A stretch of DNA of 64,000 nt from Bdellovibrionales bacterium Ga0074139 (GTDB lineage Bacteria; Bdellovibrionota; Bdellovibrionia; Bdellovibrionales; Bdellovibrionaceae): the NCBI GenBank assembly GCA_001464795.1, contig LNEB01000014.1, positions 1-64,000 on the forward strand, read 5' to 3'. The first letter of the stretch is position 1. Each line of letters starts with the position of its first letter. Both the position numbers and the translations under genes were made by a program. Positions 1 to 64,000 of the stretch are shown piece after piece. The notes under the pieces were generated by a model, which was not told the DNA's origin, did no database searches, and was given only the letters and a program-made list of their open reading frames with translations.

Positions 1-468
<468 letters not shown>

Positions 469-533
469 AATTCTGTGAATCATGACCTGTAGCCGAAGCT
501 ACCGATCTATAATAAAATTACTTGATTAAAACT

Positions 534-551
534 CCCGAATTTACATTCGGG
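534..551 (-). promoter_or_regulatory. hairpin in 16S leader
   Basis: CCCGAAT and ATTCGGG flank a four-base loop, a perfect 7-bp stem between boxA and the 16S 5' end. No U-run follows on the rRNA strand, so it is more likely a processing or leader structure than a terminator. Function is inferred from position only. Confidence 0.45.
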
Positions 552-588
552 ACAAGAGCCCAAAAAACTTATTTATCTAGCTATTCAG

Positions 589-601
589 TTTTCAAAGAAC
601 A
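589..601 (-). promoter_or_regulatory. boxA antitermination-like site of rrn leader
   Basis: The minus strand reads TGTTCTTTGAAAA, close to the boxA sequence found in many bacterial rRNA leaders, where the NusB/NusE complex loads for antitermination. It lies about 120 nt upstream of the 16S 5' end and downstream of the tRNA gene. That places transcription initiation upstream of, or at, the tRNA. Confidence 0.55.
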
Positions 602-700
602 CAATGTTGCGAGGTGATAACTTCTATTTCAACGTTTCCACCCCGTCAACACCTTTTTTATTTTATTTTAAAAAATTTTAGTTTTTTAAAACAAGGTATT

Positions 701-776
<76 letters not shown>

Positions 777-832
777 ACGTGAGGCGAGGTTTTCCCAGAT
801 ATTTGGAAGGGGGTCAATGGATTATTTGAATA

Positions 833-857
833 TGGGAAAAAAAGCCAATGGCTTTTA
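833..857 (-). terminator. short Rho-independent terminator
   Basis: AAAAGCC and GGCTTTT (840-846 and 850-856) form a tight stem with a three-base loop. On the minus strand a run of eight T follows directly. It lies about 40 nt after the stop of the gene at 893-1393, so it should end that transcript before the tRNA/rRNA unit. Confidence 0.6.
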
Positions 858-892
858 AGCAGTAAATTGTAAGTACTTGAAACTACAGTTGA

Positions 893-1393
893 TTATGCTG
901 ATGCACGAACTTTAGTTGCCATGAGTCTTTCCAAACACCGACGCTCAAAAGGCAACTCAAAGCCTATTTTTTCAGCACCACTTAAGATCGAATAGAAAAC
1001 TTTTTTTAGTATTTCAACTTCGTGATCAGCCTGATCAGAGCCAAGTGTGTCTTCGATGGCATCGAGAACGCTTTTTAAATCGGGAGTCGTCACAACTTTA
1101 GGAATACGAGACATATCAAGACCAACTGTTTCAGAGGGCTTGAAGCCCACAAGGCTATCAGTTAACAAAACCTTGTTTGTATCACGAAAATTAATTTGAA
1201 TGAAAGGTCTGCCGTCAGAATCGGTACGGTTTAAAACCTCAGTGACGTGGTCCGTATCAAAGTGAAAAATTTTGCCATCGAGACTTTGAGCTATTTCAAC
1301 TCGACTGCCCTCGAACGTGGCTTTCAAACCGGATGTGCGATCTACGAAACTTAGTATGTTATCAATTTCTAGTGTTGGACCACGCTGGTTCAA
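893..1393 (-). CDS. conserved-looking hypothetical protein, 166 aa
   Basis: I do not recognise this protein. It is soluble-looking, with no signal peptide or membrane segment. A beta-rich first half (about residues 20-95) is followed by a helical acidic second half. The start is TTG at 1393: it is preceded by GGAGG at a 5-nt spacing, and no better start exists. A terminator follows at 833-857 and the upstream gene points away, so it is probably transcribed alone. Being next to the rRNA operon says nothing about function. Confidence 0.7.
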   Translation of the reverse strand: MNQRGPTLEIDNILSFVDRTSGLKATFEGSRVEIAQSLDGKIFHFDTDHVTEVLNRTDSDGRPFIQINFRDTNKVLLTDSLVGFKPSETVGLDMSRIPKVVTTPDLKSVLDAIEDTLGSDQADHEVEILKKVFYSILSGAEKIGFELPFERRCLERLMATKVRASA

Positions 1394-1618
1394 GTCAGCC
1401 TCCGATTCATTTTTATTATATTTCTTATCGTCCCTCCTTTAACCTTTCTTTACTGAGTTCAAATAAATTAAACTTGTGGCGAGTTCTTATTATGTTTCAC
1501 GTCTCAATCGAATACAGAAAACGCTCTATTTTGACTAACATCGTAAAACTCTTAGTCAACGCAATGTCTAGTGATTGTAGTTTTGGAGTTTCTCCTCTAC
1601 GTTTACAAAGAGGTATTT

Positions 1619-1924
1619 ATGATTGTTCAACGATGGGAAGCACCCCTATTACCAAGCCGAATTCAAATAGAAAAAATGTACTTATCTGAAGGCTTAGATA
1701 TTTTTGAGGAAACTTATACTCCCCAACAAGCCGTGATCGAGCATCGCCATCCTTTTTGCGAAGTGAGGACTATTCTATCTGGAGAAATGCATTTTAACAT
1801 TGCTGGAAATCAGTTCGTTTTAAGATCAGGTGATCGTGTAGAAATACCAGCCAACACAAGACATCATCACATGGCTCAAGGTGATATTCAGTGCGTTTGC
1901 TTGGTCGGTTACAAAGCCGTTTAG
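1619..1924 (+). CDS. small single-domain cupin protein, 101 aa
   Basis: One cupin barrel. The first motif is near residues 42-52 (HRHPFCE, giving the usual His-x-His and Glu metal ligands), then SGEM. The second motif is around GDRVEIPANTRHH, where the family has its last His ligand. The start is ATG 1619, chosen because AAAGAGG ends six bases before it. A longer frame back to 1571 has no ribosome site. Small cupins of this type bind a metal and serve as sensors, isomerases or dioxygenases; the substrate cannot be told. It converges on the lipoprotein gene at 1942, leaving 17 bases between the stops. Confidence 0.75.
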   Translation: MIVQRWEAPLLPSRIQIEKMYLSEGLDIFEETYTPQQAVIEHRHPFCEVRTILSGEMHFNIAGNQFVLRSGDRVEIPANTRHHHMAQGDIQCVCLVGYKAV

Positions 1925-1941
1925 CTTAATTGAGTGATTCG

Positions 1942-2568
1942 TTAGCTAGCAGGGATACTGCCAGCCGTGTATAAAATCTCTGTTTCTACTTCCTTAACAA
2001 AAGGCTGCTCGATATTGGGACCTTTTTCTGTATTATCAGCCGTTGTTCTTGTAACACCGGACATAATCACTTTAGCCTTCACTCGTAATTGCCTTTGCCC
2101 TGTAAGTTCATTGGCTGGGGCAGGAAGACCGCCATAATCCGCAAAGCACCGCGAACTTGAAAAAACGGCACCTGTGTTGGGAATAAAATCAGTCGTTGCC
2201 CCAAAGTAAAAGCTAATCGATTCAAAAGTTGAAGACGGGGCAACTACACCTGTGTATTCGCCGACGTTCGCGTCTTTAATATCAAGCTGCATGACATATG
2301 GAACAAGGACTCCATACTCGACGCCCCCCTCCCAAGCTATTGAAGCGCTCAATCTTACCCGAGGCGGGGAAATGTCTTCATTTGAGCATGTCGAAGAATT
2401 TTCGGCACTATCAGTACCAATCAATCCATTCGGAAGCACAGTACCGCCGGTGCTGACCCTGAGCTTAATTTTTTTTGCAATTTCGCTTTCAGATTCTCCG
2501 CACGCAGAGATCAATAAAATACTCGATAATAGACATAACTTTAGAAGAGCTGAACTTTTAATTTTCAC
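1942..2568 (-). CDS. lipoprotein encoded directly downstream of pilQ, 208 aa
   Basis: A signal peptide ends in the lipobox LISAC, with Cys23 as the lipidated residue. The rest is a beta-rich periplasmic domain I do not recognise. The start is GTG 2568, preceded by GGAAGGGG at about 6 nt; it overlaps the pilQ stop by 11 bases, so translation is probably coupled. An upstream GTG at 2589 is possible but has no better ribosome site. As last gene of the pilMNOPQ run it could be an accessory lipoprotein of the secretin (pilotin-like), but no known pilotin motif is visible, so this is inference from position only. Confidence 0.75.
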   Translation of the reverse strand: MKIKSSALLKLCLLSSILLISACGESESEIAKKIKLRVSTGGTVLPNGLIGTDSAENSSTCSNEDISPPRVRLSASIAWEGGVEYGVLVPYVMQLDIKDANVGEYTGVVAPSSTFESISFYFGATTDFIPNTGAVFSSSRCFADYGGLPAPANELTGQRQLRVKAKVIMSGVTRTTADNTEKGPNIEQPFVKEVETEILYTAGSIPAS

Positions 2569-4777
2569 TATTAGCCCCTTCCGTCTCACTGGACTTTGCT
2601 AAGCTCGGGTTCTTGGAGACTGAAATCACTCTTGGTGTAATAAAGATCATGAGCTCATTTCTCGTATTTCTATTCTCTCTTGATCTGAACAATCCGCCAA
2701 CTAAAGGTAAGTCTTTAAACCAGGGAACCCCTGTAACTGTAGTTGCGGTATCATTTTGATACACTCCACCAATGATTGAGGTCTGACCATTCTTAACCAT
2801 GACTCGAGTTGAGGCCTGCCGTGTATCAATGGCTGGTGGTTGACCCGGCACAGAGGAAGGACTGACAAGGGAGCGAGTCACTTTAACTGCCATAATGACA
2901 GATGCATCGGCTGTTACCTGAGGAGTAACATCAAGCTGAAGATTGACGTCCTTGTATTCAACTGCACCAACAGTTGTTACACCATTCACACTGGTTGGAG
3001 GCGATGGCACTGGGATTTGTGTTCCTTGTGAAATCACGGCTGTTTCATTACTTAAAGTCACAACACGTGGAGAAGATAAAATTCTAATTTTTCCTTCCAC
3101 TTCACTTAGAGCTAAAGAGGCGGATAAATCACCCAGAATATCTAAGGTGCCAAGCTGTAATGAAAGAGCACCATTACCGCCTCCCTCATTTGTAGAAACA
3201 CTTAAACTGGGTCTCAAGTTCACACCGTTACCAACTGACACATCAGCTCCACTTGAAGACCAATTAACACCAATAGAACGAGTGAAGTTTTCTGCTGCTT
3301 CGATGATTCGACCTTCGATCAAAACTTGAGGTGGTTGATTATCAAATTTTTCTACAACATCAGTAATAACTTTCAAATTATCTTCGGTGTCTTGAACAAT
3401 GAGTTGATTAGAACGGTCATCTGAGAACACCTGGCCTCTTGCCGTTTTGAACTTATCAACTTTTGCTTGAAGCTCTGATGCCTTTGCAAAATTGACTTCA
3501 AAAATCTTGAATTTTAACGGCGCATTGGTGACGGCCGCTAAAGACCTGTCCAAAAGAGCTTTTTCTTCTGCTGCTAAAGTTGAAATTTTCGCAACCCTGA
3601 GTAAATTGCCGATTCTCATGTAACCTAAGCTGTTAGTTCTTAGAATAACAATAAACGCCTGATCCCAAGGCACTTCCCGCATTTTTAAATTCACAAGCTT
3701 TGAGTCAAGTTCGGGATCTGGATCAATAATAATATTCACTCCTGCTTCATCAGCAATGAAGCGAAGTGCATCTTTGACAGGCATGCCAACTGTTTCGATA
3801 CTTATTTTTCGACCATAAAATTTGTTATTAGTATCTAAGAATTCCGCAATGTTTTTACTACTTAAAGCTTGAGACTCAGTTTCGATGGGAGACACTTGAA
3901 GGGAAGAGTCAGAATTGATGTTTGGCTTAGGAGCCATTGCAAGTTCTTTTTCTGAAACAACAAGAATAGAGTTACCTTCTTTGGTTATAAAAGGCTCGTT
4001 GGTACCATTACGCATTTGGATCACAAACCTGGCGGTTGTCGAGCCCGCGCTTTGGTAGGCGTCCACGGAGCCAATTGTTCCCGTAATATCTTTCATATTC
4101 AAAGGGCGTCTTAGCTTTTCAGGTAAATTCGCATTAGGAATTTCGATGATAATTTGGTTGTTTTGAGTATTTCGTCTTGTTTGAAATTCAACGGGTTGAT
4201 TGACGTCAATCACAAGAGTGCCACCTGCTTCATTCGCTTTGTATTGCACCGAGCGAACTTGGGCTAATGATGAAACCTCAGGAGAGCTTGGAATGAGCTC
4301 TTGAGCCGGTTCTTGGACTGCAATAGGAGCAGGTTCAGGTTCCAATGTCGGAACTGGCTCTGGCTCAGGAATGGGTTCAGTTGAAACAATGGGAGTCTCT
4401 TGAACAGGAGCAGGCTGTTCTGCAACAGCTGGTGCTTCGTTCTCAAATTCTTGGAATTCATCAAAGCCCTGTGCTGTTTCTGCAGGTGCTGACTCTGTAG
4501 GAGCTGCATCTTGACTAACTTCACTTAAAAACTCATCAGCCGTTTGAGGCTCGGAGCTTTGAGCTGATTCTTGCGTTTCTTCCGCTGCATCAGACTCAAA
4601 GTCAGCAAAGTCATCAACACCAGCATCCTGACCCGCTTCTGGAGCCGCATCTTCAGCAGCAACTTCATCACTGTAGAGTTCATCACTCGATTCATTAGAA
4701 GGTAAACTGTTGCAACCAGTTAATAAAATTGAAAGTGTAAATGCAAAAAGAAAAAACTGCGTTTTTAAAAATATCAT
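2558..4777 (-). CDS. pilQ: type IV pilus secretin PilQ
   Basis: Outer-membrane secretin through which the pilus leaves. A signal peptide with lipobox LLTGC (Cys22) is followed by a long acidic, Pro- and Glu-rich linker (25-165), then an AMIN domain (about 173-273), the N0/STN domain (325-400), an N1 KH-like domain (420-480) and the secretin domain (555-715) ending in the family's ELMIFITPRVI. At 739 aa it is in the usual range. The ATG overlaps the pilP stop (ATGA), indicating translational coupling. The lipobox is unusual for PilQ, and PilP here lacks one. It should multimerise in the outer membrane, with PilP contacting the N0 region. Confidence 0.96.
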   Translation of the reverse strand: MIFLKTQFFLFAFTLSILLTGCNSLPSNESSDELYSDEVAAEDAAPEAGQDAGVDDFADFESDAAEETQESAQSSEPQTADEFLSEVSQDAAPTESAPAETAQGFDEFQEFENEAPAVAEQPAPVQETPIVSTEPIPEPEPVPTLEPEPAPIAVQEPAQELIPSSPEVSSLAQVRSVQYKANEAGGTLVIDVNQPVEFQTRRNTQNNQIIIEIPNANLPEKLRRPLNMKDITGTIGSVDAYQSAGSTTARFVIQMRNGTNEPFITKEGNSILVVSEKELAMAPKPNINSDSSLQVSPIETESQALSSKNIAEFLDTNNKFYGRKISIETVGMPVKDALRFIADEAGVNIIIDPDPELDSKLVNLKMREVPWDQAFIVILRTNSLGYMRIGNLLRVAKISTLAAEEKALLDRSLAAVTNAPLKFKIFEVNFAKASELQAKVDKFKTARGQVFSDDRSNQLIVQDTEDNLKVITDVVEKFDNQPPQVLIEGRIIEAAENFTRSIGVNWSSSGADVSVGNGVNLRPSLSVSTNEGGGNGALSLQLGTLDILGDLSASLALSEVEGKIRILSSPRVVTLSNETAVISQGTQIPVPSPPTSVNGVTTVGAVEYKDVNLQLDVTPQVTADASVIMAVKVTRSLVSPSSVPGQPPAIDTRQASTRVMVKNGQTSIIGGVYQNDTATTVTGVPWFKDLPLVGGLFRSRENRNTRNELMIFITPRVISVSKNPSLAKSSETEGANSEN

Positions 4778-5307
4778 TGTTCTTCTCCAGATTGTTTCTC
4801 TCCGGTAGGATTAAGACCTGCAGTGGGCCTGGCTTTCATGAGCCTGAGAGGTTTAACTTCTTTTACAATATTACCAAATCCATCATCGAATGATTCAACC
4901 ACAATGACTTCTCCCTCTCGAATATCAACGACCATTCCACTGTTCGAACCCAATCTTGTTTTGCGAAAAATCGTATACGTTTTTCCATCGGCTGCTTTCA
5001 AAACAGCTCTTGGAATTTTATTGTTCCACAATATGGCGAGAATCTGTACTTGACTAAGATCTAGAAGAGTCAACGGATCAACGGGTGCAGCTGCGTCCTG
5101 CTTCAAAGCCCTTGGTGAGCGATAGGGCTTAAAAGGATCTTTCTCGTCTGTCACATCCCAAAAAAACTGATTAGATGTCAGTTGCTCTTGAGAAGCCGGC
5201 TGATTAATATTCTGATCAACTATTTGCTGATCTGTAACCGACGAAGGGATTGCCGATTCAGTCTGAGCAAATAAAAGAGAAGTCGTTAAAACTAATGATA
5301 GAATCAT
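4774..5307 (-). CDS. pilP: type IV pilus assembly protein PilP
   Basis: Periplasmic subunit that links the inner-membrane PilN/PilO ring to the PilQ secretin. It has a short N-terminal hydrophobic signal (residues 1-15) and a flexible stretch. KDPFKPYRSP is typical of the PilP linker, and a beta-sandwich domain (about 75-160) follows. PilP proteins are normally lipoproteins, but this one has no cysteine at all. The start ATG overlaps the pilO stop as TAATG. The 177-aa length is typical. Confidence 0.93.
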   Translation of the reverse strand: MILSLVLTTSLLFAQTESAIPSSVTDQQIVDQNINQPASQEQLTSNQFFWDVTDEKDPFKPYRSPRALKQDAAAPVDPLTLLDLSQVQILAILWNNKIPRAVLKAADGKTYTIFRKTRLGSNSGMVVDIREGEVIVVESFDDGFGNIVKEVKPLRLMKARPTAGLNPTGEKQSGEEQ

Positions 5308-5903
5308 TACTTACGTCCTCCAGAAATTTTACTCAAATCAGGATTACTCGATAGCTTATAAGCAGCAACAACAGTTCTTAGTACCAATACTTTATTGTAA
5401 TTGGGAGAGCTTGCTTTGATCGAAAAATTTTTGATGATCATAACTCTTTCAATTGTCGAAACTAAATAGAGAAATTGCCCTATGTCGCTGAAACTTCCTT
5501 GAAGCTCGAGCTCAAATGGAATTTCATCTAAGATCCCAATGTTTTGTTCATTCAATGGCTTTCTTGACACTGATTTTAATTTTGCTGATTGAATCAAATC
5601 ATTGATTGTTTTATTCACCTCGGAGGATGAAAGATCTGTCGGAATTTTTCGACTTAAATCTTCATATTGCTCGGTCAGCTTAAGCAAAATATCTTGTAAT
5701 CGATCACGCTCACCAAGGACTTGTTGAGTTTTCACCTTCTTTTGCTCTTCTTCTGTGATTTGATTCCTGAAATTTAAAATCTGAGCTTCAAGCGAAGTTC
5801 CATCGTCATAAAAAGGAGACACATAAAATAGACCTGCAACACCTAAAACCAGCATGGCAAGTTGTTTAGAAGTGATAAAGGCCAGCTTGACTAAAAAGTT
5901 CAT
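5307..5903 (-). CDS. pilO: type IV pilus assembly protein PilO
   Basis: Inner-membrane bitopic protein of the pilus alignment complex. One membrane segment (about 13-30) is followed by a coiled coil (38-80) and a ferredoxin-like periplasmic domain (95-185). It pairs with PilN, encoded just upstream with a 4-base overlap. It is 198 aa, as usual. The order pilM-N-O-P-Q is the canonical one, which makes the call firm even though the sequence of this family diverges. Confidence 0.93.
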   Translation of the reverse strand: MNFLVKLAFITSKQLAMLVLGVAGLFYVSPFYDDGTSLEAQILNFRNQITEEEQKKVKTQQVLGERDRLQDILLKLTEQYEDLSRKIPTDLSSSEVNKTINDLIQSAKLKSVSRKPLNEQNIGILDEIPFELELQGSFSDIGQFLYLVSTIERVMIIKNFSIKASSPNYNKVLVLRTVVAAYKLSSNPDLSKISGGRK

Positions 5904-6484
5904 TTCAACTTCTCCAACCTGGCTCTCATTTTAAAAGCAGAAAAAGTTTGCCCCTCAATTTGCACCGCTCGTGACTCTTCAAGGATAACATCTGAAAGCA
6001 AAACATTTCGTGTTAGATCTTCTTGAAATAAGTTAATATCGACTTCGCTTTGAGCAATACCATCTAAAGCAAATATACTGTCTGTTACTTTAACGTCTGT
6101 AACCCACATTCTTTCCTTTAAATTATTGCGGATAAGACTGAGTGCAGTCACTTCGGCCAAACGTCCTTGAGTAATTCTTTGTAACTCTTGAATTCGGATT
6201 TGAACGTTTTTTTCATCTTCTTTAATTTTTGTGATTTCTGCCACAACATTGGCTTCTTTTTGATTAAAGACTTTTAGTTCTTCCAATTGTGCAGAGAGAG
6301 CCGTGATGCGGGCTTTTCTTTCATCATAGGCTTGGCTCGAGTAAAGATAGAGACCGATTGGCAAAATAAAAAGTACAATAAAATTAGTTAGGCCTTTACG
6401 CTTAATTTGCTCTTCACCGACACCGTCCATGGGATCGGATTGAGTCATCGCCTGATGGTTGGGCTTTAAATTAATCCTAATCAT
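5900..6484 (-). CDS. pilN: type IV pilus assembly protein PilN
   Basis: The N-terminus begins MIRINLKPN, the conserved cytoplasmic tail that docks into PilM. Residues 33-50 form the membrane segment, residues 55-110 a coiled coil, and the C-terminal half a ferredoxin-like fold that pairs with PilO. The start overlaps the pilM stop by 4 bases. At 194 aa it is normal in size. Confidence 0.94.
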   Translation of the reverse strand: MIRINLKPNHQAMTQSDPMDGVGEEQIKRKGLTNFIVLFILPIGLYLYSSQAYDERKARITALSAQLEELKVFNQKEANVVAEITKIKEDEKNVQIRIQELQRITQGRLAEVTALSLIRNNLKERMWVTDVKVTDSIFALDGIAQSEVDINLFQEDLTRNVLLSDVILEESRAVQIEGQTFSAFKMRARLEKLK

Positions 6485-7536
6485 TTATCGTCCGCCCGCC
6501 TGAGCCCGAGGCCAAGACTGATACTAACAAAAGGTGCAATCTGCTGAAGATAGCTGGAATTGACTTTTTTTCCTGCTGTGATTTTTCGGTAGGGGTTTAA
6601 AGCTTCAAAGTTGAGATCCAATGACTTAGAAAGCCCCTGCATAAGGCCAGAAGTTAAACTTCCTCCTCCTGAAAAATAAACTTTCGCAATTGAGAAACCT
6701 TGGTTCGTAACTTTTAAGAAATCAAGTGTACTTCTGATTTCATCGATAATTTGATCATTCACTTGGCTTATTGTTTGTGACACGCCTTCAGGAACTTCTT
6801 GCCCTTTTGAAGCACTTAGTTTTAAGGACTCGGCCTCTTGATAAGTAAGTCCAAAATTTTTTGAAATTTCGGCATTGTAACTATTGCCACCAACAGGAAT
6901 ATCACGGCAAAAAATAACTTCACCAGCTTCAATGGCAACAAAGTTTGTAACTTGTGCGCCAATATTTAAAATTAAAAAATTATCTTTCGTACTTTTTCCA
7001 TAGTTAAACTCAAATAAATTGGCTAAAGCAAAACCGGACACGTCAACTACAGAGGTTTCCAACTGAGCAGACTCAAGAACTTGAATGTATTGGCGAGTCA
7101 CTTCATTTTGAGCTGCAATTAGTAAAATATCGACAGTTTCAGAAGTCGAGAGGAATGGAAGAATATGATGGCTTAGTGACACGTTGTTAATATCAAAAGG
7201 AATATGCTGTTCAGCTTCGAACCTCAGCTGCTCAGGAATTAATTTTGCATCTACTTTTGGAATTGAAATTCTTTTAATAAAGACAGAGGTTCCCCACATC
7301 CCAATCACAGCATGCTTGCGACCCGACTTGAGATCTCTTACCATTTTTGTGATAGTGGACGACAGACGGTCGATATCAAGAATTTCTCCACCGCCCATTG
7401 TTCCAACAGGAATAGGAATCATTATAAAGTTTTGTAATGTTCCTTTTGAACTACTGAAATCGAGTTCACAGAGTTTGATACTCGTCGAACCAATATCAAG
7501 TCCTAATAATTTTTTAGATCCAAAAAACATAGGCAT
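6481..7536 (-). CDS. pilM: type IV pilus actin-like ATPase PilM
   Basis: Cytoplasmic actin/FtsA-fold protein that binds PilN and joins the motor ATPases to the alignment complex. The phosphate-binding loop LGLDIGSTSIKL is near the N-terminus; a second loop, LILNIGAQVTNF, is mid-protein, and FSGGGSLTSGL is the adenosine motif. I prefer ATG 7536; an upstream in-frame TTG (7545) and ATG 7530 are alternatives, and none has a strong ribosome site. It is first of pilMNOPQ, 84 bases after pilD, with a promoter-like sequence in that gap. Confidence 0.95.
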   Translation of the reverse strand: MPMFFGSKKLLGLDIGSTSIKLCELDFSSSKGTLQNFIMIPIPVGTMGGGEILDIDRLSSTITKMVRDLKSGRKHAVIGMWGTSVFIKRISIPKVDAKLIPEQLRFEAEQHIPFDINNVSLSHHILPFLSTSETVDILLIAAQNEVTRQYIQVLESAQLETSVVDVSGFALANLFEFNYGKSTKDNFLILNIGAQVTNFVAIEAGEVIFCRDIPVGGNSYNAEISKNFGLTYQEAESLKLSASKGQEVPEGVSQTISQVNDQIIDEIRSTLDFLKVTNQGFSIAKVYFSGGGSLTSGLMQGLSKSLDLNFEALNPYRKITAGKKVNSSYLQQIAPFVSISLGLGLRRADDK

Positions 7537-7587
7537 CCGTGCCAAAAGTTATTGTTAAGTTTAAGTTAGAGAATTCTTCTCTACTCT

Positions 7588-7616
7588 ATTGTTGGATTTG
7601 TAAATGGGCGTGTCAA
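7588..7616 (-). promoter_or_regulatory. candidate sigma-70 promoter of pilMNOPQ
   Basis: On the minus strand a perfect TTGACA (7611-7616) and AACAAT (7588-7593, four of six consensus bases) are 17 bases apart. They lie 50-80 nt upstream of pilM in the largest gap of the pil block. It could give the pilus basement genes a transcript separate from pilD. Inference from sequence only. Confidence 0.4.
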
Positions 7617-7620
7617 ATGG

Positions 7621-8412
7621 CTAGTCCAATCCTGGAAGGAATAGACTAAAGTACTGCTGGGCCAACGTCTGGCCATCAAACAAAACAAGCAAAGCTGCTA
7701 ATGCTAAATAAGGCCCAAAAGGTATTGCTGTTTTTAAACCCTCTTTGCTTTTCAAAGCAAAAGCGATCCCAACGAAGCTACCCACAATTGCAGATGTGGT
7801 GATAACAAAAGGAACAGATTTCCAGCCTACGATAGCGCCGATCCAAGCCAGAAGTTTGATATCCCCTCCACCAAGGCCTTCTTTTTGAGTCATAACGAAA
7901 TAAATGTAGGCAAGTAGCCAAAGAAATCCTCCACCAATCAAAACACCGATGAATGCATCCATAAAGTTTCGCTCAGGATTAAGAAGAGCACCGATAAGGC
8001 CCAATGCTAAACCACCAAGCGTGAATTCATCAGGTAAAATCATGTGATCAAAATCGATGAAAGTGCAAACAACTAGCATCCAACAGAAAATAGTGTATTC
8101 AAAAGTCAGCCAACTGAGACCGTAATAATTGTAGCAGAGCCCGAATAGCAAAGCTGTTATCATTTCCACAAGAACATAACGGAACGAGTACCGTGTTTTG
8201 CATTTCCTACAGCGACCTAGAAGAAAAAACCAACTTAAAACAGGAATATTATCGTACCATTCCACTTGCTGTTTACACGATTGACACCTAGATCTACCCC
8301 AAGCCCAAGGCTCATTTTTAGGTAATCGGTAAATAAGAACGTTGGCAAAACTTCCTGTAAGTAATCCAAATACAATAAACGCTAATAAAATAGGATCGAT
8401 GATTTCAACCAA
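7621..8412 (-). CDS. pilD: prepilin peptidase / N-methyltransferase PilD
   Basis: Inner-membrane aspartic protease that cuts type IV prepilins and methylates the new N-terminus. The N-terminal methylase part carries two CxxC pairs (CQSC and CRKC, about residues 43-71). The catalytic aspartates lie in IDFDHMILPD and in the GGGDIKL motif (GxGD family). About seven membrane segments are visible in 263 aa. The 5' end overlaps the preceding transporter gene by 8 bases. No prepilin gene is in the window, so substrates lie elsewhere. Confidence 0.95.
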   Translation of the reverse strand: MVEIIDPILLAFIVFGLLTGSFANVLIYRLPKNEPWAWGRSRCQSCKQQVEWYDNIPVLSWFFLLGRCRKCKTRYSFRYVLVEMITALLFGLCYNYYGLSWLTFEYTIFCWMLVVCTFIDFDHMILPDEFTLGGLALGLIGALLNPERNFMDAFIGVLIGGGFLWLLAYIYFVMTQKEGLGGGDIKLLAWIGAIVGWKSVPFVITTSAIVGSFVGIAFALKSKEGLKTAIPFGPYLALAALLVLFDGQTLAQQYFSLFLPGLD

Positions 8413-9166
8413 TATCTTTTTTTCTCCAGATTATCAAACTGACCATAAGAATAAGGAAAATCCAAGAAAAGTAGTGAAAACTCATCATTGCAAAATTATT
8501 CAGCTCGATGCCTTTTTCAATGAAATAAAAGCTTTTCCAATTAAATTGATCAAATCGAGGAATTATCTTTTCAATCCATTTGAACCAATCTGGTATTAAG
8601 CCACCATTTCCTCGTTTTAAAAAAAAGTGGATATTTTCTATTGAATGAGAGAATAAATAAATACAGAAACTAACAATCGAGGCCAGCACAGGTCTTAAAT
8701 TAAGACTTAAAAAAAATGAAAAACTCATCAGCATGACGGATTTCAAAAAGATCTGAAAAAGGGAATAGAAAAAACTAATATTTGAAAATGGCTGAAGGCC
8801 TAAAAGTAAAAGAATCACGGATAACAATAAAGCTGTCATCACTAAAAACAATAAAAGCCCCAACCATTTTCCCATGAGAAATAAAGATCTTGTAATTGGT
8901 CGAGTCAGAATAATTTGACAGGTTCTAAGTTCGATTTCACGGTGAATAAGAAAGGAACCTGCAAAAAGCCCTAGGCCAATCAGAACAAACTCGATTCCCA
9001 TGGTGCCAATATTAAATAATATCCTGTTTTTTTCATAAAAAGATAAAGAGCCAAGTAAATAGCTAATGGCAACCATAAATAAAGCCATCACAATACCAAC
9101 CACAAAAAATTTCTCTCGCAAAAGTTCTTGAAAAGTGGTTGTCCCTAAAGTCCAAACTTTCTTCAT
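8405..9166 (-). CDS. pilI: ABC-2 type permease, PilI-like
   Basis: A 253-aa inner-membrane protein with about six hydrophobic segments and the N-terminal pattern of ABC-2 permeases. An amphipathic LLREKFF stretch precedes the first segment, and the middle loop has REIELRTCQIILTRPITR. It overlaps the ATPase gene upstream (ATGA) and pilD downstream. In Myxococcus xanthus the order pilG-pilH-pilI-pilD-pilM-Q is known, with PilH and PilI forming an ABC exporter needed for pilus assembly. The same order here is the reason for the name; alone it would be an anonymous permease. Confidence 0.8.
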   Translation of the reverse strand: MKKVWTLGTTTFQELLREKFFVVGIVMALFMVAISYLLGSLSFYEKNRILFNIGTMGIEFVLIGLGLFAGSFLIHREIELRTCQIILTRPITRSLFLMGKWLGLLLFLVMTALLLSVILLLLGLQPFSNISFFYSLFQIFLKSVMLMSFSFFLSLNLRPVLASIVSFCIYLFSHSIENIHFFLKRGNGGLIPDWFKWIEKIIPRFDQFNWKSFYFIEKGIELNNFAMMSFHYFSWIFLILMVSLIIWRKKDIG

Positions 9167-9894
9167 GAAAGAACCTTTGCCTTCACAGCAGCAAATGCTT
9201 GCTCAAGAGATTGATACTGGTTTTGAAAACTTTGCAGTGATCCCGAGTGCAGAATTTTGCCATGATGGACAACCACAAGATGTTCACATAGCTCTTCCAC
9301 ATCTTCTAAAAGATGAGAGGAAAAAAACAATGTTTTACCCTGCCGCTTTAATTCCTTTAGAATGTTTTTAACCATCAATCGACCGTCTGGATCAAGTCCT
9401 GACATGGGCTCATCGAGAATCAAAAGATCAGGATTATGAATCAGCGCTTGGGCAAGACCCGCCCGCTGCAACATTCCTTTTGAAAATTTACGCATGACTT
9501 TATCACGATTTTCAAAAAGTCCGACAAGCTTCAAAACCTCTTCGGCTTTATCTGAAAAACCCTTTGAACTATCGAAGGTTAGATTCCAATGAAATTTGAG
9601 AAAGTCCCAAACACTTAAAAACTCGTAAAGATAGGGCCTTTCAGGTAAGTATCCAATGCGATTACGACTAGAAACTTTTAATTTTTCACCAAAAAAAAGA
9701 ATTTCCCCCGAATCTGGAGTTAAAAATTCTAAAACACATTTAAGACTTGTTGTTTTTCCTGCTCCATTATTGCCAACAAAACCGCAGCACAAACCTTCAG
9801 GGACATTGAATGTCACATCAAACAACACCTGATTTTTTCCAACGAAATTTCCAGGCAGTGATTTGTTGAGTTGGCTAACGGATATTGCGTTCAT
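9163..9894 (-). CDS. pilH: ABC transporter ATP-binding protein, PilH-like
   Basis: A complete ABC ATPase of 243 aa: Walker [11 protein letters not shown] (about 42-51), signature FSKGMLQR, Walker [16 protein letters not shown], and the switch His in [10 protein letters not shown]. It is the partner of the adjacent ABC-2 permease. Gene order with pilI-pilD-pilM matches the pilH position of Myxococcus. No gene for the third component PilG is next to it; carB is in that place, overlapping by 4 bases. Confidence 0.88.
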
Positions 9895-12800
9895 ATTTGT
9901 AGAGCAGACCCCAATGCATGAGTTTTAAATTGACCTTTTTTTGCCATGATCACGGCTAGTAAAAAAGCCTCAGCCGTATCGCTTTCAGTTAAACATGGGA
10001 TATTAAGATCTGTACAGGCCCTGCGAATATCAAAACTGGCTTCTATGGCCGTTCGTCCAGTCGTCGTGTTGATCACAAACGCCACATGGCCTTGCCTAAT
10101 CCGGTCCGCACAGTGGGGTCGCCCCTCATGCACTTTTTTTAAGGTCTCACAAGCAAGTCCGTGGCTTGTAAAAAACTGAGCTGTGCCTGAGGTCGCTGAT
10201 AAGTGAAATCCCATTTGCAGTAAATTTTTAGCGAGCGGAAGCATGGGGATTTTGTCTTTTTCCCTGAGGGATATAAAAACTTCTCCGTCCAAAGGAAGTT
10301 TATAGGAGCTTGAGATAAAAGCTTTCATTAAAGCTTCCGAGTAAGTAGTACCCCGGCCCATGGTTTCACCTGTTGATTTCATCTCGGGTCCTAAAATGGA
10401 ATCCGCTTCAGGAAATTTTTTGAATGGAAACGCGACACCTTTAACTGAAACAGTCTGGGTCTTTTTCCAGTCCCATTTATCGATTTGCAGTTCTTTTTTT
10501 GTTTTACCAATGACTGCAGCAACACCCAAGTCGATCAGTGGAATTTCAGTGGCTTTTGCGACAAAGGGAAGCGAGCGGCTACTTCTTGGATTGGCTTCAA
10601 GCACATAAATAAGATCATTTTTAATTGCGAGCTGAAGATTCAGATGCCCAATCACTTCTAATTTTTCAGCTAACCTGATGGAAAGCTGTTCGACTTGCCT
10701 GCATGTTTCATCTTTTAATCTTTGTGGAGGTAAAACTCCCATGCTGTCACCGGAGTGAACTCCGGCCGCTTCGATGTGCTCAACGATTCCACCAACAAGT
10801 GTCCAATCCACCCCGCGGACCAAGTCCACATCCACTTCAAGTGCACTAATCAAAAACTGATCCATCAAGCAAGGTTTGTCTTCGGTAATGAATTCTCCGT
10901 GACGCTCGAAATAGGATTCTAATTCTGACCGAGACTCGACAACTTCCATTCGCCGGCCCCCTAGCACATAGCTAGGTCTTAAAATCATCGGGTATCCCAC
11001 ACGCTCTTCGAATTTTAAAGCGGTATCCAAACTTGAAGCCATTGCCGCTTTCGGAACCTCAAGGCCTAATTCGAGGCAAACTTTTGTAAAGTGTCCTCGG
11101 TCTTCTGCGCGGTCAATGGTAGCAAGAGAACTTCCTAATAATTGCAACTCATGATCAACCAATTCATGAGCCATGTTCAGAGGTGTTTGACCACCTAACT
11201 GAGCCACAAAAGATTTCGGCTGGAAGGCCTTTTGGATTTCCAAAAGAGATTCCGTTGTGAGTGGCTCAAAGACTAAATCATCAGCTGTATCGTAATCAGT
11301 TGAAACAGTTTCGGGATTGGAGTTAACCATAATTGTTCGGTAACCAAAGCGTTTAAAAGCTTTCACACCTCTGACACAACTGTAGTCAAACTCGATCCCC
11401 TGACCAATTCGGTTGGGACCACTTCCGATGATCATCACAGCTTGGTTATCAATTGTGCGCTGAAGTTTTTGGTAAGAATGGTAAGTGGAGTAAAAATAAG
11501 GTGTCGATGATTCAAATTCCGCGGCACAGGTGTCCACTTGCAAATAAGAGGGGTGGATTTTTTCAGACCATCTCTCTTTTCTAATTTGGCTTTCTGATTT
11601 TTTGACTAACTTTCCGATGCGAGCATCAGAAAAACCTTTTTTCTTCGCCTGCAGAAGTGAAAGCTTTGAGTTCTTTTTATACTCTAGAGGAAATTTTTTC
11701 TCGAACACCACAAGATCAAAAATTTGTTCTAAAAACCAAGGAGTGATTTGTGTCCAGTTGTAAAGATCTTGAACGCTGTGTCCATGTCTAAAAGCCTGAA
11801 CCACATGCCAGATTCTTTTTGAATTGGGATAAGAAACTTGGTCCACTTGAAAATGAGTTTCAGGAATTCCTTCTCTGTCGAATTCCAAAGCCAGTAAGCC
11901 CTTCATAAAAGACTCTTGAAAAGTCCGACCAATTGCCATCACTTCACCGACACTTTTCATTTGTGTCGACAGTAAATCTTTAGATCCCTGAAATTTTTCG
12001 AAAGCAAAGCGAGGAATTTTAGTTACTACATAATCAAGGGCCGGTTCAAAACAACAAGGAGTCGACTGAGTAATGTCATTTTGAATTTCATCTAAGCGGT
12101 AACCTATAGCAAGAAGGGCTGCAATTTTAGCTATGGGAAAACCAGTCGCTTTACTTGCTAAGGCCGAAGACCGGCTGACCCGTGGGTTCATTTCAATGAC
12201 GACTCTTGATCCATTTGTTGGATGGGTTGCAAATTGAACGTTGGCTCCACCAGTTTCAAGGCCCACTTGGTTAATGATCTTTCTGGCTTCATCGCGCATG
12301 GCTTGATATTCCACATCTGATAAAGTTTGCTGAGGAGCCACTGTGATGCTGTCCCCTGTGTGAACACCACAGGGATCTAAATTTTCAATGGAGCAGACGA
12401 CGACAAAAGTTCCCGCCGAATCCCGCATCACTTCCAATTCAAATTCTTTCCAACCTAAAATACTTTCCTCAACTAGAACTTCAGAGGTTGGGCTCTCGCG
12501 AAGAGCTTGAGTCAGCATGATATTATATTCATCTGGTGAATAGGCGATGCCGCCGCCTCCACCACCTAATGTATAATTAGGTCTTAAAATCAAAGGGAAA
12601 CCTAGTGTTTCGCTGGCTTTTAAACCCTGCTCATAGGTTCTAACAAGTTCACTTTTAGGATACTTGGCACCCACCTGATCCAGCACATTACGAAAAAGCT
12701 CTCGGTCTTCGGCCGCTTGAATCACTTTTGGTGTTGCACCTAGCATTTCCACATTGTGCTTTTTTAAAATCCCTTTGGCGTCTAGCTGCAAAGCTAAATT

Positions 12801-13088
12801 CAAAGCGGTTTGCCCCCCAAGGGTAGGAATAATGGCTTGAGGCTTTTCTTTTTCCAAAATCATATCAAGGGAAGAAACCGTTAAAGGCTCAATGTAAACT
12901 CGAGTGGCAATTTCTGGATCTGTCATGATCGTGGCAGGATTGGAGTTCACTAGAATGACTTCTAGACCTTCTTTCATGAGGGCCTTGCAAGCCTGAGTTC
13001 CCGAGTAGTCAAACTCGCAGGCTTGACCGATTACAATTGGTCCACTTCCAAGAATAAGGACTCGTTTTAAATCCCTTCTTTTAGGCAT
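9891..13088 (-). CDS. carB: carbamoyl-phosphate synthase large subunit
   Basis: Makes carbamoyl phosphate from bicarbonate, ATP and the ammonia delivered by CarA, for pyrimidines and arginine. At 1065 aa it has the full duplicated architecture. The first synthetase half (1-400, with [22 protein letters not shown]) is followed by an oligomerisation region (400-545), the second half (545-930, with [19 protein letters not shown]) and the MGS-like allosteric domain (930-1065). The start overlaps the preceding unknown gene; the 3' end overlaps pilH. It lies in the pyrB-carA-X-carB block. Confidence 0.98.
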
Positions 13089-13738
13089 TAAATCCCCACT
13101 TTGCTATTTTCAGAGTATATCAATTCTGGTTTTACATGTCGGTACTGTTCAAACTTGTAGCGCATTTTAATCAATCTTAACAAAAGATCTTCAGGGTCTA
13201 AGTCAGGATTTTTTTTATGCTTCTTCACTTCAGCTAAAATGTATTTCTGTGCAGATGCTGGATGAAAACAAAATCCACGGGAGAAAACATAACTATCACC
13301 AGTGGGAATCAGCCTGGCTTCAAAAAATTCTTCAGTATCAAAGCCAAAAATTTGTCTGGATTTTTTTACAACTAATTTTTCATTTCGCAGTAAATCTTTA
13401 ATGTGAATATCTTCACCTTTTAGTTTAATAAATTGAAAAATAGAGTGCCTGTGCCGACGCATGGACTGTAGGGCCACTAATTCTTCAGGAGAAAAACGGA
13501 GCTCTCGAGAGTTTTCACAAACATCTAACGGAGTCTGTCCGAAGCCACCCAGTTCTCGGGAAAAGAAATACCAATCAAAAAACTGAGACATGCGCTGATC
13601 GAAAAGCTCAGGATTTTCTTCATTGGGAACTGTACTTTCAAAGAAGAATTTTTTTGATTTATTCAGCTCTTCTTGAAAACTGGGACCCGCAAAAACAGTT
13701 AAGATTTTTTCCATGAGTATTTCAAATTCGTTCATCAC
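13088..13738 (-). CDS. unknown protein encoded between carA and carB, 216 aa
   Basis: Not recognised. It is soluble, charged and helical, with no signal peptide. Notable stretches are [19 protein letters not shown] in the first third and a basic [12 protein letters not shown] in the middle. It starts at GTG 13738 or at the following ATG 13735, which overlaps the carA stop as TGATG; its own stop overlaps the carB start by one base. This tight coupling between the two subunits of one enzyme suggests either a role in pyrimidine supply or a passenger gene translated with them. I cannot assign a fold. Confidence 0.85.
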
Positions 13739-14811
13739 GTTGCATTCCTTGCTAATTGTTCAATAAAAAAAGTAAAGAGGCCTTTAGCATCATGGGGACC
13801 AGGACAAGATTCTGGATGATACTGAATTCCCAGAACCTTTTTTTCAGCAGAATAAAAACCGGCTACCGTTTGATCGTTGAGGTTTCTGTGAGTGACTTTT
13901 ACCCAAGCAGGTAAGCTATCATCTTTCACAGCATAGCCATGGTTTTGGCTGGTCATGTAAATTTGATTCAACAATTCATCTTTCACCGGATGATTACTGC
14001 CTCGGTGACCAAATTTCATTTTATAGGTTTTTCCACCCATAGCTAAAGCCAAAATTTGATGGCCCATGCAAATTCCCATGACAGGAATTTCACCGATTAG
14101 ACTTTTTACAGTTTCAGTGGATTTTTCCACATCAGCAGGATCACCTGGACCGTTTGTTAAAATAAGGGCATCAGCTTTGACAGCTAGAATTTCCGCTTTT
14201 GAAGAGCGACTGGGAAGAATATGCAGCTCTGAAGCGTGAGTCCGAAATTCTCGAAGAATATTTTCCTTTGAGCCAAAATCGAGTACTGCGATCTTGGGTC
14301 CCTTAGGGTTATCCCCTTTTTGAATTTGTGATTTTTTTCTTGAGACTTCCCAAACCCAATCTTTTTTAATTTCAAAGCGTTGAGATAAAAGAGATTTTGC
14401 AATTTTCTGTGCTTCAGCCTCTGATTCAGCACTCACCAGAGCTCCCCACTGAGTGCCACCCGAGCGTAAGCTTAAAACAAGGCGACGTGTATCCATGTCA
14501 GATACGACAGGGACTTCAGCATTAACTAATTTTTTTAACCAACTTTTATTTGATTGTGAATCTTGAATTTGAACACAAATAAATCCTTCGATCCAAAACT
14601 GCTGACTTTCCCAAACAGAATTAGATTCTCCATAGTTCCCCTGCATGGGAGCTGTCATAACGACTATTTGTTTATAATAGGAAGGGTCAGTTGCAATTTC
14701 TTCGTATCCCGAATGAGAAGTGTTAAACACAACCTCACCGATACGATTTTTACCTCCATGCCAGTGACCTGAAAAAACTTCACCCGATTCAAGAACTAAA
14801 AAACCATTCAT
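13735..14811 (-). CDS. carA: carbamoyl-phosphate synthase small subunit
   Basis: Glutaminase subunit that feeds ammonia to CarB. The N-terminal domain (1-150) is followed by a class I glutamine amidotransferase domain with the nucleophile in GICMGHQ and the His-Glu pair in QYHPESCPGPHD. The start is ATG 14811, which overlaps the pyrB stop as ATGA and gives the family-typical MNGFLVLESGEVF; a longer frame to 14856 lies inside pyrB. At 358 aa it is standard. Confidence 0.97.
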   Translation of the reverse strand: MNGFLVLESGEVFSGHWHGGKNRIGEVVFNTSHSGYEEIATDPSYYKQIVVMTAPMQGNYGESNSVWESQQFWIEGFICVQIQDSQSNKSWLKKLVNAEVPVVSDMDTRRLVLSLRSGGTQWGALVSAESEAEAQKIAKSLLSQRFEIKKDWVWEVSRKKSQIQKGDNPKGPKIAVLDFGSKENILREFRTHASELHILPSRSSKAEILAVKADALILTNGPGDPADVEKSTETVKSLIGEIPVMGICMGHQILALAMGGKTYKMKFGHRGSNHPVKDELLNQIYMTSQNHGYAVKDDSLPAWVKVTHRNLNDQTVAGFYSAEKKVLGIQYHPESCPGPHDAKGLFTFFIEQLARNAT

Positions 14812-15689
14812 GTAAGATCCTTTAGTAAGTACCGTAAAGCGGCACGTCTTATCCAAACACCTGATTCAGCCTGAGAAAGTATTAAATTTTTCTTATAGTC
14901 CCGAGTATCTTCAGTTATTTCGACTCCATAGTTAATAGGTCCTGGATGCATAAGAAAACCTTCACTAGGCCACTGCTCTAACTTTTTTTTCGTGATCTGA
15001 AATTTTTCATAGTCGTAATCTTGTGTGGAGCTATCATGTCTTTCTTTTTGATACCTAAGCGCCATGAGCACATTTCCCCATTCAAAAGCTTCTTCCATAG
15101 AGTGAAGTCTTTTGAATGAATCATTGGACATCATGGAATCTGAACCAAGCACTGCTACTTGGTAACCAAGCTTCTCTGACAGAGCCAAATGACTATGGGC
15201 CACCCGTGAATGTTTGATATCTCCAATAATGACTAGTTTAATCTGCTCAATTGCTAAGCCATTTTTTATTAAACTTCTGATATCAAGTAAGGCCTGGGTA
15301 GGATGGGAGAGCTGTCCCCAACCAGCGCTGATCACTGGAATTTTAAGATTTTGAAAATAATCTTTTTGATCAAAATCCTGGTTAGATCTAATGACAATTA
15401 AATCTGGATTCATAGCTAAAATATTATCTAAGGTGTCACGAAGGGATTCCCCTTTTTCCATACTTGTACCAGCGGCTGTGGACACTAAGAAAGATTGGTG
15501 ATTTTCGCGAGAACAGGCCACTTCAAAACTAATACGAGTTCTTGTGGAAGATTCAAAAAACAAAAGTCCAACAAGCTTCGATGACTTCGATACTTTTGTA
15601 CTTTCTTTTTCAATTGAGAAAGAAAGATCTATCAATTTTTTAATTTCAGATGAGGGCCAATCCCGAAGATCGATAAGTGAGTTGGGCAT
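14808..15689 (-). CDS. pyrB: aspartate carbamoyltransferase catalytic subunit
   Basis: Second step of pyrimidine synthesis (carbamoyl phosphate plus aspartate). Carbamoyl-phosphate loop FFESSTRTRISFE near residue 50; HPTQALLDI in the middle; LMHPGPINYGVEI near the C-terminus, the last being the aspartate-binding region. At 293 aa it is slightly short. No regulatory subunit pyrI or dihydroorotase pyrC is adjacent. It heads the pyrB-carA-X-carB block, 33 bases after the second lepB. Confidence 0.96.
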   Translation of the reverse strand: MPNSLIDLRDWPSSEIKKLIDLSFSIEKESTKVSKSSKLVGLLFFESSTRTRISFEVACSRENHQSFLVSTAAGTSMEKGESLRDTLDNILAMNPDLIVIRSNQDFDQKDYFQNLKIPVISAGWGQLSHPTQALLDIRSLIKNGLAIEQIKLVIIGDIKHSRVAHSHLALSEKLGYQVAVLGSDSMMSNDSFKRLHSMEEAFEWGNVLMALRYQKERHDSSTQDYDYEKFQITKKKLEQWPSEGFLMHPGPINYGVEITEDTRDYKKNLILSQAESGVWIRRAALRYLLKDLT

Positions 15690-15722
15690 TGGTGTTCAGA
15701 CTAGAGACCTAACCCAATTCGG

Positions 15723-16421
15723 TCAATGGGAAATGGGAATCCAAAATCGATCCTTCCGAATTGTCGACGGATCGCATAACATGGCATTGGATTTTAAAGT
15801 CGCTTCGCATCCCAAAAGGACTTTCCATGCGGGAGCAACAAGCTCGTGAGTTTCAATAACTCCCCAGTAACGACTATCCATGGACTCATCACGGTTGTCG
15901 CCGAGCGCATAATACTCACCATCTTCTAACTTGACTGATATTTTTTCCTGAGATCGCAAATCTCCACTTCGGTACCTCACAATATGTTGAGTTCCCAGAT
16001 CCGTGATTTCGGTGAAATAATCAAATCGAGGGTCCGCACCAACAGGTGGCTCGATGGGTTGCTGTTGCCACTGAACTGAATTCACTGTCAGTTTTCCATT
16101 TTCAAATTCAATCAGATCACCTGGTGTTCCCACAACTCGTTTAATATAAAAAACACTTGGATTTTGTGGGTATTTGAAAACTAAAACTTCGCCTCGTTTG
16201 GGTTGAGCCCATTGGACCAACCAAGTGTCCATAAAGGGAATCTTTAAACCATAGGTCCATTTTTGCACTAAGATATGATCATGAATCTGAAGACCGGGAA
16301 GCATGGAACCTGAGGGAATAACAAAAGGTTCGATAAGAGCCCAACGAATGAAACCAATGATAAAAAGAGGAATTAAGAAAGACCTAATAGCCTGAGGCCA
16401 CGTGCCTTTTAAATTTTTCAT
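15723..16421 (-). CDS. lepB: signal peptidase I, second tandem copy
   Basis: Membrane serine-lysine protease removing signal peptides. One N-terminal membrane segment is followed by the catalytic Ser in PSGSMLPGL and Lys in YIKRVVGTPGD, and the C-terminal signature GDNRDESMDSRYWG. The start ATG 16421 overlaps the stop of the preceding lepB as TAATG; a frame extending to 16451 lies within that gene. It is 232 aa. It differs clearly from its neighbour (about half of aligned positions by eye), so this is an old duplication rather than a recent one. Confidence 0.94.
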   Translation of the reverse strand: MKNLKGTWPQAIRSFLIPLFIIGFIRWALIEPFVIPSGSMLPGLQIHDHILVQKWTYGLKIPFMDTWLVQWAQPKRGEVLVFKYPQNPSVFYIKRVVGTPGDLIEFENGKLTVNSVQWQQQPIEPPVGADPRFDYFTEITDLGTQHIVRYRSGDLRSQEKISVKLEDGEYYALGDNRDESMDSRYWGVIETHELVAPAWKVLLGCEATLKSNAMLCDPSTIRKDRFWIPISH

Positions 16422-17188
16422 TACTGAACCTGATGCAGCAGCCGTGTCCATCTGATCGTCAGAGGATTACAAATGGGAAAAGGAATTCCAGGAATTGTTT
16501 CATCACAACTTAACCAAACGAACATGGCTCGACCTAAAATATTTTCTTTAGGCAAAAATTTCCAGTATCTGGAGTCCAAAGAATTATTTCGATTATCACC
16601 CATGACAAACAAATGACCATCAGGAACCACATCGGGGCCGAATTGTTCGTACAGCTTCCCTTTTTCAATTAGAATCGAATGCTTGCGACCATCAATGTTT
16701 TCTTCAAAATGAGTGTAATTAGATTTGGTATCCGTGTACTTCCCGTCCCGTTGAAAATCCTCATCGCGAAGCCATTCCATATCACCAGCCAACTGATCGG
16801 GGACGTCACGGTCAACCGGCTTATCATTAATATAAAGCATTCCGTTTTCATAATAAATTTTGTCGCCTGGTTCGCCGACAACTCGCTTGATAAAAAAAGT
16901 GCTCATGTCTTGAGGATATTTAAACACCACCACATCACCACGGCGGGGTTCATTGAGTTTCACTAGCCACTTTTCACTAAAAGGAACCCGAACACCGTAG
17001 GTCAGTTTATTAACAAAAATGTGATCATGAATAAGTAGGCTGGGAAGCATGGATCCGGAAGGAATGACGTAGGCTTCGATAAACGCCCAACGAATAAAAA
17101 GAGCAATAATGACGGCGAGACCTAGGGAGCCCCAACCTTCAGTCCAAAAGATTTTGTCTTTGACGTTAAACGTATACTTACCAGACAT
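16421..17188 (-). CDS. lepB: signal peptidase I, first tandem copy
   Basis: Same family as the next gene. A membrane segment at about 20-38 is followed by PSGSMLPSL with the catalytic Ser, FFIKRVVGEPGD with the catalytic Lys, and GDNRNNSLDSRYWK. A 30-residue insertion after NDKPVDRDVP makes it longer (255 aa). ATG 17188 has AAGGA about 8 bases upstream; a TTG three bases earlier is less likely. It follows lepA by 11 bases, as in many proteobacteria (lepA-lepB). Both copies keep all catalytic residues. Confidence 0.95.
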   Translation of the reverse strand: MSGKYTFNVKDKIFWTEGWGSLGLAVIIALFIRWAFIEAYVIPSGSMLPSLLIHDHIFVNKLTYGVRVPFSEKWLVKLNEPRRGDVVVFKYPQDMSTFFIKRVVGEPGDKIYYENGMLYINDKPVDRDVPDQLAGDMEWLRDEDFQRDGKYTDTKSNYTHFEENIDGRKHSILIEKGKLYEQFGPDVVPDGHLFVMGDNRNNSLDSRYWKFLPKENILGRAMFVWLSCDETIPGIPFPICNPLTIRWTRLLHQVQ

Positions 17189-17199
17189 CAAAATTTTCC

Positions 17200-18999
17200 T
17201 TAGTCCACTTTGAGGACGGCGAGGAAAGCTTCCTGGGGAACTTCAACGCTACCCACTGACTTCATTCGCTTTTTGCCCTCTTTTTGCTTTTCTAAAAGCT
17301 TTCTCTTACGACTAATGTCACCACCATAACATTTGGCAGTCACGTCTTTTCTGAGGGCACCTAAGGTCTCACGAGCCACGATTTTTGAGCCAATCGCAGC
17401 TTGAATTGCAATCTGGTACTGTTGACGGGGGATGAGCTCTTTCATTTTTTCTGTTAGAGCCCGTCCACGTGTAATGGATTTTGAACGATGCACAATAATG
17501 GAAAGGGCATCTACGGGTTCAGCGTTAATCAAAATGTCCATTTTCACAACGTCTGATTCCTCAAAACCGATCAATTCATATTCCATGGAAGCGTAACCTT
17601 TAGTGATGGATTTAAGTTTATCGTAAAAATCCATCACCATTTCATTCATCGGAAGCTTGTATTCAAGAATGACTTTTTTCTCGCTGACGTAATCAAGCTT
17701 CAGCTGTTGGCCACGCTTGTCTTCACAAAGTTTGATTAGTACACCGATGTAATCAGTGGGCGTATGCAGGGTAACTTTAACGTAGGGCTCTTCTGTTTTT
17801 AAAATTTTAGAAGGATCTGGGTACTGAGCCGGATTTTCGATGTTTAATAATGTCCCATCCGTGAGAGTCACTTTGTAAACCACTGTTGGTGCAGTCGTGA
17901 TAAGATTAAGATTAAATTCCCGCTCGAGGCGTTCTTGCACGATTTCCATATGAAGAAGCCCTAAAAATCCGCAACGAAGACCAAAACCTAATGCAACTGA
18001 TTTTTCCACTTCAAAAGTCAAAGAGGAATCATTCAGAGCTAGTTTAGCAAGGGCATCTTTTAAATTTTCATAGTCAGGAGCTTCGATGGGAAAAATTCCA
18101 GCAAAAACCATGGGTTTAATTTTTTGAAAACCTGGTAGTGGTTCTGTGGCAGGAGTTTTTGCAATGGTAACTGTGTCTCCCACTTTCACATCACGAATGT
18201 CTTTGATACCACAAATTAGAAAACCCACTTCGCCTGATTCCAGTGATTCCACGCTAATTGGAAAAGGAGTGTACTTACCCAGCTTCAAAACTTCGTAATC
18301 ACGTTCTGTAGCCATAAACCTGATCTTGTCACCTTTTTTAATGACTCCATCCATGGCACGAATAAGAACCACAACCCCTTGATAAGAATCAAACCAAGAA
18401 TCAAAAATCAAAGCTCGAGTAGCCAAGTCCCGATTGGCCTTGGGTGGTGGTACTTTTTGAATAATCGCTTCTAAAATTTCATGCAGACCGATTCTCTCTT
18501 TGGCAGAGGCATGAATAATATTTGTACAATCTAAACCGATGGTTTCTTCAATTTGTTTTTTGACGCCTTCAGGATCAGCCGAAGGAAGATCAATTTTATT
18601 TAAAACGGGAATGATCTCTAAATTATTTCCAAGAGCTAAATAAACATTGGCCAATGTTTGAGCTTCCACACCCTGAGCTGCATCCACGACCAGAATGGCT
18701 CCTTCACAGGCAGCCAAAGATCTTGAAACTTCGTAAGAAAAATCCACATGTCCGGGAGTATCGATCAAATTGATTTGATAAGTATTTCCATCTTTTGCTT
18801 TGTAGTTTAAGCAAACCGTTTGCGCTTTAATGGTGATTCCACGTTCGCGTTCGAGCTCCATGTTATCAAGAAACTGATTTTTTTCCTGACGCTCGGAAAG
18901 AGCACCTGCCGCCCAAAGCAATCCATCAGCCAAAGTTGATTTACCGTGGTCGATATGAGCAATAATAGAAAAATTTCTTACAAATTTTGGATCAATCAA
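17200..18999 (-). CDS. lepA: elongation factor 4 (LepA), back-translocating GTPase
   Basis: Ribosome-bound translation GTPase. G1 [14 protein letters not shown], the switch region [13 protein letters not shown]3 DTPGHVDF and G4 NKIDLP are all present, followed by the EF4-specific C-terminal domain with [15 protein letters not shown]. The 599-aa length is exact for the family. The start is TTG at 18999, overlapping the metK stop by four bases; no ATG lies nearby in the conserved N-terminus, so the rare start codon seems real. Confidence 0.97.
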
Positions 19000-20156
19000 A
19001 GACTTTTCACCAAATCCTTTAAAGCTTGCACTTTATCTGTTTTTTCCCATGTAAACCCAGCTTCTTCACGGCCAAAGTGACCATAAGCGGCCGTTCGAGC
19101 GTAAATAGGTTTTAACAAATCAAAGTCACGTATGATGTGAGCCGGTTTCAAGCTCCACAACTTTTTAACTGCCGCCACTAACTTTTCTGAACCCACTTGA
19201 GATGTTCCAAAATCATTCACAGTGATGCTGACAGGATCCGCAACTCCTATAGCATATCCTACTTGAATCAGGCACTTTTCAGCAAGCCCGGCAGCCACAA
19301 TGTTCTTAGCAATATGTCTTGTAGCATAGGCAGCAGATCTGTCGACTTTAGAGGGGTCTTTACCAGAGAATGCGCCGCCACCATGGGCTCCGTGGCCGCC
19401 ATAAGTATCAACAATAATTTTTCGTCCTGTTAAACCTGCATCCCCCATAGGACCGCCGGTAACAAAACGCCCTGTTGGGTTGATGTGATACTTCGTATTT
19501 TTATCAATCCATTGAGAAGGGATGGTTTTTTTAATGAGCTCTTCCATAATGAATTCATGAATTTGATTTTGAGAAATCTCTCCGGCGTGCTGGGTAGAGA
19601 TAACAACGGAATCAATTCTTTTTGCTACTCCGTCAACGTATTCTACTGTCACCTGTGATTTGGAATCCGGGCGAATCCAATTGGCTTTTCCAGAGTTTCT
19701 GAGGTCCGCTAAATTTTTAACAAGTTTATGAGACATAGAAAGAGTGAGTGGCATCAGTTCAGGAGTTTCGTTGGTGGCATAACCAAACATGATCCCCTGG
19801 TCGCCAGCCCCTTGCTCGTCTTCGCCAGTGACTTTTACGCCCATCGCGATATCGGGACTTTGTGTTCCCACTGCCACCATGACTCCGCAGGTTTGATAAT
19901 CAAAACCCTTATCTGTGTGGTCATAACCAATTTTTTTAATTGTTTGGCGAGCAATTTCAGAAATATTAATTTTAGCAGTCGTCGTAATTTCGCCAGCCAC
20001 TACACAAAGGCCCGTTGTAAGCAAAGTTTCACACGCCACACGACCCTTGGGATCCACAGCTAAAATAGCATCTAAAACAGAATCACTGATTTGATCAGCC
20101 ATTTTATCAGGATGCCCTTCGGAAACGGATTCACTTGTAAAAAGATAGTTTTTCAC
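18996..20156 (-). CDS. metK: S-adenosylmethionine synthetase
   Basis: Makes SAM from methionine and ATP. The N-terminus has [13 protein letters not shown], then [10 protein letters not shown], and [21 protein letters not shown] closes the ATP site. The start is GTG 20156 (386 aa), because CAGAGGAG lies eight bases before it and the conserved protein begins here; the in-frame extension to 20213 is not conserved family sequence. An ATG at 20163 is out of frame. The ribosome-binding site is buried in a strong hairpin (see the leader entry), so translation is probably controlled. It overlaps lepA by four bases. Confidence 0.97.
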
Positions 20157-20164
20157 TGCACATG

Positions 20165-20225
20165 CTCCTCTGTGGTTTTGCACTGGGTTTTTAGGTCTCA
20201 AGGAACCTAACAAACCCCAGAGGAG
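20165..20225 (-). promoter_or_regulatory. RBS-sequestering hairpin in the metK leader
   Basis: On the minus strand CTCCTCTG (20218-20225) pairs perfectly with CAGAGGAG (20165-20172), which is the Shine-Dalgarno of metK. Inside lies a second helix, GGGTTT-G-TTAGGT with ACCTAA-AAACCC (20205-20217 and 20185-20196), 12 bp with one bulge and an 8-base loop. An alternative helix extends the outer stem: CTCCTCTGGGGTTT with AAACCACAGAGGAG, one mismatch. The inner helix and this extension compete for the same GGGTTT. No U-run follows, so it is not a terminator. It does not match a SAM riboswitch class that I can recall. Confidence 0.6.
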
Positions 20226-20240
20226 TGGTCAAATTGAGTC

Positions 20241-20585
20241 TTAAGCTGCTTCTTCTGTTCGCTTTTGCCAACGTCGAGATTGTCTGACTTCTGGCTTTTT
20301 GTGATGGGTCGCGAGCTTTCTCACTTTGAGAAACTGCTTCTCCAGCTTCACCGTTGTTTCGTCCACCGCATGGTAGACGTCGTAGTGATAGGATTTGGCA
20401 CGAAAGGCCTTTTCTTTGGTAAAAATTGTCATTTCTACGCAAAATTCTTTTTGTCTTTTGCTAAAAGTGACATGAGCTTTGTACTCTTTCAGTAGAAACT
20501 TCGAGCTCTGATCGAGCAGGCTTTGAGCGTATTCCTGAAGAGCGTCTGAATGGTCGAGATGTTTAAAAATAAATTGTGCTTTCAT
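20241..20585 (-). CDS. hpf: ribosome hibernation promoting factor, short form
   Basis: A 114-aa HPF/YfiA-family protein that binds the 30S decoding site and helps silence ribosomes in starvation. The beta-alpha-beta-beta-beta-alpha core spans about 1-100 (KHLDHSDALQEYAQ at the start, YHYDVYHAVDETTVKLEKQ in the second helix), with a basic tail. It lacks the long-form C-terminal dimerisation domain. It lies downstream of rpoN with apt between them; the rpoN-hpf neighbourhood is conserved in proteobacteria. Confidence 0.9.
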   Translation of the reverse strand: MKAQFIFKHLDHSDALQEYAQSLLDQSSKFLLKEYKAHVTFSKRQKEFCVEMTIFTKEKAFRAKSYHYDVYHAVDETTVKLEKQFLKVRKLATHHKKPEVRQSRRWQKRTEEAA

Positions 20586-20723
20586 ATGCAGAATTATTCG
20601 GCCAGACTTTGATCTAACTTGAAGACTTTCGGCTGGGATTTGACTTTTTCAAATAACGCTAAGTGTCTTCGGCTATGAAGCGAATCAATCTGAGAATTTT
20701 CAAAAAATTAATTTTTTAGATTT

Positions 20724-21221
20724 TCAATATTGCACAAGAGATTTGATCTGCTGATTTTGAAATTTAAATTGATTCAAAAATGGTAAATCGATCAACACAG
20801 CCACATCGATGACCTGGTACCCTGCCAATTGTGCAAGATCAATGGCCGCTTGCATGGTTCCACCGGTGGCAAGTACGTCATCCACAATGACAATTTTTCC
20901 CTTACCAGGAGTGAGCTCAATAATAGCTTCACCGTATTCTAAAGAATAACTCTTCTTCACCGTCGGTGGAGGCAACTTTCCAGCTTTACGAATCGGAAGA
21001 AAGCCTTTTTTGTGGTGGCTTGCAAGAAGACTTGCGAAAATAAAACCTCGAGATTCAATACCAGCGAAAAAATCAACTTTTGAGAGATCAATACCTCTCA
21101 CTAAATTTTCTGCTATGAAATCAAGCGCTTCAGAATCCTTAAGCAAAGGGGTCACATCGCGAAACAAAATACCGGGTTTAGGGAAGTCAGGAACGTTTTT
21201 TATTTTTGATTTTAAATCCAT
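20724..21221 (-). CDS. apt: adenine phosphoribosyltransferase
   Basis: Salvages adenine to AMP with PRPP. The PRPP loop is IVIVDDVLATGGTMQAA (about 110-126), preceded by GIESRGFIFA and the flexible loop; DFPKPGILFRDVTPLL is the APRT N-terminal signature. The length is 165 aa against a usual 170-180. It lies between rpoN and hpf, separated from rpoN by a dispersed repeat copy and from hpf by 138 bases in which I see only a weak A/T palindrome (about 20705-20720). Confidence 0.95.
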   Translation of the reverse strand: MDLKSKIKNVPDFPKPGILFRDVTPLLKDSEALDFIAENLVRGIDLSKVDFFAGIESRGFIFASLLASHHKKGFLPIRKAGKLPPPTVKKSYSLEYGEAIIELTPGKGKIVIVDDVLATGGTMQAAIDLAQLAGYQVIDVAVLIDLPFLNQFKFQNQQIKSLVQY

Positions 21222-21277
21222 AAGAATTAGCTAACATCGCATCAGACTCTGAAGCATTGATAAACGCTTTGCAGAAT

Positions 21278-21325
21278 CTGTCCGAAGTTCGGACAGACGC
21301 GGGGCAGTAACGTGCCTGGTACCCT
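21278..21325 (-). repeat. dispersed stop-codon-adjacent repeat, copy A
   Basis: On the minus strand GGGTACC, then GGCACGTTACTGCCC, then GCGTCTGTCCG and an 8-bp hairpin, CTGTCCGA with TCGGACAG. A 35-base core matches copy B (54459-54504) at all but one position and copy C (55416-55462) at all but two. It begins at the rpoN stop codon itself and reads in the same direction as rpoN. Confidence 0.85.
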
Positions 21326-22757
21326 AAAAGACTTTTTTGCGTTGGCTGGAGGGAAGAAGGCGAAGCATTTCCCGGTACTTGGCGACCGTTCGGCGGGCGA
21401 TGTCGACGTTATCTTTTTTCAGCAGTTCGGCAATTTTTTGATCTGACAATGGGCTTTTGGGATCTTCTTTGGTGATCAAATCTTTGATCATCAGTTTGAC
21501 TGATTCAGAAGCTAAAGAATCACCACCATCAGTGGCATTGATTCCAGAATTGAAGAAATATTTAAGTTCGTAAATCCCTTGAGGGCTGTGCATGTATTTG
21601 GCTGTGGTCACACGAGACACTGTGGATTCGTGCATACCGATATCACTTGCGATATCACGAAGGACCATGGGTTTTAAGTGGCCTGCGCCTTTTTCAAAAA
21701 ATTCTCGCTGGCGTTTCACGATCGCTTCGCCCACTTTGAAAATGGTGCGCTGACGTTGGTGAATAGATTTAATCAACCAAACCGCTGATTTTAATTTTTC
21801 CTGGATGTATTCGGATTCCTGCTTGTTGGCGCCTCCGCCCTTTAGCATATTTCTATAAAAGTTAGAAATTTTAAGTCGTGGAAGTCCGTCTTCGTTTAAA
21901 GACACCACGAAATCATCACCCACTTTATAAACATAAACATCAGGAGTCACATAGTGAGTGTCATTTTCATGAAAGGCTCGGCCCGGCTTGGGCTCCATCG
22001 CATAAATGATTTTACACATTTCGACGATAATACGAACATCCATGCTCATGGCTTTTGCAATAGCTTCGTAATTTCTTTTTTCTAAGTCTTTCAAATGATT
22101 TTGAATGATATTCACTAAATCTGTGGTGTCTTCTTCGATGTGACGAGCCTGAATCATCAAGCACTCTTTAAGATCTCTGGCTCCCACACCTGGTGGATCA
22201 AATTCGTGGATCAAACTTAAAGTGTCTTCTAAATCTTCAATGGGAAGGCTTTCGTCTTTAGCAATTTCTTCCAGTGATGTTTTGATATAGCCATCTTCAT
22301 CGATATAGGCCAAAAGTGCTTCAGCTGCGATCACTTCGTGCTCGGCCAAACCATTCATTTTCACTTGCCAATGCAAATGATCATGAAGCGACGGAGTCGT
22401 CGTCATGATGTTTTCATAATTCATGATCTCTTCGTTGCCTGAGGAAAAATCTTTGGGTGGTTTTTGACCCTGTTCGAAATAGGATTCCCATTCGAATTCA
22501 TCTTGTTTTCGAGGATCTTGAGTGTTGTTGTCTTGAACTTCAGCGGGGCCTTCCACTTCAGTGGCAGCTTCTTTTGTACGCTTTAAATCTTCTTCTTTAA
22601 GATCGTGGGTTTCTTCTAAGATGGGATTTTCTTCCAGCTCTGCATGGACTGCCGATTCTAATTCGAGTCTGGACATTTGCAATAACTTGATCGCCTGCTG
22701 CAATTGCGGCGTGATGACCAGGTTCTGACTCATGTTCATACTTTGTCTTAATGCCAT
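21324..22757 (-). CDS. rpoN: RNA polymerase sigma-54 factor
   Basis: Alternative sigma factor that needs AAA+ activators. Region I is the Gln/Leu-rich N-terminus (LQQAIKLLQMSRLELE); an acidic region II follows (55-115). The core-binding and HTH parts are in the middle, and the RpoN box ARRTVAKYRE sits near the C-terminus of 477 aa. It follows lptB by 21 bases, the classic lptB-rpoN order. A sigma-54-type activator is encoded at 39934-41169. Confidence 0.97.
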   Translation of the reverse strand: MALRQSMNMSQNLVITPQLQQAIKLLQMSRLELESAVHAELEENPILEETHDLKEEDLKRTKEAATEVEGPAEVQDNNTQDPRKQDEFEWESYFEQGQKPPKDFSSGNEEIMNYENIMTTTPSLHDHLHWQVKMNGLAEHEVIAAEALLAYIDEDGYIKTSLEEIAKDESLPIEDLEDTLSLIHEFDPPGVGARDLKECLMIQARHIEEDTTDLVNIIQNHLKDLEKRNYEAIAKAMSMDVRIIVEMCKIIYAMEPKPGRAFHENDTHYVTPDVYVYKVGDDFVVSLNEDGLPRLKISNFYRNMLKGGGANKQESEYIQEKLKSAVWLIKSIHQRQRTIFKVGEAIVKRQREFFEKGAGHLKPMVLRDIASDIGMHESTVSRVTTAKYMHSPQGIYELKYFFNSGINATDGGDSLASESVKLMIKDLITKEDPKSPLSDQKIAELLKKDNVDIARRTVAKYREMLRLLPSSQRKKVF

Positions 22758-22778
22758 CTTTTAAAAACAAACCCTTTC

Positions 22779-23501
22779 TTAGAGTTTAAAATTTTCACCC
22801 AAATAAAATTTCTTGGCGAGTTCGGATCCGGCGATTTCCTCAGCTTTTCCACTGACTTGGATTTCTCCGTCTTTCATTATATAAGCATAATCACAAATTC
22901 CCAAAGTCTCACGCACGTTGTGATCTGTGATCAAAACACCTAGACCTTTAGCCTTGAGTTCTCGAATGATATTTTGAATGTCAGCGACGGCGATGGGGTC
23001 GATACCTGCAAAGGGTTCATCCAGAAGTAAAAACTGAGGCTCACAACCCAGTGCTCGAGCAATTTCTACACGTCTTCTTTCGCCACCCGAAAGTGAAAAT
23101 CCAAAATTATCGCGGATGTGGGAAATGCGGAATTCGTTCAATAAGTTTTCTAGTTTTTCTGCTTTCTTAGCTCCGTCATAACCATAGGCTTCCAATGCTA
23201 CTAAAATATTATCAGCCACACTGAGTTTTCTAAAAATGCTGGGTTCTTGAGCCAGGTAACTAAGACCCACACGAGCACGTTTGTGCATAGGAAGGTTGGT
23301 AATATCCTGCCCCGATAAAGAGATGGTACCGGAGTCTGGCTGCACAAGTCCTACCACCATGTAAAATGAAGTTGTTTTGCCAGCCCCGTTAGGACCTAGA
23401 AGTCCAACAACCTGTCCGGATTCAATTTGAAATTCTGCGTCTTTAACAACTTTTCTTTTTTTGTAGGACTTTGAAATGCGTTCAATTTTTAATGTACTCA
23501 T
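22779..23501 (-). CDS. lptB: LPS export ABC ATPase LptB
   Basis: ATPase that powers LPS extraction from the inner membrane by LptFG. Walker [15 protein letters not shown], signature [15 protein letters not shown], Walker [17 protein letters not shown] and the family-typical [11 protein letters not shown] are all present in 240 aa. It overlaps the LptC/LptA gene by four bases. LptF and LptG are not in the window. Confidence 0.96.
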
Positions 23502-24451
23502 TCGATGGGCATCCCTTTAGCTTTCACATTTTCAACCTTAACTCTTTTTCCACCATCGAGGAAAGTGATTTTATCACCTACAAGTTCATCTTCACCTTGA
23601 TAAAGACGCGGCTGGCCTGAAAATGTCAACTTTTGAGTTTCAAAATCAATTTTTAAATTATCACTGGTGGCTCGGCGTTCGGCCTCGATGAGTTCTACTT
23701 TTTCACGCAGCTCAAGGGATTCAAAGGCTTTGGATTTTTCATTATAGGAAAACAAAGCAAACTCACTTTTCATTTGTCTTTCAGAATGATTAATCAACAC
23801 CTGACCGGAAAACTCTGCAGTTTGGCTTTTGACTGATAAAAGTGCGGACTGACTTTGCACAACGACCGATTCGCCAGATTCCAAAAGTTGCGTACCTTTC
23901 ACTTGATTTTGTAAATAAATTTTTCTCTCGTTGATAGGAATGGAAATTCCAACAGCCGTCATCTTAAGACTTCTGATTTTTTGTATGACAGGTCCTAAAA
24001 CTTGAATCAGTTGATCACAATAAATTTTTCGAGTAGCGGCTTCGTATTGAATATAAGGAGCTACAAATGTGTAACCGTTGGCGGTCATGATTTGCACATC
24101 ACCTTCAATACGCATATTTTTTGATTGCATATCAATATTACCAACTTTGCCTTTAACTGTGATATCTTGCATCTCTGAATTATAAAATCGTATTTCAACT
24201 TCTTTTAAATCCCAATCACTGCGGCCTTGATAACTGATGGACTCTTTTGAAAAAAGCTCCCAATCACGTTTGCCTTGTTGGCTTTCGACCAAGTGGCCGC
24301 CTTGCATTTTTTGTAAAATCTCTGGCTCTGCATTGAGTGAATTGTCAGCGACTGGATTTTGTTTTTTTTCTTCAGGATCTTTTTTGAAAGCAAAAATATA
24401 CACTTGAACGGCTATGAAAACACAAAGAAGTCCTAGCCAGATTTTTTTCAC
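23498..24451 (-). CDS. lptC: LptC with C-terminal LptA-like domain
   Basis: A 317-aa bitopic protein: membrane helix at about 4-22, then a beta-jellyroll typical of LptC (about 50-165). The second half (190-317) is again OstA/LptA-like, ending in [19 protein letters not shown] and a [12 protein letters not shown] tail, the pattern of LptA. LptC alone is near 190 aa and LptA near 180, so this looks like the two bridge components in one chain. No separate lptA follows before lptB. It could form the periplasmic LPS bridge from the inner membrane outward. The domain split is my reading, not a profile result. Confidence 0.8.
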
Positions 24452-25044
24452 TCGACAACAGGAGCAGTCTGTTCACTGTCTTTTTTTGTTACAGCAAAGT
24501 TAATTTGTCCCGCTCCGGCTGATGAGATGGTGTACATGATTTTTTTAACTGCTAAATAGTTCACATCTTTATCAGCTTGAATCGTAATTTTTTTCCAATC
24601 CAATTCTTGTGGATTTTGATCAGGTTGATTGCCAATGATGGATTGAACTCGGTTTCTAAGCTGCTGATCGTATTCCGCTTTTTTAAACTGCAAAAGGCGA
24701 ATTAATTCTTCGCGCATTTTAGGTAGTATCCAGTCCGTTGAAGCACGAACCTCTTCCATGGAAGCCACTAGAACTTTTTCGATGTACACATTTTCTTTTG
24801 AAACCGTCACAACAGCTGCTGGTTTCAATTCTTTAGTTTGCTCAGCTTGAGGAAGACTTACGTTTTCTGGGTTTACAAGGACTACAGGATTTGATGTGTA
24901 AGCTTGTAATAAAAAGATCACAAGCACAGTGAACATATCCACCATGGCAGTCAGTGATAATGTCGCTGTTACAGAGCGGCCCTTACCACGACGACGTAAA
25001 ATATTATGATAGCGGTGACGCTCTCCTGGTTTACGAATCGCCAT
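24448..25044 (-). CDS. aglS: ExbD/TolR-type proton-channel subunit, AglS-like
   Basis: A basic N-terminal tail is followed by one membrane helix with the proton-carrying Asp in TAMVDMFTVLVIFLL (about 33-47), then a periplasmic domain with a long insertion. This is the plan of TolR/ExbD/MotB-like stators. It is third in the run after a TolQ-like protein (25526) and another TolR-like protein (25044), which is the aglR-aglQ-aglS order of the Myxococcus gliding motor. It overlaps lptC by four bases. Confidence 0.8.
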   Translation of the reverse strand: MAIRKPGERHRYHNILRRRGKGRSVTATLSLTAMVDMFTVLVIFLLQAYTSNPVVLVNPENVSLPQAEQTKELKPAAVVTVSKENVYIEKVLVASMEEVRASTDWILPKMREELIRLLQFKKAEYDQQLRNRVQSIIGNQPDQNPQELDWKKITIQADKDVNYLAVKKIMYTISSAGAGQINFAVTKKDSEQTAPVVE

Positions 25045-25517
25045 TATGGATTCCCCGTTGCTAGACTGATTGTTGGAAAACCTGATTTAAGCATGATGTC
25101 CATCGCAAAAACCATTCTCTCGTAGGGAAGCTCATCACCAACCGCTAAGACTCCATCCATTTTACCTGGATAAAGTTGCTTCGCTTTCTGTAATTGAGCC
25201 ATCAAACCTACATCATCAAAAATTTCACCTTGATTAGGAAGACTAATAATTTGCTTACCAATTGTTAAAACATAACCGGCTTGTTTAACATCTACTTTCA
25301 AAACGATTTCAGAAAAGGGTGGCGGAACTGGTGGAGGAGACTGGTCATCACGCTGGGAATAAAATGAAGTTCCCATTTGAATCATATTGATTTGAACCCA
25401 CACAGCAGAGAGCAAAAGAAAAGTAATCAATACGCTCATCAAATCGATGAACGGCACGAGATTGAGCTCGACATTGACTCTTCTACCTTTTGAACCACCC
25501 GCTTCAATTTCTGCCAT
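25044..25517 (-). CDS. aglQ: ExbD/TolR-type proton-channel subunit, AglQ-like
   Basis: A 157-aa protein with a short cytoplasmic tail, one membrane helix with the conserved Asp in LVPFIDLMSVLITF (about 21-34), and a compact periplasmic TolR fold (75-157). With the preceding TolQ-like protein and the following second TolR-like protein it would form the stator. Two different ExbD subunits with one ExbB subunit is the stoichiometry of genes in Myxococcus aglRQS. It ends one base into the next gene. Confidence 0.82.
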   Translation of the reverse strand: MAEIEAGGSKGRRVNVELNLVPFIDLMSVLITFLLLSAVWVQINMIQMGTSFYSQRDDQSPPPVPPPFSEIVLKVDVKQAGYVLTIGKQIISLPNQGEIFDDVGLMAQLQKAKQLYPGKMDGVLAVGDELPYERMVFAMDIMLKSGFPTISLATGNP

Positions 25518-25525
25518 TTGATCCT

Positions 25526-26209
25526 CTAGTCTCTGATTTTGTCTCGGTTAGCGACCACTAAATTAAGAAGCGTCATGCTAGTTTCAACCACTTCATTTTC
25601 CACTTTTTGAATTCGGTGCTGAAACCAACCATAGGAAATGATGGCAACAAGGGCCACTAAAAGTCCGAAGGCAGTACAGTTCAATGCATGAGAAATACCT
25701 TCAGATAAAAGCTCTGCCTTTTTATCGTTGGCAGCACTGCTGACCGCACTAAACGAAATCACCATACCCACGATGGTTCCAAGTAATCCTGAAAGTACTG
25801 ACACGTTACCAAAAACAGCTAAGAAAGATGTGTAGCCTTCAAGCTTTGGCATCTCACGAAGCACAGCTGCATCCATGGCCACTTGCACTTCTTCATCTGG
25901 GCGTTTGTTCATGGCTTGAATGAGACCTGCTTTAACCGTGTTGGTTAAGGGTGCGGGTCTTGAATCACAAACTGAAATGGCTTGACGGATGTCACCGGCC
26001 ACAACAAGTCGGTAGATTTGATCAGTAAATTCTTTTTTATCAATGGACATGGATCTAATTTTGATAAATCTTTCCACTACGATCAAAACCGTAAGGATGG
26101 CAAAAATCAAAATGATCCACATGACGGAGCCACCATCACGAAAGGATTGAGTCAGACTGAATTGAAAGGCTGTCTCGGTTGCTGCTGCTGTTGCTGTTAC
26201 TGGATCCAC
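25526..26209 (-). CDS. aglR: MotA/TolQ/ExbB-type proton-channel subunit, AglR-like
   Basis: A 227-aa protein with three membrane helices (about 30-46, 133-155 and 175-195) and the TolQ/ExbB cytoplasmic loop, including LEGYTSFLAVFGNVSVLSGL and GTIVGMVISF. Such proteins form the pentameric channel around two ExbD helices and convert proton flow to motion. Its place directly after the GltG-like gene argues for the gliding motor rather than Tol-Pal. ATG 26209 is preceded by AGGAGG-like CCAGGAGGAAA. Confidence 0.85.
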   Translation of the reverse strand: MDPVTATAAATETAFQFSLTQSFRDGGSVMWIILIFAILTVLIVVERFIKIRSMSIDKKEFTDQIYRLVVAGDIRQAISVCDSRPAPLTNTVKAGLIQAMNKRPDEEVQVAMDAAVLREMPKLEGYTSFLAVFGNVSVLSGLLGTIVGMVISFSAVSSAANDKKAELLSEGISHALNCTAFGLLVALVAIISYGWFQHRIQKVENEVVETSMTLLNLVVANRDKIRD

Positions 26210-26224
26210 GGTTTCCTCCTGGTA

Positions 26225-28219
26225 CTAATTAATTGGTTTCAACAAAAAGGGATAAGTCACTTCACCGACCATTCCCTTAGGGGGTTCTGGAAACTGCCAA
26301 GTGGCCAGTCTCGCTCGCATACAATTTTCAATGGTCTTATTATTCAACGTTGTACTTTCAACCACGACATTTTTTGCAACTCCACGCTCGACGATGTCCC
26401 AACGTAAAGTCACTTTACCTTCAAGTTGAGATCTTCGACTGCGATCTAGTTTGTTCAGTTCACGAGTGTAACAAGCTTCGATTTGATTCAAGTTGGCTCG
26501 CACTGCACGTCTGACAGCTTCACGGTCGATGGTGCCTACGAAACTTTCCTCGGATCCCCCTGGCTCGATGGCAACAGTGGTTTTATCACCGAAGCCCTCA
26601 GAGTTTCCGTAGGTTCCCATGCCTGACCCTCTACCTTTTGTTCCGATTCCAGAAATTCCTTGAATGGCTGTGCCTTTTCCGCCAGCGCCAGTGTCTTTAA
26701 ATTTTGAGCCTAAATCATCACCGGCTCGGTTTTCACCCATACCAGTGGAACCTGTGGCTTCGCCAGCTGTTCCTAAAATATCTCCAGCTCCAGAGTAGGC
26801 TTGATCCAATTGTTTACGAACTCCACCGGATCCGAACGCACTGAAGAGTCCCACTTTTGTTACATCTTTAATTTGAGAGTTGGCATTGGCCGAATTCTTT
26901 TCACCAATTTTAACAGCTCCACCTTGCTTCACTGAGGTAAAAGTTTTGGCTTTGCTTTTTGCATTAGGATTGGGTGCTACTTCTGAAGCTCTTCCCGCTC
27001 TTTGATTGCGAGTGGCCGTTCGACTTTCAGTTTGCCCTTTTTGTTTAGCTTCCTGAGTTTTTTCAGCCGCTTGAACTTTTGTGGGTTCAGGTGGTGGCGG
27101 TGGTTTTACTTTCGTTAGCTCTTCTTCAGGTGGCTTTTGTTCAGGCACCGGAGGCACTGGAATTGGCTTATTATCAAAAACAATTTGGGCAATTCGAGTC
27201 AGATCCTCTTCCTCTTCAGGAAGTTCAGGTTGAGTTGTGGACACAGCTAAAAACATAAGCAGTGAAATGGCCAATGCAATCAGCACACTCATCAGTTCGC
27301 CGGAAGATAGCATCAACGGTGGTACAAGAGGTGCGATCGGTGACATAGGTACGAAGCGAACAACGATGCGGATGGGACTATCTTTTATTTGGATATGCAG
27401 AACTTCGTTTTGTTCCAGCTTGATTGCATTATTATTTGTTGTTGGCTGCATTCGTCCTTGAGTTAACAAGTCTTGCGTATTCAATCGACCTGAATTGGTG
27501 ACAATTTCAAGTTCTGCATTCTGTGGAATTTTTACGCGTACACCTTGAGTTAAATCTAAAAGCTTGAAACCTTTAGGCAAAGTTCCAACTGGCAATTGAA
27601 TGGAAGCACCGTGGTCCACATTAACTTGCACAATCCCTTTTTTTCGAAAAGAGAATGTTTCAATAATACGGTCTTGCCAACAAACCAAAACTTCAACGGC
27701 ACCGCCCTTATGGGGCTTGAGATAAGATTTAAGATCAGGAATTTGTGTGGCAGGTGCAAAAGTTTTTGAAGGTTTTTTTCTAGTGGAGACAATGGGTTTG
27801 GAAGGCTTAATTTGCGGTCGATGGGGAACTTGTGAAGCCTGAGGACTAGCTGCCATTTCCACTGGAACTTCTTTAGGAATAACAACCGGTATGGCCGCAA
27901 CTGTTGTCAGCTTGGCTTTGGGCACTCCAGAGAAAAAAACAATTTTGTACTGACCTAATGTGATTTCATCATTGGACTGCAACTGCTCATCAAGAACACG
28001 CTGTCCATTTTTCATGGTTCCGTACTCGGAACCTAAATCACAAATAAAATATCCCTCGGGACGCAATTCAATCATGCAATGAATCGGAGAAATTTCTGGA
28101 TCGTCTAAATCTAATTGCACATCGGCTTGATGCCCGATGACGATTTGCTCGAGGTCAAATTGTTTAACCTCTTTAAGCTGATGGCCTTTGTAGACTCTTA
28201 GAATAATTGGTGATTTCAA
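26225..28219 (-). CDS. gltG: GltG-like FHA/TonB-type gliding-motor protein
   Basis: A 664-aa inner-membrane protein. It has an N-terminal FHA domain (about 20-95, with DLGSEYGTMKNG), a beta-rich region (170-290), a membrane helix (306-327), a Pro-rich spacer (350-382, with PPPPPEP), a Gly/Ser-rich stretch (455-560) and a C-terminal TonB-like AgmX/PglI tail domain (562-664) with two cysteines (583, 633). This order is that of Myxococcus GltG, which couples the AglRQS motor to periplasmic Glt proteins. The FHA domain predicts binding to a phosphothreonine partner in the cytoplasm. It overlaps the gltF-like gene by four bases. Confidence 0.85.
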   Translation of the reverse strand: MKSPIILRVYKGHQLKEVKQFDLEQIVIGHQADVQLDLDDPEISPIHCMIELRPEGYFICDLGSEYGTMKNGQRVLDEQLQSNDEITLGQYKIVFFSGVPKAKLTTVAAIPVVIPKEVPVEMAASPQASQVPHRPQIKPSKPIVSTRKKPSKTFAPATQIPDLKSYLKPHKGGAVEVLVCWQDRIIETFSFRKKGIVQVNVDHGASIQLPVGTLPKGFKLLDLTQGVRVKIPQNAELEIVTNSGRLNTQDLLTQGRMQPTTNNNAIKLEQNEVLHIQIKDSPIRIVVRFVPMSPIAPLVPPLMLSSGELMSVLIALAISLLMFLAVSTTQPELPEEEEDLTRIAQIVFDNKPIPVPPVPEQKPPEEELTKVKPPPPPEPTKVQAAEKTQEAKQKGQTESRTATRNQRAGRASEVAPNPNAKSKAKTFTSVKQGGAVKIGEKNSANANSQIKDVTKVGLFSAFGSGGVRKQLDQAYSGAGDILGTAGEATGSTGMGENRAGDDLGSKFKDTGAGGKGTAIQGISGIGTKGRGSGMGTYGNSEGFGDKTTVAIEPGGSEESFVGTIDREAVRRAVRANLNQIEACYTRELNKLDRSRRSQLEGKVTLRWDIVERGVAKNVVVESTTLNNKTIENCMRARLATWQFPEPPKGMVGEVTYPFLLKPIN

Positions 28220-28497
28220 TTCCCACTCCGAATGCGCTGCAGGTCTTCAGTTGTTTTTCTCATTTCGGGGATAAAATTTTCTCGAAGCTTAATTAGTTTT
28301 CCATAATTAAAATTTTTCTTTTGAAATAAATAAAAGAGTTCCGGCTTTTGTGTCGAACCCTCGACAAGTTCGTCTTCAAAATTCAATGATGTTCTTCTTT
28401 CTGTAATAGCCGGACTTGGCTGTGGCTGAGACTGTGTCTGCGCCATGCCAAACGAAAAGCTGAATAATAAAAAGAACATACACAGATATTGGAGCAC
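28216..28497 (-). CDS. gltF: GltF-like small periplasmic gliding protein
   Basis: A 93-aa protein with a signal peptide (1-19, ending GMAQ) and a short helical domain with FEDELVEG and FYLFQKKNFNYGKLIKLR. The size, the signal and its place between the TPR lipoprotein and the FHA/TonB protein match GltF of the Myxococcus gliding complex. The similarity is from memory and position, not a search. GltG starts inside its stop codon. Confidence 0.65.
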   Translation of the reverse strand: MLQYLCMFFLLFSFSFGMAQTQSQPQPSPAITERRTSLNFEDELVEGSTQKPELFYLFQKKNFNYGKLIKLRENFIPEMRKTTEDLQRIRSGN

Positions 28498-28510
28498 TTT
28501 TACCTCACCT

Positions 28511-29371
28511 CTATTTTAAAACCGATTTGGCACGATTTTCCAATTCGGAAATCTTTTTTCTGAGGTCTGGTCCTGGACCGATGAACCGCATTTTGTTAAT
28601 GACCTCTAGACCTTCGGGTAGTTTATTCATATGTTCGATCAACAAGATGGCTAAATTCAAATTCACTTCTAAGTTTTGCGACTGCTGAGTGGCTGCTGTT
28701 TTCAATTGCGTATAAGCCAGTGGATAAATTCCCAGAGCTGTTAAAACCACTCCATAATTGGATAAAGTTTTCCAATCACGCTGACCTTTATCCACAGCAA
28801 TTTCATATGCCACTTGAGCTTTGCGGTAGTCTTTTCGTTTTAAATACAAGGAACCTACGTTGGCAGCTGCGATGGCATTGAAAGGATCAATTTTCAAAGC
28901 CTGGCGGTAAAGCCGAGTCGCCTCATCATCTTCCTTTAAAGTTTGCATAACAAAACCCAAGTTAGAATAAAGTAAAGAGACTTCAGGCTCTGTGGAAATG
29001 GCCTTATTCAATAAAGTTTTAGCTGTATCGAACTGTCCTTTTTTGAAATAAAACAAGGCCAGCGCATTTAATGCAGAAATATTATTCGGTGAACGAATCA
29101 AAAGTTCCCTTGCATAGATTGCAATGTTTCTATCATCTTGTTTTTGAATGGCTTCTTGAAGCTGTAGCATCAGCTTGTCAGCTGTTGAAGTTTGTTTTTC
29201 CTCTGCGACTGGGGGCAAATTCTCCATTTTGCTTTGCGTTTGCGGTATCATCTCGACCAAGCCTTGATCACGAGGTGTCGCTTTTAAATCTGCTTTTGTA
29301 GCAGAACTTTTTTGTGAGCTAGAGCAACCAACAAGAAATAAAATTACAACGGGTGCTAAAATTAACTTCAT
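28511..29371 (-). CDS. gltE: GltE-like TPR lipoprotein
   Basis: Lipoprotein signal with lipobox FLVGC (Cys16), a short linker, then about five TPR units (75-270; for example NALALFYFKKGQFDTAKTLL and AAANVGSLYLKRKDYRKA). The start ATG 29371 overlaps the gltD stop as ATGA; the longer frame from 29383 would hide the signal peptide. In Myxococcus GltE (AglT) is the outer-membrane TPR lipoprotein of the gliding machine. The 286-aa length fits. Confidence 0.8.
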   Translation of the reverse strand: MKLILAPVVILFLVGCSSSQKSSATKADLKATPRDQGLVEMIPQTQSKMENLPPVAEEKQTSTADKLMLQLQEAIQKQDDRNIAIYARELLIRSPNNISALNALALFYFKKGQFDTAKTLLNKAISTEPEVSLLYSNLGFVMQTLKEDDEATRLYRQALKIDPFNAIAAANVGSLYLKRKDYRKAQVAYEIAVDKGQRDWKTLSNYGVVLTALGIYPLAYTQLKTAATQQSQNLEVNLNLAILLIEHMNKLPEGLEVINKMRFIGPGPDLRKKISELENRAKSVLK

Positions 29372-32300
29372 GGAACACTCCACTTCACCAGACGCGATTC
29401 GAATGATCTTTGATCGTTATTGTAGTACTCCAAAGGTTGAAGGCGACTCATGAAATTAAAAGCCAATTCATATTCGGAATTGTAGGCTTCAAGTTCTTGT
29501 GCTCTTTCAACAGCAAGCTTCATACTTTCAATAGCTTTTTTACTAAATGGATCGGCTAATTTCTTAATTTCAGTTTTATAAAGTTCTGTTTCTTGTGCAT
29601 TAAGTCCCTTTGGTAAAGGGGCTTGAAGAATAGATTCTGCCATATGGTGGTTACTGTCCCCAAGAAAGTAAAGGCTGGCCACAATGGTTTTAGAACTGTT
29701 CAGCTTTACAATTTCATTCAGCTCTTTATTGATTTGATTTAAAGCTGAAATCTTTTTTTGCACAGCTTGGCTTTGTGCCGCTGAGTCTTTTGGAAGTTTA
29801 ATATTTTTATAGTCTGAAATTTGAGTTTTCAGTTCATTGATCTTAAACTCGGAAACATACTCAGCAGCCGTTGAGTTTTTTGTCCTACGATAAAGTGAGG
29901 CAATTCGAGACTCGTAGTTTTTTGCTTCATCACTATTTTTTCTATGAAGCTGACTGAGGTGAAACATGACCTGTGCAAGCCTACTATCTTCCACACCACC
30001 GATGGCAAGATAGCGTTCATAGTTTTCAATGGCGATCGCCCGTCTATTCAGTTTTCTTGCTACTTCAGCTATTAGATAATGAGCTTCTTTTTTATCACTA
30101 TTACGCTTCGTTAAATTAAGAAATTCAGAGTAATTTTGATAAGCTTCAGATAAACGACCCATTCCATCAGCCATTAAAGCCACGTTGTAATGATAGCTGG
30201 CGTTGATGGCGTCGTTGGGACTGGCTTTGATCGCTAGTTTATAATAGCGAATGGATTCATCAAACAGTGAAGCATTCTGAAAAATTTTAGCTAAAAACCT
30301 GTATACGGAAGGTGATAATGATTTACCTTTGTCAGTGGGGCTTTCCACCACTTTTTGATAAAGGGGTATGGATCGGTTCAAATTACCTGATTTTTCGTAA
30401 TTAACAGCCGCATTGAACTGTGCGGTCACGGCCAATTCTGATTTTGGATTTTGAATGGCAAAAGCCTCGAACTGAACAGCACTTTCTTGAATTTTACCCT
30501 GACTTTCCAAATCTTGGGCTTTTTTGAAACTCGCTTTTTCTAAAATATTTCGGATTTCTCCGCCGGCCTTTGAATCTGATATCCCTGGTACTAGTAGAAG
30601 CTCTTGTCCTGTTTTTTCTAAACCGATGTAGTCTTTTCTTAAGTTAAAAATATCCAAAAGAAGATTGGCTGAAAATTCAGAATACTTTGTTTTGGGGTGT
30701 TGCTGAACCACGTTTTTAAATCCGTCGTTCGCCTTATCAAATTGATTGTGCTGATAATACAGTCTCGCCACACGAAATTTAAGTTCCGCTGCTCTTTCCC
30801 CGTTCGGAAATTTTTCAATGTACCAACCAGCTGCTTTGATGAAACTTTCGGAATTAGCTTCAAAAGCAATTGGAGTGGTTTTATCACCCACTCGCTTCAA
30901 TAATTCTTGATCCGTAGGCAAAGATTTTTCTGCTGCGTAAATAATATTGGAAGCCGCTTTCGAATAAAAGGGACTTTTCGGAGCATTTTCCACCACCCAC
31001 TGGTACTGACTGGTGGCATCTTCAAACTTCTTCATGTCATAAAGAAGCTCACCATAATAAAAGTGCATGTCAGCGATTTGCGCAGAGCTTGAGAATTCTT
31101 GAATATAAATCTTGTAACCCTCCACAGCAGAAGCCTGTGAAAAAGGAGCTCTGGAGTTTTGTGCTGTTTGGTGCTGTTGAAGTATATAATTTTTTAATGT
31201 TGTTTCTCGCAAGCGATCAGATTTTTGGATTAAATCTTTGTTTGATTGATTGGCTGCATACCAAGCGCTATTAACGCCGTAACCTTTAACCCAACCGTAA
31301 AGCTCGTCCCGAAACCGGCTAGAGTTCTTTGCATAGAAATAGTTCTGTACAATTTGGTACTGATACTCAAAGGCCTGAGGACTGTTAGGATTTTTTTCGA
31401 TCAGGTACTTAAAGCTTGTTCGAGCCGCATCGCTATTACCTTTATCCACATAGTAGTAAGCTAACTTCTCAATGTAGTTTGAAATATCATTTTTTTGCGT
31501 AATTTCTGAAAAATACTCTGGTGCTTCTTCGGCTTTTCTTTCTGCTGCAAAGAAAACCACTAAGTCACGAAGGGCTTCATTTTCTAGTCGTTCTTTATTC
31601 ACAATTCTTTTCGAAGCGAGCTCTTCACCCTGACCGCTTTGACTGTCACGAATAATGGATTCTAAATATTTCAATGCTTGCTTATGCTGACCTAAGCGAA
31701 ACAAACACCAAGCTCCTTTGTAAACAGAGTAAGTGTTCAAACGGTGATTCTTATTTTTAATTAACGGTACATAGCGATTGTAAGCTAAAGTCCACTTTTC
31801 ATTTTCAAAATAATACTCGGCTAGCGAGAACTGAGCTTCCCCGACAAATGAACTTCGTGGATATGATTTAATAAGACGTTCATAAAACTGGGCCCCTTTT
31901 TCAAGCTCACCCAACTCAAAGTTATTAAATCCCAAAAAAAACAACGCTTGAGACACTTTTTCATCTCGTGGAAAGTCCTTCATGAACCACTCATACAATT
32001 GAATCGCTTTTCGATTGAGTTCACGAGCTGCACGCACATCTAAGACCGGTCTTTTTTTAGTTTTACCTTCATTAAAAAGTTTCACTTGCTTGTCAAACTC
32101 ATCCTGTTTTCTGGAATCAATCAAAACTGATTTTTCCACATACAGTTCAGCAAGCCTTAGCCAAAGTTCGCCTCTGTTTTCACTGCTTTTGAACTTTTGA
32201 GTCAGCTTAAATAACTCATCGATTTGGCGATTCAGAATATTTTCATACTCTGCTAGATCACCAGTCGCTGCAGTTCTTAAGATTTCACTGGATTTTGGAG

Positions 32301-32517
32301 GCTTTACATCTTCTAAATTATATTTACTGACAGCTTTAAAACCTAAATCTTTATTACCACTTGGAATTGCACTTTTATTTTTATCACCAGAGCCCTTAAT
32401 CTGTCCTCCGCGGCTTTGATCTTGAACCTGTGATAAAAATTCACCCACTGTTTTTTTAGGAGCGGCGGAAGAAATAAGTGATAATAGTAAAAGTGGGGTG
32501 ATGATTTTAGTATTCAT
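29368..32517 (-). CDS. gltD: GltD-like large periplasmic TPR protein
   Basis: A 1049-aa protein with a signal peptide (1-19), a low-complexity linker (25-60), and tandem TPR/SEL-like repeats along almost the whole length; regular pairs such as FLGFNNFELGELEKGAQFYE and VARLYYQHNQFDKANDGFKN recur. No enzyme motif is visible. Large TPR solenoids in the periplasm are the hallmark of GltD (AgmU), which bridges the motor and outer-membrane components. It is 3 bases after the gltC-like gene and overlaps gltE. Confidence 0.82.
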   Translation of the reverse strand: MNTKIITPLLLLSLISSAAPKKTVGEFLSQVQDQSRGGQIKGSGDKNKSAIPSGNKDLGFKAVSKYNLEDVKPPKSSEILRTAATGDLAEYENILNRQIDELFKLTQKFKSSENRGELWLRLAELYVEKSVLIDSRKQDEFDKQVKLFNEGKTKKRPVLDVRAARELNRKAIQLYEWFMKDFPRDEKVSQALFFLGFNNFELGELEKGAQFYERLIKSYPRSSFVGEAQFSLAEYYFENEKWTLAYNRYVPLIKNKNHRLNTYSVYKGAWCLFRLGQHKQALKYLESIIRDSQSGQGEELASKRIVNKERLENEALRDLVVFFAAERKAEEAPEYFSEITQKNDISNYIEKLAYYYVDKGNSDAARTSFKYLIEKNPNSPQAFEYQYQIVQNYFYAKNSSRFRDELYGWVKGYGVNSAWYAANQSNKDLIQKSDRLRETTLKNYILQQHQTAQNSRAPFSQASAVEGYKIYIQEFSSSAQIADMHFYYGELLYDMKKFEDATSQYQWVVENAPKSPFYSKAASNIIYAAEKSLPTDQELLKRVGDKTTPIAFEANSESFIKAAGWYIEKFPNGERAAELKFRVARLYYQHNQFDKANDGFKNVVQQHPKTKYSEFSANLLLDIFNLRKDYIGLEKTGQELLLVPGISDSKAGGEIRNILEKASFKKAQDLESQGKIQESAVQFEAFAIQNPKSELAVTAQFNAAVNYEKSGNLNRSIPLYQKVVESPTDKGKSLSPSVYRFLAKIFQNASLFDESIRYYKLAIKASPNDAINASYHYNVALMADGMGRLSEAYQNYSEFLNLTKRNSDKKEAHYLIAEVARKLNRRAIAIENYERYLAIGGVEDSRLAQVMFHLSQLHRKNSDEAKNYESRIASLYRRTKNSTAAEYVSEFKINELKTQISDYKNIKLPKDSAAQSQAVQKKISALNQINKELNEIVKLNSSKTIVASLYFLGDSNHHMAESILQAPLPKGLNAQETELYKTEIKKLADPFSKKAIESMKLAVERAQELEAYNSEYELAFNFMSRLQPLEYYNNDQRSFESRLVKWSVP

Positions 32518-32520
32518 AAA

Positions 32521-34116
32521 CTACTCACAGCTCGACTTTCCAAGAAACTGATAATTACCAATTTCGTCTAACCAGTACTCACCGTTAAATGGGTAATACT
32601 GATAACCATTTTGCACATAGAAATCCCTTGAACGATTGTCATCAACTCGAGCTTCAGGAAGATCTGTACCTTGGATTCTTTTCTTTACTGTTTCTTTCTG
32701 TGCACTGATCATTTCATACCTGGCAAAGGAAACTTGCTCATAGTAATCTTTTAATTCTGTACGCATATTGGTCATTTGCACTTTAGCCACTTCACCAATT
32801 GTTATTTTGGTATTTTGCGAACGAGTGTTTAAAACTTTCAGAGCATAGCGACCAAGACCCGTAGATTTCAGTGAGGGATTAGATTCGATGGTTTTTCTTT
32901 CTATGTCGATTCGTTTTAAATAATTGAGAGACCTTCTTACACTGCCCAGGTTTGATATTTTTTCAGCCACCATGAAAGGAATTTTTAAAGCTGAACGCTG
33001 CTCCATAGGAAGTTTTTGTAAGCTCTGCCATTTTTCGATCTCAGAATAATACGAAAGTGGATTTGCATAATTTTTTAAATAAATGGAAACCTGAGAGCGA
33101 ACAGGTCCGTAGGTTTTTTCAAAAAGGGAGAGAACTTTTTCCATCTCATCATACTTGCAAATGTACAAATAGACGATGGAGCGCAAAATCAAGGATTCAG
33201 GATTGTAGTCATCTTCATAGAAAGGAGCATGAATCGAGTGAAATTGTGAAAGAACAGATCTAAATCTCGCTCCGCGAAGCATGGCCCACGTTTGTTCATT
33301 CAAAGCTTCGTGCCATAAAAAATGATCTCTGGGAACTTCTTGATAAGCAGCGACTGCAGCGTCCCAGTCTTTTCTTTGATACTGAGCTCTGGCAATACCT
33401 AGAAGAGCTGCCACTCGGTTGGTATCTGTTACACCTGCTCTTCTTCTTGCAGAAGCCATGGTTTGAAATACTTGAATGGCCTCTTGAGTTCTATTCATTT
33501 CTAAATAGGCCAACCCCTTTTGAAATAAAGCTTGTCCGTAATATCGACTGCCAATTCCGATGGATGAAAAAGCTTGCACAGCTTCTTGGTAGCGCTTGTT
33601 ACGCATTTTAATTTCACCAATACGAAACTGAACCATATCACGGTTGGATTCAGGAACATCATTCACATCCACCCGAGACATGGCGTAGTTAATTAAAGTA
33701 TCATCACCTAACTCATCAGCAACTGTGGCCAGTTTTTCAATCGCAAGCTTTGTGTAGCGTGAATTTTGTCCACGAATCACATCGACGAATTGAAAAGCTG
33801 CAATCTGATTAAGATTCAGCTCTGTTAACATTAAACCTAAAATATATTTAATTTGTGCTTTATCATTACGAAGCTCAGGTCTTCTAGCTAAACTAAATAA
33901 CTGAATGGCTGCCGCTTGGTACTGTCCTGACTGTGACAATTGTAAAGCTTGGGACAGCTGGCGCCTTAAAGCATTATCAGCAGCAGGTGCCACTTTTTTT
34001 GCAACAGGCGCTTTTTTACTGACCGTGGGCTTCACTTTTTTATTAGAGGCTTTGCGGTTTCCCTGTGAAAAAGTCAGCGGTGAAATAAGTAATAGAAGAA
34101 TAAAAAGTTTTTTCAT
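32521..34116 (-). CDS. gltC: GltC-like periplasmic TPR protein
   Basis: A 531-aa protein with a signal peptide (1-18), a basic low-complexity linker rich in Lys, Pro and Ala (19-45), and TPR repeats (50-300) such as QALFQKGLAYLEMNRTQEAI. The C-terminal half is helical with many Arg and ends near a cysteine. In Myxococcus GltC is a soluble TPR protein acting with the barrels GltA and GltB, which are encoded just upstream here. It overlaps the barrel gene by four bases. Confidence 0.75.
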   Translation of the reverse strand: MKKLFILLLLISPLTFSQGNRKASNKKVKPTVSKKAPVAKKVAPAADNALRRQLSQALQLSQSGQYQAAAIQLFSLARRPELRNDKAQIKYILGLMLTELNLNQIAAFQFVDVIRGQNSRYTKLAIEKLATVADELGDDTLINYAMSRVDVNDVPESNRDMVQFRIGEIKMRNKRYQEAVQAFSSIGIGSRYYGQALFQKGLAYLEMNRTQEAIQVFQTMASARRRAGVTDTNRVAALLGIARAQYQRKDWDAAVAAYQEVPRDHFLWHEALNEQTWAMLRGARFRSVLSQFHSIHAPFYEDDYNPESLILRSIVYLYICKYDEMEKVLSLFEKTYGPVRSQVSIYLKNYANPLSYYSEIEKWQSLQKLPMEQRSALKIPFMVAEKISNLGSVRRSLNYLKRIDIERKTIESNPSLKSTGLGRYALKVLNTRSQNTKITIGEVAKVQMTNMRTELKDYYEQVSFARYEMISAQKETVKKRIQGTDLPEARVDDNRSRDFYVQNGYQYYPFNGEYWLDEIGNYQFLGKSSCE

Positions 34117-34928
34117 CGGTAGCTAGCCTCCGGAAAGAAGAAACTAAATCCTGCAGATAAAAACACGTTGTTGTAGGCACCTGTTGACCTGGCATCTAAA
34201 TCTTTAGCTTCAAAAAAGTTCCAACTGAGATCCCAGCGAAAGGCCATTTTTTTGCTCATGGAAAAAATTTGCCCAACACCCAAATGAACAGTGGGTTGCA
34301 CGTCTCCCGTTTGAATCTCTGTGCCACCAAAACCAGCTGAAAAATAGGTGTCGTAATAAAGAATTTGCTCATCAAGCCAGGTCATCTTTCCATATAAAGG
34401 TGTCCAGTTGATATCTACATTGTAATAGCTTTTTGAAAATACGATGTTCTTTGCAACCGTATTGTTTTCTTTATCAAGTTCCCTAAGAGCTTGAGATTTA
34501 TCAGTGGACAAAAATGTATAGCCTGCTTCGATTCCCCATGCTTCCCTGAAGTTGTAAGCGGCCCGTAAAGTTCCACCGTAGACATTGAACCATGGATCAT
34601 TGAGAGTTAAAGTCGGTGCTAAAAAAAACTGAACACGTTCGGTGCGTGGCAAAAATCTTCTTTGTACAATGCTGACCTGTTGAAATTCTGTCAGGCGATT
34701 GAGATCTTCAACATTTCTGACTTCTTGTAGATTATTTTGTGTGGGTGGAAGTGTGGATCTTCCCGTTTCTGACGGCGTTTCTTTATCTTCTGGAACGGGC
34801 GATGATCTTAGATCTCGGTCAAGCTCCATTTCAATCAGATTCAATTCCTCCACATCACTATCCTGGGCCGATACAAAACTTGATGAAGTAAGAATTGAAA
34901 TAATAAGAATCAAAATTTTAAAATTCAC
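34113..34928 (-). CDS. outer-membrane beta-barrel of the Glt complex (GltA/GltB-like), second
   Basis: A 271-aa protein: signal peptide (1-22), an acidic disordered stretch (24-75), then alternating hydrophobic strands that end in the Phe-rich FLSAGFSFFFPE, a barrel-type C-terminus. The overall plan equals the barrel proteins that precede the TPR genes in Myxococcus gltA-gltB-gltC. Which of GltA or GltB it corresponds to cannot be settled by eye. No relation to citrate synthase gltA. Confidence 0.75.
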   Translation of the reverse strand: MNFKILILIISILTSSSFVSAQDSDVEELNLIEMELDRDLRSSPVPEDKETPSETGRSTLPPTQNNLQEVRNVEDLNRLTEFQQVSIVQRRFLPRTERVQFFLAPTLTLNDPWFNVYGGTLRAAYNFREAWGIEAGYTFLSTDKSQALRELDKENNTVAKNIVFSKSYYNVDINWTPLYGKMTWLDEQILYYDTYFSAGFGGTEIQTGDVQPTVHLGVGQIFSMSKKMAFRWDLSWNFFEAKDLDARSTGAYNNVFLSAGFSFFFPEASYR

Positions 34929-34937
34929 TTCTTGCTC

Positions 34938-35648
34938 CTAAAATAAGTAATTGAATCCAACGTCCAAAGTGTTCGTATAATGAATCCGGTCTTTAAAAAC
35001 TCCGTAACCTGGATCAGCAGATCCTTCTCGCAGAGCTCCTTCTTTAAAGGGTGTAGGAGCTTGATGAATCAATAACCTTAAATCTGTGCGTAAACTTAAG
35101 CTGGAATTGAAATAAAACTTGTAGCCCACACCAGCCGATAAGCCTGGGTAGGTTTTATTATTTTCATACTGTGAAAAACCGATTCCCAACAAGCCTTGCA
35201 AATGTGTATTGATGGACTTATTTTTTGAAATACTCATTTTTCCATAAAATAATTTTTTATTGTAATCCAGGTAAACTGAATACAAGGGTTTTGGAGCACG
35301 GTTAAAATCCAGATCAAACCCAGGTCCTGATAGCTGCTTCGCGTATTCAGACAGCCCTGTGCTGTGAGCGTAGAAAAGTCCACCCCAAGCTGTGTTTTCA
35401 TCTGTGTGATAATATCCCGAAACGCCAAGCCTGCTTGTATCAAAAATGGGCTCTGACATCAGCCACCCATATTGAAGTCCCATTTCAAATTTTTTGTTGG
35501 TGACGACATTTCGCATTCTCACCATTCCAGGTTTTTTGAAAACAGGAAGCACTGTTTCTTTTGCAAGCTCATCATCAGGGAGCTCGATATTTGCCCCGTA
35601 ACAGGCCAAGCTTGCAGCCATCATAATTAAGAAAAGAGATTTCACCAT
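34938..35648 (-). CDS. outer-membrane beta-barrel of the Glt complex (GltA/GltB-like), first
   Basis: About 236 aa. The signal peptide is MVKSLFLIMMAASLACYG, then many amphipathic strands (for example KFEMGLQYGWLM, LSAGVGYKFYF) and a C-terminal strand LDVGFNYLF ending in Phe, as in outer-membrane barrels. ATG 35648 or the next codon (GTG) is the start; GAGAGA lies just upstream. A frame reaching 35687 lacks a ribosome site. It is the first gene of the gliding block, after a 117-base gap that holds a promoter-like pair and inverted repeats. Confidence 0.73.
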   Translation of the reverse strand: MVKSLFLIMMAASLACYGANIELPDDELAKETVLPVFKKPGMVRMRNVVTNKKFEMGLQYGWLMSEPIFDTSRLGVSGYYHTDENTAWGGLFYAHSTGLSEYAKQLSGPGFDLDFNRAPKPLYSVYLDYNKKLFYGKMSISKNKSINTHLQGLLGIGFSQYENNKTYPGLSAGVGYKFYFNSSLSLRTDLRLLIHQAPTPFKEGALREGSADPGYGVFKDRIHYTNTLDVGFNYLF

Positions 35649-35678
35649 TCTCTCATTGTGAGAACAGGAACCAGTTAA

Positions 35679-35696
35679 GTCTAGCAACTGCTAGAC
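35679..35696 (-). promoter_or_regulatory. palindrome in gltA 5' region
   Basis: GTCTAGCA and TGCTAGAC meet almost back to back. The half AACTGCTAG (35686-35694) recurs inverted as CTAGCAGTT at 35759-35767, on the far side of the promoter-like pair. Palindrome plus a distant half site fits an operator pair, but a leader hairpin is equally possible. Confidence 0.4.
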
Positions 35697-35702
35697 TTAG
35701 GA

Positions 35703-35730
35703 CTCATACAGGGAAATGAATAATTGTTAA
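35703..35730 (-). promoter_or_regulatory. candidate promoter of the glt-agl block
   Basis: The minus strand has TTAACA (35725-35730) and TATGAG (35703-35708), 16 bases apart, about 55 nt upstream of the first barrel gene. This is one of few gaps in a 38-kb run of same-strand genes. The -10 box is mediocre. Confidence 0.35.
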
Positions 35731-35732
35731 TT

Positions 35733-35753
35733 CTCGACTAAAGCAAAGTCGAG
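35733..35753 (-). terminator. hairpin after kdsD, possible weak terminator
   Basis: CTCGACT and AGTCGAG flank a seven-base loop. The stem lies 13 bases after the kdsD stop on the minus strand. What follows is AATTAAC rather than a U-run, so it may stabilise the 3' end or partly terminate rather than act as a full intrinsic terminator. Confidence 0.35.
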
Positions 35754-35765
35754 CTGGACTAGCAG

Positions 35766-36746
35766 TTACCTAACTTGAGCAGTGAAAAGATCATGAAAGT
35801 TAATAATCCCCACTGGCTTTTTAGGTTGAGATGATGACGAATCTAAAACGAATAACGATTGAATGCGCATTTGCTCCATTAAAAACAAAGCTCTTTCTGC
35901 TAATTCGTTTTGATCAATTGTTTTAGGACTACGATTCATTAAGTCTGTTGCTGAACCATTCAAAGGATCTGCTGATTTTTCTAAACGTCTACGAATATCA
36001 CCATCAGTAATAATTCCGATGAGCTCTTGTTGATCGTTGATCACTCCTGCTGTTCCTCGAACATCTTTGTGAGTCATAATTCCTACAATTTGTTTAATTG
36101 ATGTTTGCTCAGTAACCAAAGGAAGCGCATCACCCTTATGCATGATATCGGCAATTCGCACTAGTTTTGCACCCAAGCTTCCACCCGGATGAACATCTGC
36201 AAAGTCTTCGGGGCGAAAGCCCTTTTGAACAAGCACACACATGGCCAAAGCATCCCCCAACGCAAGAGTCGCAGTGCTACTGGCTGTAGGAGCTAAATTA
36301 TGAGGGCAGGCTTCTTTATTAACAGAAATATCCAAAGTTATTGCGGCTGCTTTTGACAAAGTGGATTCTAATTTTCCTGTCATCGCAATCAGTGGAATAT
36401 TTTTTCGAGTAATAAAATTAAGTACAGTCAGAAGCTCTCGACTTTCTCCGCCGTAGGAAATGCCAATAACTAGATCATTGGATGAAATAATTCCCAAATC
36501 GCCGTGAGCACTTTCGGCAGGATGCAAGAAAACAGCAGCTGTTCCAGTGGAGGAAAATGTACTGGCAAGCTTTCTAGCAATGTGCCCCGATTTACCAATT
36601 CCTGTAACAATCAATTTGCCTTGGGTTTTAGAGATCAGCTGAACAGCCTTAAAAAAAGTTTCATTGATTCTACTTTTCAAATTTAAAATGGCGTCTGATT
36701 CAATTTGTAAAACTTCAAAGGCTTGGTTTTTAATACTTTCACTCAT
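35766..36746 (-). CDS. kdsD: arabinose-5-phosphate isomerase
   Basis: Converts ribulose-5-phosphate to arabinose-5-phosphate, first step to Kdo of LPS. An N-terminal SIS domain (about 30-185, with [19 protein letters not shown] and [12 protein letters not shown]) is followed by two CBS domains (205-325). The 326-aa length is typical for KdsD/KpsF. It overlaps pyrG by four bases. kdsC and kdsA are not adjacent; kdsB is two genes upstream. Confidence 0.95.
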
Positions 36747-38455
36747 GTAAAGAATCTTTCTTCCTGATTAAGATTTTCTGCTTTTCTTTCAATTTTTCCA
36801 GATTCCACTGCTGCTTTACGACTTAAGGAGGCTTTGATAAACTGACTGAACAATGGATGTGGAGCCAAGGGCTTAGATTGAAATTCAGGATGAAACTGAA
36901 CACCAATAAACCATGGGTGATCCGGTAGTTCTAAAATTTCGACTAAATGTCTTTCTTTATTTTTTCCAGAGGCCATCATGCCATTTTTTTCAAAAAGATC
37001 TAAAAAGCGATTATTAAATTCATAGCGATGTCTGTGGCGCTCAAAAATTTGTAAAGTTTTGTAAACGGCATGGGCCCTAGAGCCTTTTTGCAACTGACAA
37101 GAATAAGACCCCAATCTCATGGTCCCACCCTTTTTCTCAATGCTTCGTTGTTCTTCCATGAAATCAATCACAAAACTACTTCTGGAATCTTTAGCAACCA
37201 CAAACTCACGGCTGGTGGCATTTTTAATACCACAAACATTTCTAGCAAATTCAATGGCTGCTAGTTGCATTCCAAAACAAATTCCAAAAAACGGAATCTG
37301 TTTTTCTCTGGCCATACGGATCGCCAGCATTTTTCCTTCCACACCTCGAGCACCAAAACCACCGGGAACCAAAATTCCGTGGACTCCCATCAGCGCCTGA
37401 CCAATGGATTTTTCTTTTAATTTTTCAGAATCCACATAGACGATTTCCACTTTACAATTTTGCTGAAGACCACCGTGAACAAGTGACTCGTGTAAAGATT
37501 TATAAGATTCTTTGAGATCCACGTATTTGCCAACAATTCCAATTCTTACAGTTTTTGCAGAGGAATTAAGAATTTTAACAATATTTTGCCACCCCTTGAG
37601 GTTGGACTTAGAAGGCTTCAAATTTAAAAATTTAACTAAATTAAGATCTAGTTTTTCACGGTGAAGACTGAGAGGAACTTCGTAAATGGTGGATGAATCT
37701 TGAGCTGCCACCACACGGTCAGCAGAGACAGAGCAAAAAAGAGCGATTTTTTTCTTTAAGGACTCATCCATTTTTTTTTCACTTCGACACACTAAAAAAT
37801 CCGCCTGCAAACCAATCTCTCGAAGCTCTTTGACGGAATGCTGAGTGGGCTTTGATTTTAATTCACCAGCCGCAGCGATGTAGGGTACATAGGTCACATG
37901 CACCAGCGCGCTGTTGTTAGGTCCTACTTCGTTGCGCATTTGTCTGATGGCTTCTAAGAAGGGTTGGCCTTCGATGTCACCAACAGTGCCGCCAATTTCA
38001 ACAATAATAATTTCACAACCTTGAGCTCGATCATAAATTCTATTTTTAATTTCATCAGTGATATGGGGAATCACTTGTACAGTTCCACCTAGGTAATCAC
38101 CGTTTCGCTCACGTGATATAACTGTATCGTAAACCTGTCCAGCCGATACAGAATTGGACCTTTTCATCACAGCAGAGGTAAATCGTTCGTAGTGTCCCAA
38201 ATCCAGATCTGTTTCAGCACCGTCATCGGTCACGTAAACTTCTCCGTGCTGGAAAGGTGACATTGTTCCTGGATCCACATTGAGGTAAGGATCACATTTC
38301 ATAATGTCCACTTTAAAACCTTGTGATTCTAGTAAAGCACCCAGGCTAGCAGCTGTGAGTCCCTTACCTATGGAACTTACCACTCCTCCAGTGACAAAAA
38401 TGAATTTTTGCTGAAGTGGTTTCTTTGTTGATTTTTTTGTTGAAATCTTTTTCAC
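36743..38455 (-). CDS. pyrG: CTP synthase
   Basis: Makes CTP from UTP, ATP and glutamine. The synthetase domain carries [20 protein letters not shown] at the N-terminus and the Mg site; the glutaminase domain has the nucleophile in GICFGMQ and the C-terminal HPE in VQFHPEFQS. At 570 aa it is about 25 longer than E. coli PyrG, through a basic N-terminal tail and a C-terminal extension. It lies between kdsB and kdsD, which is sensible because KdsB uses CTP. Confidence 0.97.
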
Positions 38456-39186
38456 AATAATTTCTCCACTTTTTGAGCATCCTCAGGAGTGTCCACACCT
38501 TGTATGGATCCTTCCACTGAAATGACTTGAATATGAAATCCAGCCTGTAAAGCTCGCAGCTGCTCTAAACTTTCTGATACTTCAAGCGAGGACGCAGGCA
38601 AGGAACAAAACTTTTTTAATGAGTGAAACCGAAAGGCATAAAGACCGATGTGTTTAAGACTTGTGGGCGGAACTTTAGGATCACGAGCCCTGGAGTGCGG
38701 AATAGGATAGCGACTGAAATAAAGAGCTTTTCCGAATTGATCAGTCACAACTTTAACAGCATTTAAATTATCAATTTCTTCCCAGCTTATGGGATGTGCT
38801 AAGGTGGCCATTTCCATGGAAGGATTGGATTTTAAAGTCTCAATGAGTTTTTCAATCCACTGAGATGGAATCATGGGCTCATCACCTTGAACATTAACAA
38901 TGATATCTTGATCATCAATATCTGAAAAATTTTTAAGAGCTTGATAAACTCGGTCCGTACCAGAAACCAAAGCTGAATCAGTCATTTGAAAATCAGTTTT
39001 TAATTTTTTACAAAGATCGGCGATGGATTGATCATCTGTTGCGACGAGGATCTGATCGAAATGTTTGACTGTTTTTACTTTTTCAATCACCCAGGCCAGA
39101 AGAGCTTGACCTTTAATGACATACAAAGGTTTTCCAGGAAAACGCGTTGAACCTATTCTTGCTGGAATAACGATTCGAACTTTCAT
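38452..39186 (-). CDS. kdsB: CMP-Kdo synthetase
   Basis: Activates Kdo with CTP for lipid A assembly. The nucleotide-binding start [15 protein letters not shown] is characteristic, followed by [11 protein letters not shown] and the product-site region with [10 protein letters not shown]. It is 244 aa, standard. It overlaps engB and pyrG by four bases each, so the four genes form one translationally coupled set. Confidence 0.97.
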
Positions 39187-39764
39187 TTTGCAGTCTCAAC
39201 CCATTTTTTATAAAGATACTCTTCGATTTCTTCCACTCCTTGAGCTTTCAAATTCGAAATGGGAAAAAGAGCAGAAATTCCTGTGAGCTTTGATATTCGC
39301 ATGGACTTGGTTTTCACTTCTGACTTGGAAATCTTGTCTGTTTTAGTCAAGGCCACTGCGATGGGTACACCTGCTTTTTCAGTGAACATTTTAAGAAGTT
39401 CTTCCTCGTCTGTCCATTCACGGCGAATATCCATAACTAAAATAAGACCTTTTAGTTGCACTCTTCTTTTGATGTAAACTTCGACCATTTCTTCCCAGGT
39501 GCTTTGCTCGGAACCTGATCTTTTTGCGAAACCATAACCAGGCATATCGACTAAAATATATTTAAGGCGAACGTTAAAAAAACTGAGAAGCCGGGTTTTT
39601 CCCGGCGTATTACTGACGTGAGCAATCTTGGCCCCCGAGATTTGATTGATCAGAGATGATTTACCAGCGTTGGATCTTCCGGCAAAAGCAATTTCAGGCA
39701 GGTCCGTTTGGGGGTAATCTTCCGGATAGACGGCACTTTTAATATAATCGATTTTAGCTGGCAT
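39183..39764 (-). CDS. engB: ribosome biogenesis GTPase EngB/YsxC
   Basis: Small GTPase needed for 50S assembly. G1 GRSNAGKSSL, G2 PGKTR, G3 DMPGYGFAKR and G4 TKTDK are present. I take ATG 39764 (193 aa), giving the family-like start; a TTG-initiated extension to 39791 is unlikely. It is the first gene of the 38-kb minus-strand run. The 169 bases between this start and the divergent activator at 39934 hold no other gene; 39866-39887 shows an imperfect palindrome. Confidence 0.94.
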   Translation of the reverse strand: MPAKIDYIKSAVYPEDYPQTDLPEIAFAGRSNAGKSSLINQISGAKIAHVSNTPGKTRLLSFFNVRLKYILVDMPGYGFAKRSGSEQSTWEEMVEVYIKRRVQLKGLILVMDIRREWTDEEELLKMFTEKAGVPIAVALTKTDKISKSEVKTKSMRISKLTGISALFPISNLKAQGVEEIEEYLYKKWVETAK

Positions 39765-39933
39765 AACCAAACTTAGCAGAGGACGGCACAAGTCTCAATT
39801 CTTAGAACAGAGACCCATAGCATCAATTAGGTCCAATGTTTTTTAAATCATTTCAAGGGCTTAGGTCCGTCCGAAACTCGGCCCGGATGTTGTAATAAGA
39901 GTCCCTTAACAACAACCAATCAAGGGGACTTAA

Positions 39934-41169
39934 ATGGAACTTTTCTTAAAACCAATGAATCATGAAATGCAAAACATCATGCTGGGCGAGTACGTGACCT
40001 TAGGAAGTGCTGATGATTGTAGTATTCAGCTCAAAAATGAAACTTTGTCACCCCGGCATGCTCGAATCGAAAAAAAGGACACCCACTTTGTGATCCGCGA
40101 TCTACGCTCAAGCTTAGGAACTTTTTTAAATGATGCAAAAATCATCGAGGCTCAAATTCAACAGGGAGATTTACTGCAACTGGGGCCCTATGAATTTAAA
40201 GTTTGTTCCAATGAGGTTTTTAAAAATTCCAAACTCAGCAGTAAAAATGAAAATTGGAATCGCCACCTGGAAAGTCTGACACGAATTTCTCGAACCCATT
40301 TCCCTGTTCTTTTATTAGGCCCCTCGGGCACCGGAAAAGATATTTTAGCCCAAGAAATTCATCGTTGCAGTCCCAGATCTCTCGGTGAATTTGTCAGTGT
40401 CAATTGCTCTGCACTCACTGAAACCTTGGTGGAAAGCGAATTGTTTGGTCACATCAAAGGCAGCTTCACAGGCGCCATTAGTGACCGTAAAGGAGCTTTT
40501 GAAACAGCCCGAGGTGGAACTCTATTTTTAGATGAAATTGGTGATCTTCCCTATGCTTTACAAGCCAAACTCTTAAGAGCGCTCGAGAACAATGAAATCA
40601 GACCCGTTGGTAGTGATCGCACAATAAAAACTGATGTCAGAATCATTGCTGCCACTCACCAAAACCTAAATGAGAAAATTCAGTTAGGCCAGTTTCGTTC
40701 AGATTTGTATTTTCGCTTGAACGTGATTCAATTGATGCCACCACCGATGAATCAAAGAATGGAAGATTTTGAAGAAATATTGATGAGTTTTGCTAAAACT
40801 TTTCGAGTTCGCTTCTCTATGCCAGCGATTAAAAGATTAAAAAAGTACGATTGGCCTGGAAACATTCGTGAGATTAAAAACTTAGTGGCTAGAGCAAAAG
40901 CCATCTACCCTGATGATTATATTGAGGTGGATCACATCGAGCATTTGCTGGGGCAGAGTTCCTACCAGGCTTCTTCTTCAAGTGGTCAAAGTATGACGGC
41001 CAGCCAACTTCCAGTGATCAAAGAACTAGAAAAACAAATGATCATCAAAAGATTGGTGGCCAACAAAGGTAATCAGAGGCAAACCGCCAATGACTTAGGG
41101 ATGCCAAAAAGTACTTTGCACGACAGGCTTAAGTACTTTGAAATCGATCCCAATGCTTACAAAATTTAA
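39934..41169 (+). CDS. FHA-domain sigma-54-dependent activator
   Basis: A 411-aa transcription activator. An N-terminal FHA domain (about 15-90, with SPRHARIEKKDTHFVIRD) is followed by an AAA+ domain (105-340) with Walker A GPSGTGKDILA and the sigma-54 contact loop GSFTGA, a one-residue variant of the usual GAFTGA. Walker B is GGTLFLDEIGDLP. A Fis-type HTH (370-408, with RQTANDLGMPKSTLHDRL) ends it. The FHA input implies control by threonine phosphorylation. AAGGGGAC lies before ATG. Target promoters were not identified. Confidence 0.92.
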   Translation: MELFLKPMNHEMQNIMLGEYVTLGSADDCSIQLKNETLSPRHARIEKKDTHFVIRDLRSSLGTFLNDAKIIEAQIQQGDLLQLGPYEFKVCSNEVFKNSKLSSKNENWNRHLESLTRISRTHFPVLLLGPSGTGKDILAQEIHRCSPRSLGEFVSVNCSALTETLVESELFGHIKGSFTGAISDRKGAFETARGGTLFLDEIGDLPYALQAKLLRALENNEIRPVGSDRTIKTDVRIIAATHQNLNEKIQLGQFRSDLYFRLNVIQLMPPPMNQRMEDFEEILMSFAKTFRVRFSMPAIKRLKKYDWPGNIREIKNLVARAKAIYPDDYIEVDHIEHLLGQSSYQASSSSGQSMTASQLPVIKELEKQMIIKRLVANKGNQRQTANDLGMPKSTLHDRLKYFEIDPNAYKI

Positions 41170-41564
41170 TTCTGAGCGTAAACGCATTTGCAGGCTAGAG
41201 GAGACTTAACAAGATTAACTAATGAATATGAATAATTAGTTAAATCGGCCTTTCCTGCAAGTGCTACATTGTTACACTTTTTTAAATCAAGCTCGAGGCT
41301 CACATGGGAAGCCAATGCTTGTCCAAAATTAACAAGCAGCTTGCCTTTAAAGCTAGAACGACTTTGTTCAACCTGACTTAATACGGCATTCGAACTTTGT
41401 AAGTTACCTTTGTAAAAGTAATCAACTGTTGGCTTTGAACCCATCATAAGTTGCATATTAAGATTGTTGTAAGAATTTGTTTTATCCTCGCATCGCACAT
41501 TTAAAACGATGGAAGCCATGGCCTGGGTCGAAATCAAAACTAATGCTAAAATTAAAGTTTTCAT
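41166..41564 (-). CDS. small secreted protein of unknown function, 132 aa
   Basis: A signal peptide (1-17, ending AMA) precedes a compact mostly beta domain of about 110 residues with four cysteines, suggesting disulfides. Not recognised. A ribosome site AAGGAGT lies 4 bases before ATG, and TATAAA (complement of 41589-41594) could be a -10 without a clear -35. Its stop overlaps that of the activator gene on the other strand. It is divergent from another small secreted protein at 41765, with a perfect palindrome between. Confidence 0.75.
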   Translation of the reverse strand: MKTLILALVLISTQAMASIVLNVRCEDKTNSYNNLNMQLMMGSKPTVDYFYKGNLQSSNAVLSQVEQSRSSFKGKLLVNFGQALASHVSLELDLKKCNNVALAGKADLTNYSYSLVNLVKSPLACKCVYAQN

Positions 41565-41647
41565 AAATACTCCTTAAATATGAACGTATTTATAGTCGAA
41601 AATCTGAGTTTTAGCTGAAACTTATAAAAGATGGAAAAAGTTACAGG

Positions 41648-41672
41648 CCAAGTGACATACAATGTCACTTGG
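41648..41672. promoter_or_regulatory. perfect 10-bp palindrome between divergent secreted-protein genes
   Basis: CCAAGTGACA and TGTCACTTGG flank TACAA. It sits about 90 bases from either start codon in a 200-base intergenic region that otherwise has only a smaller nested hairpin (ACCT...AGGT around GAGTA...TACTC, 41681-41706). No U-run follows on either strand, so an operator or the core of a small RNA is more likely than a terminator. Confidence 0.5.
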
Positions 41673-41764
41673 GGCTAATGACCTGAGTAATACTCAACAA
41701 ACAGGTTCATTATTGCAGGAAATTATGCTAATGGAAATCAACCAAAACAGCCCGGGAGGCTTAA

Positions 41765-42196
41765 ATGAATGCAGTTCTTTCCTTAGTACTAGCTTTAATT
41801 TTTACATCATCATTCGCACAGGCAGCAGCTCAGAAAGCCTCATCAGTTGAAGTTTTCTGCCTCTCTGTTAGCCCAAAAGGTGCCATCTATTTGAACTTGA
41901 ACACTCAAAAAGGCAAATCCTTTGGCCGCATGAGCACACCTTTCACTACTGATTTGAATGCTTTAAAAGCTAAGAATCCTAGCCAAGATCAATACAATAA
42001 ACTGAATGTCGATTATGCTAAGAAAACAGCTTACGGCTTTTCATTTAACGCTTCACCTTACATGCTTGTGAATAACCAAGAAGTTTTAAATCTTACAAAG
42101 TCTCACTTGGATTTAAGAAAAACTCCGGCTGTTTTAGAGATGTTCGAAGATCAGGGCAATATCGTTCTTTCTTGTGAAGTTCTAAAAAAGAACTAA
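41765..42196 (+). CDS. small secreted protein of unknown function, 143 aa
   Basis: A signal peptide (1-20, ending AQA) is followed by a soluble domain with two cysteines and many aromatic residues. Not recognised. GGGAGG lies 6 bases before ATG. It is convergent with the FliL-like gene, overlapping its stop by 4 bases. Its arrangement opposite another small secreted protein around a palindrome suggests shared control. Confidence 0.75.
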   Translation: MNAVLSLVLALIFTSSFAQAAAQKASSVEVFCLSVSPKGAIYLNLNTQKGKSFGRMSTPFTTDLNALKAKNPSQDQYNKLNVDYAKKTAYGFSFNASPYMLVNNQEVLNLTKSHLDLRKTPAVLEMFEDQGNIVLSCEVLKKN

Positions 42197-43149
42197 CGTT
42201 TAAAAACGACGCCCACGATATAAACAAATCGTACTTTTCCTAAGGTCAGAATTTGGTTCACTCGAGTTCTGACCTTGTCTTCCACCAAATCTCGTCCCTC
42301 TGGGGCTGATAATTCATCAAAACTCAACTCTTCCAGGGCCCTTTGGACCTGATCAATAATTTCACCCTCACGGTCTTTAATTTCAACCAACACTTCTTTT
42401 GAATTCGCCTCAAGACTAAGCTCGTAAGCCACCATGGGATTGGGTCCTGAACTTTCGGAAGGTTGAATATTAATCACCATTCGACGCAAACTAAAAATAT
42501 TTTTAGGAATTCGAATCGTGTTATAAAAACGCTCAAAAGAATCCGTTTCTTTTAAATCATTAATACTAGAGGCCATAGGAATCAGTGACCCCATGAAAAG
42601 TTCACTGTCATAATAGAAAGCTTTTTTTATAAAGGCGTAATAGAAAAATGCACCCGTAACAACAGTCATCAAAACCATTGATGCAAAAAGAGCTTTTTCT
42701 TTTTTAGACCAACCACCCACCTGCTTCTGAAGTTTTTGTCTTTTTTCATTGAGTAACTTTGATTTTTCTTTGCTCTGAACCCAAGACTTTAGAGCGAGCT
42801 CTAGGCCTGCTGTTTTTAACCAGCGAAGAAAAAGTTTTGCTTTAAATTGAAGCTTGGCAAAGCGATCTGATTTTTTTCTCTTAGGATCACCCATAATATC
42901 ATCGATCTGCAGCAGTTCGATGGTTTGGCTGTTCAATTCAGCATTATCTTTTAATACTTCAATATTTCCCAAAGCCTCTGGATCATTTTCTTGGATGACT
43001 TTATCCAAATCTTCCAGGCTCATAAGACCAGGCTCTACCTCAAAGCTGGGCTTTGGGGACTCGACTTTAGTGGGGTCTTTTTTATCTGCTGGTTTATCCA
43101 AATGATCCTCTACTTCATTATCATAAAAACAGGACTGTCCAGTCTTCAA
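42193..43149 (-). CDS. FliL-like membrane protein
   Basis: A 318-aa protein: long charged cytoplasmic N-terminus (1-150), one membrane helix (about 152-173), and a periplasmic C-terminal domain (205-318) with the FliL look, including SFDELSAPEGRDLVEDKVRT and a final KVRFVYIVGVVFKR. FliL proteins are stomatin-like rings around MotAB stators. No flagellar genes are near. The start is unclear: the longest frame begins at TTG 43149; a TTG at 43101 has GAGG 5 bases before it. The N-terminal extension is far longer than in flagellar FliL. Confidence 0.75.
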   Translation of the reverse strand: MKTGQSCFYDNEVEDHLDKPADKKDPTKVESPKPSFEVEPGLMSLEDLDKVIQENDPEALGNIEVLKDNAELNSQTIELLQIDDIMGDPKRKKSDRFAKLQFKAKLFLRWLKTAGLELALKSWVQSKEKSKLLNEKRQKLQKQVGGWSKKEKALFASMVLMTVVTGAFFYYAFIKKAFYYDSELFMGSLIPMASSINDLKETDSFERFYNTIRIPKNIFSLRRMVINIQPSESSGPNPMVAYELSLEANSKEVLVEIKDREGEIIDQVQRALEELSFDELSAPEGRDLVEDKVRTRVNQILTLGKVRFVYIVGVVFKR

Positions 43150-43170
43150 GACTTAATTGAAAATAGAGAC

Positions 43171-43749
43171 ATGCAGACTCGACTCTTGACCTCACTTATT
43201 TTGATTTCAGCTATTTACTTAAACAGTGGATGCACTTTCATTCATAAAAAAACAGAGAACAGAAGGCAGCAGGAATTGCAAAACTCAGCCGAGCTCCCTA
43301 ACTTTGTTGCCACACCCGAAAACGATCCCCTGACAATTCAAATCAGAAGTTATGAAAAGCAGCTTTCGACAAAAAGAGAAAAGGAACATTATTCAAAAAT
43401 GTTACCTTGGTTTAAAAGTGATCAAGAGCGACTGACCTATTTGCAGATTTCCAACTTTAACGACAAACAGCAGTGGGCATTGGATCAACGAGTTTGGAAC
43501 CGAGCCAATAATCCGTCTCAAGAAATGAAAACTATGTTAGTCACCAGTGATATTGCGATCGGCATGCCCATGGATTATGTGATCAAATCCTGGGGTGAGC
43601 CCATGTCCAAGCAGGTTTCAGGAAATCCTTTTTTAAAAAACGAGAAGTGGAAATACTCAAAAAATATTTCCACCCGTGATGGCTACAAAAAAGAAGACCG
43701 ATTGGTTTACTTTGAGGGTGGCCGTGTTGTGGGCTGGGAAACTGACTAG
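43171..43749 (+). CDS. lipoprotein with BamE/SmpA-like C-terminus
   Basis: A signal peptide with lipobox LNSGC (Cys21) is followed by a charged helical region (25-110) and a C-terminal domain (125-192). There GMPMDYVIKSWGEP and VYFEGGRVVGWE follow the pattern of BamE/SmpA-fold lipoproteins. ATG 43171 is the start, since the frame upstream runs into the divergent FliL-like gene and lacks a signal. Only 21 bases separate the two longest divergent frames, so their promoters must overlap coding sequence. Confidence 0.72.
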   Translation: MQTRLLTSLILISAIYLNSGCTFIHKKTENRRQQELQNSAELPNFVATPENDPLTIQIRSYEKQLSTKREKEHYSKMLPWFKSDQERLTYLQISNFNDKQQWALDQRVWNRANNPSQEMKTMLVTSDIAIGMPMDYVIKSWGEPMSKQVSGNPFLKNEKWKYSKNISTRDGYKKEDRLVYFEGGRVVGWETD

Positions 43750-43751
43750 TT

Positions 43752-46256
43752 TTACTTCGTGTTCACTTTCAGTGGAACTCGAAGCTTAATAATATTCTCC
43801 ATTATTTTTACAACCTGCGGTTTATACTTTTCAATATTTTCAATTGTATCTTCAAAAACCAATTCATCATGCACCTGCAAAAGCATGGGCAGTGGACATT
43901 TTTGATCCAGCTCGATCATAGCTTTTTTAACTAAATCAGCAGCAGTGCCCTGAATGGGGGCATTAATTGCGGCCCTTTCACCAAATTTTTTGATCATATT
44001 GTTTTTGTTTTTTAATTCATCAAGATAACGTCTTCGACCGTACAAAGTTGTCACATAACCCACTTCATGGGCTTTTTTAATGGTCTCTTCAATGTAGGTT
44101 TGAATGCCTTTAAACTTTTCAAAGTAGCGCTTAATAATTCCTTGGGCTTCACTTCTTGAGATTCCTAAATTATCAGCCAGTCCAAAAGCCCCTTGGCCGT
44201 AAGCAATTCCGAAATTGACAGCTTTTGCGATTCGTCTTTGATCAGACGTAACGTCAGCGAGTTTCACACTAAAAACTTCACTGGCAGTGGCCGTATGAAT
44301 ATCCAAATCTTCATTAAAAGCTTTGATCAAGCCGGGATCCTCAGAAATGTGGGCCAAGATCCGCAGTTCAATCTGGGAATAATCCACACTTAATAAGGCC
44401 TGACCCTTTTCAGCGATAAAGGCTTCTCGCACTCGAGCTCCACGTTCGGTACGGATGGGAATGTTTTGTAAATTAGGCTGAGTGCTAGATAGCCTTCCTG
44501 TGGCCGTTAAGGCTTGATTAAAATGGGTGTGCACCCGGTGAGTCACAGGATCTGCGATGGCAGGCAGTGCATCGACGTAAGTGGATTTCAACTTTGATAG
44601 CTCACGAAATTCTAAAATGGATTTTGCGATTGGATGATCAAGACCCACTAAAACATCATTGTCCGTTGAATAACCTGTTTTCGTTTTCTTGGCCGCTGGT
44701 AATTTTAATTTTTCAAATAAAATCACGCCTAATTGTTTGGGGCTCGCCACATTGAAATGCTCGCCTGCTAGATCTAGAACTTCTTTTTCAGCTTTTTTGA
44801 TTAAACCTTCCAGCTCTTCGCTGAAATTTTTTAAAAAATCTGTATCAATTTTGATCCCGCGCATTTCCATACGCAGCAAAATAGGTGCGATGGGTTCATC
44901 TAAAGACTTTAGAACATCTAAACTTTCAGTGGCTTTTAGTTTTTCTTGTAAATGATTCTTTAATGCAATTTGAGCATTCAAGCATTCTTGAGGTCCCGAA
45001 AGATCTGAAAATTCTTGATTCAAGTTTTGCTGGTAAACCTTTGCAAAATCAGAGCAGTCCCCCGCTCTTAATGTATAAGCCGCCAGCATTGAATCCCAAC
45101 CCAAAAGGGGATTTTGAGCTTTTAGTTCTCGCCATAAACTTTTTAAATCAAAACCACTGAAGCGAATTTGCTTTTTTTCAAGCTCTGGCATCAAAGAATC
45201 CATATCCCCAAAAACGGCCCAGATTTTTTTCTCATTGGAAAAAAATAATCCTTGAGGTTGACGCCATAACCAAAGTTCAGAAGATGCAGGAATTTCTTTT
45301 AAGAAATCAGCTGCATCCACGGAGGTCACTTCATAGCGAGCTTGTAATGATGTTTGTTTAGCATCATCGGATGTACTGGTTGCTTCCGTCGAAGTGGTTT
45401 CTTGGTCGTCACCTAACAAACTTTTTTCAAAACTTTTAAAGTTCAACTCTTTTAGTAATTCGCGAAGTTCTTCTTTTTTAAAACCCTTCAGTCGATAACT
45501 TTGAAAGTTTTGATCAATGGGAACGTTTTGTTCGATGGTCACTAATTTTTTTGATAAAAAAGCCATGTCACGGCTGTTTTTTAATTTTTCTTGGGCACCA
45601 GCTGGTTTAATCTGATCGATATTTTCATAAATTTTTTCTAAAGATCCGTAATCAGAAATTAATTTTTGAGCCCCTTTGGGACCAAGACCACTGACACCGG
45701 GAATGTTGTCAGATGTATCACCAACAATAGCCAAGTAGTCGATAAACTGAGAGGGTTTCACTCCCCATTTTTCAATGACGGCGGCCTCGTCCATGCGTGT
45801 GTCTTTCATGGTGTCGTACATGACGACTCCATTTTGCACCAGCTGAGCAAAATCTTTATCACCACTAACGATGATAACTTGAGACTGATTTTCAATTCCA
45901 ATACGGGTCAAAGTCCCGATCAAATCATCCGCCTCAAATAGGGGAACTTCTAATGTGGGAATTCCCAAAAGCTCGACAATTTTTTTCATGTAAGGAATTT
46001 GTAAGACCAAGTCATCAGGCATATCCGAGCGATTGGCTTTGTAGTCAGTGAATAATTCTTTACGAAACGAGGGCTCTTTGCGGTCGTAGCAGACAACAGC
46101 GTATTCGGGTTTTTCTGACTTCATCAATTTGATCAACATGGATAGCAATCCGTAAACGGCATTCACTGGTTTTCCATCGGGAGTACTTAAGGGACGAATG
46201 GCGTAGAAGGCTCTGAAAAATAGAGAGCTGATATCAATGAGGTAGATTTTTTTCAT
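43752..46256 (-). CDS. polA: DNA polymerase I
   Basis: An 834-aa repair polymerase. The 5' nuclease domain (1-290) has a helix-hairpin site GVSGLGPKGAQKLI. The 3'-5' exonuclease fold (310-450) lacks the DxE metal ligands, so proofreading is probably lost. The polymerase domain has motif A DYSQIELRILAH, motif B RRIAKAVNFGIAYG and motif C LQVHDELVFE. The protein stops at VPLKVNTK, about ten residues short of the usual GxNWxxAH tail. It is convergent with the lipoprotein gene, with two bases between the stops. Confidence 0.95.
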   Translation of the reverse strand: MKKIYLIDISSLFFRAFYAIRPLSTPDGKPVNAVYGLLSMLIKLMKSEKPEYAVVCYDRKEPSFRKELFTDYKANRSDMPDDLVLQIPYMKKIVELLGIPTLEVPLFEADDLIGTLTRIGIENQSQVIIVSGDKDFAQLVQNGVVMYDTMKDTRMDEAAVIEKWGVKPSQFIDYLAIVGDTSDNIPGVSGLGPKGAQKLISDYGSLEKIYENIDQIKPAGAQEKLKNSRDMAFLSKKLVTIEQNVPIDQNFQSYRLKGFKKEELRELLKELNFKSFEKSLLGDDQETTSTEATSTSDDAKQTSLQARYEVTSVDAADFLKEIPASSELWLWRQPQGLFFSNEKKIWAVFGDMDSLMPELEKKQIRFSGFDLKSLWRELKAQNPLLGWDSMLAAYTLRAGDCSDFAKVYQQNLNQEFSDLSGPQECLNAQIALKNHLQEKLKATESLDVLKSLDEPIAPILLRMEMRGIKIDTDFLKNFSEELEGLIKKAEKEVLDLAGEHFNVASPKQLGVILFEKLKLPAAKKTKTGYSTDNDVLVGLDHPIAKSILEFRELSKLKSTYVDALPAIADPVTHRVHTHFNQALTATGRLSSTQPNLQNIPIRTERGARVREAFIAEKGQALLSVDYSQIELRILAHISEDPGLIKAFNEDLDIHTATASEVFSVKLADVTSDQRRIAKAVNFGIAYGQGAFGLADNLGISRSEAQGIIKRYFEKFKGIQTYIEETIKKAHEVGYVTTLYGRRRYLDELKNKNNMIKKFGERAAINAPIQGTAADLVKKAMIELDQKCPLPMLLQVHDELVFEDTIENIEKYKPQVVKIMENIIKLRVPLKVNTK

Positions 46257-46274
46257 GTGCCGACAGTAGCGGCT

Positions 46275-46559
46275 TTACTTCAATTTGTTAAGGTCCACTT
46301 GGCCAAGATGCTCTTGATCACAAAAGTTTTCAGCAGCTGGAAGACACTGAATTTCATCACCGCAAAGATCGGCTTGATGGGCGATCATTTCAAGCTTGTG
46401 GACAATTTCCGATTCAACAGCCAAAGAACCGGCTTCGAGATCCTCGATCATTTGGGGCTCACAGGACAAACGTCTAGCGAGATCCGATTGAGTCCAACCC
46501 AAACGCAGTCGCAAAAGACGAATTTGATCTTGTTTCCAGTGATGCTCGAGAGATTTCAC
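46275..46559 (-). CDS. small XRE-type helix-turn-helix protein, 94 aa
   Basis: An HTH of the Cro/C1 type spans about residues 10-62, with RLGWTQSDLARRLSCEPQMIEDLEAG matching the helix-turn-helix pattern (part shown), and a short Cys-containing tail (CGDEIQCLPAAENFC). It lies 18 bases upstream of polA in the same direction, so it may be cotranscribed. Targets are unknown. The 124 bases upstream (46560-46683) show no further feature. Confidence 0.78.
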   Translation of the reverse strand: MKSLEHHWKQDQIRLLRLRLGWTQSDLARRLSCEPQMIEDLEAGSLAVESEIVHKLEMIAHQADLCGDEIQCLPAAENFCDQEHLGQVDLNKLK

Positions 46560-46683
46560 TATGAAGCTCCTGTTGTTGTAAGTAGCCGAAATTATGACCT
46601 TTCAGCAACCTTTCTAGAGTTCAGATTCTATTTGGCAAATCGATAAATTTCAAGACGTAGGCAAAAATGACATGAAGTGATGA

Positions 46684-46992
46684 TTACTGAGTCGGAAAAA
46701 CAAACAGCAGGTCGTTTTCACTGACTAAGTCTAATCGATCACGGGCTTCCCGCTCGATGTAGGCCGGCTGACTGACCTGAGCCAACTTCATCTTTAAATC
46801 CTTGATATCCTTTTGATTTTTTATAATTTCTTGACCCAATCGATCTAAATCTCGGTGCAGACCCCATAACCTAAGGGGGGTGCCGTTAAGACTCAACGTT
46901 AGGACAAAGAACAGGACCGAATAGGTTAAGATTCGGGAAGGACTATTTAAGGAATTACGAATTTTGAGTGCTAACTTTTTCACTGAACGCAT
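46684..46992 (-). CDS. ftsB: cell-division protein FtsB/DivIC family
   Basis: A 102-aa septum-formation protein: basic cytoplasmic tail, a membrane helix (about 22-38), a leucine-zipper coiled coil (44-72), and the family-typical YIEREARDRLDLVSENDLLFVFP end. It joins FtsL and FtsQ at the divisome. In most proteobacteria it follows eno; here a transposase-like gene and a protease gene lie between them. There is no strong ribosome site at ATG 46992. Confidence 0.88.
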   Translation of the reverse strand: MRSVKKLALKIRNSLNSPSRILTYSVLFFVLTLSLNGTPLRLWGLHRDLDRLGQEIIKNQKDIKDLKMKLAQVSQPAYIEREARDRLDLVSENDLLFVFPTQ

Positions 46993-47060
46993 AGAAGTCT
47001 TAGTCTATGCGGTTTTGGTTAAAAAATGAAGTCTGGCTGGACCGCTAAATCGAAGAGGGC

Positions 47061-47630
47061 TTAGCTTGTATTACTTCTCTTACTTTTTAATCTCGGCTGA
47101 TAAGCAATCACCTGTAGTAGCTCAAGAGTATTTTTTTGAACGTAACTGATCACACGTTGGAACTCTCGTCCCCAACTGACAATCCTAGAAAATAGAAGAT
47201 AACTCCAAAACTTACGCTGATTCTTCTTACACCCCTTTCGCTTTTGAGAGGCACCGCCCGCACTTTGCTTTATTGGACATTCTTTTAAAATTCGTTGAGC
47301 TGTGTGTCCTGCAAGGACTCGGAAGAAATTCTGTAAACCTTCTAGGTTTTGGGCTTTTACAAGCAGATGCAAATGATTCCCTTGAATAGAGTACTCATAA
47401 ACTTTGATGTGAAACTTGATGGCATTTTTTTTCATGAGCTGCACAATGATTTTTTTATAGCGAAATAAGGATCTTGAGCCCACGGCATGATGGGACTTCA
47501 TGGTGATGTGATGGCTTTGTTTGATATTGATTGGTCTTTTTGAGCGTCTTTTATCAACAGCGAGGCTACCACCGTGAGCTTTTTGAGGCTTTTGATTGTT
47601 GAATAACGACAGTTGTTTTGACTTTGGCAT
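47061..47630 (-). CDS. REP-associated tyrosine (Y1/HUH) transposase
   Basis: A Y1-type transposase of about 189 aa. The HUH motif is in GNHLHLLVKA, and the probable nucleophile Tyr is in FQRVISYVQKN further on. SHHITMKSHHAV at the N-terminal side is typical of the family. ATG 47630 is preferred to the long frame starting at 47768: AAAGGGG lies upstream and conserved sequence begins here. No IS ends or target duplication are visible. GGCACCGCCCGC also occurs inside the gene at 47250-47261. Such proteins recognise REP hairpins rather than mobilising themselves. Confidence 0.85.
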   Translation of the reverse strand: MPKSKQLSLFNNQKPQKAHGGSLAVDKRRSKRPINIKQSHHITMKSHHAVGSRSLFRYKKIIVQLMKKNAIKFHIKVYEYSIQGNHLHLLVKAQNLEGLQNFFRVLAGHTAQRILKECPIKQSAGGASQKRKGCKKNQRKFWSYLLFSRIVSWGREFQRVISYVQKNTLELLQVIAYQPRLKSKRSNTS

Positions 47631-47631
47631 A

Positions 47632-47682
47632 GGCACCGCCCCTTTAAGAGTAGTGGATGCAAAGAGACTCGCGGGCGGTGCC
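47632..47682 (-). promoter_or_regulatory. REP-like inverted repeat abutting transposase start
   Basis: GGCACCGCCC (47632-47641) and GGGCGGTGCC (47673-47682) are perfect 10-base inverted arms with a 31-base loop. In the mRNA the 3' arm ends one base before the ATG and covers the ribosome site region, so folding would block translation. Confidence 0.65.
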
Positions 47683-47879
47683 CGGCAACAGGGCTTTTGG
47701 GCGCTTTGGTGATCAGCGAAACTCGGACAACTCGGACGACAGGATTTGATCAGCGTATAATGATTCATAATCAGCTAGTAATAGCTGCCTCAAAGCCGAC
47801 TAAACTCTAGACACTGTGCCGGTTTATTGGATGTAAAATTCTCAAAAACTAGCAAAGAACAACAAGTCGAATTTCGCTT

Positions 47880-48662
47880 ATGTTAAGCTCACTTGTGAAT
47901 AAAATTTTTCTTCCATTTTTACTAAGTTTGTCTGTCTACTGTCAGGCTTTTATTGGTGGGACGCCAGCCGATTCCAACACATTTCCTTCATCAGTTATCT
48001 ACATTCAAAATGGTTGCACAGCGACTTTGATTTCAACTAACAAAATACTTTTAGCTGCCCACTGTGTTCTGCCCTATCAAAATACATGGTTGCATCAAAA
48101 AAATTCTGTCATCAGGTTTCACAGATCAGCTGTCGCAATTGGAAGCCCAGCAATTGAATCCACAATCACTCGGATTGATATTCATCCTGATTGGCTTCAA
48201 AAGATTCAATCAGGAAAAAATTTGAATCAATTTATTACACAAAAAAATACGGTTGATCTTGCCGTTCTCACAATCAGTTCGATTTCACAAAAAATAGCCT
48301 CTTCAATAATACTGCCCCTGAATTTTAATGCTGTATCCATCAATGATGAAGTCATTATCGGAGGCTACGGCTGTGAATACCTTGATCAGCCTAACCGAAA
48401 TCCACGATACAAATACGCTTGGAAATCTATTGCAAAAATAAATGGAAATCAGTTTATAACAGGTTCAAAAAATCTTCATTCACAAAATAAATCAATGGCT
48501 TGTGAGGGAGATTCCGGTGGACCCGTATTTTCTATGATAAATGGAAAGTTAAGTATCGTTGGTGTGAATAGTTATGTAACAGAAATTTCACCCAATGATT
48601 TCATCACAGGCCATGTGAGGATTTCATTACATAAAAACTGGCTTTTAAAAGCGATGCGCTAA
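47880..48662 (+). CDS. secreted trypsin-like serine protease
   Basis: A 260-aa S1-family protease. Signal peptide 1-23, then IGGTPADSNTFPSSV, whose first residues correspond to the mature N-terminus formed on activation. The catalytic triad is complete: His61 in LLAAHC, Asp126 in NTVDLAVL, Ser212 in CEGDSGGPV. There is almost no propeptide. It is secreted to the periplasm or beyond and would suit digestion of prey protein, though that role is inferred from lineage. It faces away from the transposase gene; its stop lies 10 bases from that of eno. No good ribosome site is visible. Confidence 0.9.
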   Translation: MLSSLVNKIFLPFLLSLSVYCQAFIGGTPADSNTFPSSVIYIQNGCTATLISTNKILLAAHCVLPYQNTWLHQKNSVIRFHRSAVAIGSPAIESTITRIDIHPDWLQKIQSGKNLNQFITQKNTVDLAVLTISSISQKIASSIILPLNFNAVSINDEVIIGGYGCEYLDQPNRNPRYKYAWKSIAKINGNQFITGSKNLHSQNKSMACEGDSGGPVFSMINGKLSIVGVNSYVTEISPNDFITGHVRISLHKNWLLKAMR

Positions 48663-48672
48663 CTAGCTTAGC

Positions 48673-49938
48673 TTAAAAAGCACCCTTATCCCAGTACTGA
48701 GCCAGTCCACCCAAATCTTCTTCGATGCGAAGAAGTTGATTGTACTTAGCGGTGCGGTCTGTGCGGCAAAGGCTTCCCGTTTTAATTTGCTGACAGCCCA
48801 GTGCCACACTGAGATCAGCGATGGTGGTGTCTTCTGTTTCACCGGACCTGTGTGACATCACGGTGTTAAACCCCGAGCGCTGAGCTAAATTCACAGCATC
48901 GAAAGTTTCGGTCAGAGTTCCGATTTGATTTACTTTTACAAGTAAAGCGTTGGCAGCCTTTTTTTCAATTCCCGTTTTTAAACGTTTAGGATTTGTGACA
49001 AACAAATCATCGCCAACAATTTGTAATTCAGAGCCTAATCTTGAAGTCATATTGACCCAAGAGTTCCAATCGTCTTCAGCAAATCCATCTTCGATAGAAA
49101 CGAACGGATATTTTTCTGTCCAACCTTGGTAAATATCGAGAAGCGCATCGGGCTTAATGGCTTTACCTTCCCATTGATACATTCCGTCTTTGTAAAGTTC
49201 TGTGGCTGCCACATCAAGTGCAAGAAAAACATTTTGACCGGGTTCGTATCCAGCTTGTGTAATCGCTTCCATTAAAAGATCCAAAGCGTCTTGGTTACTT
49301 GTTAGTTTCGGAGCAAATCCACCTTCGTCACCAACGGCTGTTGATAGACCTTTTTTGGCCAAGATTTTTTTTAATGTATGAAAAATTTCAGCACCGGCTC
49401 GCAATGATTCCCGAAAAGAATTTTGCACAACAGGAACCACCATAAATTCTTGAATATCGAGGCCGTTGTTCGCGTGGGCTCCACCATTTAAAACATTCAT
49501 CAAAGGCACAGGAAGCTTACAGGCCTGTGATCCACCGATGTAGCGATACAAAGGCTGACCGGTCGTCATGGCGCCGGCTTTGGCCATAGCTAATGAAACC
49601 CCTAAAATCGCATTGGCACCTAATTTTGATTTATTTTCGGTGCCATCAATATCGCGTAAAAGTTTGTCGACAAAAACCTGATCGGTACAAGTGACCCCAA
49701 TAATTTCAGGAGCAATTTTTGTGTGAACATTTTCGATAGCTTTTAAAACACCTTTACCTAAAAATCTTCTTGAGTCTTCATCACGTAGTTCGCAAGCTTC
49801 ATGGGCCCCTGTTGATGCGCCTGATGGTACAGCGGCACGACCGGTGATTCCTTCGTTAGTTAGAACTTCAACTTCGATGGTGGGGTTTCCACGGCTATCA
49901 AGAATTTCACGGGCGCGGACCTCGACAACTTCAGACAT
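48673..49938 (-). CDS. eno: enolase
   Basis: Glycolytic 2-phosphoglycerate dehydratase, also an RNA-degradosome partner in some bacteria. The start [20 protein letters not shown] is conserved; [15 protein letters not shown] and the catalytic Lys in [11 protein letters not shown] are present. ATG 49938 has GGAGATCAAC upstream; a frame reaching 49956 is not conserved. At 421 aa it is standard. The start overlaps the stop of the gene upstream by 8 bases. Confidence 0.98.
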
Positions 49939-50962
49939 GTTGATCTCCATGTTCAATTTTTAAATTTTGATTTTTATGAGGGGCTTGCATTTGCCTTACG
50001 ATTTCCACACTTTCGGCCACAGTGCGTGGATAGTGAGCTTTGACGTAATCCCAATCCATTCGGCGCATGGCCTCTTTGACAGCAGGATTGGTTTTGTTAT
50101 CGGCTAAAATCATTGTCACCAATTGTTGAGCCCGAACCAAGTAATCGTGCAGTCTTGCAATGTTTTGTCCCAGCTTGTGCCCAGGAAATAAGGGATCGTT
50201 GGACAATGAATCAAAGTGAGGAAGTGAGGGTGCAACTGTAGAAGTGTTTTGAGTGCTTTGGTTGAAATGTAGAAGTTCTTCATTTTTTCTTTGCAGCTCG
50301 CGGTTTTTTTCTTCCAAATCACGTTGTGAGGTTTGTAGCTCTTCTACGACTTTTTGTAAAAGTTGAGGAGAAATCTGCCGACCCACTTCTTCAGCGAAAA
50401 GATCTTGGGCATTCACCGGCCATTTAAATTCTAAAGTAATATTATTCCACTGACACTGACCTAATCCCTGACCCATGTAAGTGGGAATGGCTTCAAAGGA
50501 GGCTTTTAAATATTCTGTTAAGTGCGGATACTGATCACTGGGCAAAGGCCAATCAAAACGAATCCCGTCATCAGATCTAACGATGTTTTCCAGTGGTGGT
50601 TCAGGAGATACAAAATAACTCATGAAGCGTTGAGGCTGGACAAAAACTTCTTGGGTTTTTGTCATCATTCGAAGAACACTATCAAGCACACCCCAAGAAT
50701 GAAGGCTGGCTTGTTTGTGACCCGCTAAAGTTAAAATTTCACCGTCTTTAGATTTAAAATGAGTGGCTACTTTTTCTAAAAAAAATTCCATTTCAGGGGC
50801 TGGCACCCAACCTGAAGGATCACGCATTAATTCAAAATGCGATCCCAGGCCACTCATTAAAGTAGCCATGTCCTCGCCTTGATCATCAAGGTAGGTCAAA
50901 ACAGAATGGGAAATTTTTGAGCTCAAATACACTAGCACAGTTTTTGAACTAAAAGCCTCCAT
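49931..50962 (-). CDS. unrecognised coiled-coil protein between cpaF and eno, about 343 aa
   Basis: I cannot name the family. An N-terminal globular domain (about 1-195) has conserved-looking stretches such as [20 protein letters not shown], then a coiled coil (205-240, with [19 protein letters not shown]), a linker, and a helical C-terminal part (260-330). The plan, a globular sensor followed by a coiled coil, is common in signalling proteins, but no output domain is visible. ATG 50962 lacks a clear ribosome site and a longer frame runs back into cpaF. It overlaps eno by 8 bases. Confidence 0.7.
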
Positions 50963-50999
50963 CAGGCAAGTAGAGAGGATTTTTAGCTTGAGAGTAACG

Positions 51000-52103
51000 C
51001 TAGGCGACCTGCTGAAACTTTGAGCGTGGAAAGGGCAGATTGTTATCTTCAATTTCAGCAATGAAGCTTGGAAGATTTCCAGTGGGTTGAAGTTTTCCGT
51101 CTAAACTTCCGTCAGGTCGACGTACAAGCCTTGAGAGGGTAAACAATGGAACCACTTGATAACTACCATCGGGATTGTGCCCTAAAACTTCGCTAATAGC
51201 TGCGATGCGTCTTGAGCCATCCGAGTATCTGGAAATCTGAATAATAATGTCAATGGCCGAGGCCACTTGAGAAACTAAAGCTTTTTCACTAATTTTTGAA
51301 TCTCCGCCTTGAGCTAAGGCCTCAAGCCTGATGATGGCATCTTCCGGTGAATTCGCATGCACTGTACCTAAACAGCCTTTGTGGCCCGTGTTCATGGCAT
51401 TTATTAATTCCAGGGCTTCAGAGGACCTGACCTCACCCACAATGATTCGGTCAGGACGAAGCCTAAGAGATGATTTTAATAAATCACGAATCGTCACTTC
51501 ACCTTTGCCTACAGCATCGGCCATACGAGTTTCAAAAAACACAACGTGTTCATAATCAATTTTTAGTTCATTGGAATCTTCGATCACAATAATTCTTTGT
51601 CCTCGTGGAATGCGTGTACACAGTAAAGTTAGCAAAGTGGTTTTTCCAGAACCAGTGCCACCACTGACGATCACATTTTTTCCAAGGAACATACAAATAT
51701 CCATGAACCTGGCTGCGTCTTCTGTCAGTGTTCCTGATTTAATATAATCAGCCAAAGAAACTTTACTTTGAGTGAATTTACGAATGCTAAGAGTGGTGCC
51801 TTTGAGAGAGCACGGTGGAATGACGGCTGCGATTCTTGAGCCATCAGGAAGTCTGGCATCAAGTCTTGGTTCATCGAAATTAATTCTTCGTCCTACACTT
51901 TGAGCAATGGAATTAACAGCTGCACGCAGAGAATCTTCATCAGCAAATTGCAAAGCTGTTTTTTCAAGCTTACCTTTTTTTTCTACAAAAATTTCACTGT
52001 GACCGTTGACCAAAATTTCTGAGACAGAATTGTCATCCAATAGACTCGCAATGGGTCCTAAGTTCTGACGAATGGCATCTCTGAAAGCTGATTGTCCGCT
52101 CAC
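51000..52103 (-). CDS. cpaF: CpaF/TadA-type secretion ATPase
   Basis: Hexameric ATPase of the type II/IV secretion superfamily. The N-terminal domain has SVSEILVNGHSEIFVEKKG; Walker A is VSGGTGSGKTTLL, the Asp box IVIEDSNELK, Walker B LRLRPDRIIVGEVR and the His box GHKGCLGTVHANS. It is 367 aa. CpaF normally powers Tad pili, but no other tad/cpa gene is in the window, so it is an isolated copy. Genes around it encode small envelope proteins. Confidence 0.92.
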   Translation of the reverse strand: MSGQSAFRDAIRQNLGPIASLLDDNSVSEILVNGHSEIFVEKKGKLEKTALQFADEDSLRAAVNSIAQSVGRRINFDEPRLDARLPDGSRIAAVIPPCSLKGTTLSIRKFTQSKVSLADYIKSGTLTEDAARFMDICMFLGKNVIVSGGTGSGKTTLLTLLCTRIPRGQRIIVIEDSNELKIDYEHVVFFETRMADAVGKGEVTIRDLLKSSLRLRPDRIIVGEVRSSEALELINAMNTGHKGCLGTVHANSPEDAIIRLEALAQGGDSKISEKALVSQVASAIDIIIQISRYSDGSRRIAAISEVLGHNPDGSYQVVPLFTLSRLVRRPDGSLDGKLQPTGNLPSFIAEIEDNNLPFPRSKFQQVA

Positions 52104-52112
52104 TTTTAATCC

Positions 52113-52622
52113 TTACTTTCGACTGGCTGGGGTTCGTGCTGAATCAGGATCGACCACAATCATACGACCACGAAAAGATGTTTCGGGACTATGAAATACG
52201 AACTCACCAGTTTTTTGCGGTTTAATTTCAAATGCTTTTCCTTCTGCAAAAGGAGTCGCATGATTTTCTGCAAAATCATCGAGGATAAAACTTATGTTAC
52301 GTTTTTTTTCATTTAAATTCACTAAGGTCACTCGGTAGTTTTGCCCTTTTCGTAAATGCAAACGATCGGGAACGAATCCATTTTCTGTGTTCAAAATGAC
52401 CACATCTTGCACTGGCAATGCGGGCTCGATCCACTTTTGCAAATTTAAAATTGTTTCTGTCACATCCACGCTGGCAGGCATTCTGGAGCGATCTTCAATT
52501 CTGTCGAAATCCGTTTGCCGACGAGACATGTCCACTTCCCAAGCCCATGCAGGTGCAGTGATCATGAAACAAAATAGTATTTTAGTGTAAAGATTGACGG
52601 TCTTGAAATTCGCAAAGTTCAC
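52113..52622 (-). CDS. periplasmic cupredoxin-like protein lacking copper ligands
   Basis: A 169-aa protein. The start is GTG 52622, with GGAGGTG five bases upstream; this yields a signal peptide ending APAWA. The C-terminal part (75-160) has the cupredoxin strand pattern (LRKGQNYRVTLVN, then KTGEFVFHSPETSFRGRMIVV). The usual Cys of the copper site is replaced in FVFHSP, so metal binding is doubtful. It overlaps the gene upstream by 41 bases. It ends 9 bases before cpaF, likely the same transcript. Confidence 0.72.
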   Translation of the reverse strand: MNFANFKTVNLYTKILFCFMITAPAWAWEVDMSRRQTDFDRIEDRSRMPASVDVTETILNLQKWIEPALPVQDVVILNTENGFVPDRLHLRKGQNYRVTLVNLNEKKRNISFILDDFAENHATPFAEGKAFEIKPQKTGEFVFHSPETSFRGRMIVVDPDSARTPASRK

Positions 52623-52860
52623 GAGCCACCTCCAGTGCAACAAACTGAACCGATTTTGTGTCCATATGTTTTAAAATTTCCACCATTCGTGATAAATCTT
52701 GCCCGCAGGAATTCAAACTTGCGCAGGCGAGTTGTAAACGCTGAGGTTCTGACTTCATTTCTCCACTCATTTTTTCCCAGTCCATTTTTAAAACAGGATC
52801 AATAGCACCAACTGTGAAAAGAGCGTCAAATACGGTTTGTAAACTTCCTTGTAAATACAT
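52582..52860 (-). CDS. small cytoplasmic protein of unknown function, 92 aa
   Basis: Not recognised. It is helical, with no signal or membrane segment, and has cysteines at about residues 46, 52 and 84. ATG 52860 has AAAGG at about 7 bases; it is coupled to the next gene, whose start lies inside its 3' end. The arrangement suggests a short operon of this gene, the cupredoxin-like gene and cpaF. Confidence 0.65.
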   Translation of the reverse strand: MYLQGSLQTVFDALFTVGAIDPVLKMDWEKMSGEMKSEPQRLQLACASLNSCGQDLSRMVEILKHMDTKSVQFVALEVARELCEFQDRQSLH

Positions 52861-52947
52861 AACCAACCTTTCGATGATTTACTTTCTCATCGGTAAAATT
52901 GGTGAATGTCTTGAGTCGGAATGAGACGTTTTGAAGAAAGATTGGAC

Positions 52948-53526
52948 CTAAGGCGCGGTGGGTTTTTCTTTTAGATCGGTCAATAGAATGTCAGCCACTT
53001 CAGAAGGAGATTTTTTCTCTGAAAAGCCGCGGGAAACCAAATCATTCATGGCTGGTTTTGTGATTTTGATTTTCGCTTTTTTAATTTTTTCAACTAGACC
53101 CATTTCAAATTTGTTTTCCGGTTTTAAAGCAGGTTTAAGATCCGCCATTAAATTTTCTAAAAAAACCAAATAAGTGACCTGAACAGAGGGCTTAAAATTT
53201 CTTGTGTTAGTTAATGCGTTCAAAGCCTCTTCGGTTAACTGAGTCATGGCTTTTTCGTACTGCCCGATTTCGATCAGTTCATTGCGTAAAGGTCCTGCTA
53301 CTTTTTCTAACATTCGGTCCTGATCAGGACGTGCGTACAGAGCCTGTAAACCTTCTTTGAGGGGAACCATTTTAGCATCTGAACTTTTTGATTCTTTGAT
53401 CTTATCATTGACCAACTGATTCAGTTGATCGAGCTCCATCACAGTCAGTTGATTGTAAGTGTAAAGAAGGCCTGCATGAGCTTGTTGAAGAGCAAAAACA
53501 CAAAGGATCATTATTAGATTTTTCAT
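52948..53526 (-). CDS. secreted helical protein of unknown function, 192 aa
   Basis: A signal peptide (1-18, ending AHA) is followed by an all-helical charged domain with no cysteine. Not recognised; no repeats or enzymatic motif. It is separated from the next minus-strand gene by 87 bases. The 153 bases upstream to the divergent DsbA-like gene show no clear promoter. Confidence 0.72.
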   Translation of the reverse strand: MKNLIMILCVFALQQAHAGLLYTYNQLTVMELDQLNQLVNDKIKESKSSDAKMVPLKEGLQALYARPDQDRMLEKVAGPLRNELIEIGQYEKAMTQLTEEALNALTNTRNFKPSVQVTYLVFLENLMADLKPALKPENKFEMGLVEKIKKAKIKITKPAMNDLVSRGFSEKKSPSEVADILLTDLKEKPTAP

Positions 53527-53679
53527 TCTTTTACACTAATGGCAGTTATTCACTGATCCAAGTTGAGAACTTCACAACCTAGACTCATGTCGCGTCGTAT
53601 TTTTCTTAGCGAAACTGAAAAGTTTGTGTCAGGATTATGAAGTTCATTTTAAATCACCCTTATTAGGAGGCCTTACACT

Positions 53680-54456
53680 GTGAAAAACACCCAATTTCTA
53701 CTTATCTCTGTTGCAGCTCTTGCTTTATCAGCTTGTGCTCCTTCGGCTAGCCAATTGAAAAAAGCCATCGAAAACGATCCTAGCATTGTTTTTGTGGCCA
53801 TCGAAAAAGCACCGGACAAATTCATCGAAGTGGTTAACAAAGCCGCTCAAGATGCTCAGAAAAAATCTCAAGAGCGTGCTCAAGAAGACGAAGCAAAATC
53901 TCGTGATACAGAGTTTGCGAATCCATTAAAGCCAGACATCGACACACCTCGCGTAATTTTTGGTAACAAAAACGCTCCTATCACAATCGTAGAATACTCT
54001 GATTTTGAATGTCCGTTCTGCTCTCGTGGTTACGGTACAGTGAAGCAAGTAATGGAAGAGTACAAAGATCAAGTTCGCGTGATTTTTAAGCACTTACCTT
54101 TGGATTTCCATCCTATGGCATTACCTGCTGCTAAATACTATGAAGCATTGGCTCGTCAAGGTGGCGACAAAGCTGAAAAATTCCACGATTTGATTTTCCA
54201 AAATCAAGGTGAGCTCAAAACTAAAAAAGAAGCTTTCTTGAAAGAATCAGCAAAAAAAGTGGGCGCCAATATGGCCCAATTAAATAAGGACATTGAAGAT
54301 CCTAAAATCATGGAGCAAATCAATAAAGATATCGAAGAAGCGAAAAGCTTCAATATCACAGGAACTCCTGGCTTTATCATCAACGGAGTCTCTTTACGTG
54401 GTGCTTATCCTTTCCCCGAATTCAAAGTCATCATCGACCGCCATTTAAAAAAATAA
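53680..54456 (+). CDS. DsbA-like thioredoxin-fold lipoprotein
   Basis: A 258-aa protein. Signal with lipobox ALSAC (Cys19), a helical linker (25-85), then a thioredoxin fold with active-site CPFC in YSDFECPFCSRGYG, followed by the DsbA helical insertion and the cis-Pro site ITGTPGFIING. It resembles DsbA/DsbG-like or BdbD proteins. It acts in the periplasm on disulfides, as oxidase or isomerase; DsbB or DsbD partners are not in the window. The start is GTG 53680 with AGGAGG nine bases before it. Confidence 0.9.
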   Translation: MKNTQFLLISVAALALSACAPSASQLKKAIENDPSIVFVAIEKAPDKFIEVVNKAAQDAQKKSQERAQEDEAKSRDTEFANPLKPDIDTPRVIFGNKNAPITIVEYSDFECPFCSRGYGTVKQVMEEYKDQVRVIFKHLPLDFHPMALPAAKYYEALARQGGDKAEKFHDLIFQNQGELKTKKEAFLKESAKKVGANMAQLNKDIEDPKIMEQINKDIEEAKSFNITGTPGFIINGVSLRGAYPFPEFKVIIDRHLKK

Positions 54457-54458
54457 AT

Positions 54459-54504
54459 GGGTACCGGGCACGTTACTGCCCCGCGTCTGTCCGGGTTTCG
54501 GACA
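54459..54504 (+). repeat. dispersed stop-codon-adjacent repeat, copy B
   Basis: GGGTACC, GGCACGTTACTGCCC and GCGTCTGTCCG in the same order as copy A, with the hairpin TGTCCG/CGGACA. It begins two bases after the stop codon of the DsbA-like gene, in that gene's direction, and is followed at once by a strong terminator. Confidence 0.85.
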
Positions 54505-54511
54505 ATTTAAG

Positions 54512-54542
54512 AAAAAAGCCTCTCACCTGAGAGGCTTTTTTT
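54512..54542 (+). terminator. Rho-independent terminator
   Basis: GCCTCTC and GAGAGGC flank ACCT, preceded by six A and followed by seven T. The A- and T-runs make it usable in both directions. It ends the DsbA-like transcript. Confidence 0.92.
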
Positions 54543-54581
54543 ATGCTCAAGTTACCGAATTTTGTGGTTCAATCACTTAAT

Positions 54582-55415
54582 ATGGCAAAAAAAACAGCAA
54601 ACAAAAAAAATAGCGACTACATCCACGGATTTACAAAAACAGAACAGGACCGTTTGTATAAACAAGCTAGGGTTCATGAAGATGTGATTTTCAGTCAGGT
54701 GGACTTCAGTGAACAGCAGAGGATCATCGAAGTTGGTAGTGGCGTCGGAGCCCAAACACAAATATTGCTGGAAAGATTTCCTCACCTGACTATTGATTGT
54801 GTGGATGCTTCAAAAGAGCAAATCAATCGTGCCAGCCATACCCACAAAGATTTAATTAAAAATAAAAAAATCAAAATTCATCACGCTGATGCCGCCCACT
54901 TACCGTTTAATGAAGATACATTTGATGGAGCTTTTATTTGTTGGTTGCTTGAGCATGTGCAAGAACCGGTGAAAATCCTGAACGAAGTTCGTAGAACTTT
55001 AAAATCTGGCGGGGTGATTTATTGTAATGAGGTTTTTAATTCCACTTTTTATCTTCACCCCTACTCTCCACATACATTAAAATTCTGGTTTGAATTTAAT
55101 GATCTTCAGTGGAGCCTCAAAGGCGATCCTTTTGTCGGTGGAAAATTAGCAAATTACTTGATGCAAGCCGGATATCAAAACATCACGACAAAAGTTCTGA
55201 CCCATCAGTACGATAATCGAACACCGAAAAAACGGGCTGCATTTATTGAGTATTGGTGCAACCTACTATTAAGCGGAGCTCCAAGCCTTATAAAAGTGGG
55301 TCGAGTGGATCAAACCATCGTAGACGGCATGAAAGCCGAGCTCGAAAAACTTAAAAATGATCCTGATGCTGTGATATTTTACTCATGGATTCAGGCCCGA
55401 GCCGTCGCCCTCTAA
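54582..55415 (+). CDS. class I SAM-dependent methyltransferase
   Basis: A 277-aa protein with motif I IIEVGSGVGAQTQILLE (about 49-65), the acidic residue in DCVDASKEQ, motif II HADAAHLPFNEDTFDG and post-motif ALSGGV-like LKSGGVIYCNE. The substrate is not evident; small molecules or lipids are typical for this type. ATG 54582 is chosen because 54543 lies at the terminator's T-run; neither has a ribosome site. With a terminator just upstream, it needs its own promoter, perhaps within 54543-54581. Confidence 0.87.
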   Translation: MAKKTANKKNSDYIHGFTKTEQDRLYKQARVHEDVIFSQVDFSEQQRIIEVGSGVGAQTQILLERFPHLTIDCVDASKEQINRASHTHKDLIKNKKIKIHHADAAHLPFNEDTFDGAFICWLLEHVQEPVKILNEVRRTLKSGGVIYCNEVFNSTFYLHPYSPHTLKFWFEFNDLQWSLKGDPFVGGKLANYLMQAGYQNITTKVLTHQYDNRTPKKRAAFIEYWCNLLLSGAPSLIKVGRVDQTIVDGMKAELEKLKNDPDAVIFYSWIQARAVAL

Positions 55416-55462
55416 AGGGTACCAGGCACGTTACTGCCCTGTGTCTGTCCGGCATTCGGACA
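55416..55462 (+). repeat. dispersed stop-codon-adjacent repeat, copy C
   Basis: GGGTACC, GGCACGTTACTGCCC and GTGTCTGTCCG in the same order, ending in the hairpin TGTCCG/CGGACA. It starts on the base after the methyltransferase stop codon, in the same direction, and ends 12 bases before the next gene, whose ribosome site TAGGAG follows it. Confidence 0.85.
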
Positions 55463-55474
55463 CTTAGGAGATTT

Positions 55475-55966
55475 ATGAAATTTTTGATTTTAGTTTTATT
55501 GGTTTGCACGGTGTCTATCACTTTTGCTCAGAGTAAAAGCAAAAAGATAGATCATAATAAGATACAAGATTTGGGTCTGAATCCATCTGAGAAGTTTCAT
55601 GTTATGACGGCAGGTCTAGCAACAGCAGTTGTACCTGGAGGCATGGGAATTGGGTATTATATGTATGATCGCCCAGATGTTGGAAAAAAATATTTAATCA
55701 CACAATCTGTGCTTGGAATCACTAGCCTTGGACTTGCCTTAAGTTGCCCTGAAAAAAAATCAAAGGTTTTAATAGATCCAGATTGCGAAGGAGATAAAGA
55801 GACTGCACTAAATGTTAGCTTTGGTCTTTTTCTAGCAATTTGGATCTGGCAAATTTTTGATGTCATTGCCAATGGAAAATCTTATTTATCAGAAGCTCCT
55901 GTCACTTTTCATATGCAAATAAGTGAACAGCAAAATTTACTACTCGGTTTTAATTATAGTTTTTGA
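55475..55966 (+). CDS. small membrane protein with signal peptide, 163 aa
   Basis: Not recognised. Signal peptide 1-19 (ending TFAQ), then two hydrophobic helices (about 47-65 and 70-90) around a Cys pair (87 and 101), and a third segment (107-127). The C-terminus LLLGFNYSF could be a barrel-like strand. ATG 55475 has TAGGAG five bases upstream; the frame extending to 55385 overlaps the methyltransferase. It may be cotranscribed with that gene across repeat copy C. Confidence 0.72.
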   Translation: MKFLILVLLVCTVSITFAQSKSKKIDHNKIQDLGLNPSEKFHVMTAGLATAVVPGGMGIGYYMYDRPDVGKKYLITQSVLGITSLGLALSCPEKKSKVLIDPDCEGDKETALNVSFGLFLAIWIWQIFDVIANGKSYLSEAPVTFHMQISEQQNLLLGFNYSF

Positions 55967-55990
55967 TCACAACTATTCAGGTCTTAAAAA

Positions 55991-56452
55991 TTACTTCAAT
56001 CCAGATTCAAATAACGTTTTCACTTCATCTGGCGTTGCTAAAAACTTAGACTCAATGACTTTTGAGTTTTCAACTTTCATCAATGTCAGATGCTTTTCTT
56101 TTTTGGGCCAACCCGAAGTCACTTTAGCTTCTCGGTCTAAAAGAATTTGATAAGGAAGCTTCCTCATTTTCGGCATGGCAAACATTTTTCCAATCAAAGA
56201 GGGCATCCCCGAAATATCAGCTACAAAACAAAGTTGGAACTGCGAGAGATCTGTGATTTTTAGCTTCTCTAAAGCATCACGAGTTAATTTGTAGCCATCC
56301 ATATCGCTTGCAAATAAAATCCACTTTGTCGAATCAGTAGTAGTGACTTGAGCATCATGTTGATCGGGTAATTGCAGAGGCAAACTGACTTCAGCATAGA
56401 CTTGAAAAACAAAAACCAGCTGGCTTAAAAAAATAGAAATAATGAGTTTCAT
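55991..56452 (-). CDS. secreted protein, possible thioredoxin-fold without CxxC, 153 aa
   Basis: Signal peptide 1-20 (ending VYA), then a domain with the strand-helix pattern of thioredoxin-like proteins (WILFASDMDGYKLTRDALEK, LCFVADISGMP, YQILLDREAKVT). It has no redox cysteine pair. The start ATG 56452 has AGGAG eight bases before it. The fold assignment is by eye and uncertain. Confidence 0.65.
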   Translation of the reverse strand: MKLIISIFLSQLVFVFQVYAEVSLPLQLPDQHDAQVTTTDSTKWILFASDMDGYKLTRDALEKLKITDLSQFQLCFVADISGMPSLIGKMFAMPKMRKLPYQILLDREAKVTSGWPKKEKHLTLMKVENSKVIESKFLATPDEVKTLFESGLK

Positions 56453-56475
56453 AAAATTTTCTCCTCTACTTTTCT

Positions 56476-57177
56476 CTACCATTGAATTGGTAAAGTTTGA
56501 CCTGTTATTCGTAACTCTTCGTGACTGACTGAAACAAGCAAAGGCCTAACGACCACTCCCAGGTCATAGGCTTCCCGTAAAAGACTGGCATAAACCGGAT
56601 CAAAATCTACGGCTGGCGAAAACACACGGCAGTCCTGACGCTGAACCACAAACAAAATTTCGGCCTCATGACCCAAATTTTTAAGTTCCATCAGTTCCAA
56701 TAAGTGTTTTTGTCCACGCGTGGTTTCAGCATCAGGAAATTGAGCAATGCCATCGATTTCCAAAGTTACATTTTTAACCTCGAAATAACAAAGCTTTCCT
56801 GAAGCTGTTTTTAATACTCCATCCAGCCTGGTTTCTTTTGAAATTTTCACTTCCATTTGGATTTCTGAGTACTTCTGCCAATCAGCAATCACTTTACTTT
56901 CAAAAGCTTCCTTGACCAGTTTGTTGGGCCAAGAAGTATTCACTCCTACCCATGCACCTGTGGCCGATTCGGTCAGTTCTAGTGTGAACTTCAATTTTCG
57001 ATCAGGATTGGAGCTTGTAGAAACGTAAGCTCCCCGTCCTTCCGCCCAGCAAGATCTGAGGCTTCCCGTGTTGGGACAATGGGCGGTCACAACTTGGCCG
57101 TCCAATTCCACATCGGCAAAGAATCTTTTATACCGTTTTAGCATTTTGGCTTTGAGTAAAGGTCTTTCAAATCGCAT
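56476..57177 (-). CDS. sfsA: SfsA family protein
   Basis: A 233-aa protein of the sugar-fermentation-stimulation family. The start MRFERPLLKAKMLKRYKRF, the segment AHCPNTGSLRSCW, the core TRLDGVL and CYFEVKNVTLE, and FPDAETTRGQKHL are all family hallmarks. The family has a restriction-endonuclease-like core that binds DNA; its physiological role is unclear. ATG 57177 is preferred to 57192 because conserved sequence begins there. Divergent from lipA, with 122 bases between. Confidence 0.93.
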   Translation of the reverse strand: MRFERPLLKAKMLKRYKRFFADVELDGQVVTAHCPNTGSLRSCWAEGRGAYVSTSSNPDRKLKFTLELTESATGAWVGVNTSWPNKLVKEAFESKVIADWQKYSEIQMEVKISKETRLDGVLKTASGKLCYFEVKNVTLEIDGIAQFPDAETTRGQKHLLELMELKNLGHEAEILFVVQRQDCRVFSPAVDFDPVYASLLREAYDLGVVVRPLLVSVSHEELRITGQTLPIQW

Positions 57178-57299
57178 AGAATCAACATACAAAGAAGTTA
57201 TGCCAAATGACCAATTGAGATTGATGACAAGTTGAGTTAAGTAGTGAATCTGTCCTCACAAATTGGATAAAACATGAGCTCTCTTTTGAAGGTGGTTGA

Positions 57300-58223
57300 A
57301 TGTCTACAAAGCCTCATATCCCAAAGCCTGATTGGTTAAAAGTTCGCGCCCCCAGCGGAGAAAATTACGCAAAAATCAAAGAGATGGCTGGAAGCCTCAA
57401 ATTGGCAACGGTTTGCCAAGAAGCCAAATGCCCTAACATCGGTGAATGTTGGTCCGGTGGTACTGCCACATTTATGCTGATGGGTGAAGTCTGCACTCGT
57501 GGCTGCCGTTTTTGTAATGTGAAAACAGGAAATCCAAAAGGCAAGATCGATGAGTTCGAGCCAGAAAAAGTAGCGCACTCGATCGCTCAACTTTCATTGG
57601 ATTACGTAGTGATCACAAGCGTAGACCGTGATGATTTACCTGATCAAGGGGCCGGCCATTTCGCAAGATGCATCACCGCTGTTAAAAAATTAAATCCAAA
57701 ATTGATCGTAGAAATTTTAACTCCTGATTTTCGTGGGGACATGGATCTCGTGAAAGTCATCGTGGACAGTTATCCCGACGTTTTTGCACACAACATTGAA
57801 ACCGTGGAAAGATTGTCTCCTTCCGTCAGAGACCCCCGTGCGAAATACCGTCAGTCACTTGATGTTCTTCAGGAAGTCAAAAATCTGAATCCCAAAATGT
57901 ACACGAAATCTTCCATTATGCTGGGACTTGGTGAAACAGACGAAGAGATTTTGCAAGCTCTTAAGGATCTACGATCTGTGGGTTGTGATGTGGTAACATT
58001 TGGTCAGTACTTGCAACCCACCAAGCGCCACCTAAAAGTGATCGAGTATGTGACTCCAGATAAATTTAAATTTTGGCAAACAACAGCTGAAGCCATGGGA
58101 TTTTTATATGTGGCTTCGGGTCCTTTAGTCAGAAGCTCTTACCGAGCAGGAGAGTTTTTCATGAAGGGCATCGTCGAAAAAGGACGAAAAGAAAATTTAC
58201 AAACAACAACTGAGGTGAAGTAA
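57300..58223 (+). CDS. lipA: lipoyl synthase
   Basis: Radical SAM enzyme that inserts two sulfurs into octanoyl groups on protein. The auxiliary cluster ligands are Cys39, Cys44 and Cys50 ([12 protein letters not shown]); the radical SAM cluster ligands are Cys65, Cys69 and Cys72 (CTRGCRFC). The C-terminal SSYRAGEF holds the Ser that ligates the auxiliary cluster. At 307 aa it is standard. GAAGGTGG lies before ATG. The stop overlaps the E2 gene start as TAATG. Confidence 0.97.
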
Positions 58224-59842
58224 TGGCAACTGATGTAAAACTCCCCGAACTTGGTGAAGGTGTAACAGAAGGTGAACTTTTAAAATGGTTAGTAAAACCT
58301 GGTGACACAGTTAAAACTGACCAGGCCATTGCTGAAATTATGACTGATAAAGCCACGGTCGAAGTACCGTCACCTACCAACGGTGTTGTTAAAGAATTGA
58401 AATACAAAGTCGGTGAAATCGTAAAAGTTGAAAGTGTGATGATCACGCTTGAAGGTGGTACTGCATCGGCTTCACCAGCGGCCGCAGCAACAACTCAAGC
58501 AGCAAAGTCGGCACCTGCCTCAACACAACCAGCGATATCAGCTGGCAGCGGTGGCTCAGCACTTTCAGTGAAGTTGCCAGAACTTGGTGAGGGTGTCACC
58601 GAAGGTGAATTGATCAAGTGGTTAGTTAAACCCGGTGACGCAGTGAAAGTGGATCAATCCGTTGCCGAAATCATGACTGATAAAGCCACAGTGGAAGTTC
58701 CGTCGACTGTTGCAGGAACTGTAACTGAACTCATGTTCAAAGTCGGTGAAGTAATTAAAGTTGAAAACGTGATTTTAAAATTATCAGGTTCTGGTGCAGC
58801 ACAAACTTCTGCTGCCAAACAGCCGGTACCAGCAGCAGCTCTAAGTGCTCCCGCAAAAACGACGGCCCTTCAGCCTGCAGCAGGCGCCACACAAGCAGGA
58901 CCTATTCTTTACCCGCCACCTGCTGATTTTAAAGTTCTTGCGACGCCGTCAACTCGAAGACTGGCTCGTGAAATGGGCGTGGATCTGAATGGTATGTCAG
59001 GAACTGGCCTTGCCGGACGAGTGACTCGTGATGATGTTTTAAGTGCGAAAGCTCCTGCAGCAAGATCATCTGGTGGATCTACAGCTCCATCAATGCCACA
59101 AATTCAAAAACCAAGTTATCAAGGGCCAGCAGGCAGTGCCGAAGAGCGCGTCCCATTACTTGGAGTTCGTAAAAAGATTGCCGAAAATTTACAGCGCGCG
59201 AAACAAATCATTCCTCACTTTACTTTGATGGATGAAGCGGATGTCACTCAGTTGGTAGGTTTCCGTGAGGATTTAAAGATTGCTGCTGAAAAAGCAGGAA
59301 CCAAAGTCACTTACATGCCTTTCGTAATGAAGGCCTTGATTGCAACTATTCGTGAGTTTCCGATGTTCAATGCCAGCATTGACGATGCGGCCGGTGAAAT
59401 CGTTTATAAAAAATATTTCAACCTTGGTTTTGCAGCAGATACACCGAACGGTCTTTTGGTGCCTGTGATTAAAAATGCCGATCAAAAAACCATCATGGAT
59501 TTATCTAAAGAAATTATTGATCTGAGCTCTCGCGCGAGAGACGGAAAATTAAAAATCGATGAAATGAAAAATGCGACCATCACAGTGACTAATATTGGTT
59601 CTGTGGGTGGCACCTATGCAACACCTGTGATCAATCATCCTGAAGTGGCCATTTTTGGAATGTATAAAATTTCTGACAAATTGGTGCTGGCAGCTGATGG
59701 AAAAGTCAGTGTTCGAAAAGTGATGAATTTTACTATCACGTGTGATCACCGCTTGATCGACGGTGCGGTCGCAGCCAGATTCTTGAAAGCTTTCATTAAC
59801 CGCATTCAAAACCCAGGTGTTTTGATGCTGGACATGCACTAA
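58223..59842 (+). CDS. 2-oxoacid dehydrogenase E2 (dihydrolipoyl acyltransferase)
   Basis: A 539-aa E2 with two nearly identical lipoyl domains (1-78 and 114-188; lipoyl Lys43 and Lys154 in MTDKATVEVP), Ala/Pro-rich linkers, an E1/E3-binding domain (238-275) and the acyltransferase core with His509 in HRLIDG. It could serve pyruvate or branched-chain oxoacids; the substrate is not decided by sequence, and E1 genes are not in the window. It is preceded by lipA and followed by lpdA, so the lipoyl acceptor sits with its maturation enzymes. Confidence 0.94.
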   Translation: MATDVKLPELGEGVTEGELLKWLVKPGDTVKTDQAIAEIMTDKATVEVPSPTNGVVKELKYKVGEIVKVESVMITLEGGTASASPAAAATTQAAKSAPASTQPAISAGSGGSALSVKLPELGEGVTEGELIKWLVKPGDAVKVDQSVAEIMTDKATVEVPSTVAGTVTELMFKVGEVIKVENVILKLSGSGAAQTSAAKQPVPAAALSAPAKTTALQPAAGATQAGPILYPPPADFKVLATPSTRRLAREMGVDLNGMSGTGLAGRVTRDDVLSAKAPAARSSGGSTAPSMPQIQKPSYQGPAGSAEERVPLLGVRKKIAENLQRAKQIIPHFTLMDEADVTQLVGFREDLKIAAEKAGTKVTYMPFVMKALIATIREFPMFNASIDDAAGEIVYKKYFNLGFAADTPNGLLVPVIKNADQKTIMDLSKEIIDLSSRARDGKLKIDEMKNATITVTNIGSVGGTYATPVINHPEVAIFGMYKISDKLVLAADGKVSVRKVMNFTITCDHRLIDGAVAARFLKAFINRIQNPGVLMLDMH

Positions 59843-59858
59843 ACAGGAGTTTATTGAT

Positions 59859-61283
59859 ATGCAAAAATTTGATGTGGTTGTTATCGGTAGTGGTCCTGGT
59901 GGTTATGTGGCGGCTATTCGTGCGGCTCAGTTGGGTTTTAAAACAGCCATCGTTGAAAAAGACGCTTTGGGCGGAGTTTGCCTGAATGTGGGCTGTATAC
60001 CATCAAAGGCTTTGATTACGGCCAGTCATCATTGGCACCGTGCTCATCATGATTTTAAAAATATGGGCTTTATTTTAAAAGGTTTAGATCTGGATTTTAA
60101 AAAACTTTTAGAATGGAAAAATTCTGTATCAGGAAAAATGAGCTCAGGTGTGGCGCAACTTTTAAAAGGCAATCAAGTTACAGTGATTAAGGGTGAAGCC
60201 ACCTTCAAGTCTGCAACTGAATTGACAGTGGGAAGTGAAACCCTGGTGGCTACAAACTTTATCGTAGCAACCGGTTCTCGTCCCATTGAAATTCCTGGCT
60301 TTCAATTTGATGAAGTGGACATCTTATCATCAACTGGTGCTCTGGCTTTGGACCATGTGCCAAAGCGAGTGGTGGCCATTGGTGGTGGTTATATCGGTCT
60401 TGAGATTTCTAGTTATTTAAGAAAATTTGGCTCTGAAGTGACCGTAGTCGAAGCGCAAAGCACAGTGCTGGCAGGAGTTGTGGATCCTGAGTGCGCTCAG
60501 GTGGTTGCAAGAAAATTAGAAAAAAATGGTGCTAAACTTTTAATGAATGCGAAAGCCAAGGGTCAGAAAAAAACCAAAGATGGTTATGACGTGACCGTGG
60601 AAGTCAACGGCAAGGAAGAAGTTTTAAAAGCTGATAAAATTATCGTGACTGTTGGTCGAAAACCTAACGGCGATCAAATGAACTTAAAAGCAGCTGGCAT
60701 TAAAGTTGATGATCGTGGATTTGTAGTAGTGGATGCACAACGCAGAACCAGTCAAAAACATATTTTTGCCATTGGTGATATTTGCGGTCAGCCCATGCTG
60801 GCTCACAAAGCCAGTCACGAAGGTGTTTTAGTCGCTGAAGTGATCAAAGGTCACAACCGTGTTTATGACGCAAAAACAGTTCCAGCGGTTGTGTTCACAG
60901 ATCCTGAAATTGCCTCAGCTGGGCTGATGGAATCAGAATGCCGAGCTAAAGGCTTTAATGATTTATTAATTTCTAAGTTTCCTTTCGCAGCCAATGGCCG
61001 TGCGGTTTCTATGCAAGAAACCGAAGGCTTTGTGAAAATGATTGCTGATAAAAAAACCCATATTTTACTAGGTGTGCATATCGTGGGCCCTGAAGCCTCA
61101 AATCTGATTTCTGAAGCAGCCTTGGCAATTGAAATGGGTGCTCGTTTAGAAGATGTGGCTTTGACTATCCATCCTCACCCGACCTTAGGTGAAACCATGA
61201 TGGAAGCGGCTGAAGCAACGCTGGGACACGCGATTCATATTATTCAAAAGCCTTTGACCAACGGAAAGTCAGCGCATCCGTAA
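59859..61283 (+). CDS. lpdA: dihydrolipoamide dehydrogenase (E3)
   Basis: FAD enzyme that reoxidises dihydrolipoyl groups. FAD loop VVVIGSGPGGYVAAIRAA at the N-terminus; redox disulfide Cys41/Cys46 in GGVCLNVGCIPSKAL; NAD loop VVAIGGGYIGLEISSYL; C-terminal catalytic His-Glu in TIHPHPTLGETMMEA. At 474 aa it is standard. It partners with the adjacent E2. It starts 16 bases after E2 with an AGGAG ribosome site. Confidence 0.96.
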   Translation: MQKFDVVVIGSGPGGYVAAIRAAQLGFKTAIVEKDALGGVCLNVGCIPSKALITASHHWHRAHHDFKNMGFILKGLDLDFKKLLEWKNSVSGKMSSGVAQLLKGNQVTVIKGEATFKSATELTVGSETLVATNFIVATGSRPIEIPGFQFDEVDILSSTGALALDHVPKRVVAIGGGYIGLEISSYLRKFGSEVTVVEAQSTVLAGVVDPECAQVVARKLEKNGAKLLMNAKAKGQKKTKDGYDVTVEVNGKEEVLKADKIIVTVGRKPNGDQMNLKAAGIKVDDRGFVVVDAQRRTSQKHIFAIGDICGQPMLAHKASHEGVLVAEVIKGHNRVYDAKTVPAVVFTDPEIASAGLMESECRAKGFNDLLISKFPFAANGRAVSMQETEGFVKMIADKKTHILLGVHIVGPEASNLISEAALAIEMGARLEDVALTIHPHPTLGETMMEAAEATLGHAIHIIQKPLTNGKSAHP

Positions 61284-61946
61284 ATGAATGATAATCTGGA
61301 GTTTCAAAATTGGGGACTGATTGAATACGAAGAAGCTTTGGAAAAACAGCTTCAGTTAGCAGAAAAAGTCTTTGTTGAGCAAACTCCGGGGTATTTAATT
61401 TTTTGTACTCACCCACCTGTCGTGACTTTAGGCAGATCCACCACGGCTGATGACGTGACTGATTTCTTGGGTAAAAAAATTGAGGTCAGTCGTGGGGGCC
61501 GAGCGACTTACCACGGACCTTCACAAATAATTGTTTACCCCATTATTAATTTAAAAGAATCTAGAAAAAATCGAAAGCCCCGTGAAGTGGTGGGATTTTT
61601 AAGAGACTTTGAAAATGCCATCGTTGATTTATTAAAAAGCTACGAGCTGAATGCTCAAGGCAGGTCACTGCAGAAAAAATCAGACAGTGAATCGAAGACT
61701 GATGAAACAGGTGTTTGGGTGGGAGATCAGAAACTGGCTAGCCTGGGTATTGCTGTAAAAAAATGGGTGACTTATCACGGGGCTGCCATCAATTTTGATT
61801 TTGACCCCAAAGCTCACCAGGGAATCAAGCCTTGTGGATTTCAGCCATCGGTCATGACTTCGGTGGAAGAATTATTGGGGAAATCGATTTTAAAAAGATC
61901 AGAGTTTGAGAATCAATTGAAAACAAAGTTATTACTAGACCTCTGA
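61284..61946 (+). CDS. lipB: octanoyl-[ACP]:protein transferase
   Basis: Transfers octanoyl from ACP to lipoyl domains, the step before LipA. The signature RGGRATYHGPSQIIVYPI is followed by catalytic Lys150 (DQKLASLGIAVKKWVTYHG) and Cys184 in KPCGFQ. At 220 aa it is normal. The ATG touches the lpdA stop directly (TAAATG), so translation is coupled. It completes the lipA-E2-lpdA-lipB set. Confidence 0.96.
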   Translation: MNDNLEFQNWGLIEYEEALEKQLQLAEKVFVEQTPGYLIFCTHPPVVTLGRSTTADDVTDFLGKKIEVSRGGRATYHGPSQIIVYPIINLKESRKNRKPREVVGFLRDFENAIVDLLKSYELNAQGRSLQKKSDSESKTDETGVWVGDQKLASLGIAVKKWVTYHGAAINFDFDPKAHQGIKPCGFQPSVMTSVEELLGKSILKRSEFENQLKTKLLLDL

Positions 61947-61989
61947 GTAAAATGCAGTTGACTGCACTAAACTCATGAGTAAAATGCAG
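61945..61989 (+). promoter_or_regulatory. promoter with repeated sequence before the AAA ATPase gene
   Basis: GAGTAAAATGCAG occurs twice (61945-61957 and 61977-61989). TGCAGT and ACTGCA (61953-61966) make a palindrome. TTGACT (61958-61963) and TAAAAT (61980-61985), each one base off consensus and 16 apart, form the best promoter pair in the window. Predicted start of transcription is about 61991-61994, at the ATG itself. Confidence 0.55.
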
Positions 61990-61993
61990 CTGT

Positions 61994-63130
61994 ATGCCAA
62001 TTACTAATCGATATTTACAACCCATTATAAAAGATTTTTTAAAAGAAAAGATGGTGTTTTTAGGTGGTCCAAGACAGGTCGGCAAAACAACTTTATGCCT
62101 CAGTTTCCTTAGCCAATCCCACAGAACAAATCCAGACTATCTTAACTGGGATGATCTTGACTCAAAATCAAAGCTTCGCAAAGGCCAACTTCCCAATTCA
62201 AAGCTTATCGTTATCGATGAAGTCCACAAATTCAAAGCTTGGCGAAATCTGATTAAAGGATTTTATGACAAACGTCATGATGATCAACAATTTCTTATCA
62301 CAGGTTCTGCCAGGCTGGACCATTATAGGCGTGGTGGAGACTCGCTACTAGGACGGTATCGGTACTTAAGGCTTCACCCATTCAGCTGGAGCGAACTTCA
62401 AACTAATAAATCAAACATTCAATTGGCAGATTTACTAAAATTTGGTGGGTTTCCAGAGCCACTTTTTGCAAAGTCAGAAAAAAAATTAAAACTTTGGAAC
62501 CGTGAAAGACTTCATCGATTGATTCATGACGATATCCGAGATCTAGAATCAATTCGAGAATTTAATTTACTTGAAACTTTAGCTGAGGCCTTGCCCGATC
62601 GAGTTGGTTCTATTTTATCAATCAAATCATTAGCTGAAGATTTACAAGTCAGTCCTCATACAATAAAAAATTGGATTGAAATTTTAGAAAAAGTTTATTT
62701 TTGCTATAGAACATTACCATTTGGCTCCTCGAAAATTCGAGCCGTTAAAAAAGAAACAAAACTTTACCTCTGGGACTGGAGCTCCATAACCGAAATAGGT
62801 GCCAAATTCGAAAATATGGTAGGTTCGCACTTACTTAAATACTGTCACTTTTTAGAGGACACTGAGGGTGATAATATGGAACTCAGGTACATCAGAGACA
62901 CCGACGGCAGGGAGGTCGATTTTGTTGTCATAAAAAACAAGAAGCCACTTTTTGCAGTCGAATGCAAAGTTGGAGATTCTCAGCTATCTAAGAACATAAC
63001 TTATTTTAAACAACGAACGAATATTCCAAAGTTTTATCAAGTGCATTTAGGCACTCAAGACTATATTGCGGAAAAAAACTGCCGAGTTCTACCCTTCACT
63101 GTCTTGTGCGATGAGCTTAACCTTGTTTAA
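61994..63130 (+). CDS. AAA-family ATPase with DUF4143-type C-terminus
   Basis: A 378-aa protein: Walker A GPRQVGKTT (25-33), Walker B LIVIDEVHKF (71-80), sensor ITGSARLD, winged-helix region (about 200-240), and a C-terminal restriction-like segment with REVDFVVIKN and FAVECKVGD. These proteins are widespread in bacteria, often scattered by transfer, and their role is unknown; toxin-antitoxin-like behaviour has been proposed for some relatives. There is no ribosome site. The predicted transcript starts at or next to ATG, so it may be leaderless. A different codon feel from its neighbours is possible but was not measured. Confidence 0.9.
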   Translation: MPITNRYLQPIIKDFLKEKMVFLGGPRQVGKTTLCLSFLSQSHRTNPDYLNWDDLDSKSKLRKGQLPNSKLIVIDEVHKFKAWRNLIKGFYDKRHDDQQFLITGSARLDHYRRGGDSLLGRYRYLRLHPFSWSELQTNKSNIQLADLLKFGGFPEPLFAKSEKKLKLWNRERLHRLIHDDIRDLESIREFNLLETLAEALPDRVGSILSIKSLAEDLQVSPHTIKNWIEILEKVYFCYRTLPFGSSKIRAVKKETKLYLWDWSSITEIGAKFENMVGSHLLKYCHFLEDTEGDNMELRYIRDTDGREVDFVVIKNKKPLFAVECKVGDSQLSKNITYFKQRTNIPKFYQVHLGTQDYIAEKNCRVLPFTVLCDELNLV

Positions 63131-63133
63131 TAC

Positions 63134-63559
63134 TTATAAAAAGTAAACACCCTCAACAACAAACTGATCTTGAATTAATTCCTTAGAATCCTTATCGAAA
63201 GTCTTACGGTAAGAAACCACAATTTCTATCCACTGAATCCAAATGGAATGATTGCGATTCACAATGTAGTCTGTTCTAAAACTTGAAATTTTAGAATAAA
63301 TTTTACGCTGATAAATACGGCACTTTTCATTCACACAGTCTTCATAGTTTTGCACAGGCTTTTCGAATACTAGGCCTGGATCTTGGGTTTGAAATACTGT
63401 GATGCCAGGTAGTTTAACTGTATTTTTTAAATTAGAAATTTTCTTGTTCAGTTCAGAGTCATTGATTTCAAGTTGCTGGGAAATGAATTGATTGGCTTCT
63501 TGAAGATTGGGAAAGGCCAAGGCTTGAAGACTGATGAGAAGTAAGATGAGTGTTTTCAT
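63134..63559 (-). CDS. secreted protein of unknown function, 141 aa
   Basis: Signal peptide 1-16 (ending LAF), a helical stretch (20-50), then a beta-rich domain with a Cys pair (CVNEKC, about 77-82). Not recognised. It converges on the ATPase gene with three bases between the stops. Of the same general kind as the secreted proteins at 41166, 41765 and 52948, but not clearly similar to them. Confidence 0.7.
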   Translation of the reverse strand: MKTLILLLISLQALAFPNLQEANQFISQQLEINDSELNKKISNLKNTVKLPGITVFQTQDPGLVFEKPVQNYEDCVNEKCRIYQRKIYSKISSFRTDYIVNRNHSIWIQWIEIVVSYRKTFDKDSKELIQDQFVVEGVYFL

Positions 63560-63614
63560 AGGAGCTAGATAACTTATTAGGAAAAAAAATGAAAGTGATA
63601 TTTAACTTTGTAGC

Positions 63615-64000
63615 CTAATCTGCAACTGTTCCACCTAAGAATGATCCATTAGCAATTGAGGACCCACCAACGGTTAAAACGCCAGAGCCGCTAGTGCCAG
63701 GAACATCCTTTTTGTGAACTGTATTGCCATTCAATGTGAGACCTTGAAGAGTCAAATTAAAGCCAGACATATAAATTTCACCACTGATCAAGTTCCAACT
63801 TCGTGTTGAATTTCCCCAATTTGAACCTAAGACAACCCTTCCTGCTCCTGATTGCTGAATAGTGAAGCCTCCTGTTGGGTAATTGGTTGTAGATGTAAAT
63901 ATTTGCGTACCCGATCCGGTCGCTTTAAGAATTGCTGTTCCACCCCCAGCTGTCACGCCTTGGACGTTGTAGTTTCCATTAAATTCAATGGATCCAATTA
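63615..64000 (-). CDS. C-terminal part of a beta-solenoid surface protein (cut by window)
   Basis: The frame is open from the window edge to its stop at 63615, giving about 128 residues of C-terminus. The sequence is Gly, Thr, Ser and Asn rich with repeated short strands (GRVVLGSNWGNSTRSW, LTLQGLTLNG, GVLTVGGSS), as in filamentous-haemagglutinin or autotransporter passenger repeats. There is no C-terminal barrel or anchor motif. GTG at 63956 is internal, not the true start. Confidence 0.75.
   Translation of the reverse strand, partial: IGSIEFNGNYNVQGVTAGGGTAILKATGSGTQIFTSTTNYPTGGFTIQQSGAGRVVLGSNWGNSTRSWNLISGEIYMSGFNLTLQGLTLNGNTVHKKDVPGTSGSGVLTVGGSSIANGSFLGGTVAD

Follow-up and report, generated by a model that had tools for sequence, protein, structure and literature searches.

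Does one block of genes in a Bdellovibrionales genome encode a complete and self-sufficient gliding machine? The window analysed here, 64,000 nt of Bdellovibrionales bacterium Ga0074139 (LNEB01000014.1, positions 1-64,000; GCA_001464795.1), contains a candidate. According to the original prediction, it holds a complete Glt/Agl set in a single uninterrupted block at 24448-35648, which might be ancestral and sufficient for a minimal machine, with surface gliding and prey exit as its uses. Ten minus-strand genes indeed lie head to tail from 35648 down to 24448 in the order omp1-omp2-gltC-gltD-gltE-gltF-gltG-aglR-aglQ-aglS. They are spaced by -4 to +15 bases if gltE starts at the ATG at 29371, and gene set, lengths, order, strand and spacing are all as originally described. 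The block is contiguous too, but the run does not stop at 24448: aglS and lptC share 4 bases, and lptC-lptA is likely to belong to the same transcript. The whole same-strand run (20241-39791, minus) reads engB-kdsB-pyrG-kdsD-glt/agl-lptCA-lptB-rpoN-hpf. The genes are listed below, with percentages that refer to the matching locus of strain HD100.

35766..39791, minus strand: kdsD, pyrG, kdsB and engB (context, upstream); 117-base gap between the kdsD side and omp1
34938..35648, minus strand: omp1, 8-strand outer-membrane barrel at the GltB position; 236 aa from ATG 35648; TIGR04565 8.4e-26
34113..34928, minus strand: omp2, 8-strand outer-membrane barrel at the GltA position; 271 aa; TIGR04565 3.6e-33
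32521..34116, minus strand: gltC, periplasmic TPR protein; 531 aa; NF033756 gliding_GltC 1.5e-48 over residues 41-525; 54% to the HD100 locus
29368..32517, minus strand: gltD-like large TPR protein; 1049 aa; TPR matches; 52% to the HD100 locus
28511..29371, minus strand: gltE-like TPR lipoprotein; lipobox FLVGC; NF033758 GltE 1.2e-10; 40% to the HD100 locus
28216..28497, minus strand: gltF, small exported protein; 93 aa; NF033764 CglF/GltF 1e-10; 79% to the HD100 locus
26225..28219, minus strand: gltG; 664 aa; NF033760 GltG 5.8e-69, NF033768 9e-28, FHA 1.3e-14
25526..26209, minus strand: aglR, TolQ/ExbB/MotA-type stator subunit; 227 aa; PF01618 (MotA_ExbB) 1.2e-25
25044..25517, minus strand: aglQ, TolR/ExbD-type; 157 aa; PF02472 (ExbD) 4.2e-13; helix Asp in PFIDLM
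24448..25044, minus strand: aglS, TolR/ExbD-type; 198 aa; PF02472 (ExbD) 2.6e-15; helix Asp in AMVDMF; ortholog of HD100 aglS
23498..24451, minus strand: lptC-lptA fusion (context); one ORF with PF06835 LptC 6.7e-15 and PF03968 LptA 1.2e-10
21324..23501, minus strand: lptB and rpoN (context), extending the same-strand run

The comparison with Myxococcus proteins was made through NCBIfam models. GltC, GltF and GltG are recognized by their own profiles, and it had been allowed that the TPR and barrel proteins might match unrelated families; the searches returned Glt profiles. Scores for GltC, GltG and CglF/GltF all fall short of the NCBI-curated equivalog cut-offs, which is expected in a lineage so far from Myxococcus. 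The names gltD and gltE rest on position, length and architecture, because no protein of the block matched a GltD-specific profile in NCBIfam or Pfam (TPR matches only) and the match of the gltE product to the GltE model (NF033758, 41 bits) is outscored by generic TPR models. GltA and GltB, as names for omp2 and omp1, come from gene order only. The mechanical ORF of omp1 begins at TTG 35687, as compared to the ATG at 35648. Its AlphaFold2 model (pLDDT 81.5) has a signal helix and eight strands and resembles OmpA, OmpX and OmpW. The omp2 model also shows a signal helix and eight strands (pLDDT 74.2 overall, above 85 in most strands) and comes closest to small OmpA/OmpW-type barrels in structure comparison. 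Searches against solved structures returned TolQ/ExbB for AglR, only FHA domains for GltG and nothing for GltC. GltG is laid out as a cytoplasmic FHA domain, one membrane helix, a Pro-rich stalk and a TonB-like C-terminal domain.

A matching block, with identities of 40-79%, lies at 777-788 kb in genome G073, which we take to be B. bacteriovorus HD100. Glt-like stators occur there at 398, 787, 1403 and 2282 kb, and their order matches the four published HD100 clusters Bd0412-0420, Bd0828-0838, Bd1473-1483 and Bd2368-2377 (PMC2797640; Lambert 2010), so that the counterpart of the window block is the second of them. Judged by sequence, the block is the ortholog of Bd0828-Bd0838, the "expanded core" Glt/Agl machine of Bdellovibrionia. 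Luciano et al. 2011 described Bd0828-0838 as one cluster of AglRQS and Glt homologs without GltH, I, J and K, saw in it the best candidate for the gliding apparatus of Bdellovibrio, and derived the separate Myxococcus loci from an ancestral linked core (PMC3169522). The central claim of the original prediction, a motor and glt genes in a single locus, is therefore already published; its remark that GltH, I, J and K equivalents are not adjacent is right and equally dates from 2011 for the orthologous locus. For Bdellovibrio-type bacteria the ten-gene block is ordinary, and it is the details of its neighbourhood that are less known.

How old is this arrangement? Among 291 genomes of the phylum, a GltC match is present in every same-class genome listed (G231 matches only weakly). 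Order and strand of all ten genes are identical in 27/27 named class loci that contig ends leave untruncated, which excludes chance, and nothing in ten further, truncated class loci contradicts the order. Loci from further families of the class follow the same pattern; in some of them gltE is too divergent for a match. Of the glt-agl clusters, only the Bd0828-type block is retained class-wide, so it is the single locus best suited to asking whether an ancestral envelope machine serves prey attachment or gliding. The glt genes are clustered in the sister classes sampled as well, but there no stator gene follows gltG: a stator gene lies some 9-13 kb from the glt genes in G102 and G131, and on other contigs or far off in the other genomes examined. 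Contiguity of motor and glt genes is thus a feature of the class. That the contiguous block is the ancestral form is plausible and agrees with the core that Luciano et al. infer (PMC3169522); it stays unproven because the sister classes keep the motor apart. One public record titled "Streptomyces griseus isolate HRS-HS12-bin-158" (L103) contains the Bdellovibrionales block; its label is evidently wrong.

The stator itself looks active, since in the alignment AglR keeps both TolQ threonines (motifs GLLGT and TAxGL) and the helix Asp of AglQ and AglS aligns with the pore Asp of the genome's own TolR. In the AglR tree, the window protein, the gene of the HD100 Bd0828 locus and twelve class orthologs group at 100/99 (14 rows), apart from paralogs, TolQ and ExbB. 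TolA and TonB bind their motor through a His in the membrane helix, and the TolA of this genome carries it (SLGAHIF). The GltG membrane helix (residues about 300-330) contained no His, whether in the window, in HD100 or at other loci of the class. Throughout the class, it opens with a nearly invariant Glu within an SSxEL-like pattern.

What is the machine for? On balance we favour, with fair though not high confidence, a proton-driven envelope machine of the Bd0828-0838 type, which holds the cell to prey or surface, moves it there and takes part in prey attachment. Protons passing through AglR with AglQ and AglS would move GltG, which has its FHA domain in the cytoplasm and would reach across the periplasm; in Myxococcus, AglR binds GltG. 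Force would then pass from GltG to GltD, GltF and GltE/GltC and on to the two small outer-membrane barrels. Traction on a solid surface or a prey cell would be provided in trans, by MIDAS/VWA adhesins encoded elsewhere. The most likely use would be gripping and moving over prey and surfaces, including prey attachment, and we infer that this uncultured organism glides.

Published phenotypes bear on this reading. A transposon mutant in Bd0838 (AglS) shows defects in attachment, killing and rounding; it remains viable when grown host-independently and is defective in predation (PMC6561027). Bd2368-2377 is the cluster of the exit phase, Bd0411-0421 that of the early bdelloplast (PMC12546842). Attachment or movement on prey or surfaces is therefore favoured over exit, and the proposed link to prey exit fits the paralogous cluster Bd2368-2377 instead. 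Three points count against the preferred reading. Firstly, the surface-induced aglQ of HD100 is bd1480 (PMC9140294), and both it and the exit-phase genes lie in other clusters. Secondly, Myxococcus depends on GltH, I, J and K, which are absent or unmatched here. Thirdly, lptC lies so close downstream, its start no more than about 110 bases beyond aglS in HD100, that the aglS insertion could be polar on lptC/lptB. Future aglS insertions carry the same risk of disturbing these genes. Although candidate clusters have been listed since 2010-2011, a 2026 review (PMC13104615) still describes the Bdellovibrio gliding motor as unidentified.

The surroundings of the block suggest another explanation, which we consider unlikely: the envelope machine would primarily serve something other than motility, such as Nfs-like surface transport or upkeep of outer membrane and LPS, and would later have been shared with predation. 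The block occurs in every class family sampled, small genomes included. Among loci with enough flank, it is set between kdsD (upstream in 25/33) and lptC-lptB-rpoN, with lptC(A) downstream on the same strand in 34/40. The Nfs paralog, moreover, serves sporulation, and the core is also found in non-gliders (PMC3169522). Against this explanation stands the aglS mutant, which lives without a host and fails in predation. The distance from aglS to lptC, within about 120 bases in Bdellovibrionaceae, is mostly 0.8-3.6 kb in other families, and no lptC lies nearby in 6/40 loci, so the linkage to kds and lpt genes may be mere history. Our search of the literature on gliding together with lptC and kdsD, incomplete in its coverage, yielded no description of this neighbourhood. 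LptC and LptA are fused in one ORF in the window, and almost every class locus with a nearby lptC has a matching ORF of comparable length.

An LPS connection can also be combined with the preferred machine, in a joint reading that we regard as quite improbable. It assumes that LPS export and the machine are functionally linked, which would explain the class-wide insertion between kdsD and lptCA-lptB-rpoN, and coupling of GltG to the motor through the conserved Glu in place of His. The link may consist in co-regulation, or the machine may act on LPS or newly assembled outer membrane. The rpoN linkage suggested sigma-54 promoters, yet their pattern gave 49 matches in comparison with 54.5 expected by chance, i.e. 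no signal; sigma-70-like sites were fewer than in shuffles and uninformative. An FHA-domain sigma-54 activator gene (39934-41169, plus strand) is divergent from engB, with rpoN at the far end of the run, and several other loci likewise have an FHA-type match upstream of engB.

That the block alone is a sufficient minimal machine for surface gliding and prey exit, as originally proposed, seems to us very improbable. Its ten genes do correspond to the set AglRQS plus GltA-G that Luciano et al. speculatively named as a minimal glider; the same authors, however, state that the core genes alone are insufficient in Myxococcus (PMC3169522). The exit phase in HD100 belongs, as mentioned, to a different cluster. 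The genome also contains two further Glt-like clusters, on contigs C1 and C8. The C1 cluster is the ortholog of Bd1473-1483 (identity 40-69%). The C8 cluster (L011 1522-11055) is divergent, and none of the four HD100 clusters is clearly orthologous to it; it comprises a GltG C-terminus, a weak GltC, two ExbD-type genes, TolQ, a barrel and a 985-aa TPR protein. The polarity GTPase MglA is encoded on C15 (phmmer 1e-83 to Myxococcus MglA structures). A whole-genome profile search for GltJ matched nothing beyond the C-terminal domain that it shares with three GltG-like proteins.

The block has no adhesin gene either. MIDAS/VWA adhesin relatives are encoded at several sites of the genome, and two of these adjoin the C1 and C8 clusters. 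With a profile built from these relatives, a MIDAS adhesin gene was detected next to 5/5 paralogous clusters examined, three in HD100 and two here; no MIDAS/VWA (CglB-like) gene was found anywhere in the 64 kb of the window, near the HD100 ortholog or at 52 class loci. The genes beside the paralogs lie at L011 12875-14026, L012 10936-12129, L146 1-1035, L147 11262-12362 and L148 67-1107. The window-type block probably works with adhesins encoded elsewhere. With no adhesin gene nearby, and with two more clusters and MglA in the same genome, the description of the set as complete is not supported.

It is next to impossible that the stator is an ordinary Tol-Pal or TonB energiser beside unrelated TPR and barrel genes: its subunits do belong to the TolQ/ExbB and TolR/ExbD superfamilies, but the GltC, GltF and GltG profile matches are specific, there are two ExbD-type genes, AglR falls away from TolQ and ExbB in the tree, and the stator stays far under the TolQ/TolR equivalog cut-offs (87 bits for AglR against 221 for tolQ), which the tolQ gene on C15 passes with 237. 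That gene adjoins TolA and TolB in a canonical, stand-alone Tol-Pal locus, where TolQ and TolB exceed the curated cut-offs; the window stator as the genome's only Tol-Pal motor was thereby rejected. A flagellar MotAB pair is encoded on C14.

Taken together, the block can be placed among the known systems as follows. With Tol-Pal and Ton it shares the stator superfamily, the same catalytic residues and a TonB-like transducer, whereas the two ExbD-type genes and a GltG with an FHA domain and no helix His set it apart. Myxococcus Nfs (G3) is, by description, likewise a single-region set of glt paralogs without GltI, J and K, but its motor is encoded elsewhere and its function is spore-coat assembly. 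The Glt/Agl system of Myxococcus xanthus has homologs of GltC, GltF, GltG and AglRQS as well as GltA/B/D/E-like proteins, and the gene orders inside its G1 and G2 groups match the window block; it is spread over three separate loci (G1, G2, M1) and requires GltH, I, J and K, while the window has one locus without them. Bd0828-0838 of HD100 differs in several extra genes between kdsD and omp1, and in belonging to a genome with four expanded clusters as compared to three here. It shares with the window block the same ten components in the same order, the lack of GltH/I/J/K and an lptC-A downstream on the same strand.
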